DNA from: a virus
Strand: one strand, 5' to 3'
Length of the DNA: 44,551 nucleotides
Virus record (IMG/VR): IMGVR_UViG_3300010354_000162
Coordinates: 1 to 44,551 of that record
Shown: positions 1 through 44,551 of the stretch, piece by piece
How the letters are laid out: each line of letters starts with the position of its first letter
How positions within the stretch are numbered: position 1 is the first letter of the stretch
Program-made: the position numbers and the translations under genes
The notes under the pieces: model-generated
The model's database searches: none
The model's input: the letters and a program-made list of their open reading frames with translations, nothing else
What the model was told of the DNA's origin: nothing

Positions 1-330
1 AACAGCCGTCGTTACCTCGCCGGCAAGACCACATTCAACACGATCCCAGTGACTCTCCACGACCCAATCGCTCCTTCGGGCGCGCAGCAGGTCATGGAAT
101 GGGTCCGCACCCACTTCGAGTCTGTGTCAGGTCGTGCAGGATACGCCGACTTCTATAAGCGCGACATCCAATTGAAGATGCTCGATCCCGTTGGAACTGT
201 CGTGGAGCTCTGGGACATCAAGGGTGCTTTTATAACTGAAGCCAACTTCGGTGAAGTTACCTACGAAGACGGCGGCCCGATGGAGATCTCCCTCACGTTG
301 CGCTTTGATAATTGCGTTTTGCAGTTTTAG
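1..330 (+). CDS. Tail tube protein, gp19-like (5' end cut off by window)
   Basis: The reading frame is open from base 1 and ends at a TAG at 328-330, so only the C-terminal ~109 residues are present. The GTG at 49 is an internal codon, not a start. The end of the protein (IPVTLHDPIAPSGAQQ, then VRTHF, YKRDIQLKMLDPVG, WDIKGAFI and a final LTLRFDNCVLQF) has the look of the C-terminal half of T4 gp19-family tail tube proteins, where LDP.G..VE.W...G and a closing strand LRFD.C.L are typical. The tube polymerises inside the contractile sheath and DNA passes through it. The gene is GC-rich with many C-ending codons, as expected for an abundant virion protein. Family assignment is by pattern recognition only. 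Confidence 0.8.
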   Translation, partial: NSRRYLAGKTTFNTIPVTLHDPIAPSGAQQVMEWVRTHFESVSGRAGYADFYKRDIQLKMLDPVGTVVELWDIKGAFITEANFGEVTYEDGGPMEISLTLRFDNCVLQF

Positions 331-361
331 TAGAAGTCTTATACCGAATGATTCGGTGAAG

Positions 362-370
362 TATAATTAC
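362..370 (+). promoter_or_regulatory. Candidate phage promoter box TATAATTAC
   Basis: TATAATTAC lies 30 bases before the endonuclease start, with no clear -35 element. The same kind of box (TATARTKAY) recurs upstream of other genes in this window (26229, 31584, 40182, 43641), which suggests a late-type, -10-only phage promoter. A small inverted repeat (343-349 / 351-357) precedes it. Confidence 0.35.
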
Positions 371-399
371 CTCTATGGGATTAACCTGTGGAGGTTTTT

Positions 400-1356
400 A
401 TGTTTAAGTGTCCAAGCTGCGATTATGAAATTAACAATATGAATTCGCTTAGAATTCATGCCTCAAAGAAGCATAATATAAGCAGCGAAGATCTTTATGT
501 CGAAGTTGTGTTAAAAGGTGTCAAACCTACATGCAAATGTGGATGTGGAACTGCAACCAAGTTTCACGGCCCGCTACAAGGTTATTCTGAATACGTGTGG
601 GGGCATGCTGCAAAGATTAACAACAATTGGGGCCACAACGAGTTGGCCAAAGAGAAGAGCCTTAAGACTCGCAAAGGAATGTGGGAAAGAGGAGAGATAA
701 AAGGCTGGTGCGCCGGTTTGACCAAAGAAGATCCAAGAATTGCTTCGATAGTGGAGAAGATGAACACTCCCGAAAGAGCGAAGAAGATTTCAGATTCTCT
801 CTCCGGAAAGAAAAAATCTGATGCTCATAAAGCAAAAATAAAAGAACAAATGCAGGCTTACTGGTCTGATGAAGACAACAAGGCAAAGCAAAGTTTGAGG
901 CAGGCTGAGTGTGTCAAGAACGGTATGTTAACTAAGGCGACTAGAGTTCATGGATACTTCGAGAATCCAAAAAAGTCGTCCAAGCTTGTGTACTACAGAT
1001 CTTTGTTTGAACTAAATGCTGTCCTCTATTTTGAGAGCAACGCAGACATCATTTCATATGAAATGGAACCGTATAGAATTCAATACGAGCACGATGAGAA
1101 AATTAGAAATTACGTCATCGACTGCCTAATAGAATACGCAGATGGACGAAAGTTATTGATCGAATTAAAACCAAGCTGCCATTTAAAAGATCCTAAGAAC
1201 CTTGCAAAGTTTAATGCTGCCGAATTATTTGCACTTAAAATGAACATGTCATTTGAGATATGGACTGAAAAGACACATCCATTTATTGGTTTTAATTCTC
1301 AAATACCTTATCACATCTCATCGTGCCACGTTGAACAACACGCCCGACAGAAATAA
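400..1356 (+). CDS. Free-standing homing-type endonuclease: zinc finger, NUMOD3-like repeat, PD-(D/E)XK nuclease domain
   Basis: The protein has 318 residues from ATG 400; GGAGG at 390-394 sits six bases upstream and favours this start over the in-frame GTG at 388. The N-terminus is a C2H2-like finger (C4, C7, H20, H25), followed by a Cys cluster (CKCGCG, residues 45-50). The middle is basic with a NUMOD3-like stretch (SGKKKSDAHKAKIKEQM). The C-terminal part carries a TnsA/PD-(D/E)XK pattern: E204 in LFELNAV, D241 in YVIDCLIEY and E255-L-K257 in LLIELKPS. NUMOD modules are DNA-binding parts of phage homing endonucleases, so I infer a selfish nuclease that cuts a related locus lacking it. Base use is clearly more AT-rich than in the tail tube gene, which fits recent transfer. 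Exact nuclease family uncertain. Confidence 0.65.
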   Translation: MFKCPSCDYEINNMNSLRIHASKKHNISSEDLYVEVVLKGVKPTCKCGCGTATKFHGPLQGYSEYVWGHAAKINNNWGHNELAKEKSLKTRKGMWERGEIKGWCAGLTKEDPRIASIVEKMNTPERAKKISDSLSGKKKSDAHKAKIKEQMQAYWSDEDNKAKQSLRQAECVKNGMLTKATRVHGYFENPKKSSKLVYYRSLFELNAVLYFESNADIISYEMEPYRIQYEHDEKIRNYVIDCLIEYADGRKLLIELKPSCHLKDPKNLAKFNAAELFALKMNMSFEIWTEKTHPFIGFNSQIPYHISSCHVEQHARQK

Positions 1357-1406
1357 CTCAATAAACTGACTGACCGTTTATGCAGTTAATTTATTAAAAG
1401 ATTCTA

Positions 1407-2087
1407 TCACGTCACTATGTAAGATGGAGATGTGATTGTGAAGTTGCTCGTCACAACAGGGCGACCGATCACCAGCTGCGCGGAGTTGATGTAGCCGTTT
1501 AGATATTCTCCCGTTGACCAACCGCTTCCCACTCTGAAGGGAGCTGTTATGTTCAAACCAGCGATCGTGTGTGTTCCCCTGAGCGTTCCGTCCACGAAGA
1601 TTCTGTATGTGTTTCCTGAGCGCGACACCGCTACGTGGTGCCATACGTTTTCTGTGGGTATGTAGTTCGTCGTATACGAGGTGTAGTCAGCGGCCTTCGC
1701 CAAGAACACACCAGCAGCGCTGTAGCTAGGATTTCTCACAGCCACAAGCAATGTATTAGCGTCGTATCCGTTTCCAAATCCTGCTATCATACAGGAGTCT
1801 CCCGATCCGTATCTTGTCCAACGTGCCCATACTCCGTAGAAGAAGTCTTGTGTACCAGGAGCTGTCGAAGTAGGCCAAACAAGTCTGTCGTTGTATGCAT
1901 CGATCGCTGCCGACTGTGTGCCAATGGTGTAGATTGAGGTACTTGTAGTCACAGCGTTATTCGTTATTGTATTTCCTACGAGGTCTACAGTAAGAGAGCT
2001 TGCATCCCACAGGACAGTGTTTCCCTGCGATGTGCCCATTATCGTTTTACCGTTTATTACTGTCTGAGAGTTTATTCGTATCGTCAT
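1407..2087 (-). CDS. Adhesin/tail-fibre protein with LamG (concanavalin-like) domain
   Basis: The protein has 226 residues. Residues 1-20 repeat the peptide that opens three neighbouring genes (pattern MxIxINxxTxINGxxxxG). From about residue 60 to the end it reads as a LamG/laminin-G-like beta sandwich: VWARW near the first strand, NVWHHVAVSRSGNTYRIFVDG (split here: NVWHHVAVSR, then YRIFVDGTLRGT) and a terminal LNGYINSAQLVIGRPV. The W-HHVA...I-VDG pattern is the hallmark of these domains, which bind glycans. I infer a receptor-binding protein exposed on the virion, with residues 1-20 as the docking peptide. SD TGGAG precedes the ATG. It starts two bases after the stop of the preceding minus-strand adhesin and is probably last in that transcript. 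Confidence 0.75.
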   Translation of the reverse strand: MTIRINSQTVINGKTIMGTSQGNTVLWDASSLTVDLVGNTITNNAVTTSTSIYTIGTQSAAIDAYNDRLVWPTSTAPGTQDFFYGVWARWTRYGSGDSCMIAGFGNGYDANTLLVAVRNPSYSAAGVFLAKAADYTSYTTNYIPTENVWHHVAVSRSGNTYRIFVDGTLRGTHTIAGLNITAPFRVGSGWSTGEYLNGYINSAQLVIGRPVVTSNFTITSPSYIVT

Positions 2088-2089
2088 GG

Positions 2090-3007
2090 TTAGCTCCAGG
2101 TGATCGTACCAGTACCCGTGAATTGGTAGATTATATATCCACCAGACGCTGTAATTATAGGATTACCTGTCGTGGTACCTCTAAGCGCAGTGTCTGGGTG
2201 ACGAATGATCACAATTCCCGCACCACCAGATCCTCCCGCCGTGGCGCTGCCTCCTCCGTAGGTTCCTCCGCCGCCGCCGCCACCGCCGAGGCCTGCAGTT
2301 CCATTTTCGCCATCACTGGAGAGGCCACCCAGACCTCCACCACCGCCACCACCAGTCCCGCGTGTTCCGTTGTTTCTCGAAACGCCGCCGCCACCGCCGC
2401 CTGCGTAGAACTTTGTCACGCCTGTGATTGAGGATTGAAGTCCATTACCCCCAGCACCGGCGATGGGAGGATTGCTATATATTCCGTTTGATCCTGCCGC
2501 TCCGGCTCCGCCACCGCCGCCACCACCGTAGTTGTAGTAGGCATCTGATGCAGCAGCACCTCCGTTGTATCCTTGACGTGGAGGACCTGCAGTTCCGCTT
2601 CCTCCGCCTTGTCCTGAGGCCCATGGGAAGTTATATCCTGTTCCGCCGCCGCCGCCTGAGCCTCCCGCTCCGCCTACAGTATAAGCTGCTGCTCCGAAGC
2701 CACCTCCGAACGCTGTTACCGTGGAGATTCCTACACCTGATATGAGTGAATTGCTTCCCGTGGATCCGTTTGTTGTCACGGATCCACCCGAACCACCAGC
2801 CCCAATAGTGGCAGTGTACGTCGTCAATGTTGTCACTGAGAAGCTACCAGACAGCAAACCTCCCGCGCCACCGCCGCCGCCCGATGCTGCTCCACCGCCG
2901 CCACCTCCGGCAATTAAGAGATATTCTACGGACGTAGGCGCCTTCTGTCTACTTCCGAATATTGTTGAACCGTTAATAACCGTAGGAGAGTTTATCGCGA
3001 TCGCCAT
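2090..3007 (-). CDS. Glycine-rich adhesin (polyglycine tail-tip protein)
   Basis: The protein has 305 residues. It opens with the shared docking-like peptide, then VEYLLIAGGGGGG at about residue 28, then ~200 residues of alternating Gly-rich blocks (runs of 4-8 Gly broken by Ala, Ser, Asn, Tyr). It ends with IVIIRHPDT and a C-terminal strand set, SGGYIIYQFTGTGTITW. This organisation matches the glycine-rich domain family common in environmental phages and recalls the polyglycine sandwich of T4-type gp38 adhesins; glycine-rich loops there contact outer-membrane receptors. An SD (CGGAG) precedes the start. The opposite strand shows long Pro/Ala/Arg-rich open frames, which are artefacts of GGN codons. 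Confidence 0.75.
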   Translation of the reverse strand: MAIAINSPTVINGSTIFGSRQKAPTSVEYLLIAGGGGGGAASGGGGGAGGLLSGSFSVTTLTTYTATIGAGGSGGSVTTNGSTGSNSLISGVGISTVTAFGGGFGAAAYTVGGAGGSGGGGGTGYNFPWASGQGGGSGTAGPPRQGYNGGAAASDAYYNYGGGGGGGAGAAGSNGIYSNPPIAGAGGNGLQSSITGVTKFYAGGGGGGVSRNNGTRGTGGGGGGGLGGLSSDGENGTAGLGGGGGGGGTYGGGSATAGGSGGAGIVIIRHPDTALRGTTTGNPIITASGGYIIYQFTGTGTITWS

Positions 3008-3081
3008 GTGACTCCGATATAATCATAGACAATTTATATATGATCGAGAAGAGAGACTGGCTGATGATCGGGCACAAAAGC

Positions 3082-3119
3082 GGGTCCGTAAGTTAAGCCT
3101 CAAAAAAACTTACGGACCC
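3082..3119 (-). terminator. Hairpin terminator after the short glycine-rich gene
   Basis: A perfect 13-bp inverted repeat (GGGTCCGTAAGTT at 3082-3094 and its complement at 3107-3119) has a 12-base loop. It lies ~60 bases past the stop of the minus-strand gene ending at 3181. Read on the minus strand it is followed by CGCTTTTG, a weak T-tract, so termination is likely but perhaps leaky. Confidence 0.6.
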
Positions 3120-3180
3120 ACAATAAGTATTAACAGAATCCAAACGGTAATCAGTGCAATCAATAGAGTACGGATACCGC

Positions 3181-3564
3181 TTAGATCCACCTTATAGTTC
3201 CTGAACCTGTGAACTTGTAAATTATGTATCCGCCTGACGTTGTAATCGTCGGAGATCCTGTGACAGTCGCCTGTCCGTAAGCGTTCGAATGCCTGATTAT
3301 GACGACCCCGCTACCTCCAGCAGCACCGGTGCTAAACGGAAGAGATCCACCTCCTCCACCGCCCGTGTTAGCAGTTCCCGCGTTCGACGCTCCTGCTCCT
3401 CCGCCTCCATTACCACCAGCTCCGCTCGTCCCGGACGTAGATCTACCTCCGCCTCCACCGCCACCGGCAACAATCAGATATTCTACTATCGATGGAATCT
3501 GCTGATTTCTTCCGAACGTTGTTGATCCATTGATAACAACAGGATAATTTATTGATATTGCCAT
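3181..3564 (-). CDS. Short glycine-rich adhesin paralogue
   Basis: This 127-residue protein keeps both ends of its longer neighbours: the N-terminal MAISINYPVVINGSTTFG plus VEYLIVAGGGGGGG, and the C-terminal VVIIRHSN and SGGYIIYKFTGSGTIRW. Only ~50 residues of Gly-rich sequence lie between, against ~200 in the other two copies. It looks like an intact gene whose variable middle is shortened, rather than a broken one: the frame is open, with its own start and its own terminator (3082-3119). Either it is a functional short adhesin or a product of unequal recombination within the GGN-rich repeats. Confidence 0.7.
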   Translation of the reverse strand: MAISINYPVVINGSTTFGRNQQIPSIVEYLIVAGGGGGGGRSTSGTSGAGGNGGGGAGASNAGTANTGGGGGGSLPFSTGAAGGSGVVIIRHSNAYGQATVTGSPTITTSGGYIIYKFTGSGTIRWI

Positions 3565-3621
3565 GAATATTATTGACCCTTAATTAACTTGAATAATTGT
3601 GGAAGGTAGAGATAGATGAGT

Positions 3622-3661
3622 CTAAAAAAATCTCCTGCTTGAATTTGTCAAGCAGGAGATT
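3622..3661 (-). terminator. Strong rho-independent terminator (minus strand)
   Basis: A 14-bp perfect stem (3629-3642 with 3648-3661, core CTCCTGCTTGA) has a five-base loop. On the minus strand it is followed directly by a run of seven T (complement of 3623-3629). It lies ~30 bases past the stop of the 120-residue minus-strand gene ending at 3692 and separates that transcript from the short glycine-rich gene. Confidence 0.85.
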
Positions 3662-3691
3662 CTCATAAATAAAAATCTTCGAGAGATTTCG

Positions 3692-4054
3692 TCAAGGTGA
3701 AGTTGTGATCCAATTTGTCGTTCCCTCATCCCACACATATGTGCCACCATCCGTCGGATATGCGACAGGAGGATTCCAGAGACATGTGGCTTCGTCTAAG
3801 ACCCACGATGCGAAAGGCTTCGGGGCGATGAATGCATCACGAACTGCATCGTAGGTGTATCCTGCTGCAGCGTAGTTCTTCCTGAATGTCGCATTGTAGC
3901 TCGTCTGCAGCCAGGAGTCGTGCCCAGTGATAGACTTCATGAATGCGATACCTGCCGCTTCTGACTCTACTCCGTTAACTGTGATCACCGAGTTATTGAC
4001 CACACATACTTCTGTGACTACGTTGTTCTGATCTAATTTTGCAAAATGTGCCAT
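3692..4054 (-). CDS. Tail-fibre-associated small protein of an environmental-phage family
   Basis: The protein has 120 residues. It begins MAHFAKLDQNNVVTEVCVVNN and contains TSYNATFRKNYAAAGYTYD, RDAFIAPKPFASWVLDE and a closing P-VAYPTDGG-Y-WDE segment. I recognise this arrangement (AHFAKLD-NN-V, then FRKNYAG-GYTYD, then AFI-PKP--SWVL, then W--PV-YP) as a recurring small phage protein usually coded among tail-fibre genes. Its biochemical role is not known to me; Trp/Tyr-rich repeats suggest a small beta fold that may cap or decorate a fibre. SD GGAG precedes the ATG. It lies between two adhesin genes and ends at the strong terminator at 3622-3661. Confidence 0.65.
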   Translation of the reverse strand: MAHFAKLDQNNVVTEVCVVNNSVITVNGVESEAAGIAFMKSITGHDSWLQTSYNATFRKNYAAAGYTYDAVRDAFIAPKPFASWVLDEATCLWNPPVAYPTDGGTYVWDEGTTNWITTSP

Positions 4055-4067
4055 GTGTTATACTCCA

Positions 4068-5024
4068 TCAACTCCATCCGATGGTTCCGCTGCCCGTAAA
4101 TTGATATACTACATATCCGCCTGACGTTGTAATCGTGGGATTACCTGTTGTGGATGCTTGTGAATAGGTGTCCGGGTGTCTGATGATCACGATTCCTGAG
4201 CCTCCTGCCTCGCCCGGTCTGTTCGCTGTTCCAGTATCGCCACCAGCGCCCCCGCCACCACCTGTGTTCGCTGTTCCTGCAGTTGGACCCGTAGGACCGT
4301 TTCCTCCACGACCACCGCCACCAGACCCACCGGCTCCGTACCCAGGATTTGTTCTAAATGATCCTCCGCCGCCGCCGCCGGCGTATGTGACAGAAACACC
4401 AGACAAGGAAGAACTAGCTCCCGCACCTCCGTTGCCTCCCTTTGTGTCATTACCTGTCTCGCCTACAGCCGAAGCGCCGCCACCGCCACCGCCGCCTCGT
4501 CCTGGATCTCCTATAGAGTTTGCTCCGTTACCGCCGGCATATCCTTGGGCAGGAGACGTTACAGGAGTGTTACCTGCAGCACCTGTCGGTTTTGCGCTAT
4601 AATATCCTGAGTTTAGACCCGATCCTCCACCGCCCGACCCACCAGTTCCTGCAGCATAATTAGCAACAGATGCTCCGCCACCGCCTCCTGCTGATTGAAA
4701 AGTGTCAAGAGCGCTTGCTGAACCATTGCTACCTTGAAGAAATGTAGAAATAACACCGGGCGTACCTGTCACTCCACCTGCGCCGCCCGCGCCTACTGTC
4801 ACGACGTAAGAAGATCCTCTTGTTACAGAAAATGAAGATGTGGTTCTAAGTCCGCCGCCGCCGCCGCCACCGCCATAAGAGTTTCCTCCTCCACCGCCGC
4901 CTGCAACTACAAGCGCTTCAAGAGTCGTCGGCGGATTTGATGCTCCACCTCCCCCGCCGCCCGAAGCGGAGCCTATTCTTATTGATCCATTTATGCGTGT
5001 TGATGTGTTTATGGATATTGACAT
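4068..5024 (-). CDS. Glycine-rich adhesin (longest copy)
   Basis: The protein has 318 residues and the same three-part plan as the genes at 2090 and 3181: docking peptide (MSISINTSTRINGSIRIG), linker with TLEALVVAGGGGGG, about 220 residues of Gly-rich blocks with interspersed Tyr, Asn and Ser, then IVIIRHPDTYSQ and SGGYVVYQFTGSGTIGW. The GGG(G)GG blocks fit a polyglycine-helix lattice with variable loops, as known for gp38-type adhesins; I infer receptor binding. A good SD (AGGAG) precedes the ATG, which lies just past the stop of the upstream 131-residue gene, so the two are probably translated from one message. Confidence 0.75.
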   Translation of the reverse strand: MSISINTSTRINGSIRIGSASGGGGGGASNPPTTLEALVVAGGGGGGNSYGGGGGGGGLRTTSSFSVTRGSSYVVTVGAGGAGGVTGTPGVISTFLQGSNGSASALDTFQSAGGGGGASVANYAAGTGGSGGGGSGLNSGYYSAKPTGAAGNTPVTSPAQGYAGGNGANSIGDPGRGGGGGGGASAVGETGNDTKGGNGGAGASSSLSGVSVTYAGGGGGGSFRTNPGYGAGGSGGGGRGGNGPTGPTAGTANTGGGGGAGGDTGTANRPGEAGGSGIVIIRHPDTYSQASTTGNPTITTSGGYVVYQFTGSGTIGWS

Positions 5025-5025
5025 G

Positions 5026-5421
5026 TCAGCCTACTCCTGAAAAACCATTAGATCCCGTGATGGGTGTTAGCATCTTCGAAGGGATAAAAGTGAGACCTGC
5101 GAGCAACGAAAAGGTCGAGGAAGCGCCTGAGAGACCCGATATAAAGACTCTGTCCGTCCTTAGCTCACCGGTGAACGTCTCCGAGCCGCTGAGAACGAAG
5201 TAGTTTGAATTGGCAGGCAGGAAGCCCGCTGCTGTGAACGACACTGCAATAGTGTTCGTTGACGGAGATGTGTTCTTTATCGTCATAAATCTCGATATCT
5301 GCGGAAAGACTATTTCTCTCGTTGCTCCGTTCGCCACTGTCGACGATGTAACAAACGGTGTTGCTGATACCTGATATGCTGCGACGAATCCTTCGCCTTG
5401 TACGGGATAATTTAATGCCAT
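5026..5421 (-). CDS. Small beta-rich virion protein, first gene of the fibre cluster
   Basis: The protein has 131 residues, low charge and many Ser, Thr, Val and Phe, with alternating hydrophobic strands (REIVFPQISRFMTIKNTS, NTIAVSFTAAGF, YFVLSGSETFTGELRTDRVFISG). There is no signal peptide or membrane helix. The look is that of a small all-beta virion protein; ETFTGELRTDRVFISG resembles segments of neck or fibre-tip proteins in other phages, but I do not recognise the family firmly. It is the promoter-proximal gene of the minus-strand cluster. AAGGTG upstream serves as its ribosome-binding site. Confidence 0.55.
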   Translation of the reverse strand: MALNYPVQGEGFVAAYQVSATPFVTSSTVANGATREIVFPQISRFMTIKNTSPSTNTIAVSFTAAGFLPANSNYFVLSGSETFTGELRTDRVFISGLSGASSTFSLLAGLTFIPSKMLTPITGSNGFSGVG

Positions 5422-5454
5422 TGATTCACCTTGATTACCTTAATTATCTTTTCT

Positions 5455-5480
5455 GCCACAATTTACATAATAATTGTGGC
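5455..5480. other. Hairpin in the divergent intergenic region
   Basis: A nine-bp perfect inverted repeat (GCCACAATT at 5455-5463, complement at 5472-5480) with an eight-base AT loop lies between the divergent fibre and tail operons. No clear T-run follows on either strand, so it may be a leader hairpin of the fibre transcript rather than a terminator. Confidence 0.4.
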
Positions 5481-5547
5481 TTGTTACTTTCTGCTTGAAT
5501 ATTGGGTCAGTTTTTTTCGATGCTCTATTTACTTGAACCTGGTTTGG

Positions 5548-5556
5548 TATAACCTC
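5548..5556 (+). promoter_or_regulatory. Candidate promoter box for the tail operon
   Basis: TATAACCTC lies 34 bases upstream of the ATG at 5582 in the 160-base divergent spacer, with no well-spaced -35. It resembles the other TATAA-type boxes of the window. The SD (CAGGAGA) lies between box and start. Confidence 0.35.
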
Positions 5557-5581
5557 ATAAGCACAGGAGAAAGCAAGCAAC

Positions 5582-6454
5582 ATGTCAGACGATAGAGAAC
5601 AGAAGAACGCAATTTTTGCATCGCAGGGCCCCGCAGGTGTCGACCCACGCATGCCTAAGATGTCACAGGCAGACAGGGTGAAGGCGGATTTCGGTCTCGA
5701 TGTTCCTCAAGAGGTCGTTCCACTTCCCTCAAACGGAAAGGTCTATTCTCAGGATTCTTCCCTGTATGGCGTCGAGACTGTTGAGATACGAGCAATGACA
5801 GCCAGAGAGGAAGACATCCTCACGTCGAGGGCTCTCCTCAAGAAGGGCACCGTCATCACAGAGCTCATTAAGTCCTGTCTCGTCGACAAGTCTGTGAACG
5901 TTCTCGATCTCCTCAGCGGCGACAGAAACGCCCTCATGGTTGCGATTCGCATCACGGGCTATGGTCCTGAGTATGCCGTAGAACTCGAATGCAACGAGTG
6001 CGGCGTCAAGTCACCTCACGAGTTCAATCTCGCTGAGCTTCCCATAAAGAGGCTAGAGATTGATCCCGTCATCCCAGGATCTAATCTCTTTGAGTTTGTT
6101 CTTCCGATGACGAAGAAGAACGTCAAGTTTAAGTTCATGACGGGTCGCGACGAGGAGGAGATGATGGTCCTCGCAGAGAAGCAGAAGAAGCTCGGGCTTC
6201 CCTCTGACAACAACGTGACAACCAGCCTTCTCTACACGATACAGTCTGTCGATGGCATTGAGGACAGAGCCAAGATCGCAGGATTTATCAAGAACATGCC
6301 GGCTCGCGACTCGCTGGCCCTTAGGAATTACATGAGAGATCAAGAGCCTGGCATCGTTATGAAGCAGGAGACAACATGTTCGTCCTGCGGTCACGAAGAG
6401 GAGGTCAGCATGCCCCTCGGCGTCACGTTTCTTTGGCCTTCGTCCGGAAGATAG
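5582..6454 (+). CDS. Baseplate hub assembly protein, T4 gp26-like, with two CxxC pairs
   Basis: The protein has 290 residues. The N-terminal ~35 are polar. The core contains VVPLPSNGKVY, VEIRAMTAREEDILTSRALLKKGTV and LLSGDRNALMVAIRITGYG, a pattern I associate with the baseplate-protein family that includes T4 gp26. Two Cys pairs (CNEC near residue 139 and CSSC near residue 265) probably bind one zinc. In T4, gp26 is needed for assembly of the baseplate hub and is not a major virion component. Position agrees: a small gp51-like frame and the tape measure gene follow. The SD is CAGGAGA before ATG 5582. T4 gp26 is shorter (208 residues), so the assignment is at family level. Confidence 0.65.
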   Translation: MSDDREQKNAIFASQGPAGVDPRMPKMSQADRVKADFGLDVPQEVVPLPSNGKVYSQDSSLYGVETVEIRAMTAREEDILTSRALLKKGTVITELIKSCLVDKSVNVLDLLSGDRNALMVAIRITGYGPEYAVELECNECGVKSPHEFNLAELPIKRLEIDPVIPGSNLFEFVLPMTKKNVKFKFMTGRDEEEMMVLAEKQKKLGLPSDNNVTTSLLYTIQSVDGIEDRAKIAGFIKNMPARDSLALRNYMRDQEPGIVMKQETTCSSCGHEEEVSMPLGVTFLWPSSGR

Positions 6455-6467
6455 AGAACTCCTCATA

Positions 6468-6701
6468 ATGGAGCCGGCGTTTCTCCTGATATACTACGGC
6501 GGCTTCACGTGGGGAGAGATACAGAAAATGCCTGTATTCTACAAGCGGTGGTTCATAGAGAGAATTAACAAAGAATTAAGTAGAACATCAGAGTCTGGTC
6601 AGACACAATCAAGAGCGCTTCACCAGAACTCTCCTGAGACACGGTCGATGCAGGGACGAACCCGAGAGCAGTCACCGTCCAGACTTCGTCGTTTTACTTA
6701 A
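6468..6701 (+). CDS. Small tail-assembly protein (gp51/chaperone-like) next to gp26-like gene
   Basis: The protein has 77 residues from ATG 6468. The first half reads FTWGEIQKMPVFYKRWFIERINKEL (W-EI---P----W--ER--KE), a helical motif typical of small second products of tail-chaperone pairs and of T4 gp51-like proteins; the tail is Arg/Ser/Gln-rich and disordered. It starts 13 bases after the upstream stop, with only a weak SD. Its frame stays open upstream to 6363, overlapping the 3' end of the preceding gene by ~90 bases in the +1 frame, so a frameshifted fusion is possible. Likely role: chaperone for hub or tape measure. Confidence 0.55.
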   Translation: MEPAFLLIYYGGFTWGEIQKMPVFYKRWFIERINKELSRTSESGQTQSRALHQNSPETRSMQGRTREQSPSRLRRFT

Positions 6702-6756
6702 TTTGTCGTCATATTTTTTTGCTACTTCTTATTTACACTGTTAAGAGGTGCGTTGC

Positions 6757-7053
6757 ATGGAGTCTACTCAAAACCCGGAGATACTGAAGGAAGAAGTTTA
6801 CAGTAGTTTGACTGGAAAGCTTCTCTTGGCTTCTATTGGTGCTTGGCTCGTCGGTAAGTCTGTCAACACTAAGATAAGGGGCACACAGCAAGAGATACGA
6901 GCGATTGCAAATGCCCTTATGGCCTCAAAGAGATTCCAAGAGGAGCTTCGTAGACCTGGAGCAACCGTCGAGTCGATCTCTCAGAAGCTTAAGCTCAAGC
7001 ATATTACAGCTGTCGAGTTTGAGAGGACGCTAGGAGTCCGTTGGCCACTCTGA
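6757..7053 (+). CDS. Hypothetical protein upstream of tape measure gene
   Basis: The protein has 98 residues from ATG 6757; AAGAGG at 6743-6748 is well placed, so the in-frame GTG at 6748 is probably not used. Residues ~18-35 (LLLASIGAWLVGKSV) are hydrophobic enough for one membrane segment, though the remainder is a charged helix (IRAIANALMASKRFQEEL). The C-terminus VEFERTLGVRWPL is compact. I do not recognise the family. It sits 14 bases before the tape measure gene and is probably co-translated with it, so a tail-tip or tape-measure partner role is a reasonable inference. Confidence 0.5.
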   Translation: MESTQNPEILKEEVYSSLTGKLLLASIGAWLVGKSVNTKIRGTQQEIRAIANALMASKRFQEELRRPGATVESISQKLKLKHITAVEFERTLGVRWPL

Positions 7054-7067
7054 GCCGGGTGTAAGAC

Positions 7068-10000
7068 ATGGCTGGTGAGATCGATCCTAAAGCGGCTGGT
7101 GAGCTTGCTGAAAACGTCAAAATGGCCGGAAAGTATGCAGAGGAAGCCCTCGACTCTTTCCAGAAGCAGCTCAAAGTCATCACGCAAATGCGTGACGCAA
7201 TGGAAGAAGTCTCCAAGATCATGTCCGGTCTTTCTCAGCAAGACAACAAGGCTCTAAATCCAGACGCCTGGAAGAAGGTCACAAAGGAAGTACTGAAGAA
7301 CGAGAAGGCATCACGCGATGCGTCTAAAGCTTTCAAAGAAGTCTCCGGATCCGGTTCCAAGCTAATAAAGGGTCTATCGCTTGTAGGAGGAGCTCTCACG
7401 GGCCTCGCTCAAGGATTTAAGAACGTGGTCGCGCTTGGCCGAGGAGTTCTCGGCTTCTTCTTCAGCGTTGCTGACGGTATATTTGAAGTAGGAAAGTCAA
7501 TACTTGCCATACCCTTCAAGATGATGGCTGGACTCTTCAAGATGGCCTCAACAGGCGGCTCAAACGAGCTTCTCGAGGCGCTTGAGAACGTTAGAGATGC
7601 ATTTGGTGACTTGAAGTCAGAGTCCTCACGCGCCATCGTGGACACCGCCAAGAACATCGAGAAGATGAACGAGTCGGGCGTCCCCTCCTATCTAATCTTC
7701 GGAAATCTCGCAGGAAGAATAAAGGCTGTCACAGAGATGGCCCAGGGAATGGGTGCAGCATTCCAAGTCTTCCAAGGGGAGGTCGAAGAGAACGGTACAG
7801 CGATGATGCTGTATCAGAGGGGTCTCGGCATTACGAACGAGCAGATGTCCACCATTGCATCAAATGCAATGAGGATGGGAACGAGTATCGCAAAAGTCCA
7901 GAACGAGATGACGAAGCAGGCTCTCGGAATGAGCAAGGCATTCGGCGTAAATGCAAAAGTCATCTCTAAGGACATGGCAAAGGCGATGTCTGACCTCGCA
8001 CACTTCGGTCATCTGTCGACAAAAGAGATGGCTGTCGCTGCCACATTTGCCAATAAGCTCGGTGTATCCGTTGACAAGCTCACAGCCATAATGGATCAGA
8101 CTGCCACGTACGACCAGGCTGCAGAAGGCATGTCGAAGTTGAACGAGCAGTACGGCACGAACCTCGACGCCACAGAGGTGATGATGGCTCAGAACCCTGC
8201 GGAAAAGGTGGAGCTTCTCAGGAAGGCCTTCGCTGCAACCGGCAAGGATATGTCGAAACTGACATATCAGGACAGAATGTTCATCAAGCAGCAGACCGGC
8301 ATGTCCGACGAGTTGATGAACTCTGCATTTGCAGCGAAGAACGCAGGCGTCTCTCTCGACAGGATGAAGACAGAGGCCGAGAAGGCCGAGAAGGCCACGA
8401 TGAGCCAGACAGAAGCTATAAAGGCTCTTGGTGACTCGATCAAGAGGACCTTCCCGTCAGGAAGCGGCGGTCACGGCGGTATCATGGATCACTTCCTTGA
8501 CGGATTCTTTAGAGGCATACAAACCTCGAAGGAATTTATCGGCATGATGATGAACATCAGACAAGTTCTGAGGATTGCCACGCAGGAAGGCGTCAAGTTC
8601 GGAAGGGAATTTGTCAACTTGTTTCCAGGCGTGAAGGAGATATTCACCGGTATCAAAGAAGTGTTTGATCCTGCACGGTTTAGAAAAATGTTCGATGGAG
8701 TCTTCAAGGCTCTTGACGTCTTTAGGGTCAGCGGTAGCGGAAAGATAGAAGACTTTGTCGAGAGGATAAAAGCGGTCTTTGCAGATTTTACGAGCGGCGG
8801 CGCGGGAGAGAAGGTCAAAGAAGGATTTAAGAAGTTTGGCAAAGCTGTTCTTGGAATATTGATTGCAACAGGTGAGTGGGCATTCAACGCCCTGAAAGAT
8901 ACGTACAAAAAAATAGTACACGAGTTTGAAGACCCAGGCCCTACGACTCGAGCTGTAATGCAACATATGACAAAAGCAATTTCTGACTTGTCCGTGTGGA
9001 TAACTAGCGCCGCTGTGCCTTTTGTTGTCAATGCAGTTGAGTCATTTACTAACTGGCTTAAACCGAACGAATTAAGAAGGAATTTACCTCCTGCATCAAA
9101 GGTGGTGTCAACAGTCATGGAGGCATTTAAGCCTCTTGGACGAGCTCTCATGGATGCAGGCGAGAAACTTTCTGGTCCTCTTGCAAGACTTGGCGCAGTA
9201 ATTGTTGATAAGCTGTGGCAAGCAGTTCAGTCTGTTTGGGATGCCATGCCCTGGGAACAAAAATTAACAATTCTTTTTGTTAAGTTCGGCCCAGCATTGG
9301 TCAACGGCTTCGTCGCAATTGGCGGTACGGCTGGTTTGAAAACTGCCGCTGCTTGGGTATCATCATTTGTTGCAGGAATCGGTGCAGCGCCTGCGGTCCT
9401 CGCCGCCGCCGTAGCTGCCGCATTGGCGGGCATAGTCTTTGGCACACAATGGCTCAAGGACTCTTATGCAAAAGCTCGTGAAGAGTCTCAAAAAGAAACT
9501 GAATCATTCTATGAAGACCTTGGAAAAGACATAGATCCTAAGTCTAGGATGCAAAAGCTGCAAAAAGAAATGGAAGATGCCAGCAAACAAGCTGGAAAAA
9601 CTGGCAGCTGGTTTGACAGAACTGTGGATAGTATCTTTGGCAGTGGTGACGAACACGCTGGCCACGTTAGAAGATTTGAAGCAGCGCAACAAAATCTCTG
9701 GTCTGAATTAAGAGCAGAGGCAGGTAGATCTAATGAGAGAGTTCAAAAGCTTATAGCTGAAAATACTCAGGGAACAAAAGAGTGGATCGCGAAGAATAGC
9801 GAGAAGGCACTGAAAGAGCTTGGGCCCGTCACGATAGAAAACGCAACAGAGCGGTTCAAAAAGATCGAAGAAATGTCGAAGAAAGTCATGAGTAAAGACT
9901 TCGACATTCAAGGCAAGCTCGACGCAATTCGCGCAAAATTGTCCGGAATCAATTGGTTCATAATGGACGAACCGCAGCAACTGCAGATGAACACGGCTCT

Positions 10001-10724
10001 CGCTCGTCTACAGACTGTTCAGCAGATAATGGCCAACATCGCTGACATTGGAGGAACCACGAAGGTTGCAGCCGACAAGCTGGCAGCTCTCGGAAACGCT
10101 TTCAGCCCTGACTCTGCTGCAATGAAAGCCGTTAGCAAAGACGGCAACCTTTCTAAGGCAATAAACGCCACAAAAGACATGTTTGCTGGTGAAAACAAAA
10201 TTGATGTCTCAGCGATTCAGACGGCTTCGATAGGTCTCGAGAATGCAAGAAAAATGTTCCAAGACGCTGCTGGTCTTTCTTCTTCGATGACAGAATTCTC
10301 AAACTCTATTTCCTCTTCTGAAGGTGTAGCAAGGCAGGGCATCGCGAGGACTTTAAAGGCTGTCGAAGACATGGTGGCAGCAACTAAAAAGATGGACGCC
10401 GCCCTCGCAAGTATTGACAAGATCGACATTGGCGCTCGTTTAACGCAGGTGGCTGGAGCTATGGGTCTAGGTGGATCTGCTTCGAAAACCTACACAGTAC
10501 AGAGCAAGGAAGTCGTTCTTAACGTGACATTCAACGTCACCATGGACGCCCAAGAGCTCGAGAAGGTGATGATCGGCAACAAGAAGTCAGTCATCAGAGA
10601 CAGAATCAACTTTGCTCTCGATAGAGGTGCAAAGTCTGACACCAACACGAAGAATGCTCTCCTCAAGTCGACCCCTGCATCCATAACAGGATACTACGGA
10701 TCAGACATTCCAGGCTCCCTCTAA
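7068..10724 (+). CDS. Tail tape measure protein
   Basis: The protein has 1218 residues, the longest in the window. It is almost wholly helical and Ala/Lys/Glu-rich, with coiled-coil stretches at about residues 1-90 and 800-1000, Ala/Gly-rich hydrophobic segments near 110-160 (LSLVGGALTGLAQGF, VLGFFFSVADGIFEVGKSILAIPFKMMAGL) and near 770-800 (VLAAAVAAALAGIVFG), and a beta-like end (VVLNVTFNVTMDAQELEKVMIG). Length and hydrophobic islands are typical of tape measure proteins, which set tail length inside the tube and leave at injection. By the usual ~1.5 Å per residue rule the tail would be roughly 180 nm (estimate). Bases ~8870-9770 are more AT-rich than the flanks, hinting at a mosaic gene. 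Confidence 0.85.
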   Translation: MAGEIDPKAAGELAENVKMAGKYAEEALDSFQKQLKVITQMRDAMEEVSKIMSGLSQQDNKALNPDAWKKVTKEVLKNEKASRDASKAFKEVSGSGSKLIKGLSLVGGALTGLAQGFKNVVALGRGVLGFFFSVADGIFEVGKSILAIPFKMMAGLFKMASTGGSNELLEALENVRDAFGDLKSESSRAIVDTAKNIEKMNESGVPSYLIFGNLAGRIKAVTEMAQGMGAAFQVFQGEVEENGTAMMLYQRGLGITNEQMSTIASNAMRMGTSIAKVQNEMTKQALGMSKAFGVNAKVISKDMAKAMSDLAHFGHLSTKEMAVAATFANKLGVSVDKLTAIMDQTATYDQAAEGMSKLNEQYGTNLDATEVMMAQNPAEKVELLRKAFAATGKDMSKLTYQDRMFIKQQTGMSDELMNSAFAAKNAGVSLDRMKTEAEKAEKATMSQTEAIKALGDSIKRTFPSGSGGHGGIMDHFLDGFFRGIQTSKEFIGMMMNIRQVLRIATQEGVKFGREFVNLFPGVKEIFTGIKEVFDPARFRKMFDGVFKALDVFRVSGSGKIEDFVERIKAVFADFTSGGAGEKVKEGFKKFGKAVLGILIATGEWAFNALKDTYKKIVHEFEDPGPTTRAVMQHMTKAISDLSVWITSAAVPFVVNAVESFTNWLKPNELRRNLPPASKVVSTVMEAFKPLGRALMDAGEKLSGPLARLGAVIVDKLWQAVQSVWDAMPWEQKLTILFVKFGPALVNGFVAIGGTAGLKTAAAWVSSFVAGIGAAPAVLAAAVAAALAGIVFGTQWLKDSYAKAREESQKETESFYEDLGKDIDPKSRMQKLQKEMEDASKQAGKTGSWFDRTVDSIFGSGDEHAGHVRRFEAAQQNLWSELRAEAGRSNERVQKLIAENTQGTKEWIAKNSEKALKELGPVTIENATERFKKIEEMSKKVMSKDFDIQGKLDAIRAKLSGINWFIMDEPQQLQMNTALARLQTVQQIMANIADIGGTTKVAADKLAALGNAFSPDSAAMKAVSKDGNLSKAINATKDMFAGENKIDVSAIQTASIGLENARKMFQDAAGLSSSMTEFSNSISSSEGVARQGIARTLKAVEDMVAATKKMDAALASIDKIDIGARLTQVAGAMGLGGSASKTYTVQSKEVVLNVTFNVTMDAQELEKVMIGNKKSVIRDRINFALDRGAKSDTNTKNALLKSTPASITGYYGSDIPGSL

Positions 10725-10759
10725 TATTGTAATTTAATATTCATGGGAGTTTTTAATCA

Positions 10760-11005
10760 ATGAAAAAGGAAGATTATCTCAAGCTGCTTAGAGAGAACGA
10801 CGTGTTTAAGACAGTTCTCTCTCGAGCCACGAGCGACGCCGAGCGCCGCGCCATAAAGGCATACACTGAAGACTTCATGGACAAGTTCTTCACTCAGGTA
10901 TACGAGCCGGTGGCACAAGCGATAGAAAAGGATCCCGAAGCTGTGAAGAACGCATACCTAGAAATCGGCAAGGAATTAATTACTAGTGGCAGTGCCGAAG
11001 GTTAG
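10760..11005 (+). CDS. Hypothetical small tail-region protein
   Basis: The protein has 81 residues, all helical and acidic/basic mixed (EDYLKLLREND, AIKAYTEDFMDKFFTQVYEPVAQAIEKD). GGGAG lies 12 bases upstream of ATG 10760. There are no motifs that I recognise. It sits between the tape measure gene and a 1008-residue structural gene, so a minor tail or assembly role is inferred from position only. Confidence 0.5.
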   Translation: MKKEDYLKLLRENDVFKTVLSRATSDAERRAIKAYTEDFMDKFFTQVYEPVAQAIEKDPEAVKNAYLEIGKELITSGSAEG

Positions 11006-11016
11006 GTCGTCTACAA

Positions 11017-14000
11017 ATGTCTAGGGATAAATTAGATACAGGAACAGGTGGTTTCTCCGTTACTGTCAAAAATTCTACCAACAGGTACACATTTGACACG
11101 GGTTCGACCGTAGGCGACGAGCCTCCGATTCCTTGGAGTCCCGGAGACATTAATGTCGATCATGAGAACAAGGACATATCTAACGGGACGAAGCGCACTC
11201 TCGCGTCGTATTTGAGCAAGACCACACTCGGTCAGACTCCTTCTTCGCCCACATCTGTGAGCAACAAGTATCCAATTGCTCACAATGAGAACGAGGATCC
11301 AAATTCATCCACGTTGAATGACGAGAGGGGCTTTCCTCAACCTCTCTCTCCGTCATCCAAAGAACAGCCACACTTTGTTGACGTTCAGCCCGGAGACAGT
11401 CGGTCTTCTGCCGCTGCAAATTTGAGAATGCTCCGCGGACGTCAACCCGTTGAGATTGGAGTCCTTGTCCCGCCCGACGGCAACGCACTCTTGAAAAACT
11501 TGGAGCTCGAGGCGGATCCCGAAAAACCATACAAGAAGCTTTCTGACCTCGATCCCGTGGGAATCTACAGTAGATCACTGCTCAACAACAGATTCACCTC
11601 AGACAATTCTTATCCCACAAAGCCCGAGACGTCTCAAATAAGAGACGCCCAATACGCCTACAAGTATCCCATGGGCAAGAGTCTTCCAAAGGAAGCACCC
11701 GAGAGAAACATTTCTTACGCGAGGTTGGCACAGATAGGAAATGCTCTTTCCATAAGAGCGGGCCTCGAGCTCAAGTCTCTCGACCCAGGAAACAACCCGA
11801 CAGACAACGCAAGTCAAGCAGGCGCGATATTGCCCGGCTCTACTCAGCTTGGCGTCTATAGACTCGAGAGAGAGCAACTCGAGGCGGCAAGCGTACTTGA
11901 GTCCTTGACGATGGAAGGAATTGACGACAACCTGTTGATCAATCCTGCGAAGCAGTCTTGGGGTACACTAAACAACGTTCTTGATCAATATGCCGGAATA
12001 TCCAATTTTGGAATGCAGCTTCTAGCCGTCGCGCTCATTGTTGCATTGAGTCTCGTTGTCACGCTTATTTCACAGATCCTGCCAGGCATAGACTTGTCTC
12101 CAAATGTTTCTCCAATGGACAACAGTGGCATAAGACCGCTTGGAAGATCTTACGGCAAGAAGAGCAATCGATTGGACTACAGCAGTTTGGCATCTATTGT
12201 TTCTCAGGGCAGCGATTTTGATTTCTGGGGTCTGCTAGGATTTCCTCCCACGATGCACCCATTGAGTAAGTGTCTTGGCGCGGGAGTCCTTCTATTCTTC
12301 GGAATTGCGCCACCTGATAATGCTAGTTTTGGTATTGGAAATCTTTCAGGAATTGCCGCTGCGGAAGGTCCTAAGTCTGCAATGAAGAATCCCGGCTATT
12401 ACACGATAATGGCACGCAGCATCAACAGATCTTTTTTGCTGATCAGTGATTCTCTTCTTTCTCTAGGAAAGTCTTTTGCAAGCGGCAACTTTGTCACAGG
12501 AATGCAGCAGACGCTAGAATTTGTAAATGTTTTTAGAGAGTCAAAATTCATGGGCTCTCTTAAGGTTTTTTCTCGTCTTGGAGATGCATACCTTTATGAT
12601 GCAAAAGACCCAAAGATCACAACAGATGGACGACACTTATCTGAAATAGATAGACAACCAAATACGAATGTTCTCAAAGGAAGACTTAGCCTAAAAGATA
12701 CAATTTTTACTAAACTTACATGGTCTGCTTCGACTGCTGAAAATCTTCTACTGTATCCAAAGGGACTAAAGCATGTTGATGTCAATTCTCTAAAAGCTCT
12801 AGGCGCACCAGCAATCATAAGCGGCAAAGAAGGAGAAGCCGGTAAAGATAGAATTAGTACAACAGATAGAGAAAAAATGGAAGCATCTCTCGATGCTGAG
12901 TACGTTCCTTTCTATTTTCACGATGTTAGAACAAATGAAATATTGAGTTTCCACGCTTTTCTTGCATCACTTAGCGATGACTATTCTGCCACTTACGATT
13001 CTTCTGAGGGATTTGGAAGAGTAGAACCCATCAAGACCTACAAGGGAACACAGCGAAGGATAGGATTTTCTTTCTACGTAGCATCAACTAGCCAGGACGA
13101 TTTCAATGCTATGTGGGAGAAAATAAATAAACTTGTCACACTAGTCTATCCTCAATACACAGAGGGAAGACTGCTTGCGACACCTGACAAGCAGTACAAC
13201 ATACACATGCCTTTCAGTCAGACAATACAGGCTTCGCCGCTTGTTCGAATAAGAATTGGTGATCTTATCAGATCCAACTATAGCAAGTTTAATCTTGCAA
13301 GACTGTTTGGCTACACATATAGAGGTACTAAATTTAACGACATTGATGTGCCAACTACAGAGAATGAAAAGAAAATCGATGAAAAGGTGGCCGTAGAAAA
13401 AGCTAGAAGCAGGGCTTATTCTATAGGCAAGACTTTTATGACTAAGAGTGGTAAAATAACGGGCGCTCAAGTCACGAGCGCTTCATCTGATAATGTTTCC
13501 ATTAATCTGAAGTCTACTTCGTTAGATTACTTACTATTAAAGCTCACTAAAGTAGTAAAAAAGGACGAATTATATGAGTTTGAAGTTATAGCAGATCCTA
13601 ATAATTCGACCGAAGATAGCTATGCTCTCGCTGCAGATATGGATGCAAGTAATCTTTTGGGTGCCAAGGTTTCTTTTAGCGAGGAACTAATAGAGTTTTC
13701 AGAAGATACAGAAGAATTTTACAAACAAGAGTTATTGAGATTGAACGACAAAGAAAGCTCATACTCTGCCAGCGTAGTTGAATTCATGTCTGAAGAGAAA
13801 AACTCTATCACTAAGTCTTTCAAGTCTTCTGGCGGCAAAGGACTCGCTGGGTTTATCGAGTCAATGAGCTTCGATTGGTACGACAGGGTCACCTGGGAAG
13901 TTGCAGGAAATTCTGGAAAGGCTCCCAAGATGTGCAAGGTCACCATATCATTCTCACCCATCCACGACATATCCCCTGGTCTTGATCACGAAGGTGGCAA

Positions 14001-14043
14001 CAGAGCACCAGTTTATTCAGTTGGTGGGTTCTTTAGGAAGTAA
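11017..14043 (+). CDS. Large predicted baseplate/tail structural protein
   Basis: The protein has 1008 residues. The first ~330 are Pro/Ser/Asn-rich and low in structure. Residues ~329-357 form a long hydrophobic stretch (LLAVALIVALSLVVTLISQIL), unusual for a virion protein. The C-terminal third contains beta-rich segments and ends KAPKMCKVTISFSPIHDISPGLD followed by NRAPVYSVGGFF, an ending typical of tail proteins of large phages that build on the tube axis. GGTTAGG serves as SD. Location after the tape measure gene and before a LysM-like baseplate gene supports a hub or wedge role. Codon use becomes AT-rich from ~12300 to ~13760 and returns to normal at the end. Exact counterpart in T4 unknown. 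Confidence 0.6.
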   Translation: MSRDKLDTGTGGFSVTVKNSTNRYTFDTGSTVGDEPPIPWSPGDINVDHENKDISNGTKRTLASYLSKTTLGQTPSSPTSVSNKYPIAHNENEDPNSSTLNDERGFPQPLSPSSKEQPHFVDVQPGDSRSSAAANLRMLRGRQPVEIGVLVPPDGNALLKNLELEADPEKPYKKLSDLDPVGIYSRSLLNNRFTSDNSYPTKPETSQIRDAQYAYKYPMGKSLPKEAPERNISYARLAQIGNALSIRAGLELKSLDPGNNPTDNASQAGAILPGSTQLGVYRLEREQLEAASVLESLTMEGIDDNLLINPAKQSWGTLNNVLDQYAGISNFGMQLLAVALIVALSLVVTLISQILPGIDLSPNVSPMDNSGIRPLGRSYGKKSNRLDYSSLASIVSQGSDFDFWGLLGFPPTMHPLSKCLGAGVLLFFGIAPPDNASFGIGNLSGIAAAEGPKSAMKNPGYYTIMARSINRSFLLISDSLLSLGKSFASGNFVTGMQQTLEFVNVFRESKFMGSLKVFSRLGDAYLYDAKDPKITTDGRHLSEIDRQPNTNVLKGRLSLKDTIFTKLTWSASTAENLLLYPKGLKHVDVNSLKALGAPAIISGKEGEAGKDRISTTDREKMEASLDAEYVPFYFHDVRTNEILSFHAFLASLSDDYSATYDSSEGFGRVEPIKTYKGTQRRIGFSFYVASTSQDDFNAMWEKINKLVTLVYPQYTEGRLLATPDKQYNIHMPFSQTIQASPLVRIRIGDLIRSNYSKFNLARLFGYTYRGTKFNDIDVPTTENEKKIDEKVAVEKARSRAYSIGKTFMTKSGKITGAQVTSASSDNVSINLKSTSLDYLLLKLTKVVKKDELYEFEVIADPNNSTEDSYALAADMDASNLLGAKVSFSEELIEFSEDTEEFYKQELLRLNDKESSYSASVVEFMSEEKNSITKSFKSSGGKGLAGFIESMSFDWYDRVTWEVAGNSGKAPKMCKVTISFSPIHDISPGLDHEGGNRAPVYSVGGFFRK

Positions 14044-14058
14044 AGCAGGAGGTGTAGC

Positions 14059-14355
14059 ATGGCAACAAGCAGATACGGCACAGACTCTCGAATAAATCTT
14101 GGACAACAGCTTGGAACACCAGACGCTTCTCTTCTCCTGAAGCGCGCCATAAAAGAAGGACGAGTTCCAATCGTCTCTTCATTCACTCTCACGGGCAACG
14201 ACAGACTCGACTCTTTAGCGGGTACAGTCTACGGCGACGCCAAGTATTGGTGGGTACTGGCAATTGCTAGTGGAATTGGATGGGGACTTCAGGTTCCACC
14301 TGGGACTGTCATTAACGTTGTTAGCCTCTCTGATGCGCTTCTATATGTGAGATAA
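14059..14355 (+). CDS. LysM-like baseplate protein (gp53/gpX type)
   Basis: The protein has 98 residues. The core, DRLDSLAGTVYGDAKYWWVL then AIASGIGWGLQVPPGTVINVV, matches the small LysM-like fold in baseplate/tail proteins (D-L---A---YGD---WW-IA--N-I--P----PG--I--P). In T4 the gp53 wedge protein has a LysM domain and in P2 gpX is the equivalent; these help join wedges around the hub. A very strong SD (AGGAGGTG) lies six bases before ATG 14059. The stop overlaps the leader of the next structural gene by only two bases. Confidence 0.75.
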   Translation: MATSRYGTDSRINLGQQLGTPDASLLLKRAIKEGRVPIVSSFTLTGNDRLDSLAGTVYGDAKYWWVLAIASGIGWGLQVPPGTVINVVSLSDALLYVR

Positions 14356-14356
14356 C

Positions 14357-17299
14357 ATGGATTTCAAGAATCTTGAAGACATCTACAAGTATCTAAAGCC
14401 TTCCGACTTACAAGGAAGCTTTCAAGAGTCTACGACTAAAAAAGAGAGCATCGTCGACATTCTCTCTAAGATGATCTTGGCTCCCCGCGGCGAACTGTAT
14501 TCAAGCAAAGTTATATTTGAAGAAGTAAAAAAACATTTTAGCAAAACTTCCGAAGAAACCACAAGAAAAAATACCGGTACTCAATTTCATGCGATAACAA
14601 GCTCAGAACGTCTTAATCTCGCTGATGAGGATTACTGGGGGAAAGGTGTAGAAAATTTGTCCGGAATTATCGGAGCCATAAAAGAGAAGAATTTCGTGGC
14701 CTCGGTCTTTGTAACAAAAAGTCCCTACATAACACCGGCAGCTCGCGGGACAGACAACGTTGATTTTTTCTTGAATTATACACCTCCCGTAGTCGCCTCT
14801 TCTATGGTGCCCTACCTTGACGTTGAATTTCAAATGCAGGGCGCTTCCCTCGATTCGCTCAATACCCCCAGTGCTTTAAGATTTTTGATAGGTGCAAAAG
14901 CCGATAGCGAGCTGACTCCACAGGACAAGGTCATCAGAGACTCTGACTTATTTAAGCCTCAAAATGGGGAGGAAAGCTTTGGTTTGTCTGGGATGGAAAT
15001 GTTTCTAATGCCTCAGACTCTCACAAACATGGACGACCTCCTTCCGCACAAGGGGCGCCTCGTCCGCGCGAAACCCTTTCTACCATTTGCAACTCTCCAG
15101 GGATTCGACGTTACAATTTCCAATGCTGGTGCGGGAGCGTTCGCGCACAAGAAGGGCACATTAAAATTCGTAATACACGATAAGGCAAGGATCTCTGAGA
15201 TTGCAGAATTTATTAAGGGAAGCTCTGGATTCAACAAGGCCATAATTTGGACGACTTACGGCTGGATTGCTCCCATGAACAGGATGCAGGACGACGACTA
15301 CGCGAAATTCATAAACGAGTCCATGATCATTCGCGAGTGTTGGTCCGTCGTGAATTCTCAATTCTCTTTTGACGGATCGGGTCAGGTCTCGATGAACCTT
15401 GAGCTTGTCAGTAGAGCTGCAAAAGCTCTCGAGAATCTAACTGTCGATGAAGTCAGCGACGAGATAAAAGACTTTCACAACGTGATAAAGTCAATCGCTG
15501 AGATAAAGACAAAACTTGTCGGTGAGAATAAGTTCGCCATCAGCGTTTCTGCTGACCAGCTACTTAACGCAGCATCCACTAGCGGCTTCCTAAACGAGCT
15601 AAAAGACGTAAAGAGAACCATAGCTTCGCTCAAAGCGAATCTTGAGTACAGCAACTTACCTGAAGCACAGTCAAATGAATTGAAAGACAAGCTCGACTCC
15701 TTGAACGAAGGCAAGTACAGCTACGATAAAATAAAGAAGTCTATCGGGGCGTCTGTCGCAAAGAAATTTAAGGACTTGTCAAACAACAAGGATCCGTTTC
15801 TTGCTTCTAAAGATAAAAATCCTGAGTATTTTGTCGATTCGTGGCTTGCAAAATCCATCAGCGATTTTAAAGAAAAGCACGAAAAGAGAATGGAAGTCAT
15901 CAGAAAATCCGCGGAAAACAACCCGGACTTGAACGTTGGCATTGAGGTCGTTTCTTTTGGAAAGCTTTTCACCTCTTTTGTTGCTCCTCGAGTCGCTTCG
16001 TCTGAATCTTGCGATGAATTGCAAATATTTTTCTACGGACTCAACGATCAGTGCGGTCCCCTCAGCAACCAGAGCATCGCAGAGTTTCCTGTCAATCTTA
16101 CAGCCCTAAAATACGCCTATAACAATGCCATCAAAACCACGGGCCTCGAATCTCTATCGGTACAGGCTTTCCTTAGGTTGATCATAGAGACACAGTTTTC
16201 TGATCAGCGTGCAATAGGCTACGGTATGAATTCCTACTTTGACCAAATTGATCCCACGAAGCCCAATGAGATACACAGGATCGAAAACAGCAAAGACGTA
16301 GAAGCTGGCATGAGCAAGTGGATTTCTCGGTACGGTTCTCTCACAATGCCAATCATAGAGATGTTCGTAGAGAACGGTGAAGAAAGCGACAAGATAAAGT
16401 ACACTGTAGAACAATTAAAGAGAAGTGCGACACGTCTCAATTACGAGGAGAACAATGCCGTACCTGCTTCCAGAGGAGGATCCAAGCGGATCATAAAGCG
16501 TATTCACATCTATGATCGTGCCAACAATCCTTATAGATTGGCGCAGCAAATAATAGATACTGGTTCGAGTTTTGAAGTTGCAGAAGTTCTCACTGGACCT
16601 GCTGACGCAAATCTAAGAGAGGCCATAAAGGGAATGGACTCTGCAAAGCTAAAGAAGCTTCAGACAGATCTTAACAGCGGCGTAGATTATAAGACGGCGC
16701 TCAACAATGCAGGAGTAGGTCAAGAGACTGTTAACAGCATCGTAAAGATTCGACAACCCGGCGCTGGCGCTGACAAGATTGTAATACCGAAGGACAGAAA
16801 GAAGTTGAAAGAGTACTTGATGTCTCAAGTTCCTTGCATATTTGTGGGAACTAACGGAACTATGGTTCTTAGCAGTAACGCTGCATCTTCCACGTCTGGT
16901 CTCCAAGGTGCAATAAACATAATGAATGCCTCTAAGTCTGCAGCAAAAGGTCAGGCTACTGTCTCGGGCAATCCTCTCGAGGAAGTCGGAGGATTGCCTC
17001 TCAGAACTGTTCCAATTCAATTGACAATGACGACGATGGGAGTGCCCATCGCACAGCTTTATCAGACGTACTTCGTAGACTTCGAGACAGGAACGTCTTT
17101 AGACAACATCTATAACTGCACTCAGCTTCAACACTCCATAACACCAGGTAAGTTCACTACTAACTGGACTTTCATGTACGCCAGCGGCTACGGAAAGTTT
17201 ACGGCTCCCCCGACAATTACAGGCTTAATGGATCAGAGAGCTAGGATTGTCATAAATGAAGCAGTTGCAGCTTTAGCTCCAAAGCCTTCAAAGAAATAG
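14357..17299 (+). CDS. Large predicted baseplate hub/structural protein
   Basis: The protein has 980 residues. Visible blocks: VPYLDVEFQMQ near residue 153, TLQGFDVTISNAGAGAFAHKKGTLKFVIHDKARI near 250-280 (read in two pieces, TLQGFDVTISN and KGTLKFVIHDKARI), a charged helical middle (~380-520) and a beta-rich C-terminus with TMTTMGVPIAQLYQTYFVDF, TGTSLDNIYNCTQLQHSITP and GKFTTNWTFMY. The ending resembles hub-type proteins, in which a strand-rich domain with 'H-I-PGKF-T' closes the sequence. It starts two bases after the LysM-like gene. Likely part of the baseplate centre; no T4 name can be given safely. Confidence 0.6.
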   Translation: MDFKNLEDIYKYLKPSDLQGSFQESTTKKESIVDILSKMILAPRGELYSSKVIFEEVKKHFSKTSEETTRKNTGTQFHAITSSERLNLADEDYWGKGVENLSGIIGAIKEKNFVASVFVTKSPYITPAARGTDNVDFFLNYTPPVVASSMVPYLDVEFQMQGASLDSLNTPSALRFLIGAKADSELTPQDKVIRDSDLFKPQNGEESFGLSGMEMFLMPQTLTNMDDLLPHKGRLVRAKPFLPFATLQGFDVTISNAGAGAFAHKKGTLKFVIHDKARISEIAEFIKGSSGFNKAIIWTTYGWIAPMNRMQDDDYAKFINESMIIRECWSVVNSQFSFDGSGQVSMNLELVSRAAKALENLTVDEVSDEIKDFHNVIKSIAEIKTKLVGENKFAISVSADQLLNAASTSGFLNELKDVKRTIASLKANLEYSNLPEAQSNELKDKLDSLNEGKYSYDKIKKSIGASVAKKFKDLSNNKDPFLASKDKNPEYFVDSWLAKSISDFKEKHEKRMEVIRKSAENNPDLNVGIEVVSFGKLFTSFVAPRVASSESCDELQIFFYGLNDQCGPLSNQSIAEFPVNLTALKYAYNNAIKTTGLESLSVQAFLRLIIETQFSDQRAIGYGMNSYFDQIDPTKPNEIHRIENSKDVEAGMSKWISRYGSLTMPIIEMFVENGEESDKIKYTVEQLKRSATRLNYEENNAVPASRGGSKRIIKRIHIYDRANNPYRLAQQIIDTGSSFEVAEVLTGPADANLREAIKGMDSAKLKKLQTDLNSGVDYKTALNNAGVGQETVNSIVKIRQPGAGADKIVIPKDRKKLKEYLMSQVPCIFVGTNGTMVLSSNAASSTSGLQGAINIMNASKSAAKGQATVSGNPLEEVGGLPLRTVPIQLTMTTMGVPIAQLYQTYFVDFETGTSLDNIYNCTQLQHSITPGKFTTNWTFMYASGYGKFTAPPTITGLMDQRARIVINEAVAALAPKPSKK

Positions 17300-17337
17300 T
17301 TGTGTAAACATGACTTCCCAAGCTGTACACTTGTGAG

Positions 17338-18546
17338 GTGCATCGATTTGCCATAGACTCATCCGTGCTTGGGACGGAAAAACACCTCGTCGGCGACGAG
17401 GAAGGATTTCTTTGGTCCGATTCTGTTCCACGTGATGCATGGCACATGACAGGCGATCTAAAGACTTCTTCAACTGCCCGGTGCCTCGACACTCTCTTCA
17501 AGATGTCTGGCCACAAAGTGACCGAAGTCCCCGAGAGATACCTTCTTTCTATGAAGACGTTGGTCACAGGTTCGAACTCAATACCGTGGCAAATGGTTCT
17601 ACCCCAGGGCGTCTTTAAGCAATTCTTTAAAAATGTCGTAAGGGAAACAACTACTGTTTTTCCTAATTTACCTTTTGACTATTACGAGACAGCCTGGGTC
17701 GCAGGGACACGTGTTCTCAACTCTCTCCGTCCATGCGCCATAGACTTGGACGCCTTTAACGATGCCCTCTCTCAGAATCCTGCATCACCCGGTCTTGAAA
17801 GCTTTAGACCGAAGCGCAGCGGCTTCTCTAGGCCTGTTATCTACGATAGATTTGCTACGCGCACTGGTAGGCTTACCGTCATAGACGGACCCAACATTTT
17901 GATTCTCAAAAAAGAGAATAGGAGAATCATCAAGTCTTCGTTTGAAGACGGAATAATCGCCTATGTCGACTTCAGGGCGTTAGAGGCGAGAATCGTCCTC
18001 GGAGAGGCAGGCAGATACTCTACCTCAGAAGATCTCTATGAGGATGTAGCAAACAGTCAGTTCAAGGGTGTTCTCCCGCGCGACATAGTTAAAGTCGCAG
18101 TTCTTTCTGAGCTTTACGGAATATCTCGTTCATCTCTCAAGTCTCGACTCGGAGTTTCAGACCAAAAGCTTGACTCTTTTATCGGAGTCATTCGAGACTA
18201 CTTTAAGGTCAATGAATTGCGTAGCCGCTTAAAAGATCAGGTGGGAAATAGCGGTAAGATGATCAATAGATTTGGACGGCCGCTTACCATCCCGACCGGT
18301 CAAGACAATCTATTGGTCAACACGTACGCTCAGTCCACGGGAGTTGATGTGTCACTCCTTGGATTCGATTACATCCTTCGTATCCTTGGGTCTGAGGGAA
18401 TCAGACCGCTGTTCGTCCTTCACGACGCTATTATCATAGATGTCAGGGGAGACAGGATAGGCGAGATCGAGAAGATTTGCAACGTTAACATTCCGACCTA
18501 TGAATCTCCCTTCCCAGTAAAGTTTGAACAACTTTCTTCTACTTGA
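17338..18546 (+). CDS. Family A DNA polymerase, short and divergent
   Basis: The protein has 402 residues from GTG 17338 (start uncertain; the frame is open back to 17314). The palm motifs of DNA polymerase I can be followed: TGRLTVIDGPNIL near 177, motif A YVDFRALEARI (D211, E216), motif B RDIVKVAVLSELYG (R248, K252, Y260, G261) and motif C VLHDAIIIDV (H362, D363). The Glu usually following D363 is Ala. No proofreading motifs are seen in the ~150 residues before the palm, and no 5' nuclease is attached; that function is a separate gene at 23806. The protein is far shorter than usual phage PolA (550-700 residues). Likely a DNA-synthesis enzyme; whether it is the main replicase cannot be told here. 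Confidence 0.75.
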   Translation: MHRFAIDSSVLGTEKHLVGDEEGFLWSDSVPRDAWHMTGDLKTSSTARCLDTLFKMSGHKVTEVPERYLLSMKTLVTGSNSIPWQMVLPQGVFKQFFKNVVRETTTVFPNLPFDYYETAWVAGTRVLNSLRPCAIDLDAFNDALSQNPASPGLESFRPKRSGFSRPVIYDRFATRTGRLTVIDGPNILILKKENRRIIKSSFEDGIIAYVDFRALEARIVLGEAGRYSTSEDLYEDVANSQFKGVLPRDIVKVAVLSELYGISRSSLKSRLGVSDQKLDSFIGVIRDYFKVNELRSRLKDQVGNSGKMINRFGRPLTIPTGQDNLLVNTYAQSTGVDVSLLGFDYILRILGSEGIRPLFVLHDAIIIDVRGDRIGEIEKICNVNIPTYESPFPVKFEQLSST

Positions 18547-18560
18547 TTATCATTACCAGC

Positions 18561-19148
18561 ATGGAACTCACCCCAGAACAAATTGCAGAAAATTTTGAAA
18601 AGTTTCGAAGCTTTATGGAGAAGCTTGGTGATAGGTCTGAGCCTGCGCTTGCATTAGTAGATCATCTAGGAGAACGACTTGCAATGTGTCCCGCCTCCTC
18701 TAGAAAGGAATACCATGCTGCATTCCCAGGCGGTTTGGTCGATCACTCTCTCAGACTTCTTAGTAATGCGCTGAAGCTTTGCAAGACTTTTAACTGGGAA
18801 GTTCCTAAGGATTCACTCATTATTGGCTGTCTGCTTCATGATTTGGGCAAGGTAGGCGATCACGAAAAAGACTATTACGTTCCACAAGATTCAGACTGGC
18901 ACAGAGAAAAGCTTGGTGAGATGTATAAGCACAACAAAGAAATTCTCTACATGACGGTACCAGATAGAGGTGTGTGGTTGTGTCAGCAGTTTGGTCTTAG
19001 ACTTACACAGGATGAATGGCTTGCTATCAAGCTTAATGATGGGCAGTATGCCGAGGAGAACGCTCCCTATAAGATGAAAGAACCTCTGCTTGCTGACATT
19101 GTTCATCTTGCTGACTATATTTCCTGCAAGCAGGAAAAGAATCTGTAG
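18561..19148 (+). CDS. HD-domain phosphohydrolase
   Basis: The protein has 195 residues from ATG 18561; the TTG at 18543 would add six residues overlapping the polymerase gene and has no SD. The metal-binding pattern is clear: H62 in LVDHSLRLL, H93-D94 in GCLLHDLGKVGD and a distal Asp in DIVHLADYIS. HD proteins of this layout act on nucleotides or RNA ends (phosphohydrolase or exoribonuclease-associated). An Asp/Glu-rich helix and a His-containing loop lie between. Its position between polymerase and SSB suggests a nucleotide-pool or nucleic-acid processing role; the substrate is unknown. Confidence 0.75.
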   Translation: MELTPEQIAENFEKFRSFMEKLGDRSEPALALVDHLGERLAMCPASSRKEYHAAFPGGLVDHSLRLLSNALKLCKTFNWEVPKDSLIIGCLLHDLGKVGDHEKDYYVPQDSDWHREKLGEMYKHNKEILYMTVPDRGVWLCQQFGLRLTQDEWLAIKLNDGQYAEENAPYKMKEPLLADIVHLADYISCKQEKNL

Positions 19149-19167
19149 CTTCTGAATACTTATTCGC

Positions 19168-19461
19168 ATGAGCGCTTTACTGAGACAGTACATAGAGGCA
19201 GTCCTCTCCGAGGTTGTCGATTATCGTGTACCCAATCAGTTGGTATCTAAAGGATCACCAAAGAAGCAAAAAGACAAAAAAGACGATGCGAACAAGGATT
19301 CGGAAGAGGAGACGGAAGAGATGGACGAAATGAGTGTTGTCGCCAACATTGCAGGTTATACAGCGCCGTTAGGTGCTTCTTCAGCTGACGTGGGCTCAAA
19401 TCCCACCAGGCCTGGTCAGAAGCTCAAGAAAACGAAAAAGAATTACGTGCGTTGGAAGTGA
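19168..19461 (+). CDS. Hypothetical protein with LxE-type N-terminus
   Basis: The protein has 97 residues. The N-terminal helix LLRQYIEAVLSEVVDY resembles the short amphipathic leader found on eight or so other proteins of the window (see 35292, 37239). A Lys/Asp/Glu-rich low-complexity stretch (residues ~30-52) follows, then MSVVANIAGYTAPLGASS and a Lys-rich end. The NIAGYTAPLG block recurs, to my knowledge, in unassigned proteins of large aquatic phages. No SD is visible; the ATG lies 5 bases after a TACTTAT box. Role unknown. Confidence 0.55.
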   Translation: MSALLRQYIEAVLSEVVDYRVPNQLVSKGSPKKQKDKKDDANKDSEEETEEMDEMSVVANIAGYTAPLGASSADVGSNPTRPGQKLKKTKKNYVRWK

Positions 19462-19526
19462 TCTCTGTCGGGACACAACAATTGAACAGTCTTGACTCCA
19501 TGTGTTAAGTTAAGGACTCAAACAAC

Positions 19527-19558
19527 GACGGTACTCCCGCGCGGTGCGGTATACCGTC
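19527..19558 (+). promoter_or_regulatory. Hairpin in the leader of the SSB gene, possible autoregulatory site
   Basis: GACGGTA (19527-19533) pairs with TACCGTC (19552-19558) and an inner CCGC/GCGG (19537-19540 / 19546-19549) extends the stem, 42 bases before ATG 19600. An A/G-rich unstructured stretch leads to the SD. T4 gp32 represses its own translation through a folded leader followed by unpaired A/U-rich RNA; a similar arrangement is inferred here. Confidence 0.4.
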
Positions 19559-19599
19559 TACAAATAACAATAGGAAACGGAAAAGGAAAGTAGGTAAAA

Positions 19600-20433
19600 A
19601 TGGCTATTGATCTAGAGGCAATTAAGCGTCGTGTCGCAGAACTCAGCGGTGTCAAGAAGACATCTTCGGTTCAGATGTGGAAGCCGACTGTAGGCGAATA
19701 CAAGGTAAGGTGCCTCCCTTGGAAGAACTCACCGGACGGTCAGCCATTCGCAGAACGCTGGTTCTACTACATCGGTGAAAATGCAGGAATTTTGACACCA
19801 AAGCAATTTGGCAAGCCCGATCCCATCGACGATCTCATCCGCAAGCTTTACAGCAGTGGAAAGCCAGAGGACAGGGTTCTTGCCAAGAAGTTAGCACCGA
19901 AGATGCGATGCTATGCTCCCGTTATTGTTAGAGGCGAGGAAGACAAGGGGGTCCAAATCTGGAGCTTTGGTAAGCTCGTCTACCAGCGCATGCTTGGCTT
20001 CTTCCTCGACGAGGAGGTTGGTGATATCCTCTCTCCGACCGAAGGTTTCGATCTCAAGGTCACTATTTCGAAGCAGCCTGGCAAGCAGTTTAATGACACT
20101 ACCGTAGATCCTGCACGCAAGTCTACTTCTCTCCACTCTGACCAGTCTGTATCCCAGAAGTGGCTTGATAACATTCCGAGCATCGACGACATGTACAGGC
20201 TCAAGTCTACCCAAGAAATTGAGACCATCCTCAACAATTGGCTGAGCGGAGGATCTGCAGATTCTTCGGCCGACGGCGGATCCTCTCGCGGCTCCGAGCC
20301 TGTTGATGAACTTGAAAGTCTCGTCGCGGAAGTGAAGCAATCCGACAAGAAACCTGTAAAGAAGGTGGAGAAGACAGAAGCTAAGAAGCAGTCTCTTGAT
20401 GATGCATTCGCAGATCTAATCGGTGAAGAGTGA
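19600..20433 (+). CDS. Single-stranded DNA-binding protein, gp32-like
   Basis: The protein has 277 residues. The N-terminal basic segment (LEAIKRRVAELSG) is followed by WKPTVGEYKVRCLPW, an aromatic OB-fold core (AERWFYYIGENAGIL, KMRCYAPVIVRGE, IWSFGKLVYQRML) and a Ser/Gly/Glu-rich linker. The C-terminus LDDAFADLIGEE is acidic, as in gp32-type SSBs where it recruits helicase, polymerase and recombinase. It coats single strands at replication forks and in recombination. It lacks an obvious zinc-binding Cys/His set, which T4 gp32 has. A strong terminator follows at 20442-20470, which would set its expression apart from recA. Confidence 0.85.
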   Translation: MAIDLEAIKRRVAELSGVKKTSSVQMWKPTVGEYKVRCLPWKNSPDGQPFAERWFYYIGENAGILTPKQFGKPDPIDDLIRKLYSSGKPEDRVLAKKLAPKMRCYAPVIVRGEEDKGVQIWSFGKLVYQRMLGFFLDEEVGDILSPTEGFDLKVTISKQPGKQFNDTTVDPARKSTSLHSDQSVSQKWLDNIPSIDDMYRLKSTQEIETILNNWLSGGSADSSADGGSSRGSEPVDELESLVAEVKQSDKKPVKKVEKTEAKKQSLDDAFADLIGEE

Positions 20434-20441
20434 TTACTATG

Positions 20442-20472
20442 AAGGGCACACACAGTCGTGTGTGCCCTTTCT
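20442..20472 (+). terminator. Rho-independent terminator after SSB gene
   Basis: A 12-bp perfect stem (AAGGGCACACAC at 20442-20453 with 20458-20469), AGTC loop, then TTCTTCTT. It begins nine bases after the SSB stop codon. Confidence 0.85.
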
Positions 20473-20490
20473 TCTTACGGAGACAAATTA

Positions 20491-21672
20491 ATGGCTAAGA
20501 AAGACAAGGAATTAGAAACAACCTCTTCAAAGAAGAGCGACGTAGATGACATGATGAAGGATCTCATCACGTCCATCAACAAGGAGTTCGGAACGAGGGT
20601 TGCTTACAATCTCTCGGAAATGGATGCACCAACCATTGTCAAGCGATGGATCGATACAGGCTCCATTCAACTGAACTACGCCATTAGAAATGCCGTCGAT
20701 GGCGGATATCCTGAGGGACGAATCATTGAGATTAGCGGTCCACCATCAAGTGGAAAGTCTCACCTGGCCTATCATGCTGCTGCAGTTGCCCAGAAGATGG
20801 GCGGCCTTGTCGTCTATGTGGATACTGAGAATGCCACGCCCGTTCAGAAGCTCGCTGACATGGGAATCGACGTTAAGAAGCGGTTTGTCTACTGCGACTC
20901 CCACATGACCGAAGAAGTATTCTCGATTATTGAATCGACCATTACCAAGGCAAAGCAAATAATCGAGAAGAACGTACCAATCGTTGTCATCTGGGACTCC
21001 GTTGCAGCGACTTCACCCAAGGCTGAACTCGACGGTGAGTATGAGGACAACACGATTGGTCTGCAAGCTCGTGTCATCTCTAAGGGTATGCGAAAGATTA
21101 CAGGCGTGATCGGTCAGAACAACGTGACGTTGCTTTGCATCAATCAGATCCGCGACAAGATCGGTGTCATGTATGGTGATCCAACCACTACACCTGGCGG
21201 TAAGGCCATTCCGTTCCATGCTTCTGTCAGAATCTCGCTATCCAGCGGCAACCCTGTGAAGGACAAGGACGGAAACATCATCGGTATTCACGTCATTTGC
21301 ACGATCAAGAAGAACAAGGTCGCTCCTCCTTTCAAGAAGTGCGAGTTCGACATCATCTTCGGTAAGGGCATCGTGGAGCACGAGTACATCTTCGACGAAG
21401 TTCGAACTTACTGCAAGGAGAACGGCGGTGTTGTCTTCGAAGACAACAAGATAATCATTACCGGAGACGGAGCCTGGAAGGAACTTGTCGTATCTTCTGA
21501 AAAGACTGGTGAAGTTCTCATTACCAAGAAGTTCTACAAGGCAGACTTCGGAGACGTAATGAGAGATGAGAAGTACAGGAAGTACGTCAATGCTGTGATT
21601 GAAGCTGCTTTGACAATAAATCCAAGTGAGATTGAGCAGATCATTGAAGAGGAGATAACTTCAGATGAGTGA
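20491..21672 (+). CDS. recA: RecA/UvsX-type recombinase
   Basis: The protein has 393 residues from ATG 20491, with SD GGAG at 20480-20483. The GTG at 20458 lies inside the terminator stem and is rejected. Walker A is GPPSSGKS (residues 83-90); Walker B is VPIVVIWDSVAA. The sequence also holds TENATPVQKLADMGID, and loop region INQIRDKIGVMYGDP then TTPGGKAIPFHASVRI, which is closer to bacterial RecA than to T4 UvsX. It forms filaments on SSB-coated DNA for strand exchange, repair and recombination-primed replication. The C-terminus is acidic (IEQIIEEEITSDE). It overlaps the dut start by eight bases. Confidence 0.9.
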   Translation: MAKKDKELETTSSKKSDVDDMMKDLITSINKEFGTRVAYNLSEMDAPTIVKRWIDTGSIQLNYAIRNAVDGGYPEGRIIEISGPPSSGKSHLAYHAAAVAQKMGGLVVYVDTENATPVQKLADMGIDVKKRFVYCDSHMTEEVFSIIESTITKAKQIIEKNVPIVVIWDSVAATSPKAELDGEYEDNTIGLQARVISKGMRKITGVIGQNNVTLLCINQIRDKIGVMYGDPTTTPGGKAIPFHASVRISLSSGNPVKDKDGNIIGIHVICTIKKNKVAPPFKKCEFDIIFGKGIVEHEYIFDEVRTYCKENGGVVFEDNKIIITGDGAWKELVVSSEKTGEVLITKKFYKADFGDVMRDEKYRKYVNAVIEAALTINPSEIEQIIEEEITSDE

Positions 21673-22090
21673 TGTCGTAGTAGGATACAAGAACCAAGCT
21701 CCACCTCAGTACGCAACCCCTGGGTCTGCTGGGTGTGACTTAATTGCAAGTGAAGAAATTACAATCCCACCAGGAAAGTGGAGCGCAGTAAGCACAGGCC
21801 TCCATCTAGAAATTCCAAATGGATACGTTGCCCAAGTTTGCCCTCGATCAGGTCTGGCTTTTAAGCACGGAGTGACAGTACTCAACTCCCCTGGCATAAT
21901 TGATTCTGACTATAGAGGAGAAATCAAAGTTCTTCTTATAAATCATAATTCTTTACGTTATACAGTAAAGAAGGGTGACAGAATTGCTCAACTAGTCTTT
22001 TTACCTTTTGCTCAGGCAGAGATGCGGCATGTAGAACATTTCTCTCCTACAGAAAGAGGAGAAGGCGGATTTGGAAGCACGGGACGATAA
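21665..22090 (+). CDS. dut: dUTPase, trimeric type
   Basis: The protein has 141 residues and all five signature motifs: PGSAGCDL (motif 1, ~20-27), CPRSGLAFKHGV (2-3), NSPGIIDSDYRGE with the catalytic Asp, GDRIAQLVFLP (4), and GEGGFGSTGR (5) at the C-terminus. It converts dUTP to dUMP and pyrophosphate, keeping uracil out of DNA and feeding ThyX with dUMP. Length is typical of the family. It overlaps recA by eight bases and the next small gene by one, so it is translationally coupled. A second, unrelated dUTPase-like family is coded at 38852. Confidence 0.95.
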   Translation: MSDVVVGYKNQAPPQYATPGSAGCDLIASEEITIPPGKWSAVSTGLHLEIPNGYVAQVCPRSGLAFKHGVTVLNSPGIIDSDYRGEIKVLLINHNSLRYTVKKGDRIAQLVFLPFAQAEMRHVEHFSPTERGEGGFGSTGR

Positions 22091-22401
22091 TGGAAAGCTT
22101 TTATCTCATTGTTGTTTTTTCCCTTGGCTACATTGCCGGATCTTTGGACAGTCTTCGACGTTCGCTTAGAGTTTCCGGACACACTGAGTCTTCTGTTTCC
22201 TCTTTTGTCACTGAGGTGAACAGAGACCAGAAGCGTCAAGCAAAGGCGAAAATCTCCATAGATAATTCAACGTATGTTACTGATATTTCTACAGACGGCA
22301 TAGAATCAAAAGGTTCTCCGCTTGGGACGGTATCGCAGTCAAAAGACGACATATCGTCAGCTGCGAATAAACTTGCTCAGCTTAAGAAGATGAAAGGATA
22401 G
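22090..22401 (+). CDS. Small membrane-anchored hypothetical protein
   Basis: The protein has 103 residues. Residues 4-20 (FYLIVVFSLGYIAGSL) form one predicted membrane helix with a short outside end; the rest is polar, with RDQKRQAKAKISI and a C-terminal Lys-rich helix (NKLAQLKKMKG). It is coupled to dut by a TAATG junction and lies ahead of an actin-like ATPase. The family is not recognised. A membrane anchor or adaptor for the following filament-type protein is possible, from position alone. Confidence 0.5.
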   Translation: MESFYLIVVFSLGYIAGSLDSLRRSLRVSGHTESSVSSFVTEVNRDQKRQAKAKISIDNSTYVTDISTDGIESKGSPLGTVSQSKDDISSAANKLAQLKKMKG

Positions 22402-22405
22402 TTAT
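22398..22405 (+). promoter_or_regulatory. ATAGTTAT box upstream of actin-like gene
   Basis: ATAGTTAT ends four bases before ATG 22410 and matches the core of the boxes at 26229 and 40182. No SD precedes this start. It could give a leaderless or very short-leader message; it may also be chance. Confidence 0.25.
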
Positions 22406-22409
22406 AAGC

Positions 22410-23414
22410 ATGGCTAAAGGATTAGACGTTGGAACCTCATTTATCGTCCTCTCATCCGAGGGTGACGGAGGAACTGTTGAGTACAAGGATTTCAGAGATG
22501 CTTTCTATGTGATCAAGCCCACAACTCCGATCGCATCGAAGATGATTGAAAAGGGACTCGCTGGAAAAGTTTTCGTAAAAGATACAGACGGGTCATACAT
22601 CATTCTCGGCAAGGACGCAATTGAAAAAGCTGTAGAGCGAAATGACTCTGCCAAGCGTCCGATGTATCGAGGAGTAGTCTCCACAAAGGAGAAAGACGCC
22701 AGAAGAGTTCTCTCGTATATACTTAAGGAAGTCGCTGGAAAGGCAACAAAGAGAGGCGAAAAACTTGTCTTCTGCGTTCCTGCACAACCAGTGGATCAGG
22801 AAGACGATGATTTTGATGTTGGCTACCATGAGGACGTCGTCAAGAAGGTCCTCGAAGAATGTGGTTATGAAGCTCGGGCAATCAATGAAGCAGAAGCGCT
22901 ATGTTACTCGGAGCTTGCGGACGATGACTATACCGGTGTTGCCCTGTCTTGGGGCGCGGGTATGGTTAACGTTTGTGTCATGCTGAACGGTGAACCTGTC
23001 GTCAAGTTCTCCACCACCAAGTCCGGTGACTGGGTAGATCGCATGGCTGCTGTTGCCACTGGAGAGACAGACTCAGTAGTACAATCTGAGAAGGAGCAAG
23101 GAGATTTCACGATCGGAAAGCCGTGTGACAATCAAGTCCTAGCTGCAGTTTCGTCGTATTACGATAGACTTATTGACTACACTACGAAGCAGCTTGCAGC
23201 GGCAATGGATGGTCACAAATCTCTTCCAAAGTTTAAGGACCCCCTCCCAGTCGTAGTAGCTGGTGGCACCACGAAAGCCAAGGGTTTTGTTAATCACTTT
23301 GAGAAGAAGCTCAATGAGAACGGTTTCCCGCTCCCTGTCAGAGAGGTAAAGCATGCCTCTGATCCGCTTCACGCAGTCGCTCGCGGCTGCCTAATCGCAT
23401 CTCAGATTCTCTAA
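22410..23414 (+). CDS. Actin/Hsp70-superfamily ATPase (ParM/MreB-like)
   Basis: The protein has 334 residues. The nucleotide-binding motifs of the actin fold are in order: phosphate-1 GLDVGTSFIVL (residues 4-14), connect-1 region INEAEALCYSEL (~158-169), phosphate-2 LSWGAGMVNVCVM (179-191; the usual Asp before the Gly pair is Ser), GDWVDR (206-211) and adenosine motif VVVAGGTTKAKGF (281-293). Such proteins are either filament-forming ATPases (ParM, Alp, MreB) or Hsp70-like chaperones; no substrate-binding domain is attached, so a filament-type ATPase is more likely. Possible roles are positioning replicating DNA or building an intracellular scaffold. Confidence 0.7.
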   Translation: MAKGLDVGTSFIVLSSEGDGGTVEYKDFRDAFYVIKPTTPIASKMIEKGLAGKVFVKDTDGSYIILGKDAIEKAVERNDSAKRPMYRGVVSTKEKDARRVLSYILKEVAGKATKRGEKLVFCVPAQPVDQEDDDFDVGYHEDVVKKVLEECGYEARAINEAEALCYSELADDDYTGVALSWGAGMVNVCVMLNGEPVVKFSTTKSGDWVDRMAAVATGETDSVVQSEKEQGDFTIGKPCDNQVLAAVSSYYDRLIDYTTKQLAAAMDGHKSLPKFKDPLPVVVAGGTTKAKGFVNHFEKKLNENGFPLPVREVKHASDPLHAVARGCLIASQIL

Positions 23415-23773
23415 TGGACTTTGATACAACGTGGAATATCTCCGAGAGTCCGGAAGGACTCTTGGAGGTTATAATGACGTGCAAAAAAGAACTGACTAAG
23501 AATTGTTTTTCAAAGTTTGGTTCTGCAAAGATACAAGACTATAGAGTTAGTGCATCTCAAAAAGTGTGCGAACTCTTACTTCTTTCCGAAGGCCATACTC
23601 CCATTAAGAGCAAAGAATTTGACTCTGCGTGTCACAAAGCAGTGGCAAGCTTTGATAACTTCAAGCTCTTCAAGACGAAAATGTTCGGAGATTCAGTGAT
23701 GAGAATCGAAGCATGCTTTGACATCGGCGAAGGCATGGGAAAATACTGGTACGCTAGTATTACTTTGATTTGA
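23414..23773 (+). CDS. Hypothetical protein
   Basis: The protein has 119 residues, with mixed alpha/beta character and six Cys (TCKKELTKNCF, VCELLLL, ACHKAV, EACFDIGEGMG). It begins at a TAATG junction with the ATPase gene. The closing IEACFDIGEGMGKYWYASITLI looks like a beta hairpin. No family recognised; the coupling suggests a function with the ATPase. Confidence 0.5.
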   Translation: MDFDTTWNISESPEGLLEVIMTCKKELTKNCFSKFGSAKIQDYRVSASQKVCELLLLSEGHTPIKSKEFDSACHKAVASFDNFKLFKTKMFGDSVMRIEACFDIGEGMGKYWYASITLI

Positions 23774-23805
23774 CAAGTGAAGCAATCATAAAGTAGATTT
23801 CCAGC

Positions 23806-24774
23806 ATGTCAGACGAACGTCCAGTCTTTGTAATCGATGGACTTAATATGTTTCTTCGCTCTTACAGTGCATTCCCTCAGATGTCATCTCACGGTTATCA
23901 GATGGGGGGATGCATAGGATTTCTTAAGTCTTTGCAGCGCTTATGTAGAGAGTTTCATCCTACAAGCGTGTACATTACTTGGGAGGGCGGAGGATCTCAG
24001 AGAAGACGAAAATTATATCCAGAATATAAAGCCAATAGGAAACCTGGAAAATTAAACCGATTTTACGGAGATGACATTCCTGACACCGAAGAGAACAAGC
24101 AGCATCAGTTGATTACACTGCTCAATGCTCTGAAAAACGTACCTGTTTGTCAAGTCTATGTGTCTGATTGTGAAGGTGATGACATCGTAGCATTTTTGAC
24201 AAATGGTCCACTTAGAGACAAAGAAATTGTCATAGTTTCTGCAGACAAAGACATGTATCAACTTCTTGGACCGAAGACTAAGATCTATTCTCTCTATAAG
24301 AAGAAATTCATTACAGATGAAGACTTGTTTGAAGAGTTCAGGATAAGATCCCACAACTTTGCTCTCGCAAAGTGTCTTTGTGGTGATGATTCAGATAACA
24401 TACCTGGTATTCAAGGTCTTGGTTTTAAGAGCGTAGCAAAGAAGTTTCCAATGCTTGGAAGCGAAGAGACAATCGTGTTGCAAGACTTAATAAATTACGC
24501 ACATACACAGCGGGGCGTTCTCTACAAGCGCGTTGTTGATGAGACCGCCATTGTCAACAGAAACTGGCAGCTTGTCCACTTAGACGGCAGTATGTTGTCG
24601 GGTGATCAGATGAAGCGCGTAGAACACGTTGTAGATACATTTGAACCCTCAGTAAATAAGATGGGTCTTATCAAATTGCTAATTAAAGAAGGAATCAGTG
24701 ATTTTGATTACGAAGGATTCTTTTATGATTTGTCGTGTGTCGACGGATTGAGATTCGCTTCGGAGAATAAATGA
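23806..24774 (+). CDS. 5'-3' exonuclease / flap endonuclease (PolI N-terminal or T4 RNase H type)
   Basis: The protein has 322 residues. Metal-ligand motifs: FVIDGLN (residues 8-14), RRKLYPEYKANRK (~68-80, the arch/helical gateway), VSDCEGDDIVAFL (~118), SADKDMYQLL (~145) and the helix-three-turn block CGDDSDNIPGIQGLGFKSVAKKF (~190-212). It removes RNA primers and 5' flaps. It supplies the 5' nuclease that the short polymerase at 17338 lacks. It overlaps the helicase gene with ATGA. The sequence CCAGC just before the ATG matches that at 18561; no SD is visible. Confidence 0.85.
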   Translation: MSDERPVFVIDGLNMFLRSYSAFPQMSSHGYQMGGCIGFLKSLQRLCREFHPTSVYITWEGGGSQRRRKLYPEYKANRKPGKLNRFYGDDIPDTEENKQHQLITLLNALKNVPVCQVYVSDCEGDDIVAFLTNGPLRDKEIVIVSADKDMYQLLGPKTKIYSLYKKKFITDEDLFEEFRIRSHNFALAKCLCGDDSDNIPGIQGLGFKSVAKKFPMLGSEETIVLQDLINYAHTQRGVLYKRVVDETAIVNRNWQLVHLDGSMLSGDQMKRVEHVVDTFEPSVNKMGLIKLLIKEGISDFDYEGFFYDLSCVDGLRFASENK

Positions 24775-26183
24775 TGCAAGATAACGAAAGCAAACTAAAC
24801 AGCGTATCATTCGGTCAGTTCGGCAAGTCATTTCAGGAGAAGCTGTGTCAAGCTCTTTTAGTTGACAACAAGTTCGCTGAACAGATGATGGAAGTCATTG
24901 ACATCTCATACTTTGAGGTCAATTATCTAAAGTTCCTCGCAGATCGTTACTTTTCTTATTCAAAGAAGTACAAAGTCTATCCGTCTCTTCAGCTGCTTGT
25001 TACTATTATCAAAGACGACCTAAAGTCTGGTACTGACGTCATCCTTAGAGATCAGATAATTGATTATCTTCAACGGATGAAGTCTAATCCAGACCTAGGA
25101 GACCTTCAGTACGTTAAGGAAAAATCCTTAGAATTCTGTCGTAAGCAAGCTCTCAAGAAGGCACTGGAATCTGCCGTCGATCAGATGCAGGCCAACAAGT
25201 ACGAGTCTATTGTCGAGACGATCAAGAAGGCAGTCCAGGTTGGAACAGCACCTTCTGTAGGCCACGACTTCTTCAACGAGATGGATGCGCGATTCACTAA
25301 GCTGAAGCGTGACACCATTCCAACCCGTCTTCCAGAGCTCGACAAGAAAGAGATTCTCAACGGCGGTAGCGGTAAAGGTGAATTGCTCTGTGTTGTCGGT
25401 GCCTCTGGTTCAGGTAAGTCTCACTGGCTCACAATGATCGGTGCTAACGCTCTTCGCGAAGGCAAGAACGTGCTTCACTACACCTTTGAGCTCTCAGAAA
25501 CAGCTGTGGGTATCCGATACGATTCTAACCTCTGCGACATAGATTCCAATGAGGTGATGGATCGCAAGGAAGAGGTTGTGAAGTTCTACGAAGAAAATAA
25601 ACTCGGTCGCCTCTTCATCAAGGAGTATCCGACAAACACAGCTTCAGTCTATACGCTGCGGTCACACATCGAAAGACTTGATCTAAAGGGATTTAAGCCT
25701 GACATGGTCATCATTGACTACGCAGACATCATGCGTTCTTCGAGACAATTTGATTCTCTTCGACACGAACTCAAGCTTGTCTACGAAGAGCTAAGAGGAA
25801 TGGCGATGGAGCTCGGAGTTCCTATTTGGACCGCATCGCAGTCTAATAAGGATGGTGCAAACAGCGAAGTTATTGACATGACGAACATGTCAGAAGCTTA
25901 CGGAAAAGCAATGATTTGTGACGTGATCGTATCGGTTTCTCGTAGACCTCACGAAAAAGCTGGTGGCTGGGGACGTCTTTATATTGCCAAGAACAGAGCT
26001 GGTAGAGACGGTCTTGTTTACCCTATTAAGATCAATACGGCAAGAAGTAAGTTTGAAATCACGGGTGAATCAGACTCTCCTGATGTTCACAACGTGGCAG
26101 CCGAAGATGAACAAAAGAAGGCAATTCTCTCAAAGTGGAGAGAGCTAAAGAAAGATTTTGGAAAACCTCCTGTCGAGGTGTGA
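24771..26183 (+). CDS. Replicative DNA helicase, DnaB/gp41-type
   Basis: The protein has 470 residues. The N-terminal ~150 are helical, as in DnaB N-domains. The RecA-like motor domain has Walker A GASGSGKS (from residue 210), HYTFELSETAVGIRYDS, Walker B DMVIIDYADIM, a sensor/motif 3 PIWTASQSNKDG and motif 4 GGWGRLYIAKNRAGRDG with the arginine finger region. It is a ring helicase unwinding DNA 5'-3' on the lagging strand. No separate primase is seen within the window. Its TGA stop is followed at once by TATAAT (26184), which may be the promoter for the next gene. Confidence 0.85.
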   Translation: MMQDNESKLNSVSFGQFGKSFQEKLCQALLVDNKFAEQMMEVIDISYFEVNYLKFLADRYFSYSKKYKVYPSLQLLVTIIKDDLKSGTDVILRDQIIDYLQRMKSNPDLGDLQYVKEKSLEFCRKQALKKALESAVDQMQANKYESIVETIKKAVQVGTAPSVGHDFFNEMDARFTKLKRDTIPTRLPELDKKEILNGGSGKGELLCVVGASGSGKSHWLTMIGANALREGKNVLHYTFELSETAVGIRYDSNLCDIDSNEVMDRKEEVVKFYEENKLGRLFIKEYPTNTASVYTLRSHIERLDLKGFKPDMVIIDYADIMRSSRQFDSLRHELKLVYEELRGMAMELGVPIWTASQSNKDGANSEVIDMTNMSEAYGKAMICDVIVSVSRRPHEKAGGWGRLYIAKNRAGRDGLVYPIKINTARSKFEITGESDSPDVHNVAAEDEQKKAILSKWRELKKDFGKPPVEV

Positions 26184-26189
26184 TATAAT
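26184..26189 (+). promoter_or_regulatory. Extended -10 promoter (TGATATAAT) ahead of nrdJ
   Basis: TGA (the helicase stop) plus TATAAT gives a perfect extended -10 element at 26181-26189, with only a poor -35. It lies 77 bases before ATG 26266 and could be read by host sigma-70 RNA polymerase early in infection. Confidence 0.45.
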
Positions 26190-26228
26190 GGTTTTCGAAT
26201 CTCGAAATCACTCGACATAAGAGATCTG

Positions 26229-26237
26229 TATAGTTAT
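26229..26237 (+). promoter_or_regulatory. TATAGTTAT box ahead of nrdJ
   Basis: TATAGTTAT is identical to the box at 40182-40190 and close to 362 and 31584. It lies 29 bases before ATG 26266. It may be a phage-specific second promoter. Confidence 0.35.
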
Positions 26238-26265
26238 TAGACCCAACTTGGAGACAACTTTAAAC

Positions 26266-28779
26266 ATGACAAGGTATACGCAGGAAGAAGCTTACGCAAG
26301 TTCGTTGGAATACTTTGGGGGAGATGAGTTAGCAGCCTCAGTGTTTCTATCGAAGTACGCACTACGCGATTCGTCAGGATCGCTCCTCGAGAAGACACCT
26401 GCAGACATGCATCGTCGACTCGCAAAGGAGTTCGCACGAATCGAGGCGAAGTATCCAAATCCTCTAGGCGAAGAGGAGATCTTCGAATACTTGTCTAAGT
26501 GGGAGATTGTTCCACAGGGCTCTCCTATGTCTGCAATGGGAAATCCCTACAAGATTCAGTCTCTGTCTAACTGTTTTGTCATTGCGGCGCCTGAAGATTC
26601 ATACGGTGGTATCCTCTTCGCCGACCAGGAGCAGGCGCAGATCATGAAGCGTAGAGGTGGTGTTGGATTCGATATCTCCACAATTCGTCCCAAGGGAATG
26701 CACACAGCCAACGCCGCAGGCACAACTGACGGCATCGGCGTATTCATGGAGCGCTTCTCCAACACTTGCCGTGAGGTTGCACAGGGTGGCCGTAGAGGTG
26801 CTCTCATGTTGACCGTCTCGGTTAACCATCCTGAGATTGAAACATTCATCAATATCAAGCGTGATCTCAAGAAGGTTACTGGTGCCAACATCTCAATTCG
26901 CCTCACTGACGACTTCATGCAAGCCGTAAAGGATGAATCTGAATACACGCTTCGCTGGCCTGTTGACGCTTCTGTGAATGATGCAAAGGTCACCAAGACT
27001 GTCAAGGCCAAGGAAGTCTGGGATCAGATCATCGATGCTGCTTGGACGTCTGCAGAACCAGGTCTTCTTTTCTGGGACACTGTTAAGAAGGCAACCCCTA
27101 CAGAGGCATATGCCTCTCTTGGGTACGGATCTGTCTCTACCAATCCATGTGGCGAGATTGTTCTTTCTCCGTACGACTCTTGTCGACTCCTTCTGCTCAA
27201 CCTCGCTAAGTTCGTGAAGAATCCGTATGATGCAGGTGCAACATTCGATTATGTCGCCTTCGGCCGTGCGGCTAAGGTTGCTCAGCGTCTCATGGACGAT
27301 CTTGTCGATCTAGAGCTCGAAGCAGTTGATACAATTATAGCCAAGATCGAATCAGATCCTGAATCTGAGGCCGTAAAGCACTCTGAGCTAGCATTGTGGA
27401 GAAAGATTAAGGACGCTGCTTCGAAGGGACGTCGAACAGGCCTGGGTATTACCGCCATGGGAGATGCTCTCGCAGCACTTAACATCCGCTATGGATCTCA
27501 GGAATCGGTTGACAAGACAGAAGAGATCTACAAGGTTCTCGAAGTGAACGCCTATCGATCTTCTGTTCGAATGGCAGCAGAGCGCGGTGCATTTCCGATC
27601 TTCTCCCACAAGCTCGAAGCAGATCATCAGTTTATCCAGAAGGTGATTTCTGCAGATCCAGAGCTTCGATCAGATTACCTAAAGTATGGTCGTAGGAACA
27701 TAGCCCTTACCACTACAGCACCGGCAGGCTCTGTTTCTTGTTTAACGCAAACAACAAGTGGCATTGAGCCGGCGTTTTTGGTCTCCTATACACGCAGGAA
27801 GAAGATTACATCGACAGACGTAGACGCCCGCGTGGACTTTGTAGATCAGCTCGGTGACAAGTGGCAGGAGTATAAGGTTTATCACCACGGTTATAAGAAG
27901 TGGATGGAAGTGACAGGAAAGGGAGACAATGTTGAGGAGTCTCCGTATTGGAAGGCCACGTCGAATGACGTTGACTGGGAGATGTCTGTGAAGCTTCAAG
28001 CTGCTGCTCAGAAGTGGGTGTGTCACTCTCTCTCGAAGACATGTAACCTTCCCAATGCAACGTCCAAGGAAACCGTCGCTCAGGTCTACATGGCAGCGTG
28101 GGAGTCCGGATGCAAGGGGTTCACTGTCTATCGCGATGGATGCAGGACAGGTGTTCTCGTTTCTGATGAACCAAAGAAAGAAGAAGTGCAAACTGACGGT
28201 CAGCCTGTTGCAATCACAGAGAATCACGCACCAAAGCGTCTTAAGGAATTACCCTGCGATATTCATAGAATTAACGTAAAGGGTTCTGCCGGTACGGAAA
28301 GCTATCTTGTTCTTGTCGGAATGATGGAAGGAAAGCCTTACGAAGTATTCTGTGGACTCTCTTCACACGTCGAAGTGCCAAAGAAGGCAAAGCATGGAAC
28401 TCTTATCAAGAACGGCAAGAAGGACGGTGTTGCAACTTACAATCTCTCTATTCCCGTCGGAGACGACGATGTAGTTGTCTTTAAGGATGTTGTCGAGCTC
28501 TTCGCTAATCCTCTTCATGGTGCTTTCACACGCTCGCTCTCTCTTGCTCTGCGTCACGGTATCCCAGTTCAATACGTTGTTGAACAGCTTCAGAAGGATA
28601 AGCACAGCGACATGCAGAGCTTCTCGAGAGTTATTTCTCGAGTTCTTAAGGGGTATATTCCTGACGGAACAAAGTCAACTTCTGATAAGAATTGTCAATC
28701 TTGTGGCGCTACAGACGGACTCGTCTATCAGGAAGGTTGTCTCACCTGTAAATCTTGCGGAAATTCCAAGTGCGGGTGA
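26266..28779 (+). CDS. nrdJ: Class II (B12-dependent) ribonucleoside-di/triphosphate reductase
   Basis: The protein has 837 residues from ATG 26266; the TTG at 26248 is part of the SD (TTGGAG). The ten-stranded barrel signatures are present: LSNCFVIAAPEDS, RRGGVGFDISTIRP, STNPCGEI with C295, GLGITAMGDALAAL, TAPAGSVSCLTQTTSGIEP and SLSKTCNLPNATSKE. The C-terminus has CQSCGATDGLVYQEGC and CKSCGNSKCG, a zinc-ribbon-like tail typical of NrdJ. It makes deoxyribonucleotides with adenosylcobalamin, so no NrdB subunit is needed and none is present. It depends on cobalamin from the host or the medium. With Dut, ThyX and Tmk it forms the dNTP supply of the phage. Confidence 0.9.
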   Translation: MTRYTQEEAYASSLEYFGGDELAASVFLSKYALRDSSGSLLEKTPADMHRRLAKEFARIEAKYPNPLGEEEIFEYLSKWEIVPQGSPMSAMGNPYKIQSLSNCFVIAAPEDSYGGILFADQEQAQIMKRRGGVGFDISTIRPKGMHTANAAGTTDGIGVFMERFSNTCREVAQGGRRGALMLTVSVNHPEIETFINIKRDLKKVTGANISIRLTDDFMQAVKDESEYTLRWPVDASVNDAKVTKTVKAKEVWDQIIDAAWTSAEPGLLFWDTVKKATPTEAYASLGYGSVSTNPCGEIVLSPYDSCRLLLLNLAKFVKNPYDAGATFDYVAFGRAAKVAQRLMDDLVDLELEAVDTIIAKIESDPESEAVKHSELALWRKIKDAASKGRRTGLGITAMGDALAALNIRYGSQESVDKTEEIYKVLEVNAYRSSVRMAAERGAFPIFSHKLEADHQFIQKVISADPELRSDYLKYGRRNIALTTTAPAGSVSCLTQTTSGIEPAFLVSYTRRKKITSTDVDARVDFVDQLGDKWQEYKVYHHGYKKWMEVTGKGDNVEESPYWKATSNDVDWEMSVKLQAAAQKWVCHSLSKTCNLPNATSKETVAQVYMAAWESGCKGFTVYRDGCRTGVLVSDEPKKEEVQTDGQPVAITENHAPKRLKELPCDIHRINVKGSAGTESYLVLVGMMEGKPYEVFCGLSSHVEVPKKAKHGTLIKNGKKDGVATYNLSIPVGDDDVVVFKDVVELFANPLHGAFTRSLSLALRHGIPVQYVVEQLQKDKHSDMQSFSRVISRVLKGYIPDGTKSTSDKNCQSCGATDGLVYQEGCLTCKSCGNSKCG

Positions 28780-28801
28780 ATAGTTAAGTTCGGAGTCGAA
28801 A

Positions 28802-29236
28802 ATGAAACTTACCCAGAGACAACTTGACAAGATCAACGGCCTTATCAGCGAGGAAGCAGAAGTCAGAAAGAACTTGCACGAGAGCATGTACGAGAACAGG
28901 AAGAAGTCTTTGATGTCTGAAGCTCTCATGTTTGAGGAGAGCGGCCTTGAGGGAGCTCCCGAAAAGTTTGTCAAAGATATTGAAGATGATGTCACGAATT
29001 ATTCACGTGACTTCATTCCTCAGATCAACAGAGTCTTGTATAGGAGCCTTGCTTCTTACATGAGACTTTCAGGTGTAGTTAACATGACTCCAAGCGCCTG
29101 GGAAGATGAGCTCGAGATGCACGACATCTATGAGGCTCAGATGGAGCTCGCGACTGATATCTCAAACGCCATTCAGGCCTATGCAAAGCGCATGATGGAG
29201 GCAGCTGTTCAAGTCGCCTCTGTCCCTGAGGAATGA
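28802..29236 (+). CDS. Hypothetical protein with LISEE N-terminus
   Basis: The protein has 144 residues, wholly helical and acidic. It opens MKLTQRQLDKINGLISEEAE, a basic amphipathic leader followed by (I/L)xE, and has further LHES and FEES sites within 50 residues. The rest (INRVLYRSLASYMRLSG, ATDISNAIQAYAKRMMEAA) looks like a helical bundle. Family not recognised. It overlaps the next gene (ATGATG junction), whose product has a similar leader, so the two probably work together. Confidence 0.55.
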   Translation: MKLTQRQLDKINGLISEEAEVRKNLHESMYENRKKSLMSEALMFEESGLEGAPEKFVKDIEDDVTNYSRDFIPQINRVLYRSLASYMRLSGVVNMTPSAWEDELEMHDIYEAQMELATDISNAIQAYAKRMMEAAVQVASVPEE

Positions 29237-29520
29237 TGAAGAAGCAACAAGCTCTCAAACAGGTAATTGCCTCGGAAGTGAAGTCTCTCCTCAAGGAGGA
29301 TTACGCCCGAGGCATTCCTGATTTCGCACTCTCTCAAGTTGCTGCAGACGCAACTGAAGGTCTCAAGCGTCATCTCAGGAGACACATTAGCCAAATGGCT
29401 AACAATCCTGCAAAGCAGCGTGCAATGCTTGCTTCTGCAAACGCCGTTCTCCGTGAACTCGAGGGTGAAATGAAGGAACTTCTTGAGGAAAAGTTGTTGA
29501 AATTCGTACGTAGTGTGTAG
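29233..29520 (+). CDS. Hypothetical protein with LLKED N-terminus
   Basis: The protein has 95 residues and is helical. It begins MKKQQALKQVIASEVKSLL, then KED, again a basic amphipathic leader with LxE. The remaining part is rich in Arg, Ala and Glu (LKRHLRRHISQMANNPAKQ, LRELEGEMKELLEEKLLKF) and could form a coiled coil. It is coupled to the gene before it. No family recognised. Confidence 0.5.
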   Translation: MMKKQQALKQVIASEVKSLLKEDYARGIPDFALSQVAADATEGLKRHLRRHISQMANNPAKQRAMLASANAVLRELEGEMKELLEEKLLKFVRSV

Positions 29521-29532
29521 TAATATGACTAC

Positions 29533-30192
29533 ATGCCCGAACAACTCAACAGAGTAGAATTAATCGGTTTTTATGGTGGAGATGAATCCCACGCCCTTTC
29601 GGCGTGGACCTCCACCTCTCGTGATTTGACGGACGAGAAGAGGGAGAGAATTCCCAAGCTTCTGAAAATGCTCGCAGAGAATGGACACGAAACTCCCTTC
29701 GAGAAGAGTTCGCTCCACTTCCTGTGCACGACCGAGATTGCTTCACATATCCATTTGATTAAGCATCGCATCGGAGTCTCCGTGAACGGAGAGTCAGCTC
29801 GATACAAGGAGTTGAAGGACGACAAGTATTACGTTCCTACAGACTGGGACACAGAGGAGAAGACGAAGTACGTCGAGCACATGGAGGCTTCCCTGAAGAG
29901 ATACCACGAGGTTCTCACACGTCTCGAGAAGAAGGGCGTTCCTCGGAAGAGAGCCAAGGAATCTGCCAGGATGTATGTTCCTTACGGGAATCAGCTCACG
30001 GCTGACGTGATGTTCAACTTCAGGAGCTTCGTTCACTTCCTCAGACTGCGATACTCCACACACGCCCAGCTGGAGATTCGCGACTTGGCAGGTGAGATGC
30101 TGAGACTCGTCAAGGAAACTGGACAGTTTGATGCCACACTCGAAGCTTTCGGTTTGCTTGTTGATGGACAGCTAAGAGGACCTTTCGAATGA
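29533..30192 (+). CDS. thyX: Flavin-dependent thymidylate synthase ThyX
   Basis: The protein has 219 residues. The signature is KHRIGVSVNGESARY (K77-H78-R79 ... S88, R90), a phage variant of RHRx7S with Lys for the first Arg and one extra residue before the Ser. ARMYVPYGNQLTADVMFNFR and FLRLRYSTHAQLEIRDLA supply the other dUMP/FAD contacts. It methylates dUMP to dTMP with methylenetetrahydrofolate and NAD(P)H. The ATG follows TAATATGACTAC with no SD; this may be a leaderless start. It overlaps tmk by four bases. A second, divergent ThyX-like protein is coded at 43679. Confidence 0.9.
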   Translation: MPEQLNRVELIGFYGGDESHALSAWTSTSRDLTDEKRERIPKLLKMLAENGHETPFEKSSLHFLCTTEIASHIHLIKHRIGVSVNGESARYKELKDDKYYVPTDWDTEEKTKYVEHMEASLKRYHEVLTRLEKKGVPRKRAKESARMYVPYGNQLTADVMFNFRSFVHFLRLRYSTHAQLEIRDLAGEMLRLVKETGQFDATLEAFGLLVDGQLRGPFE

Positions 30193-30779
30193 GCAAGATC
30201 ATAGTGATTGAAGGACCTGATAGATGCGGCAAGGCCACACAGAGTGCGCTACTCTGTGAATATCTTTGGCAATGCGGAAAGAAAGCTAAAGTGGTGGAAG
30301 TTCCCATACACGATAAAGTTACATACGACGCAATTTACTGGATGCTTGAGAAGGGACACGCTAAAAAATTCCCAAGAATCTTTCAGCTCACTCAGTTCCT
30401 CAATCGCTGGCTCTTTCAAACGAAAGAACTTTCAGATCTCGATCACGAATATGACTATCTCATCTTTGACAGGTGGAGTCTCTCTACGACAGTGTATGGC
30501 AAGGCTGCCGGAGTCGATGACGGATTTGTCAACTATTTCTATAGAAAGCTAAGAAAACCAGATTACACGCTTGTGCTTCTTGGCAAGCCCCACGCACACG
30601 TCGCTGAAGACGTCTATGAGAAAGATAACGAGCTTCAGGAAAAAGTGAGAAAGCTTTATGCTGACTGGGTCAACAAGAACCCAAAAGAAGCTCACATAGT
30701 AGCTTCAGATAGATCTAAAGAATCAGTATTTACAGAAATAATCGTGGTGTTAAAGACTACAAGGAACATACCATCTTGA
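30189..30779 (+). CDS. tmk: Thymidylate kinase
   Basis: The protein has 196 residues. The P-loop EGPDRCGKAT (8-17) replaces the more usual EG-DG-GK-T; the DRWSLSTTVYGKAAG block (~99) is the dTMP-binding DR(Y/W)--S motif, and a lid region (YEKDNELQEKVRKLY) follows. It phosphorylates dTMP made by ThyX to dTDP. The gene overlap (ATGA) with thyX indicates coordinated production. Confidence 0.85.
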   Translation: MSKIIVIEGPDRCGKATQSALLCEYLWQCGKKAKVVEVPIHDKVTYDAIYWMLEKGHAKKFPRIFQLTQFLNRWLFQTKELSDLDHEYDYLIFDRWSLSTTVYGKAAGVDDGFVNYFYRKLRKPDYTLVLLGKPHAHVAEDVYEKDNELQEKVRKLYADWVNKNPKEAHIVASDRSKESVFTEIIVVLKTTRNIPS

Positions 30780-30790
30780 ACGGAGAAACA

Positions 30791-31039
30791 ATGAGCTACA
30801 AGATTTCAGATAGTGTTGCAATGAGAATGATTCAGATATTTCAGGAGGCAGTTATTTTTGGCCTCGACGGTGCAGATCTTCTTAGACAGGTCAGACTTGT
30901 AGAAGATGTCAGTGAACCTGGGACGTTGACGCTTGATCCCGAGTATGTCTTTTCAGTAGAGAAGATGCATGAACAGTACCTCGCTGAAGCTGCAAAGAAG
31001 CAGGCAGATACAGAAATCACTCGAGATATTTTGGTCTAA
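30791..31039 (+). CDS. Hypothetical small protein
   Basis: The protein has 82 residues from ATG 30791, with SD CGGAG at 30781-30785; the TTG at 30776 overlaps the SD and is rejected. The sequence is helical and acidic (MRMIQIFQEAVIFGLDGADLLRQ) and ends in a Gln/Lys/Ala-rich helix. The block IFQEA--FGLDG-DLLR-V and DPEYV resembles small unassigned proteins of aquatic myoviruses. Function unknown. Confidence 0.5.
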   Translation: MSYKISDSVAMRMIQIFQEAVIFGLDGADLLRQVRLVEDVSEPGTLTLDPEYVFSVEKMHEQYLAEAAKKQADTEITRDILV

Positions 31040-31046
31040 AAAGTTT

Positions 31047-31121
31047 CTCGTGGGGGGTTACCTTCCCGATGCTGATGATTATCCTGTGACCACGAGGCAA
31101 TGAGCCTCAAGATCACAGGAG
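31047..31121 (+). promoter_or_regulatory. Structured hsp20 leader, candidate RNA thermometer
   Basis: CCTGTGA (31083-31089) pairs with TCACAGG (31113-31119); inside, GAGGC (31094-31098) pairs with GCCTC (31104-31108). The 3' arm includes AGG of the ribosome-binding site AGGAG (31117-31121). A competing pair CTCGTGG (31047-31053) / CCACGAG (31090-31096) could form instead. Bacterial small heat-shock genes often have such SD-masking leaders (ROSE/fourU type), so heat-controlled translation is inferred. Confidence 0.5.
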
Positions 31122-31129
31122 AATAATAG

Positions 31130-31519
31130 ATGATGAACATTAGATACGACTCGATGCTGAAGACACCGACTCTCTTCGACACCCTTCGTACGCTAGAGGA
31201 CCTTTACTCGACCCCCACGTCTCGTACGAGGGTGTACACCAACACCTCAGTGTACAGGACGGAAGAGAAAGACAACGAACTCCATCTCTCCATCGATCTA
31301 CCGGGAGTAAAGAGCAAGGACATCTCCGTGCAGGTCACGGGGCGTGAGATCAAAGTTACCGGAAAACTTAGGGGAGAAGACTTCAAGTACTCCTACGTTC
31401 TCTCCAGAGACCACGATCCAGAAACTGTTGTGGCTACCCACGAAGACGGAGTCCTCACTCTCACTTTCGGGAAGACGTCGAGCGCAAAAACAAAGACGGT
31501 TGAGATCAAGGTAAAGTAA
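31130..31519 (+). CDS. Small heat-shock protein, Hsp20/alpha-crystallin family
   Basis: The protein has 129 residues. The alpha-crystallin domain spans ~40-129: ELHLSIDLPGVKSKDISVQV, REIKVTGKL, and the closing DGVLTLTFGK. There is a short N-terminal arm (LFDTLRTLEDLYSTP) for oligomerisation and a C-terminal tail VEIKVK that could act as the IxI-like motif. It holds unfolded proteins without ATP; phages may use it to stabilise virion proteins or protect replication under stress. The leader is structured (see 31047). Two consecutive ATGs exist; the first has the better SD spacing. Confidence 0.9.
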   Translation: MMNIRYDSMLKTPTLFDTLRTLEDLYSTPTSRTRVYTNTSVYRTEEKDNELHLSIDLPGVKSKDISVQVTGREIKVTGKLRGEDFKYSYVLSRDHDPETVVATHEDGVLTLTFGKTSSAKTKTVEIKVK

Positions 31520-31534
31520 GCTATTGAACTGTAG

Positions 31535-31570
31535 AAAAACGGCAGGACTTTAAAGTCCTGCCGTTTTTTA
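31535..31570 (+). terminator. Rho-independent terminator after hsp20
   Basis: A nearly perfect palindrome: ACGGCAGGACTT pairs with AAGTCCTGCCGT around a short TA-centred loop, flanked by AAAAA before and TTTTTT after. It works on both strands but serves hsp20 here. Confidence 0.9.
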
Positions 31571-31583
31571 TTTGTCTGTTGAT

Positions 31584-31592
31584 TATAATTAA
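31584..31592 (+). promoter_or_regulatory. Candidate promoter box TATAATTAA
   Basis: It lies 22 bases before ATG 31614 and right after the hsp20 terminator, so a new transcript must begin near here. It is close in sequence to 362-370. Confidence 0.45.
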
Positions 31593-31613
31593 TTCGTTTA
31601 TTGAAGAGGAAAT

Positions 31614-32519
31614 ATGGAAAATTCTGCTTTGCGCTACAAGATATATCAGACTCTTTTGGAAGCAAACTTGTCTGATGCCCAACGAGAAGTTATTCTTGAG
31701 GGTTGGTTTGACAATCTCAAGTCTTGGCTTGGAGCCGTGAAGGACACAGGCGCTACCGACATAGGTAAAATCTTCGCCAATAACAAATTTAATAGAAGAG
31801 TGAAGGTTGCTGCAGACAACATCACGAAAGAGATTCAAGATCTTAAGTCTATTGCAAAGGATGCAGGTGTCTCTCCCGAAGTAGCCCTTGAATTACTTAA
31901 TTCAATACTTACAGGCGCGGGTGCTGAGCCTACAAAGATAGAAAAAGCAGCAGAATCCCCCAGCACAGGCGGATCAGGATCAGCACCTGCTGAGACTGCT
32001 GCTCCAAAGTCGGGAAGTCCCATCACAGCTGGGGATTCTTCGATCTCGACAATAGTGAGAGCAGCAGCGGCTGCATCCGGACAAGACCCAGAGAAGGTCG
32101 CTGCACAAGCCCAAGAGAAGAAAATCGATTCACCCAAGGCCTCTAAGGCACTCGCAAAGGCGATTTCTCAGCAAACCAAGACAAATCCAGAGGTTGCTGA
32201 AAAGGTGATCAATTGGCTCATCAAGAACAATCACCTACTTGCCGAAGGAGGTCGTCGAATTAGCGAGACTGTTATCTTGAACGCGGCAAAAAAGTCCAGA
32301 ACGATCACAGAGTCAATTTCAGTAGAGAAGTGGGGCAAGATTGCTGGTCTTATCGTCGAAGCTGATGACAAGAAGAAGGAAGCAGCAAAGAAACAATTCG
32401 GTGATTTCTTAGACGATCTTCAAAAGGCTCTAGGCGCAGAAAACGACGAAGAGATGTCTACAGAGATCATGGACATTTTAATTGCTCTCGATGACTTGGA
32501 CGTTATCGAAGTAAAGTAG
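31614..32519 (+). CDS. Ala-rich hypothetical protein with several (I/L)xE sites
   Basis: The protein has 301 residues, with helical ends and an Ala/Ser/Pro/Gly-rich middle (residues ~105-150). Sites matching the T4 prohead-protease rule (I/L)xE followed by a small residue occur at TLLEA and VILEG within the first 30 residues, and at LLAEGG and LIVEAD further on. SD GAGGAA precedes ATG 31614. No enzyme motif is visible. I infer a candidate internal (packaged) virion protein or scaffold-like protein. It is bracketed by two terminators, so it is an independent unit, possibly made in large amount. Confidence 0.55.
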   Translation: MENSALRYKIYQTLLEANLSDAQREVILEGWFDNLKSWLGAVKDTGATDIGKIFANNKFNRRVKVAADNITKEIQDLKSIAKDAGVSPEVALELLNSILTGAGAEPTKIEKAAESPSTGGSGSAPAETAAPKSGSPITAGDSSISTIVRAAAAASGQDPEKVAAQAQEKKIDSPKASKALAKAISQQTKTNPEVAEKVINWLIKNNHLLAEGGRRISETVILNAAKKSRTITESISVEKWGKIAGLIVEADDKKKEAAKKQFGDFLDDLQKALGAENDEEMSTEIMDILIALDDLDVIEVK

Positions 32520-32531
32520 CTAAATTCTGAT

Positions 32532-32566
32532 TTGGTCGATGTAATCTTTGCATCGACCAATTTAGT
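32532..32566 (+). terminator. Hairpin terminator after the Ala-rich gene
   Basis: A ten-bp perfect stem (TTGGTCGATG at 32532-32541 with 32551-32560), nine-base loop, then TTTAGTATCTT. The T-tract is broken, so strength is uncertain. Confidence 0.6.
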
Positions 32567-32574
32567 ATCTTGGT

Positions 32575-33003
32575 ATGAGTCCCGAAAAGCAAGAAGAACT
32601 ATTCAAAAAGTATCCAAAGATCTTCAGCAATCTCAAGTACACCGAGTGCGGAGATGGCTGGTACGACCTCGTAGAACGTCTCTGTGCAGTCATTCAGAAT
32701 GAAGCTGACAACGCTGGCTATAGACTAAGTGATGAAGAGAAGGAAGCGCTTCAACCTCTCGCTGTACAAGTGAAGGAGAAGTTCGGTGGACTTCGCTTCT
32801 ACATCTATGGTGGAAACGATGAAATCCGAGGCGCCATTCGAATGGCAGAGGCAATGTCTTTCAAAATCTGTGAGGACTGCGGTGTTCCTGGACACAAGCA
32901 GCCTGGTGGTTGGATCCGCACCCTCTGTGATCCTTGTCAGGAGAAGCGTCTTACACGTAAGTTGAACACTGACGAGCTAATTGATAAGATTAGATCAACA
33001 TGA
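32575..33003 (+). CDS. Phage protein with Cys-rich (zinc-ribbon-like) C-terminus
   Basis: The protein has 142 residues. It has the arrangement GDGWYDLVERLCAVIQNE, then VKEKFGGLRFYIYGG, then MSFKICEDCGVPGH and WIRTLCDPCQEKR. I recognise this as a recurring phage family in which 'IKEKFGGLRFY' precedes a CxxC...CxxC pair. The four Cys (CEDC, CDPC with intervening Gly) suggest one zinc. Function not established. It overlaps the methyltransferase gene (ATGA). Confidence 0.6.
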   Translation: MSPEKQEELFKKYPKIFSNLKYTECGDGWYDLVERLCAVIQNEADNAGYRLSDEEKEALQPLAVQVKEKFGGLRFYIYGGNDEIRGAIRMAEAMSFKICEDCGVPGHKQPGGWIRTLCDPCQEKRLTRKLNTDELIDKIRST

Positions 33004-33788
33004 AGATTGAGAAATTCGAAGACGGCCTGGCGATCTGTGGTGACTGCACTTCTCAAGAGGTAATCGACGAGATCAAGAATACTCTCGGAGCTTCTAAGCT
33101 GAAGGCAGTCATCACAGATCCTCCTTACGGTAACATCATCGATGAGGAGTGGGATAAGTGGCACGAAGGACAAAAAAACTTCGTTAATTGGATGGTGGGT
33201 TGGACAAACACATTCTCTGATTTATTGGTAGACGGTGGTGCCATGTACGTGTGGGGTGGATACGGAATTCCGGGCTTCCGTCCTTTCTTTGAGTATGCAC
33301 ATCGTGTGGAGTATGAGACTCCCATGAGAATTGCCAATCTCGTCACATGGCATAAGAAGCGTGCGTACGGCGTTCAGCACAACTATCTCTCCACTCGCGA
33401 AGAGATCCTCTACATGGTGAAGGGCAACATCAAGAAGCCTGCCACCTTCAATGTTCCTTACCTCGACACGAAGCGTGGATATGCAGGTTATGATGCGAAG
33501 TATCCTGCCAAGAGCGAGTTCTACCGGAGGACCAACGTTTGGACGGACATCACAGAGATCTTCTCTGGTAAGGTACATCCTACTCAGAAGCCACTACAGG
33601 TCTTTGAGATACCCATTCTCGCAAACACCAATGAAGGCGACTGGATTCTTGATCCCTTCGGCGGGTCCATGACAGCTGCAATTTCTGCAAGAAAGTTGAA
33701 TAGAAATTGGATTTGCGTTGAACGAGATGAAAAGATTTTTGATGATGCTGTTTCATCTATGCGATCTGGTCACCCAAGAAAGCGTTGA
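33000..33788 (+). CDS. DNA methyltransferase, N6-adenine/N4-cytosine (beta-type order)
   Basis: The protein has 262 residues. The catalytic motif IV DPPYGN (D40-Y43) comes first, and the SAM-binding motif I DPFGGS (218-223) comes near the end, with HPTQKP in front of it. This order is that of the beta class. It methylates an amino group of A or C in a short target. No restriction endonuclease partner is adjacent, so protection of phage DNA against host restriction, or marking for regulation, is the likely use. The target sequence cannot be read from the protein. Confidence 0.85.
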   Translation: MKIEKFEDGLAICGDCTSQEVIDEIKNTLGASKLKAVITDPPYGNIIDEEWDKWHEGQKNFVNWMVGWTNTFSDLLVDGGAMYVWGGYGIPGFRPFFEYAHRVEYETPMRIANLVTWHKKRAYGVQHNYLSTREEILYMVKGNIKKPATFNVPYLDTKRGYAGYDAKYPAKSEFYRRTNVWTDITEIFSGKVHPTQKPLQVFEIPILANTNEGDWILDPFGGSMTAAISARKLNRNWICVERDEKIFDDAVSSMRSGHPRKR

Positions 33789-33790
33789 CA

Positions 33791-33800
33791 TAATAATTAC
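33791..33800 (+). promoter_or_regulatory. TAATAATTAC box before the carboxypeptidase gene
   Basis: It lies three bases before ATG 33804, with no SD between them. TTGACA occurs directly upstream at 33785-33790 but is too close for a -35. The message could be leaderless. Confidence 0.3.
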
Positions 33801-33803
33801 ATC

Positions 33804-34760
33804 ATGCTAATTCTTCCTCCAAGACGATTACGTAATAACTCTCGCGTAGCTATTGTGGCTCCTTCTGGCCCTATCGTCTCGGACGAAGTCCAGGCAGGAA
33901 TTGATATCATCAGAGAGTGCGGCCTTGAGCCTGTCTTGGGACCTTGTGTTAAGAATCTTAAGACTACAGGAGATCATGCAGGCTCTGTTAGAGATAGAGT
34001 TGATGAGCTCAACTGGGCATTTTCACAGCCTGGCATTGCAGGAGTCATAGGTGCTGTTGGAGGTGAAGGATCTGCAGCAGTTCTTCCCTATCTTGATTAC
34101 GACAAGATACGTGCTTCCCAAAAGCCATTTTTGGGAATGTCTGATCTCACTGCGATCAACACAGCACTGTTTACCAAGTCTGGTCTCATTTCTATAAATG
34201 GCCAGACGCCCTCTATTCGTCTGGACAAGGGAAGAAAAATTCAAGAGGCGGACTCAGAATCTTTCAAACTTACTCTTGAATTGCTTAAGTCCGACCAACT
34301 GTGGGGTTCTCGTCCCTTCTACTTTAATCCTTTCTTTCCAAGAACAGTATCTCCCGGAAAAGTCTCGGGAATTTCTATTGGAGGAAATCTTGACACTTTT
34401 GTCCATCTAGTTGGAACCCCCTATATGCCCATCCCTGAGAATATGATTCTATTCGTAGAGGATGTTCACAAGGAAGGCGTTGAGCTTTCTCGAGAGTTTC
34501 TTCACCTGCGACTCTCTGGTTTTCTTGGTAGTGTTTCAGGAATTGTCGTTGGACAATTTGAGGACGTACCGAAAGATCTCGAAGGGAAGGTTCCATCAGT
34601 AGAAGACGTTCTTCTCGAATATTGCGGTCATGGTCCACCTTGTGCTTACGGCTACAGTTTCTCCCACGGCCCCCTCACGAGCCCGATACCTATCGGCGCA
34701 AATACTTGCGTTGATGCGGACACGGGCGAAGTATCATTTGACTTCAAGATGTCGTCATGA
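33804..34760 (+). CDS. LD-carboxypeptidase (peptidase S66, LdcA/MccF-like)
   Basis: The protein has 318 residues, close to the usual 300-340. The N-terminus SRVAIVAPSGPI is the S66 opening. The catalytic triad is in place: S113 in GMSDLTAIN, E219 in ILFVEDV and H288 in FSHGPLTSPIPIGAN. Other family blocks are VGGEGSAAVLPYLDYD and GGNLDTFVHLVGTPYMP. LdcA enzymes cut the L-Lys/Dap-D-Ala bond of murein tetrapeptides; MccF enzymes of the same family cleave microcin C and similar peptide-nucleotides. There is no signal peptide, so it acts in the cytoplasm. Possible roles are murein recycling during lysis or detoxification. ATGA overlap with the HNH gene. Confidence 0.85.
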   Translation: MLILPPRRLRNNSRVAIVAPSGPIVSDEVQAGIDIIRECGLEPVLGPCVKNLKTTGDHAGSVRDRVDELNWAFSQPGIAGVIGAVGGEGSAAVLPYLDYDKIRASQKPFLGMSDLTAINTALFTKSGLISINGQTPSIRLDKGRKIQEADSESFKLTLELLKSDQLWGSRPFYFNPFFPRTVSPGKVSGISIGGNLDTFVHLVGTPYMPIPENMILFVEDVHKEGVELSREFLHLRLSGFLGSVSGIVVGQFEDVPKDLEGKVPSVEDVLLEYCGHGPPCAYGYSFSHGPLTSPIPIGANTCVDADTGEVSFDFKMSS

Positions 34761-35287
34761 AAAGAAATGTATTACTTCTTAACGCCGACTGGACTCCGCT
34801 AAATTTTGTGTCCTCAATCCGGGCCCTTAATCTCCTCTTCAAGGGAAGAGCAGAAGTCATAATAATGGGAGAGCAGTCAAGCTCTTGGGACGAAATATAC
34901 ACATCACCAGGCAAAGCCTATAGGGTTCCTGCAACTGTTAGACTTTTGGACCGCGTAACACGAAAATACTCTACACCAAGGTTTAGAAAAAGAGTTCTAT
35001 TTAATCGTGATAACTGGCAGTGCCAATATTGCGGAATAAATCTTGATTACAAGACGATCACAATTGACCACGTATTGCCTCGCTCCAAAGGCGGTGGAAC
35101 TGACTGGAAAAACTGTGTCTCTGCTTGCAAGAGGTGCAATCTAAAGAAAGGCTCTAGGCTTCTTGCTGAGTCTGGAATGCATCTTAGAAAGGCTCCTACT
35201 ATTCCTCTAATGAATCACTTCTGGGACGTTAGCCCGACAGGAACTTGGCATCCTGACTGGACTTCTTTCTTTTCGTTAGATAGTTAG
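34757..35287 (+). CDS. HNH endonuclease
   Basis: The protein has 176 residues. The N-terminus VLLLNADWTPLNFV is the start of a widespread HNH family. The nuclease core is CQYC (C89, C92), TIDHVLPRSKGG with D104-H105, N119 and CKRCN (C124, C127, N128): two Cys pairs for structural zinc around the beta-beta-alpha metal site. It may be a homing nuclease, a packaging-related nuclease or a host-DNA-degrading enzyme; genes of this family also occur in bacterial chromosomes. Coupled to the carboxypeptidase by a four-base overlap. Confidence 0.8.
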   Translation: MKRNVLLLNADWTPLNFVSSIRALNLLFKGRAEVIIMGEQSSSWDEIYTSPGKAYRVPATVRLLDRVTRKYSTPRFRKRVLFNRDNWQCQYCGINLDYKTITIDHVLPRSKGGGTDWKNCVSACKRCNLKKGSRLLAESGMHLRKAPTIPLMNHFWDVSPTGTWHPDWTSFFSLDS

Positions 35288-35291
35288 CTAC

Positions 35292-35486
35292 ATGAAAATA
35301 AAATTGAGTGATCTAAGAAAGATAATCAGAGAAGAAATTGAGATGGCAGGATCTCAACCCGAAGAAGGGTATACTGAAGAGCTTTTAAGTGATCCCAAAT
35401 TTAAGGAAAAAAGCGTCTTTGTTAGAGATTCTGCAAAGAAAAAGATATTATCTTGGGCCAAAGACATGAAGTTGTCCACTAAATAG
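35292..35486 (+). CDS. Small protein with LRKIIREE leader
   Basis: The protein has 64 residues. MKIKLSDLRKIIREEIEMAG is the clearest copy of the amphipathic leader that recurs in this window (compare 37239 and 35537). An acidic stretch and a basic C-terminal helix (SAKKKILSWAKDMKLSTK) follow. GATAGTTAG lies just upstream of the ATG and there is no SD. No known function. Confidence 0.5.
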   Translation: MKIKLSDLRKIIREEIEMAGSQPEEGYTEELLSDPKFKEKSVFVRDSAKKKILSWAKDMKLSTK

Positions 35487-35536
35487 CGTATGATTTTATG
35501 GACGCTTAATACTTAGGAGCTAGGAGTCTTTTCAAT

Positions 35537-36691
35537 ATGCATCTGAAGCTTAAAGAGCTGCAGCAAGTAGCAAAGAAAACGATAAAAGAAGAACAGAAGT
35601 ATGCGACAATTCGCGAAGAGTTTTTCCGCGTTTTCGGTCCACCAGTGATGGTATCAAAAAATTGTGATAGAGTTGCAGAGGCAGTTAATGAACAACTCGA
35701 TCTTTCTGAAGCCTTTAGAAGAGAGGTTCAGCGAGGCAGCGTCAAGACGTCTGTCCTTATAGAGGCTTCTATAAGCAATTCTGCAGCACTGAGAAAAGTT
35801 GCTGCTCGTCTTCTTCCTGAAAAAATGGTTGTTAGACTCCTCGAAGATCCTTCTTCTTCTGTTAGATGCGCAGCTGCCAAGCGCTTGCCTTACGAGGCAA
35901 TAAGGGAGTCAATCAAAAAGTTTCCAAATGACGATCAGCTTCTCACGATAGCCAGGCAGAAGAAGCTGCAAGAAGCCGGTCTCCCAGATCCAGAAGAAGT
36001 AGACGAGCCTTTTGACATGTACGGTGAAGAGCCGCTCGGAGATTCAGTTAAAACACACAAGAGCGACAAGGACCTACCAGATACTTGGTATAAGCGTCTT
36101 GCACACAAGATTTGTAGTGACTACGGTGGAAACCTTGAAGGAAACTGGGAAGAGACCATCGCAACACGAATAGTCGCGAGTCACTACTCTACGACCGGCG
36201 TCAAGCTCGACAGAGACAAGCTTCTCAATTCTATCTATGACTGCATAAAGGAAAGAGAAGACGAGGTCCTCGGTGAGGGATCTCTCAGAGCAATTGCTCG
36301 CCGTCTCATGAAAGAGTCGTATCTTGATTCTTCAGTTATGCCTATCGTAGAAGAAGACGTGAGAGACCCCGTTGTCGATCTACTGGAATCGAACTATTCT
36401 ACGGCGCAGTACGTCGACGAAGCTGAAAGATTATTTTCCGTAAAGAAGTCGAGTGTTCCAAGCGGAATAAAGAAGTACAGGCTTGGTGAAGGGAGTCACG
36501 TTGAAACTCTCGTCCCAGTTAATGGCAAGATACCTGGTGGTTCGATGACCTCCGTGGTTGAGCAGGCTCTTGATCGATATGTAGATTCATGGAATAAGAG
36601 ACAGGCACTTGCAGGAGAACCTTATAGACTTTCGTGGGGACCCCACGGATCTGGCATCAATATGGTCGGATTCAACCTGGAGCTTAAGTAA
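35537..36691 (+). CDS. Hypothetical protein with HEAT-like repeats and LxE-type leader
   Basis: The protein has 384 residues. The leader MHLKLKELQQVAKKTIKEEQ is again basic amphipathic with IKE-E. Residues ~85-140 contain paired-helix units (LRKVAARLLPEKMVVRLLED, then SSVRCAAAKRLPYEAIRESI) like HEAT or 'leucine-rich repeat variant' units that bind proteins or nucleic acid. The middle is acidic (GLPDPEEVDEPFDMYGEE) and the C-terminus is a compact domain ending SGINMVGFNLELK. SD TAGGAG at 35521-35526. It is coupled to the Dps-like gene by a TAATG junction. Confidence 0.55.
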   Translation: MHLKLKELQQVAKKTIKEEQKYATIREEFFRVFGPPVMVSKNCDRVAEAVNEQLDLSEAFRREVQRGSVKTSVLIEASISNSAALRKVAARLLPEKMVVRLLEDPSSSVRCAAAKRLPYEAIRESIKKFPNDDQLLTIARQKKLQEAGLPDPEEVDEPFDMYGEEPLGDSVKTHKSDKDLPDTWYKRLAHKICSDYGGNLEGNWEETIATRIVASHYSTTGVKLDRDKLLNSIYDCIKEREDEVLGEGSLRAIARRLMKESYLDSSVMPIVEEDVRDPVVDLLESNYSTAQYVDEAERLFSVKKSSVPSGIKKYRLGEGSHVETLVPVNGKIPGGSMTSVVEQALDRYVDSWNKRQALAGEPYRLSWGPHGSGINMVGFNLELK

Positions 36692-37242
36692 TGAAGAAAA
36701 GACTCGTAGAAACCCTTGAGATGGCTCTTGTCGTGGAACCCAACCTCGACATCATCACAGAGAACATGGTTTCAGAGTGGGGAGGAGTTCCGTACCCAGA
36801 GCTCTCTGTCCTCCTCGTCCACCTCAAGTTCCTCGCTGCAGTCCACCAGAATCATCACTGGATCACGAAGGGCGATCCTTTCTACGGAGATCATCTCCTC
36901 TTCTCTCGAATCTATGAGGCTACTGCAGCAGACATTGACTCTCTTGCAGAAAAAGCCATCGGTCTCGGTTGCACTTCGAACGTGGACGTCGTCCTTCAGC
37001 ACAAGCAGCTATGCCAGCTACTTCAGGGATATGGAATGACTGCCACGATTCCACAGCCCACCGAACTTGCTAAGCGTTCCTACCTCGCTGAGATGAACTT
37101 CCTTAAGGCTGCTGCTCATCTAGCGGAGCATCTCAAGGCGAACGGCACTATGTCCCGTGGACTCGACAACCTTCTCGCTGGAATCGAGGACAAGCATGAA
37201 GGACACATCTATCTCCTCAAACAAAGGATTATGCCACAATGA
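36691..37242 (+). CDS. Dps/ferritin-like protein
   Basis: The protein has 183 residues. The four-helix ferritin core starts at ~35. The block H56-W57-I-T-K-G ... H68 ... D83-S-L-A-E87-K-A-I-G-L-G aligns without gaps to the E. coli Dps ferroxidase region as I remember it (H51, H63, D78, E82), with Ser72 at the D67 position. Such proteins form 12-mers, oxidise Fe(II) with peroxide and store iron, and many bind DNA. The ~30-residue N-terminal extension begins MKKRLVETLEMALVVE, basic then amphipathic, like the leaders of the neighbouring genes. Likely role: protection of DNA from oxidative damage, in the cell or packed in the capsid. ATGA overlap with the next gene. Confidence 0.8.
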   Translation: MKKRLVETLEMALVVEPNLDIITENMVSEWGGVPYPELSVLLVHLKFLAAVHQNHHWITKGDPFYGDHLLFSRIYEATAADIDSLAEKAIGLGCTSNVDVVLQHKQLCQLLQGYGMTATIPQPTELAKRSYLAEMNFLKAAAHLAEHLKANGTMSRGLDNLLAGIEDKHEGHIYLLKQRIMPQ

Positions 37243-37853
37243 AGCTTACAGCATCGATGCTTAGAAAGATTATCTCAGAGGAGATTTCTAAGATAAAGCC
37301 AAAGAAGAATCTTACAGAAGCAATGACTCGCATCACAGAAGATGAGATGGCAGCCTGGAAGAACGGAAACTGGGGTTACGTCGCCGGGGACGATCATGAA
37401 CCTGCTGTTGATTTTGATGATGATGATCGATTTCTACACGGTTCTGAGCATGGTGCTGCTCAAGATGACGAAGGATACATGGCAAAGTCACAGCTCTCTT
37501 CAATGAAGGAGATGGCGCATGACATCTGCGAGCTTCTCGATTATGATGATCAGCTTCCCGGATGGGTACAAAGCCACATAGCAGTTGCTCACGAGAATCT
37601 TCAGCAGGTTCACGGTTATCTTACTGGCGATGCGAATCTCGAAGCATACGGCGAGGAAGACGAGCACGAGCACGAGGTGCACGCTGAAGCGAAATCTAAG
37701 GGACCTTCCAAGAAGACTGCACAGAAGATACTAAAGGGAACAAAGACCTTCAAAGACAAGGTTAAGAAGGTTGAGAAGTGGGCTGATGAACCAGAGGCGG
37801 CAGCAGCTTGGATGATGCACAAGGCCACAGGAAAGTGGCCAAGCGAGAAGTGA
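37239..37853 (+). CDS. Aquatic-phage conserved protein with IISEE leader
   Basis: The protein has 204 residues. Leader: MKLTASMLRKIISEEISK, then NLTEAMTRITED with more LxE/IxE sites. The central domain GYMAKSQLSSMKEMAHDICE, LDYDDQLPGWVQSHIAVAHE, NLQQVHGYL is a block that I know as recurrent in phages of aquatic bacteria (MAKSQL...A..L...L.DDDQLP.WVQS.IA.A......V..YL). An acidic/His linker (EEDEHEHEVHAEAK) leads to a basic helix and AWMMHKATGKWPSEK. Function not established; presence of separable modules suggests a virion-associated role. Confidence 0.6.
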   Translation: MKLTASMLRKIISEEISKIKPKKNLTEAMTRITEDEMAAWKNGNWGYVAGDDHEPAVDFDDDDRFLHGSEHGAAQDDEGYMAKSQLSSMKEMAHDICELLDYDDQLPGWVQSHIAVAHENLQQVHGYLTGDANLEAYGEEDEHEHEVHAEAKSKGPSKKTAQKILKGTKTFKDKVKKVEKWADEPEAAAAWMMHKATGKWPSEK

Positions 37854-37854
37854 A

Positions 37855-38421
37855 ATGTCGAACGAAGAGCTATCATTGACAGAGGAAGATCTTCGCAACC
37901 TTATCAAAGATGCCCTAGAAGAAGCTAAGAAGAAAGATGCTTCAGACAAGCCCCACCCAAGACAATACGGTGCAAAACAGGGGACAAAGCGTGATCGTGA
38001 CCTCGACAGAGCGAAAGAGCTTGCAAAGAGCGATGATCCCGAAGACAGGAAGCGAGCTTATAAACTACGGGCTGACATGGAAGAGAAAGAGCGTGAGAAA
38101 CCCGGCTTCAAGAGTAAGCCACGCGATGATTCTGAGTCTGCAAAAGAAGGTATAGCGCTTCTTCAAGATCTCATATCTGAAGTTTTAAATGAGGCTCTTT
38201 CTGCTAAGACCAAAGAAACCCTTAGGAAGAAAGCTGAGAAACGAGGTCTCACTCCTGGTTCTGTAGAGGCAGAGTACAAAAAGGGGCTTGCTGCTTGGGC
38301 TACTTCAGGTTCACGCAAGGGAATGTCACAGCACCAGTGGGCAATGGCAAGAGTCAACTCAGCCAATCCGTCCAAATCTTGGGCGGTTGTAAAGAAGTCA
38401 AAATCAAAGAAAAAGAAGTAA
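37855..38421 (+). CDS. Basic conserved phage protein (QHQWAMARVNSF-like domain)
   Basis: The protein has 188 residues and is very rich in Lys, Glu and Asp. N-terminus: LTEEDLRNLIKDALEEAKKK, an LxE-type leader variant. The C-terminal ~70 residues contain LRKKAEKRGLTPGSVEAEYK, GLAAWATSGSRKGMSQHQWA and MARVNSANPSK, a small domain that occurs by itself in many large phages (K..L..KA...G.....L......G..AW..........Q.W..ARV.SF). The tail KKSKSKKKK is strongly basic and could bind nucleic acid. It ends at a bidirectional terminator. Confidence 0.6.
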   Translation: MSNEELSLTEEDLRNLIKDALEEAKKKDASDKPHPRQYGAKQGTKRDRDLDRAKELAKSDDPEDRKRAYKLRADMEEKEREKPGFKSKPRDDSESAKEGIALLQDLISEVLNEALSAKTKETLRKKAEKRGLTPGSVEAEYKKGLAAWATSGSRKGMSQHQWAMARVNSANPSKSWAVVKKSKSKKKK

Positions 38422-38432
38422 ATTAAAAACGA

Positions 38433-38460
38433 AAAACGGCCTCGAAAGAGGCCGTTTCTT
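38433..38460. terminator. Bidirectional terminator between convergent genes
   Basis: AACGGCCTC (38435-38443), GAAA tetraloop, GAGGCCGTT (38448-38456), followed on the plus strand by TCTTATTT and on the minus strand by TTTCGTTTTT. It ends both the plus-strand cluster and the single minus-strand gene. Confidence 0.9.
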
Positions 38461-38797
38461 ATTTGGTTACGTCTAACGTTTCAGGATAGCCCTTCTCTCC
38501 TGGTCGCTTAGGACGTTTACCTGCCTTGCGTCTGGCATGAATGTTCGCCCAGAGACCTCTCTTTTTCTTCTTTGCTTCGTCGAGGTGAGTGCAACCACAA
38601 GATCCTTCGATTTTCATGTAGCCACATTGCGTGCAAGCCTCAGCTTCGTTTGTGTGTTCGCATTCGCAGTCTTTCATGCCGCATTCGGGACAGATGCTCT
38701 CATCAATGCTTCGAACACCTGCTGGCGCATCACCAGCGTAACTTCCAATAGGATCACCGAATCTTTCCTGTATTATTTCAACGATGCTTCTCTTCAT
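38459..38797 (-). CDS. Zinc-ribbon protein with IIQER leader (minus strand)
   Basis: The protein has 112 residues. It begins MKRSIVEIIQERFGD, again with IxE sites. The middle has two Cys clusters (CPECGMKDCEC and CTQCG...GSCGC), which would bind two zinc ions. The end, LDEAKKKKRGLWANIHARR, KAGKRPKRPGEKGYPETLDV, is a short conserved module (KGLW.NI.A.R..G..P..PG...YP..L) that I know from many phages and which usually stands at the C-terminus. It is the only minus-strand gene in the right half and has its own 54-base divergent promoter region. Function unknown. Confidence 0.6.
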   Translation of the reverse strand: MKRSIVEIIQERFGDPIGSYAGDAPAGVRSIDESICPECGMKDCECEHTNEAEACTQCGYMKIEGSCGCTHLDEAKKKKRGLWANIHARRKAGKRPKRPGEKGYPETLDVTK

Positions 38798-38851
38798 ACT
38801 TCTAAATATGCATTGTACTTACTGTTTGGACGTTTATATGATCTAACAGAT

Positions 38852-39229
38852 ATGGATAGTTGCAAACTTACTAAGATGCTAGAGCTTCGAGAGAAGTTTA
38901 TGAGAGACTTGGCTGCAAAGAGGCCTGCTGTTCTGCAATCGTGGCCTGTTGACATTTCTAGGAAAGAGTCTCAGCAAGTTGTTCGAGATACAGTTTTGAA
39001 GGGAGTCGAGGAGATGTTTGAGTCTCTTGCGCATCTAAAGAACTGGAAGCCACATAGAACGACAGAGATTGCAGATTTTGATCACGAAGCTTTTCTTGAA
39101 GAGTATGTAGACGCGTTCAATTACTTTCTTTCTGTCCTCGTCATGCTAGGCATCGATGCAGAAGAGTTGTTTGAAGCTTATACTAGAAAAGACAGTATCA
39201 TTCATGACAGGCTGAAGAAAGACTACTAA
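38852..39229 (+). CDS. All-alpha dUTPase/NTP-pyrophosphatase-like protein
   Basis: The protein has 125 residues from ATG 38852; the frame is open further upstream but that part overlaps the minus-strand gene and is not protein-like. Helical metal-site motifs of the dimeric dUTPase/MazG superfamily are visible: EEMFESLAHLKNWKPHR and FLEEYVDAFNYFLSVLVMLGI, then KDSIIHDR (K/R for the nucleotide). These enzymes split (d)NTPs to (d)NMP and pyrophosphate; FLEEYVDAFNYFLS is closest to dUTPase-2. One-base TAATG coupling to a paralogue fused to a phosphatase suggests the two chains assemble. Confidence 0.6.
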   Translation: MDSCKLTKMLELREKFMRDLAAKRPAVLQSWPVDISRKESQQVVRDTVLKGVEEMFESLAHLKNWKPHRTTEIADFDHEAFLEEYVDAFNYFLSVLVMLGIDAEELFEAYTRKDSIIHDRLKKDY

Positions 39230-40170
39230 TGCCTAACTGGAATAATCTCGATGAATCTCTAGCAGCTCAAAAAGACTTCTCTGATCTTTTCTTTGATTCT
39301 TCAAAGCTAACTGAAAAACAGAGAGAAGAACACTTAAAGACGCTTGTTCTTGCATTGCACTCAGAGGCAACAGGAATCGTAGAAGCTGTTAACTATAAGG
39401 ATCATAGAACTTCAGAAGGTCCCGTAGACATAGCAAAGATCCTCTTCAAGACAGTCGATGCTTATCGATATATTCTAGCCATCCTTAACCTGTGGGGAAT
39501 TGACTCGAATAATTTTGCAGCTGCCCTGGACCAAAAGAACAGCTTTCTTCACTACAGACACAAGATGGCTGGAAGATGCTGGGATGGTGAACAGCCTGTC
39601 GCTCTTTTCGACATGGATGATGTATTAGCAAATTTTAGAAAGTCTTTCTGCGATTGGTCATCGAGAAAATGCGGTCATTTCATCGACCCAGAAAGTGATG
39701 AATACTATAACGTTCGCGAGTTTAAGAAGCTTGACATTAACAGCGAAGGATATTTCAAAGAGTTCATAGACTGTCACGGTCTTGCTTTGCTAGAGAGGGA
39801 CGAAGCATATATCGCTCTGCTGAATCATCTCAAGTCGCAAGGATACTGGATTCAGATCATAACTTCTCGTCCTGAGAATGAGCTCAATTGTTTTTATGAT
39901 ACGTACGCCTGGCTCTCTATGAACAAGATAGATGCAGACGGAGTTGCCTTCGCACCAGAGAAGTTTGTTTGGCTCACCAAGCAGCCGTATTACAGCAAAG
40001 GCAAGTACTTTGCAATCGATGACTCTGCGAAGCACGCTGCAGAATATGCCAAGCATGATGTAAAAGTCATGGTTCCGGAAAAATCATACAATCAGGAAGT
40101 CAAAGGAATTAATAACATATCGTATGTTCCAAAAGGATGCAATCCCATTGATTTTATCCCAGTTGTCTGA
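39229..40170 (+). CDS. Fusion: degenerate dUTPase/MazG-like domain + HAD 5'-deoxynucleotidase-like phosphatase
   Basis: The protein has 313 residues. Residues 1-110 repeat the preceding protein (NYKDHRTSEG, VDAYRYILAILNLWGID, KNSFLHYRHK versus NWKPHRTTE, VDAFNYFLSVLVMLGID, KDSIIHDRLK), but two acidic metal ligands (EEYVD, EEMFES) are changed to FKTVD and LHSEAT, so this half may be inactive or structural. Residues 121-313 are a HAD domain: nucleophile VALFDMDDVLANF (D128, D130), motif II IIITSRPE-type QIITSRPENE and motif IV FAIDDSAKHA. DMDxVLA(N/D)F is typical of 5'(3')-deoxyribonucleotidases and of polynucleotide 3'-phosphatase relatives. I infer sequential dNTP to dNMP to nucleoside chemistry, or end healing. 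Confidence 0.7.
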   Translation: MPNWNNLDESLAAQKDFSDLFFDSSKLTEKQREEHLKTLVLALHSEATGIVEAVNYKDHRTSEGPVDIAKILFKTVDAYRYILAILNLWGIDSNNFAAALDQKNSFLHYRHKMAGRCWDGEQPVALFDMDDVLANFRKSFCDWSSRKCGHFIDPESDEYYNVREFKKLDINSEGYFKEFIDCHGLALLERDEAYIALLNHLKSQGYWIQIITSRPENELNCFYDTYAWLSMNKIDADGVAFAPEKFVWLTKQPYYSKGKYFAIDDSAKHAAEYAKHDVKVMVPEKSYNQEVKGINNISYVPKGCNPIDFIPVV

Positions 40171-40181
40171 CAGGTCGATTG

Positions 40182-40190
40182 TATAGTTAT
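40182..40190 (+). promoter_or_regulatory. TATAGTTAT promoter-like box
   Basis: This is identical to 26229-26237 and lies in the only sizeable gap (38 bases) of the cluster, 18 bases before ATG 40209. A second TATAAA follows at 40195. Confidence 0.4.
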
Positions 40191-40208
40191 CCGCTATAAA
40201 GGACGGTC

Positions 40209-41405
40209 ATGGGCGGAAATGTAAATATTGTGGGACCTTCAGGCAAGTCTTACAGAGTGGATAAACCAGACTTTAGAAAGATCGATAGGACTCAGTTTAA
40301 GAAGTCTTTTGTTGATGCTTTTAAAGTTCTTGACAAGTTACATGCGAAGAAGTTTGGAACACCAATCTGGCCCGCAAAGACTCGTGATACCCTACTAAAC
40401 ACAGGAGAGGCATTCAATGGTTCTTCTGAGCATTTATTCGGAAATAGACTTTCTGACGAAGAGATAAATGAATACAAGCCAACATTCGGCGACATAGACT
40501 TGACAGTTCCGAAGGAGAACTTTAAGACTCTTTTTGAGCTTCTTGATGAAATTACAGGGAAGAAGCTAAATTCTTCGGTTTCATACGTCGATAAAAAAGC
40601 AGGTATTGGCGGAGAGCAGATCAATTGTCTCTTCACGTATTCAGACGGAAATAATCCTCAGCTTTATGTTCAGATTGATTTTGAGTCCGTAGACTATGAA
40701 TCAGGATCTCCGAACGAGTTTGCAAAGTTTGGTCACTCTTCTTCTTGGGAAGATACAAAAAGCAGCATTAAAGGAGTATTTCACAAATATATTCTGAGAT
40801 GTCTTGCTACAGTTGTTTCACTGAAACGAGATGTAGTTCTTCTCACAAGAACGAGTCCGCTCGACCCACCTGAAAAGGTCAAGGTGTCGAAGACCACAAA
40901 TCCTGTAAGGCTTCTTTCATTTTCAGTCGACAAAGGCCTAAGAACAAAGTTTACCCAGCAATTTCACAAGGACGGAACACCTGTGATTGTAAACGGAATG
41001 GAGGCGTACAAGGAGATTCCTGCTGGTGATGACGTTAGATCGAAAAAAGAAATTTTTAGACTGCTCTTTGGAGACAATCCTGTCGGAAATGAGCTGAATC
41101 TTCTAGATTCCTACCTTGGCCTTCTGCAATTAATGCAGGATCACTTCGACGACAATCAGATTGAAGAAGTATACCTTGACTTTATAGGATTTAAATTATA
41201 TGGAAAAGAAGGCCAGGCCCTCGACGCAACAAGCTCTGAAGGTGACATGTCAGCCAAGATGCCTGCAATAGCTGCATTTAGAAATAAATTTCCCTTTCTT
41301 CAAAAGCATGACAGACATCTCGAAGACTTGCAAGAAGACTATTATAAGTCCTACAAGGTCAGATCAGAATCTTTGAGAATATGGAGAAACTTGCTAGATG
41401 CTTGA
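40209..41405 (+). CDS. Predicted nucleotidyltransferase (pol-beta fold)
   Basis: The protein has 398 residues. The motif GSSEHLFG (71-78) followed by FGDIDLTVP (D95, D97) fits the G-S ... D-x-D signature of the polymerase-beta nucleotidyltransferase fold, with a longer spacer than usual. A later acidic strand, LYVQIDFESVDYE, could supply the third carboxylate. The C-terminal half is helical with VYLDFIGFKLYGKEGQ. Such folds add nucleotides to RNA ends, proteins or small molecules. It overlaps the ligase-adenylyltransferase gene by eight bases, so a shared pathway is likely. The SD is AAGGAC. The catalytic call is moderate. Confidence 0.55.
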   Translation: MGGNVNIVGPSGKSYRVDKPDFRKIDRTQFKKSFVDAFKVLDKLHAKKFGTPIWPAKTRDTLLNTGEAFNGSSEHLFGNRLSDEEINEYKPTFGDIDLTVPKENFKTLFELLDEITGKKLNSSVSYVDKKAGIGGEQINCLFTYSDGNNPQLYVQIDFESVDYESGSPNEFAKFGHSSSWEDTKSSIKGVFHKYILRCLATVVSLKRDVVLLTRTSPLDPPEKVKVSKTTNPVRLLSFSVDKGLRTKFTQQFHKDGTPVIVNGMEAYKEIPAGDDVRSKKEIFRLLFGDNPVGNELNLLDSYLGLLQLMQDHFDDNQIEEVYLDFIGFKLYGKEGQALDATSSEGDMSAKMPAIAAFRNKFPFLQKHDRHLEDLQEDYYKSYKVRSESLRIWRNLLDA

Positions 41406-43068
41406 CATATCGATCAAAGCCCTTCAAAAGGCAATTACTAACCCGAAAAAAGCTTCTGACTTTATAAGAAAACACATAGTCGCTGTAGAAAAGATCGACG
41501 GAACTAAGCTGACACTTATAAGGAACGACAGTCCTTTTGATCCCAAAGATTACTCCAAGAACTGGATAGTTTCCTACAAGGGAAATGTAATATATTCAAC
41601 GGAATTCAAGGGGTTAGAAAAAAGAGAAAAGGACATAAAGGCAACAGCGCTTGGCACGTCACAGTACAAATTTGTTCATGACCATCTGAAAAAAGTTCAC
41701 CCAGGGACATCGCAGATACCGGTTAACACTGAGTTTTTTATAGAGTTTGTACAGAACAAGCCTACAGTTACACGTGACTATGCGAAAAAGCATGGCATGT
41801 ATTTGGTAGGATTCGGTCCTACAAAATATGCTGTTTCTAGAGGTCAACTATTTTCTTCTTCTAACTTCGTGGATTCACCTGAAGAGCTTGAATCCTACAG
41901 GAAGATGTTAAAGCTTGGTTCATTCCCTGTTGTGTTTGACGGAAATCTGTCTTCTCGCAAATCGATTCTTGACGGATGCATTGATGCTGGGCTGAAGAGC
42001 TTATTTCAGCAGGGCTTTGATAGTACTGACTTCTCTGATCCGATGTCTATCGTTAATCTAACTGCAAATTCTTTTTCACAGTTAGAATCCTCCCTCGGCG
42101 GAGCTGCCGAGGGAGTTGTCATACAAATAGGAGACGATGAAGTATCTGAAAAGCAACTAATTAAAGTTCTTGCTTCGGATCAGCATAGCAAAGATGTCAG
42201 GGCGGCAAAGGCTGCCAGATCAAAAGGAACCGCAGACGAAGAGACGTTGTACTGGCGCGCTGTTAATGAATTGGTTGATGGAATTTTAGACAATCTTCCC
42301 CGCGGCAAACCAGAAGAGATGCTTGATAAACTTTCTAGTATTGCTTATAGCCTAGAAGACTTGCCTGAACACCCAGTAAAATCAAAGATAAATGTACAGG
42401 AAGACATTCTTCTCACAGCAAAATTGCGCCTTCTAAGCACGGGTACGCATCGAGCGAATAAAGTTGCTGTCATTCCGATGGCTGCAAAGCCATTTCATTC
42501 TGGACATGACTCTCTCATTAAGCAAGCCATTGCTGACGGAAATGACTCCATCATAATTTTTGTTTCAACTGGCGGCAGAGAGGAAATAACTGCTGAGGAC
42601 ATGATACCTCTCTGGCGCGACTATTATATTCCTGGCATATCAGAAGAATATGGAGATAAAGTTGTAATTAGATTCTCTGATTCTCCAATGAGAGAGGCAG
42701 TTTTAGTAGCTCGTGATCTTGTCAACAGGGGAAAGAAGACGATTGTCAGGCTTTATGGAGGAATAGACTCGGCAGGAGAAAACGAGGCACAGCAGCGAGT
42801 AGACACCATAACCCAGAAAAATCCTGAACTAAAAGATAGAATACTTGCTGCCGGTGTAAAGAGATCGGGAACAGGAGGCGTAAGCGGAACAGCTATGCGC
42901 CAGTATCTGTCTTCGGGAGACTCCAAGTCATTCATCAAGAATCTTCCAGATTGGCTTGGAAAAGAAGGGAAGCTAGGTGTGTGGAAAACTATGTCAAAAA
43001 TAGCTTCTTCGAGACTCGCTGTTGAAAACTTGATTAGGACTTATGTAAGATCAACATTGACTTCATGA
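41398..43068 (+). CDS. Fusion: RNA/DNA ligase-like adenylation domain + HxGH adenylyltransferase domain
   Basis: The protein has 556 residues. The N-terminal half has covalent nucleotidyltransferase motifs: I EKIDGTKL (K32 would be the AMP-Lys), IIIa EFFIEF (112-117), IV AEGVV (237-241) and V KQLIKV (252-257). The C-terminal half is a nucleotidylyltransferase of the HxGH superfamily: VIPMAAKPFHSGHDSLI (H367, H370) and the ISGTxxR-like block VSGTAMR (495-501), as in NMN adenylyltransferase/NadM. Ligases of this group seal RNA or DNA nicks; the second domain makes NAD-like dinucleotides or activates a nucleotide. Neighbours (nucleotidyltransferase, HAD phosphatase, phosphoesterase) suggest RNA repair or NAD salvage. 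Confidence 0.75.
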   Translation: MLDISIKALQKAITNPKKASDFIRKHIVAVEKIDGTKLTLIRNDSPFDPKDYSKNWIVSYKGNVIYSTEFKGLEKREKDIKATALGTSQYKFVHDHLKKVHPGTSQIPVNTEFFIEFVQNKPTVTRDYAKKHGMYLVGFGPTKYAVSRGQLFSSSNFVDSPEELESYRKMLKLGSFPVVFDGNLSSRKSILDGCIDAGLKSLFQQGFDSTDFSDPMSIVNLTANSFSQLESSLGGAAEGVVIQIGDDEVSEKQLIKVLASDQHSKDVRAAKAARSKGTADEETLYWRAVNELVDGILDNLPRGKPEEMLDKLSSIAYSLEDLPEHPVKSKINVQEDILLTAKLRLLSTGTHRANKVAVIPMAAKPFHSGHDSLIKQAIADGNDSIIIFVSTGGREEITAEDMIPLWRDYYIPGISEEYGDKVVIRFSDSPMREAVLVARDLVNRGKKTIVRLYGGIDSAGENEAQQRVDTITQKNPELKDRILAAGVKRSGTGGVSGTAMRQYLSSGDSKSFIKNLPDWLGKEGKLGVWKTMSKIASSRLAVENLIRTYVRSTLTS

Positions 43069-43622
43069 GTATTTTCTTCTCATCTGACCATCATTTCTTT
43101 CACTCTAACATAATCAAGTATTGCAATCGACCTTTTTCAGACGTCGATTGCATGAATGCTGACATGATTTGTCGATGGAACACCACGGTCGGTAAAGATG
43201 ACTCAGTCATATATTGTGGCGATTTGTCTGCTGGTCTTGGAAAAAGGGAAGAAAATTTGAGGGAAGTTATCCGATCTCTTAATGGAAGAAAATTCCTCGT
43301 GAGAGGCAACCACGATCATCAGACTGATGATTGGTATGAAGCGTCAGGATTCGAAAAAGTTTTTGAACGACTTGAGCTGGGTGGTGTTTTGGTAATTCAT
43401 TACCCACTCATGACAGCTCAAGATTTCGGCGTTAATCTTGACGAGATTGGTGAAATAGAGCACGTCGTTCACGGTCACACACATCACGCTAGCACTCCCA
43501 ATCACGAGAATCACTTTAATGTTGCCGTTGACAGAAATGATTTCTTCCCTGTCGACTATAGAAAAGCAATACCTGATCATCTTCAAACACAGTTCATTGA
43601 CGCTGTTTCTTGTTTATTGTAA
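43065..43622 (+). CDS. Calcineurin-like metallophosphoesterase
   Basis: The protein has 185 residues. All five metal-site motifs are visible: SDHHFFH (D8, H10), CGDL (G52-D53), GNHDH (81-85), VIHYP (H112) and GHTHH (137-141). The opening IFFSSDHHFFHSNIIKY(C)NRPF is that of a family often annotated as phosphoesterases in phages. It hydrolyses phosphomonoesters or diesters, possibly 2',3'-cyclic phosphates. It overlaps the ligase fusion gene (ATGA), and so is probably part of the same end-processing or nucleotide pathway. Confidence 0.85.
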   Translation: MSIFFSSDHHFFHSNIIKYCNRPFSDVDCMNADMICRWNTTVGKDDSVIYCGDLSAGLGKREENLREVIRSLNGRKFLVRGNHDHQTDDWYEASGFEKVFERLELGGVLVIHYPLMTAQDFGVNLDEIGEIEHVVHGHTHHASTPNHENHFNVAVDRNDFFPVDYRKAIPDHLQTQFIDAVSCLL

Positions 43623-43640
43623 TATCGTCCTCTTGCAGTC

Positions 43641-43649
43641 TATAATGAC
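43641..43649 (+). promoter_or_regulatory. Candidate promoter box TATAATGAC
   Basis: It lies 29 bases before ATG 43679 in a 56-base gap. A GGAG SD follows. No well-spaced -35 (TTGCAG is two bases away). Confidence 0.4.
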
Positions 43650-43678
43650 GCTAAGCCGCAACTCTTTTTGGAGAAACC

Positions 43679-44551
43679 ATGCCCATCAATAAAGATCTAG
43701 AACCAATCGAACTCCCAATGGTCCTCAAGTTCGGTCAAGAACCGAAGACCACTTTCCTTAACAACCTCGACGCTCTCAAAGTGGAGCTAGTCGATCACCC
43801 GACCCGCCAACAGGCATGGAACGTGGCATGGCACTACGTCAAGGCCACCTGGGCAGATCGCCCAGACATCGACCCGACTGAAGGAGTGTCGCAGCAGGAA
43901 CTCTCCAAGAACCTCGAGGACGTATTTGGTGGGCGCACTCTTCCTGCTCCAATGGAGTGCCTCGGCTTCACGTTCCGTCTCAGCGGCCTGTCCTTCCAGG
44001 AGGTGACTCACATCATTCGCCACCGTGCAGGTACTTTCGCTGCACAGTGCACGGGTGATCGCGACCTCCGTGATGACGACGTGGTCGTTCCGGAACCCGT
44101 GCAGAACTCGCCCGACTTCCTTCGCCGCTGGGAGAAGATCGTAAACGACTCCAAGGAACTTTACGCTGAGATGGTCGACTCCAAGGCGGTCTCCATGATG
44201 GATGCCCGACTCATCCTCCCGAAGTGCATGACCTCGTTCTACTACATGCGACTGTCGCTCAAGGACCTCATCGGTTTCATTTACCAGCGCATGGACACGC
44301 AGATCCAGCCTGCTGCTGACAACCTCCTCGCCTCGAGAATGGCCGTAGAAGTCGCCAAGGTGATTCCTGAGTTCACGTCGGTGATCGACTTCAACAAGCC
44401 CGATATGCACTACATCAAGACCTTCCGCGTGAAGGAAGGTGACAAGTTCGTGTCCCGTGGCACTAACCTCTACTGGCCTATTCCAAAGAACGACAAGTTC
44501 GAGTTCCACCCGAACGACACGATCTACCAGTGCACGAGGGAGGAGATCAAT
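43679..44551 (+). CDS. ThyX-like protein, divergent second copy (3' end cut off)
   Basis: The frame runs 291 codons from ATG 43679 (SD TGGAGA) to the window end without a stop. The ThyX core can be followed: FTFRLSGLSFQEVTHIIRHR with RHR at 114-116, then AGTFAAQC so that C124 stands where the usual RHRx7S has Ser, then RDL; MMDARLILPKCMTSFYYMRL (AR..LP ... R) and FIYQRMDTQIQPAADNLLA. A ~90-residue N-terminal and a >70-residue C-terminal extension are unusual. It is unlike the standard ThyX at 29533, so a different substrate (another dUMP reaction or a modified pyrimidine) is possible. Codons are very C-rich compared with its neighbours, suggesting high expression or other origin. Confidence 0.6.
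   Translation, partial: MPINKDLEPIELPMVLKFGQEPKTTFLNNLDALKVELVDHPTRQQAWNVAWHYVKATWADRPDIDPTEGVSQQELSKNLEDVFGGRTLPAPMECLGFTFRLSGLSFQEVTHIIRHRAGTFAAQCTGDRDLRDDDVVVPEPVQNSPDFLRRWEKIVNDSKELYAEMVDSKAVSMMDARLILPKCMTSFYYMRLSLKDLIGFIYQRMDTQIQPAADNLLASRMAVEVAKVIPEFTSVIDFNKPDMHYIKTFRVKEGDKFVSRGTNLYWPIPKNDKFEFHPNDTIYQCTREEIN

Follow-up and report, generated by a model that had tools for sequence, protein, structure and literature searches.

A predicted Dps-type miniferritin of jumbo phages with an invariant putative ferroxidase site and an acidic residue that alternates between two positions

A gene for a predicted Dps-type miniferritin was found in a 44,551-nt stretch of viral DNA (IMG/VR record IMGVR_UViG_3300010354_000162, positions 1 to 44,551; hereafter called the window). 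Its sequence and modelled fold suggest, with a probability that we put at about 0.62, a working ferroxidase cage of canonical Dps type, belonging to a phage-specific subfamily, which would be made during infection and limit Fenton damage. The subunits would assemble into the usual dodecamer. At the two-fold interface, one subunit would contribute H56 and H68 to the binding of Fe2+ and its neighbour D83 and E87, and Glu76 would take the place of the Asp67 of E. coli Dps. The bound Fe2+ would be oxidised with H2O2 or O2, and then stored. Produced from a multi-gene unit in the course of infection, such a cage would leave the infected cell with less free iron and peroxide, and phage DNA and enzymes would suffer less Fenton damage.

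The gene is located as follows.

36691..37242, + strand: dps, encoding a 183-aa Dps-type miniferritin; ATG start, intact open reading frame; assigned from sequence and predicted fold

The single 183-aa sequence matched PHROG 3636 ("DNA binding protein") at 1.5e-8, and its matches in the PDB (phmmer) were Dps-family chains and engineered Dps fusions only, the best being Dlp-1 (1ji5, 7e-6). When a family profile made from 62 relatives was searched against the PDB, Nostoc Dps4 was reached at 3e-12, and 40 distinct Dps-type sequences were matched at E <= 0.001. Such similarity lies well outside what chance would produce. As the single sequence had no match in Pfam at E <= 0.01, the Dps assignment rests on PHROGs, on the PDB profile search and on the fold. 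We conclude that this open reading frame is a real gene, and that its product is, as judged from sequence and model, a Dps-type miniferritin.

The subunit model (AlphaFold2, single chain, 62-row alignment) is confident, with a pLDDT of 91.1 and a pTM of 0.87. Helices are predicted at residues 36-58, 64-92, 100-114, 123-150 and 156-180, and they make up a four-helix bundle whose BC loop contains a short helix, a mark of Dps. Residues 1-12 have a pLDDT below 50 and form a disordered N-terminus. All 22 Foldseek matches at E <= 0.001 were Dps. Similarly, the VIA-align list was almost wholly composed of Dps proteins, headed by M. smegmatis Dps2 (Z 18.1, rmsd 2.2 over 144 residues), with mini-bacterioferritin and DpsL ranking lower. 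From the single-chain model we infer a dodecamer with an interface metal site.

Conservation of the putative metal site was analysed in a set of 62 distinct phage homologues. The relevant codons are given below.

36856..36858, + strand: H56, ferroxidase ligand (E. coli H51), 62/62
36892..36894, + strand: H68, ferroxidase ligand (E. coli H63), 62/62
36904..36906, + strand: S72, position of E. coli D67, variable in the 62-protein alignment
36916..36918, + strand: E76, one helical turn beyond S72, proposed as the replacement carboxylate from its anti-association with position 72
36937..36939, + strand: D83, ferroxidase ligand (E. coli D78), 62/62
36949..36951, + strand: E87, ferroxidase ligand (E. 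coli E82), 62/62

The ligands of E. coli Dps are H51, H63, D67, D78 and E82, a numbering that also draws on a published description (PMC6675082). The original prediction had placed H56, H68, D83 and E87 at the spacing of H51, H63, D78 and E82, and the residue numbers are right: all four of these ligands of the interface ferroxidase site (two His, an Asp and a Glu) are present in the window protein. H56, W57, H68, D83 and E87 were invariant in all 62 homologues. The four ligands are thus conserved in relatives, and the proposed Dps identity, with conservation of the ferroxidase site, is supported by the sequences and by the predicted subunit fold. Invariance of these five residues among such divergent proteins indicates strong selection on the site. 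An apparently intact site would agree with sequestration of iron in the infected cell. A second, buried metal site made of the near-invariant H52, E134 and E170 was rejected, as the bacterioferritin ligand set is incomplete; E134 probably has a structural role, since a matching helix-C Glu is also present in NpDps4.

The replacement of D67 by Ser72, also part of the original prediction, is real, but it has to be seen as one instance of a family-wide switch, in which the acid has moved to position 76. Position 72 is E in 25 proteins, Q in 22, S in 8, D in 4 and another residue in 3, so that an acid (D/E) is found there in 29 of the 62. Position 76 is non-acidic in 26 of these 29, and acidic in 27 of the 33 proteins that have no acid at 72. 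One or the other position is acidic in 56/62 proteins (Glu76 in the window), and neither in the remaining six. A Fisher test of the anti-association gave p 9.5e-9, in a type of count that kinship inflates. By corrected mutual information, the 72/76 pair ranked 6 among 10,011 column pairs, and it ranked first among 171 acid/non-acid pairs.

For the kinship tests, a tree was built without columns 72 and 76. Independent pairs on its supported branches gave 0 changes in the same direction and 5.4 in opposite directions on average, a result that is suggestive only (median p 0.06). When two independent characters were simulated on the tree, proteins with exactly one acid numbered 48 at most, versus 53/62 observed, a value reached in none of 5000 simulations. 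By this simulation coincidence is excluded, and Ser72 of the window therefore appears as one half of a swap with Glu76. Loss of the acid at 72 looks compensated by 76, and the patterned relocation of the fifth acid argues that a carboxylate matters there, as the pattern would otherwise be senseless. Helix geometry suggests that Glu76 may reach the metal. NpDps4, an accepted Dps, has Asn67 instead of Asp67 and still binds two irons (PMC6675082). No description was found of a ferroxidase site whose site-B carboxylate has moved by one helical turn.

Cyanobacterial Dps4/DpsA proteins (NpDps4, 5hjf; TeDpsA, 2vxx; TlDps1, 6lkp) gave the best profile matches and the top Foldseek rows, at about 20% identity with the window protein, and NpDps4 resembles it in the non-acidic residue at position 67. 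However, the cyanobacterial Dps4-type centre is of the His type, with His78 and His164 (PMC6675082), whereas the window family has no His at position 78 (D83 is Asp in 62/62) and has a Leu facing His164 in a hand alignment. A His-type Dps was ruled out by this Asp at D83. With the canonical proteins (E. coli Dps, Bacillus anthracis Dlp-1 and Listeria Dps), the window protein has in common the subunit fold, the BC helix, and the two His, Asp and Glu ligands at identical spacing. It differs from them in that Asp67 is not fixed, the acid alternating with position 76, in its N-terminus, and in being encoded by a phage. DpsL of P. aeruginosa (PA4880) also has the Dps fold (VIA Z 16.3), but its metal site is buried within the subunit and consists of E47, E80, H83, E130, E162 and H165 (PMC11150526). 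The window family conserves the interface-type ligands and lacks part of the buried set: neither a conserved acid in mid-helix A nor a conserved ExxH in mid-helix B was found among the 62 homologues. Assignment to the DpsL type, with its bacterioferritin-type site (E, ExxH, E and ExxH on helices A-D), was rejected for want of the required ligands.

Scans of IMG/VR returned 31 loci with the window protein and 71 with the family alignment, and many of the contigs measured 100-510 kb. No family member turned up when 84,980 species genomes of bacteria and archaea (GTDB) were scanned in the same manner, with short motifs that distant relatives can escape. A comparison of the IMG/VR and cellular scans points to a phage-only Dps lineage kept over long divergence. 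Host contamination was rejected, as the short-motif GTDB scan showed no cellular relatives and the genes around dps resemble those of a phage. The window protein matched a single INPHARED record at E <= 1e-5, an unannotated 485-kb phage (33%), and E. coli Dps as a query matched 111 records, mostly Streptomyces and Lactobacillus phages. When the right half of the window was compared with known phages for near-identical sequence, nothing matched. Dps had already been reported in Gratiaviridae, other gut phages and Lactobacillus phages (PMC8008677); with the 111 INPHARED records, this means that the idea of Dps being rare on phages was overstated. The known Dps genes of Streptomyces, Lactobacillus, Gratiaviridae and other gut phages likewise lie on phage genomes, but they belong to other phage groups and are not matched by the window protein at E <= 1e-5. 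Phage Dps is therefore known, and the window family is, by its sequences, a separate Dps lineage of jumbo phages, found on viral contigs. Some distant members (L087, L091, L094, L095 and L102) have C-terminal extensions, for a total of 226-316 aa.

In the window, dps is flanked by the following features.

32532..32560, + strand: terminator-like hairpin upstream of the unit; consensus match only
35537..36691, + strand: 384-aa LRV/HEAT-repeat protein with the neighbours' leader, directly upstream; 1-nt overlap with the dps start (TAATG)
37239..37853, + strand: 204-aa protein with the genome-wide leader MKLTASMLRKIISEEI; 4-nt overlap with the dps stop (ATGA)
37855..38421, + strand: DUF5824 protein of 188 aa, encoded by the last gene of the unit
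38434..38457, both strands: terminator-like hairpin at the end of the transcription unit; consensus match only

The two hairpins bracket the dps unit. Sites resembling the T4-type late promoter (TATAAATA) were not enriched near dps. The same repeat-protein gene lies directly upstream of dps in 41 of the 71 loci as well as in the window, with a stop-start overlap that is most often 4 nt (25 loci) and is 1 nt in the window. This pairing is absent from the distant clades, where the ligands are retained. With the partner profile, the leucine-rich-repeat-variant protein 1lrv was matched at 1.5e-18. The model of the partner is of fair quality (pLDDT 80.8, pTM 0.42) and a structure search gave no match at E <= 0.001, so that the LRV assignment rests on the profile match to 1lrv. 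The phages of the window's clade that carry the dps/repeat-gene pair are jumbo phages with a T4-type capsid protein and a prohead protease. Phage replication and nucleotide genes are also carried by the window.

Several other genes were noted. The window encodes, all on the + strand, an actin-like protein of the Volactin family (22410-23414; PF25216, E 7e-67), an HSP20 small heat-shock protein conserved in many related loci (31130-31519; PF00011, 3e-12), an LD-carboxypeptidase of peptidase family S66, a cell-wall enzyme whose gene precedes dps by a few genes (33804-34760), and two thymidylate-synthase-type genes, both phrog_85 (29533-30192 and 43679-44551), of which the second, ThyX (Thy1), is cut off by the end of the window. 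No PHROG match at E <= 0.001 was obtained for three very large proteins (1218, 1008 and 980 aa; 7068-17299, + strand). In a distant clade, an actin-like gene cluster (c11, by eye) is found directly downstream of dps (L076-L081, L089).

The ferroxidase-cage reading alone leaves two features unexplained, the constant partner gene and a motif at the N-terminus of Dps.

36691..36711, + strand: codons 1-7, MKKRLVE, disordered basic N-terminus with the [LI]xE motif; pLDDT < 50, conserved in the window's clade

In this clade, the N-terminal pattern consists of basic residues, then [LIMF]xE, then usually Ser or Thr. Nearly all members have 2-4 basic residues in the disordered segment (MKKRL; MKKKKL in relatives), ahead of a motif placed 6-8 residues from the Dps start. 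The [LI]xE motif is kept in about 30 of them, by means of varied Leu/Ile codons and both Glu codons, and the basic-[LI]xE pattern is otherwise rare, occurring in only 2/442 and 2/294 N-termini of two related genomes. The gp21 protease of T4 cleaves after L/I-X-E, and ten N-terminal residues suffice for head targeting (PMC9026906). The T4 internal proteins (IPI-IPIII, Alt) likewise begin with a short segment that ends in [LI]xE, and phages of the window's clade also have a prohead protease of T4 type; in the window protein, unlike these, basic residues precede the motif and the putative mature part is a Dps. Both an S77 (T4 gp21-type) prohead protease and a gp23-type capsid protein were found in 10/10 main-clade contigs of at least 160 kb, versus 0/7 distant-clade contigs, the Dps of which mostly have no motif.

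These observations speak for a packaged Dps. The basic-[LI]xE N-terminus would be a short capsid-targeting sequence, the protein would enter the prohead, the T4-type protease would cut after Glu7 (or Glu10), and mature Dps would sit in the head and be delivered with the DNA to protect it. However, L067 and L072 have the prohead protease and a Dps devoid of the motif, dps is located away from the head genes, and the clade correlation between motif and protease is also what shared ancestry would give. The window record is a 44.5-kb fragment, within which no prohead protease was seen. Packaging is, from the sequences, a possible and legitimate hypothesis, if a rather unlikely one. Its most complete form, a head Dps that is targeted by its N-terminus, trimmed by the protease and injected for immediate protection against iron and peroxide, with its site-B carboxylate moved by one helical turn, is doubtful.

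A leader similar to that of the neighbouring genes had also been attributed to Dps. The neighbours' leader is helix-like, of the MKITxxQLRRIIREEI type, with roughly ten to fifteen occurrences per related genome; pattern matches in two such genomes numbered 20 and 16, some of them by chance, versus about 4 and 3 expected. It also occurs beside the prohead protease and a likely scaffold gene. With a position weight matrix for this leader, three window neighbours scored 18-38 bits and Dps scored -10, as an ordinary N-terminus does. The similarity did not survive this test, by which an N-terminus of the neighbours' kind was ruled out for Dps, and the mismatch with the leader of the head gene cluster also counts against packaging. 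The leader class itself is found on many otherwise unrelated jumbo-phage proteins (window 35292-35486, 35537-36691 and 37239-37853; L114-L139), and is possibly a prohead-targeting helix. Literature searches yielded no relevant work that ties phage Dps to prohead proteases or to auxiliary genes.

The other main rival takes the basic tail at face value: it would bind DNA, as E. coli Dps does with its Lys-rich tail, and the protein would condense or shield phage or host DNA. The 2-4 basic residues of the disordered N-terminus agree with this, but the protein as a whole is acidic (pI 6.0, charge about -5 at pH 7), the tail is short and absent in distant clades, and a basic tail does not account for the conserved [LI]xE. 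We regard DNA binding as improbable. It conflicts in part with packaging, as a cut after Glu7 would remove the basic tail. That Dps would be a scaffold for the upstream LRV/HEAT-repeat protein, its ferroxidase activity being incidental or lost, is very improbable: the gene pairing is very tight and over half of the family members have a replacement for Asp67, but a pure scaffold needs neither four other ligands invariant in 62/62 nor a fifth replaced in a pattern, and in distant clades the ligands remain where the pairing is absent.

The window family, for which a ferroxidase cage acting in the infected cell is our preferred reading, offers a clean case for studying the purpose of phage-carried Dps genes. 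It combines a virus-only lineage, an apparently intact metal site, a patterned relocation of an acid, a gene partner that stays constant, and an N-terminus from which a yes/no prediction for packaging follows. An iron-handling cage that is packaged and injected would, if true, represent a novel means by which phages protect their DNA on entry.

Follow-up and report, generated by a model that had tools for sequence, protein, structure and literature searches.

A conserved nucleotidyltransferase and ligase core in phage genomes and its possible role in healing and sealing nucleic-acid ends

We describe a core of three enzymatic parts, a pol-beta-fold nucleotidyltransferase (NTase), a T4-Rnl2-like ligase and an HxGH nucleotidyltransferase domain, which are evolutionarily coupled in the genomes of many large phages. 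The locus analysed lies in a stretch of viral DNA of 44,551 nucleotides (IMG/VR record IMGVR_UViG_3300010354_000162; here called the window). With moderate confidence we consider the core to be part of a phage-specific module for nucleic-acid end healing and sealing, most likely acting on RNA cut by host defence ribonucleases, with tRNA as the prime candidate. Two protein families annotated as of unknown function, phrog_19290 and phrog_27149, become one testable system, and this system is found in culturable Campylobacter, Vibrio, Xanthomonas and Stenotrophomonas phages as well as in many environmental phages.

The original prediction had placed four genes at 39229-43622, coding for a HAD phosphatase, a pol-beta-like NTase, a ligase-adenylyltransferase fusion and a metallophosphoesterase, and all four open reading frames are present there on the plus strand (Table 1). 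The HAD and NTase genes are separated by 38 bp, the NTase and ligase genes overlap by 8 bp and the ligase and metallophosphoesterase genes by 4 bp. Three of the four, the NTase, the ligase-HxGH fusion and the metallophosphoesterase, make up the module, but the HAD gene does not belong to it. Its HAD half is weakly NT5C-like (Pfam E 0.0013, under the curated cut-off), while the N-terminal half, which had been overlooked, resembles the MazG/dUTPase-like gene immediately upstream. The MazG-HAD fusion gene accompanies this second MazG gene in tandem. It adjoins the module in two cases only, the window and its closest relative (L010); in L012 it lies 5.9 kb away. We therefore no longer regard it as the module's 3'-phosphatase and place it in nucleotide metabolism.

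Table 1. Features of the locus in the window
Feature	Position	Strand	Remark
MazG/dUTPase-like nucleotide pyrophosphohydrolase gene	38678..39229	+	pairs with HAD gene; outside module
MazG-like and NT5C-like HAD fusion gene, 313 aa	39229..40170	+	adjoining gene, judged outside module
Pol-beta/pol-X-fold NTase gene, 398 aa, core component	40209..41405	+	phrog_19290 (annotated unknown function)
Ligase-HxGH fusion gene, whole, 556 aa	41398..43068	+	phrog_27149 (annotated unknown function)
T4-Rnl2-like (covalent nucleotidyltransferase/RNA ligase) domain, N-terminal in fusion	41398..42297	+	3' limit approximate
Helical linker of fusion protein	after ligase domain, to about 42456	+	
HxGH (NadD/PPAT-like) nucleotidyltransferase domain, C-terminal in fusion, aa 354-525	42457..42972	+	
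Metallophosphoesterase gene, 185 aa, frequent partner	43065..43622	+	phrog_547; Pfam Metallophos_2

Members of the pol-beta superfamily have a pol-beta palm whose active site reads hG[GS]...[DE]h[DE]h...h[DE]h, and both the motifs and the fold place the NTase among them, as predicted. The window protein carries GSS, GDID and QIDFE; across 37 homologous sequences the patterns GSS/GST, GDhDh and QhDhE are kept, and G71-S72, D95-x-D97 and D157, which include the catalytic aspartates, are invariant. A Foldseek search with the AlphaFold2 model matched DNA polymerase lambda (probability 1.00), and the nearest solved folds are the family X DNA polymerases lambda and beta. None of the Pfam families matches the NTase, and sequence searches of Pfam and the PDB with profiles of the family returned no meaningful match. 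Identity with RlaP (PF10127) was ruled out, since none of 37 members matches its profile and the hhalign probability is 0.03%; 4 of 39 records carry RlaP besides, as a gene of its own. A search for cellular relatives, a weak one that used two short peptide patterns only, gave a single match in 84,980 genomes, on an 8-kb low-coverage MAG contig that is probably of viral origin. The NTase represents an undescribed family that Pfam does not recognise and that would add to the phage end-repair repertoire.

The ligase-adenylyltransferase fusion was also recovered as predicted, with KIDG and EGVV in its first part and HSGH...SGTAMR in its second, and with Foldseek matches to T4 Rnl2 and then to NadD/PPAT. 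T4 Rnl2 is the top match of the ligase domain (2hvr, E 1.8e-6, probability 1.00), and the Pfam RNA_ligase family is hit with 17.9 bits, under the gathering cut-off of 27. Motifs I (KxDG), III, IV and V of the covalent nucleotidyltransferase superfamily are present, and K32 (in K32-I-D-G), D34, G35, E116, E238-G239 and K256 are invariant in 27 homologues. The protein has the KxDG, E and EG motifs in common with T4 Rnl2, whose catalytic fold is its best structural match. However, a helical linker and an HxGH domain take the place of the Rnl2 C-terminal domain, and the ligase has a near-constant NTase partner. We found no earlier description of a ligase-HxGH fusion in the open-access literature. 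HxGH (HIGH) nucleotidyltransferases are recognised by a Rossmann-like fold that carries the motifs [HT]xGH and ISxTxxR, and in the window copy both, HSGH (aa 367-370) and SGTAMR (aa 496-501), are intact.

The HxGH domain resembles NMNAT/NadD/NadR and PPAT in profile and fold, and the original prediction had suggested that it could supply NAD-type cofactor or counter NAD-depleting defences. The domain would then make NAD or a related dinucleotide, either for use by the ligase or against such defences. The intact motifs in the window agree with such a role, but we consider it very improbable. Many relatives carry degenerate copies: in about half of the lineages the HxGH and SxTxxR motifs are eroded, whereas the catalytic residues of ligase and NTase are invariant there. 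The domain is moreover bound to a ligase and to a polymerase-like NTase. An NAPRTase (NadV) was found in just 4 of 24 large records, which is not above the published share of 22-33% among medium and jumbo phages (PMC9503650), and on this co-occurrence phage NAD salvage of the NadV-NadM/NadR type was rejected. What the module shares with NadR/NadM/NadV salvage is the HxGH nucleotidyltransferase domain, which is fused here to a ligase and has no Nudix partner.

Evidence for a functional unit comes from the linkage of the genes across phages. Of 50,697 phage records, 21 are matched by the ligase fusion; the NTase finds the same groups of Campylobacter and Vibrio phages and, in addition, X1. NTase and ligase are both present in 53 of 60 dereplicated viral loci, in several as domains of one chain; an NTase with no detectable ligase was seen in four fragments (L012, L015, L018, L030). 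Where the two are separate ORFs inside the sequenced stretch examined, they lie less than 2.5 kb apart in 40 of 40 loci, within 20 bp in 25 of these, and the genes usually overlap. Such recurrence is far beyond chance. The distance matrices of the two proteins are correlated with a Mantel r of 0.92, the best permutation reaching 0.28. Fusions exist in two orders, LIG-HxGH-NTase (L077-L079, L081) and, in the giants, NTase-LIG-HxGH (L034-L047, L049), while L023, L050, X1 and Mendera keep separate ORFs. Co-occurrence across phages had been proposed as a check, with a non-conserved gene order counting against a common function; for the core this objection did not hold, and the central idea of a coordinated end-repair set is supported by the linkage of NTase, ligase and HxGH domain in dozens of phage lineages. 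The module is also known from phages in culture, among them Firehammervirus, Va1-like Vibrio phages, X1 and Menderavirus. In X1, Mendera and CP220 que-type genes lie near the module, and a link to 7-deazaguanine DNA modification was considered; PF01702 was found in 0 of 39 records, a count that is uninformative, as this profile likewise failed to pick up the X1 gene annotated as 'queuine tRNA-ribosyltransferase'.

Two further enzymes are associated with the core. The metallophosphoesterase was correctly predicted (its Pfam Metallophos_2 match is above the curated cut-off) and lies at most 2.1 kb from the core in 19 loci, but in about two thirds of the loci it was not found near the module; its family is common among phages, with 850 records. 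A P-loop kinase of the AAA_33/zeta type is beside or fused to the module in 7-8 loci, including a kinase-NTase fusion in L080. RNA-repair systems have been described as consisting of ligase, NTase, kinase and phosphatase (PMC7824862 section 21), and the module unites a ligase, an NTase and a phosphatase or kinase in one conserved neighbourhood. In composition it agrees with those systems, which speaks for the end-repair reading. In the proposed pathway the phosphoesterase would remove a cyclic phosphate or 3'-phosphate, the kinase, in loci that have one, would put back the 5'-phosphate, the NTase would replace lost 3' nucleotides and the ligase would adenylate the 5'-phosphate and then seal. 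Least certain is the part of the HxGH domain, which might transfer nucleotidyl groups onto or off a terminal phosphate, for instance when it reverses abortive 5'-adenylated ends.

DNA is a possible substrate of the NTase, given that its nearest solved folds are family X DNA polymerases. An alternative that builds on this likeness is that the pol-X-like NTase, ligase, phosphoesterase and kinase mend broken ends or nicks of phage DNA, possibly after injection along with it, and the head-targeting-like leaders described below would indeed put the enzymes alongside packaged DNA. We regard it as unlikely: the best fold match and the Pfam match of the ligase domain are both to RNA ligases, and CP220 already encodes a T4-type DNA ligase, gp30 (PMC2853527). 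Ku protein was found in 0 of 24 large records, which speaks against this alternative, and Ku-dependent end joining was rejected on the same count.

A second alternative involves no repair at all. Injected or early enzymes, with a capping-enzyme-like ligase and an NTase acting as a toxin-like NMP-transferase, might transfer nucleotidyl groups to a protein, a sugar phosphate or an RNA 5' end. Pol-beta NTases do occur in multidomain polyvalent proteins that are injected and for which a modification of host proteins has been predicted (PMC5512222), the NTase is found here in fused chains of 987-1684 aa with leaders like capsid-targeting sequences (CTSs), and small phosphates are the usual substrates of HxGH domains. 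However, the ligase matches Rnl2 best and not capping enzymes, and this, like the association with phosphoesterase and P-loop kinase, fits end repair better. We rate such modification as still less probable than repair of DNA.

The module had been likened to the Pnkp/Rnl1 pair with which T4 repairs tRNA. The idea of end repair stands, and both sets combine a ligase with end-healing enzymes in T4-like phages, but identity with the T4 system proved too simple. That system consists of a polynucleotide kinase fused to a HAD 3'-phosphatase, beside Rnl1. In the window the HAD gene is a MazG-HAD gene with no kinase that is not conserved with the module; a metallophosphoesterase stands in its place, the ligase is Rnl2-like in fold, and NTase and HxGH domains are added. 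T4-type Rnl1 also coexists with the module in representatives of all four cultured lineages, Firehammervirus (CPt10), Va1, X1 and Menderavirus, and the module is therefore not needed as a simple Rnl1 replacement. In bacteria P-loop kinase, metallophosphoesterase and ligase/adenylyltransferase activities are joined in one system. Compared with this Pnkp/Rnl/Hen1 RNA repair (PMC4411300), the phage module combines the same catalytic kinds, but as separate genes and with NTase and HxGH domains in addition. In RlaP-type phage RNA repair (PMC7824862) a pol-beta-superfamily NTase likewise stands beside an ATP-grasp/Rnl-type ligase and end-cleaning enzymes in large phages; the NTase described here differs from RlaP, the ligase is fused to HxGH and many relatives have capsid-targeting-like leaders.

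These leaders raise the question of where the enzymes act. In the relatives all 43 genuine NTase leaders end in [LIMFV]xE followed directly by GGN, and the motif recurs in 17 of 23 ligase leaders, against a background of 11%. A T4-type (gp21-type) prohead protease is encoded in 21 of 39 records. T4 CTSs are propeptides of 10-19 residues (PMC9026906). As the leaders resemble these propeptides, leader-bearing versions of NTase and ligase may be cleaved by the prohead protease, loaded into the head and injected. A further-reaching proposal, which we put forward as tentative and somewhat doubtful, is that T4-like relatives load a whole RNA-repair machine into the virion: the CTS-bearing NTase, ligase and HxGH domain would be trimmed by the protease (the NTase to its GGN start) and injected, defence-cleaved RNA would be healed before any phage gene is expressed, and the HxGH domain would contribute a new nucleotidyl-transfer step to ligation. 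If so, repair enzymes would arrive inside the virion, and the presumed starting point of phage counter-defence against RNA-cleaving immunity would change. We found no description of packaged repair enzymes in the open-access literature, and the module proteins are absent from the 11 identified virion bands of CP220 (PMC2853527). The module can be compared with the internal head proteins of T4 (IPI-III, Alt), in that many relatives have a short N-terminal propeptide with a prohead-protease-like [LI]xE site at its end. Known T4 capsid-targeted cargo consists of small basic proteins and an ADP-ribosyltransferase, whereas the candidate cargo here, predicted from the leaders, would be ligases and NTases. 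Leaders with such an end, together with a gp21-type protease, are seen in many relatives; the proteins of the window have no such leader. Here the NTase begins with MGGN and the ligase fusion with MLDIS, and this leaderless version is probably made inside the infected cell.

The NTase (phrog_19290) and the ligase-HxGH fusion (phrog_27149), both assigned to PHROGs families of unknown function, form the core of a real module that is apparently an undescribed and apparently virus-specific form of end repair, as far as its predicted function goes. The module adds an NTase family outside Pfam, where gene 2 has no match, and a ligase-HxGH fusion. In this 44,551-base virus record from IMG/VR the four open reading frames of the original prediction are all present as described. 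The HAD phosphatase, which had been counted as a member, has to be removed from the module. The N-terminal half of gene 1, missed before, is akin to the MazG/dUTPase-like gene directly upstream (BLASTP E 6e-9). MazG and MazG-HAD form a separate gene pair that adjoins the module in the window and in L010 and lies 5.9 kb off in L012 (L numbers denote module-bearing loci in viral contigs or phage records). Since this pair keeps its own grouping, we regard the HAD gene as a nucleotide-metabolism neighbour.

Coordinates of the module genes and of other features in the window and in related loci
Feature	Position	Strand	Remarks
Gene 1	39229-40170	+	C-terminal HAD domain, NT5C type, Pfam E 0.0013, under curated cut-off
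Gene 2 (NTase)	40209-41405	+	pol-beta pattern GSS...GDID...QIDFE
Gene 3 (ligase-HxGH)	41398-43068	+	RNA_ligase-like stretch E 0.0036; HxGH nucleotidyltransferase-like stretch E 0.0041
Gene 4	43065-43622	+	metallophosphoesterase, passes Pfam cut-off
Ribonucleotide reductase	26248-28779
Thy1/ThyX	29533-30192; 43679-44551		flavin-dependent thymidylate synthase
Thymidylate kinase	30189-30779
HSP20 small heat-shock protein and weakly ferritin/Dps-like protein	31130-31519 and 36691-37242
LD-carboxypeptidase	33804-34760		Peptidase_S66, complete
Genes with leaders	35292-35486; 35537-36691; 37239-37853
L043, NTase paralogues	8994-11194		tandem, 334 + 397 aa
L048, NTase pair	4770-6461		second ends at contig edge
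G028 (record behind L089), NTase remnant	157888-158055		60 aa
L008 (X1), extra gene	7840-8844		between NTase and ligase
L110 (Mendera), extra gene	6572-7516		between NTase and ligase
L002 (Va1), extra gene	7455-8249		after ligase

Among 50,697 annotated phage records searched by tblastn, the ligase fusion matched 21 (15 Campylobacter, 6 Vibrio), and the NTase matched the same groups and Xanthomonas phage X1. A viral contig collection, scanned twice, gave about 100 loci. Co-occurrence across phages, proposed as a check on the original prediction, holds for NTase and ligase, which are found together in 53 of 60 dereplicated loci when both ligase types and fusions are included. The two lie in the same genome but distant in Firehammervirus (about 65 kb) and L019 (about 20 kb), and four fragments show an NTase without a detectable ligase (L012, L015, L018, L030). 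In all of the 40 loci that encode the NTase and a window-type ligase in separate reading frames on the same stretch, the two lie within 2.5 kb; 25 of these pairs are within 20 bp, and the NTase is upstream in 38. Their distance matrices correlate with r = 0.92 (permutation maximum 0.28), a value to which shared phage descent contributes. The strongest sign of a joint function is that fusion arose independently in two orders, ligase-HxGH-NTase (L077, L078, L079, L081) and NTase-ligase-HxGH (proteins of 987-1684 aa). X1, L023, L050 and Stenotrophomonas phage Mendera encode the three parts in separate genes that lie near one another. The L043 paralogues stand upstream of the ligase and the L048 pair resembles them; the G028 remnant, perhaps a decaying module copy, is separated by about 1.4 kb from a ligase-HxGH gene that is intact and on the opposite strand.

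The AlphaFold2 model of the NTase (mean pLDDT 92.7, alignment of 37 homologues) matches family X DNA polymerases lambda/beta in the PDB (Foldseek probability 1.00, best E 2.4e-4). The TM-scores are low (0.2-0.45) and the likeness is therefore confined to the catalytic core. The top match of the fusion protein (pLDDT 90, 27 homologues) is T4 RNA ligase 2 (2hvr, E 1.8e-6, probability 1.00); next come nicotinate-nucleotide and phosphopantetheine adenylyltransferases. A profile search of PDB sequences with the second domain gave NMNAT and PPAT (E down to 7.5e-9). All 37 NTase sequences share the aspartates and the GS motif, and all 27 ligase sequences share K-x-D-G, E, E-G and K. HxGH is kept in the window and about ten relatives, where SGTxMR is mostly kept too. 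In the Firehammervirus/Va1/T4-like group it is replaced by TxAH, TKDGH or similar, and the arginine is mostly lost. Some members of the family may therefore have altered or given up the HxGH chemistry, and this makes NAD synthesis, suggested earlier for this domain, less likely as the purpose of the system. NadV occurs in 4/24 large records, in agreement with the published 22-33% in medium and jumbo phages (PMC9503650). Ku is absent from 24/24 large records.

The composition of the module matches that of phage RNA-repair systems, which, in published surveys, combine a ligase, an NTase restoring lost nucleotides, a kinase and a phosphatase that is in some cases calcineurin-like (PMC7824862). 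By analogy, the phosphoesterase would clean the ends, the kinase, where present, would phosphorylate the 5' end, the NTase would add nucleotides and the Rnl2-like ligase would seal; reversal of abortive 5'-adenylation by the HxGH domain is one speculative possibility. The ligase fold and the known systems point to RNA as the probable substrate, while the likeness of the NTase to family X polymerases makes DNA a possible one. The module does not stand in for T4 Rnl1, since a T4-type Rnl1 coexists with the module in Campylobacter phage CPt10, Va1, X1 and Mendera; Menderavirus Ps15 is reported to carry PseT too (PMC9025141). We ruled out that the NTase is RlaP: no member matches PF10127 and the hhalign probability is 0.03%. 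RlaP is a separate gene in 4/39 of the same records.

The gene 4 subfamily lies close to the core in 19/60 loci, never more than 2.1 kb away where detected, upstream or downstream. In L082, L090, L099 and L100 an AAA_33/zeta-type P-loop kinase separates NTase and ligase; it lies 3' of the ligase in L026 and nearby in L019, and is a partial reading frame in L103. In L080 it is joined to the NTase N-terminus, and this fused version is the polynucleotide-kinase-like phrog_505. tRNA genes occur in 22/39 records. QueC/QueE/radical-SAM or queuine-transferase-like genes lie near the module in the T4-like phages X1, Mendera and Campylobacter phage CP220 (L003/L007); PF01702 matched none of 39 records, but it also missed the gene of X1 that is annotated as queuine tRNA-ribosyltransferase. 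The extra genes of X1, Mendera and Va1 carry D...(E/S)xK-like stretches and might encode a nuclease fold.

NTases come in two forms, some starting with MGGN like that of the window and others with a leader. In each of the 43 genuine leaders, which are related sequences and not independent events, the last residues before GGN are [LIMFV]xE; four of 47 were set aside as start-codon or fragment artefacts. Ligase leaders, equally related by descent, contain such a site ahead of A/G/S/T in 17/23 cases; among the other reading frames of these loci with 100 aa or more, 11% do. T4 capsid-targeting sequences are propeptides of 10-19 residues cut off by gp21, and reviewed cleavage sites include LIE (PMC9026906; see also PMC9958956). 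Of the 39 records, 21 encode a T4-type prohead protease (PF03420), as against 0/14 control genomes. Together these are a strong hint, and support the prediction from sequence, that NTase and ligase would be packaged in virions of the leader-bearing relatives only and not of the window phage. Against packaging counts that the 11 identified virion bands of CP220 do not include either enzyme (PMC2853527). In L015, L035 and L052 a 446-aa N-terminal part precedes the NTase domain. An INE|GGN junction inside the protein suggests a polyprotein that may be cleaved by the prohead protease. In the window, several proteins of neighbouring genes start with sequences that look like capsid-targeting propeptides, for example MKIKLSDLRKIIREE and MKLTASMLRKIISEE, and L005 has similar leaders on genes near the module.

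Some other genes of the window deserve mention. Ribonucleotide reductase, thymidylate kinase and two different Thy1/ThyX genes share one 44-kb fragment, which also encodes the HSP20 and ferritin/Dps-like proteins. The LD-carboxypeptidase gene, apparently an unusual one in a phage genome, adjoins an N4/N6 DNA methylase and an HNH gene.
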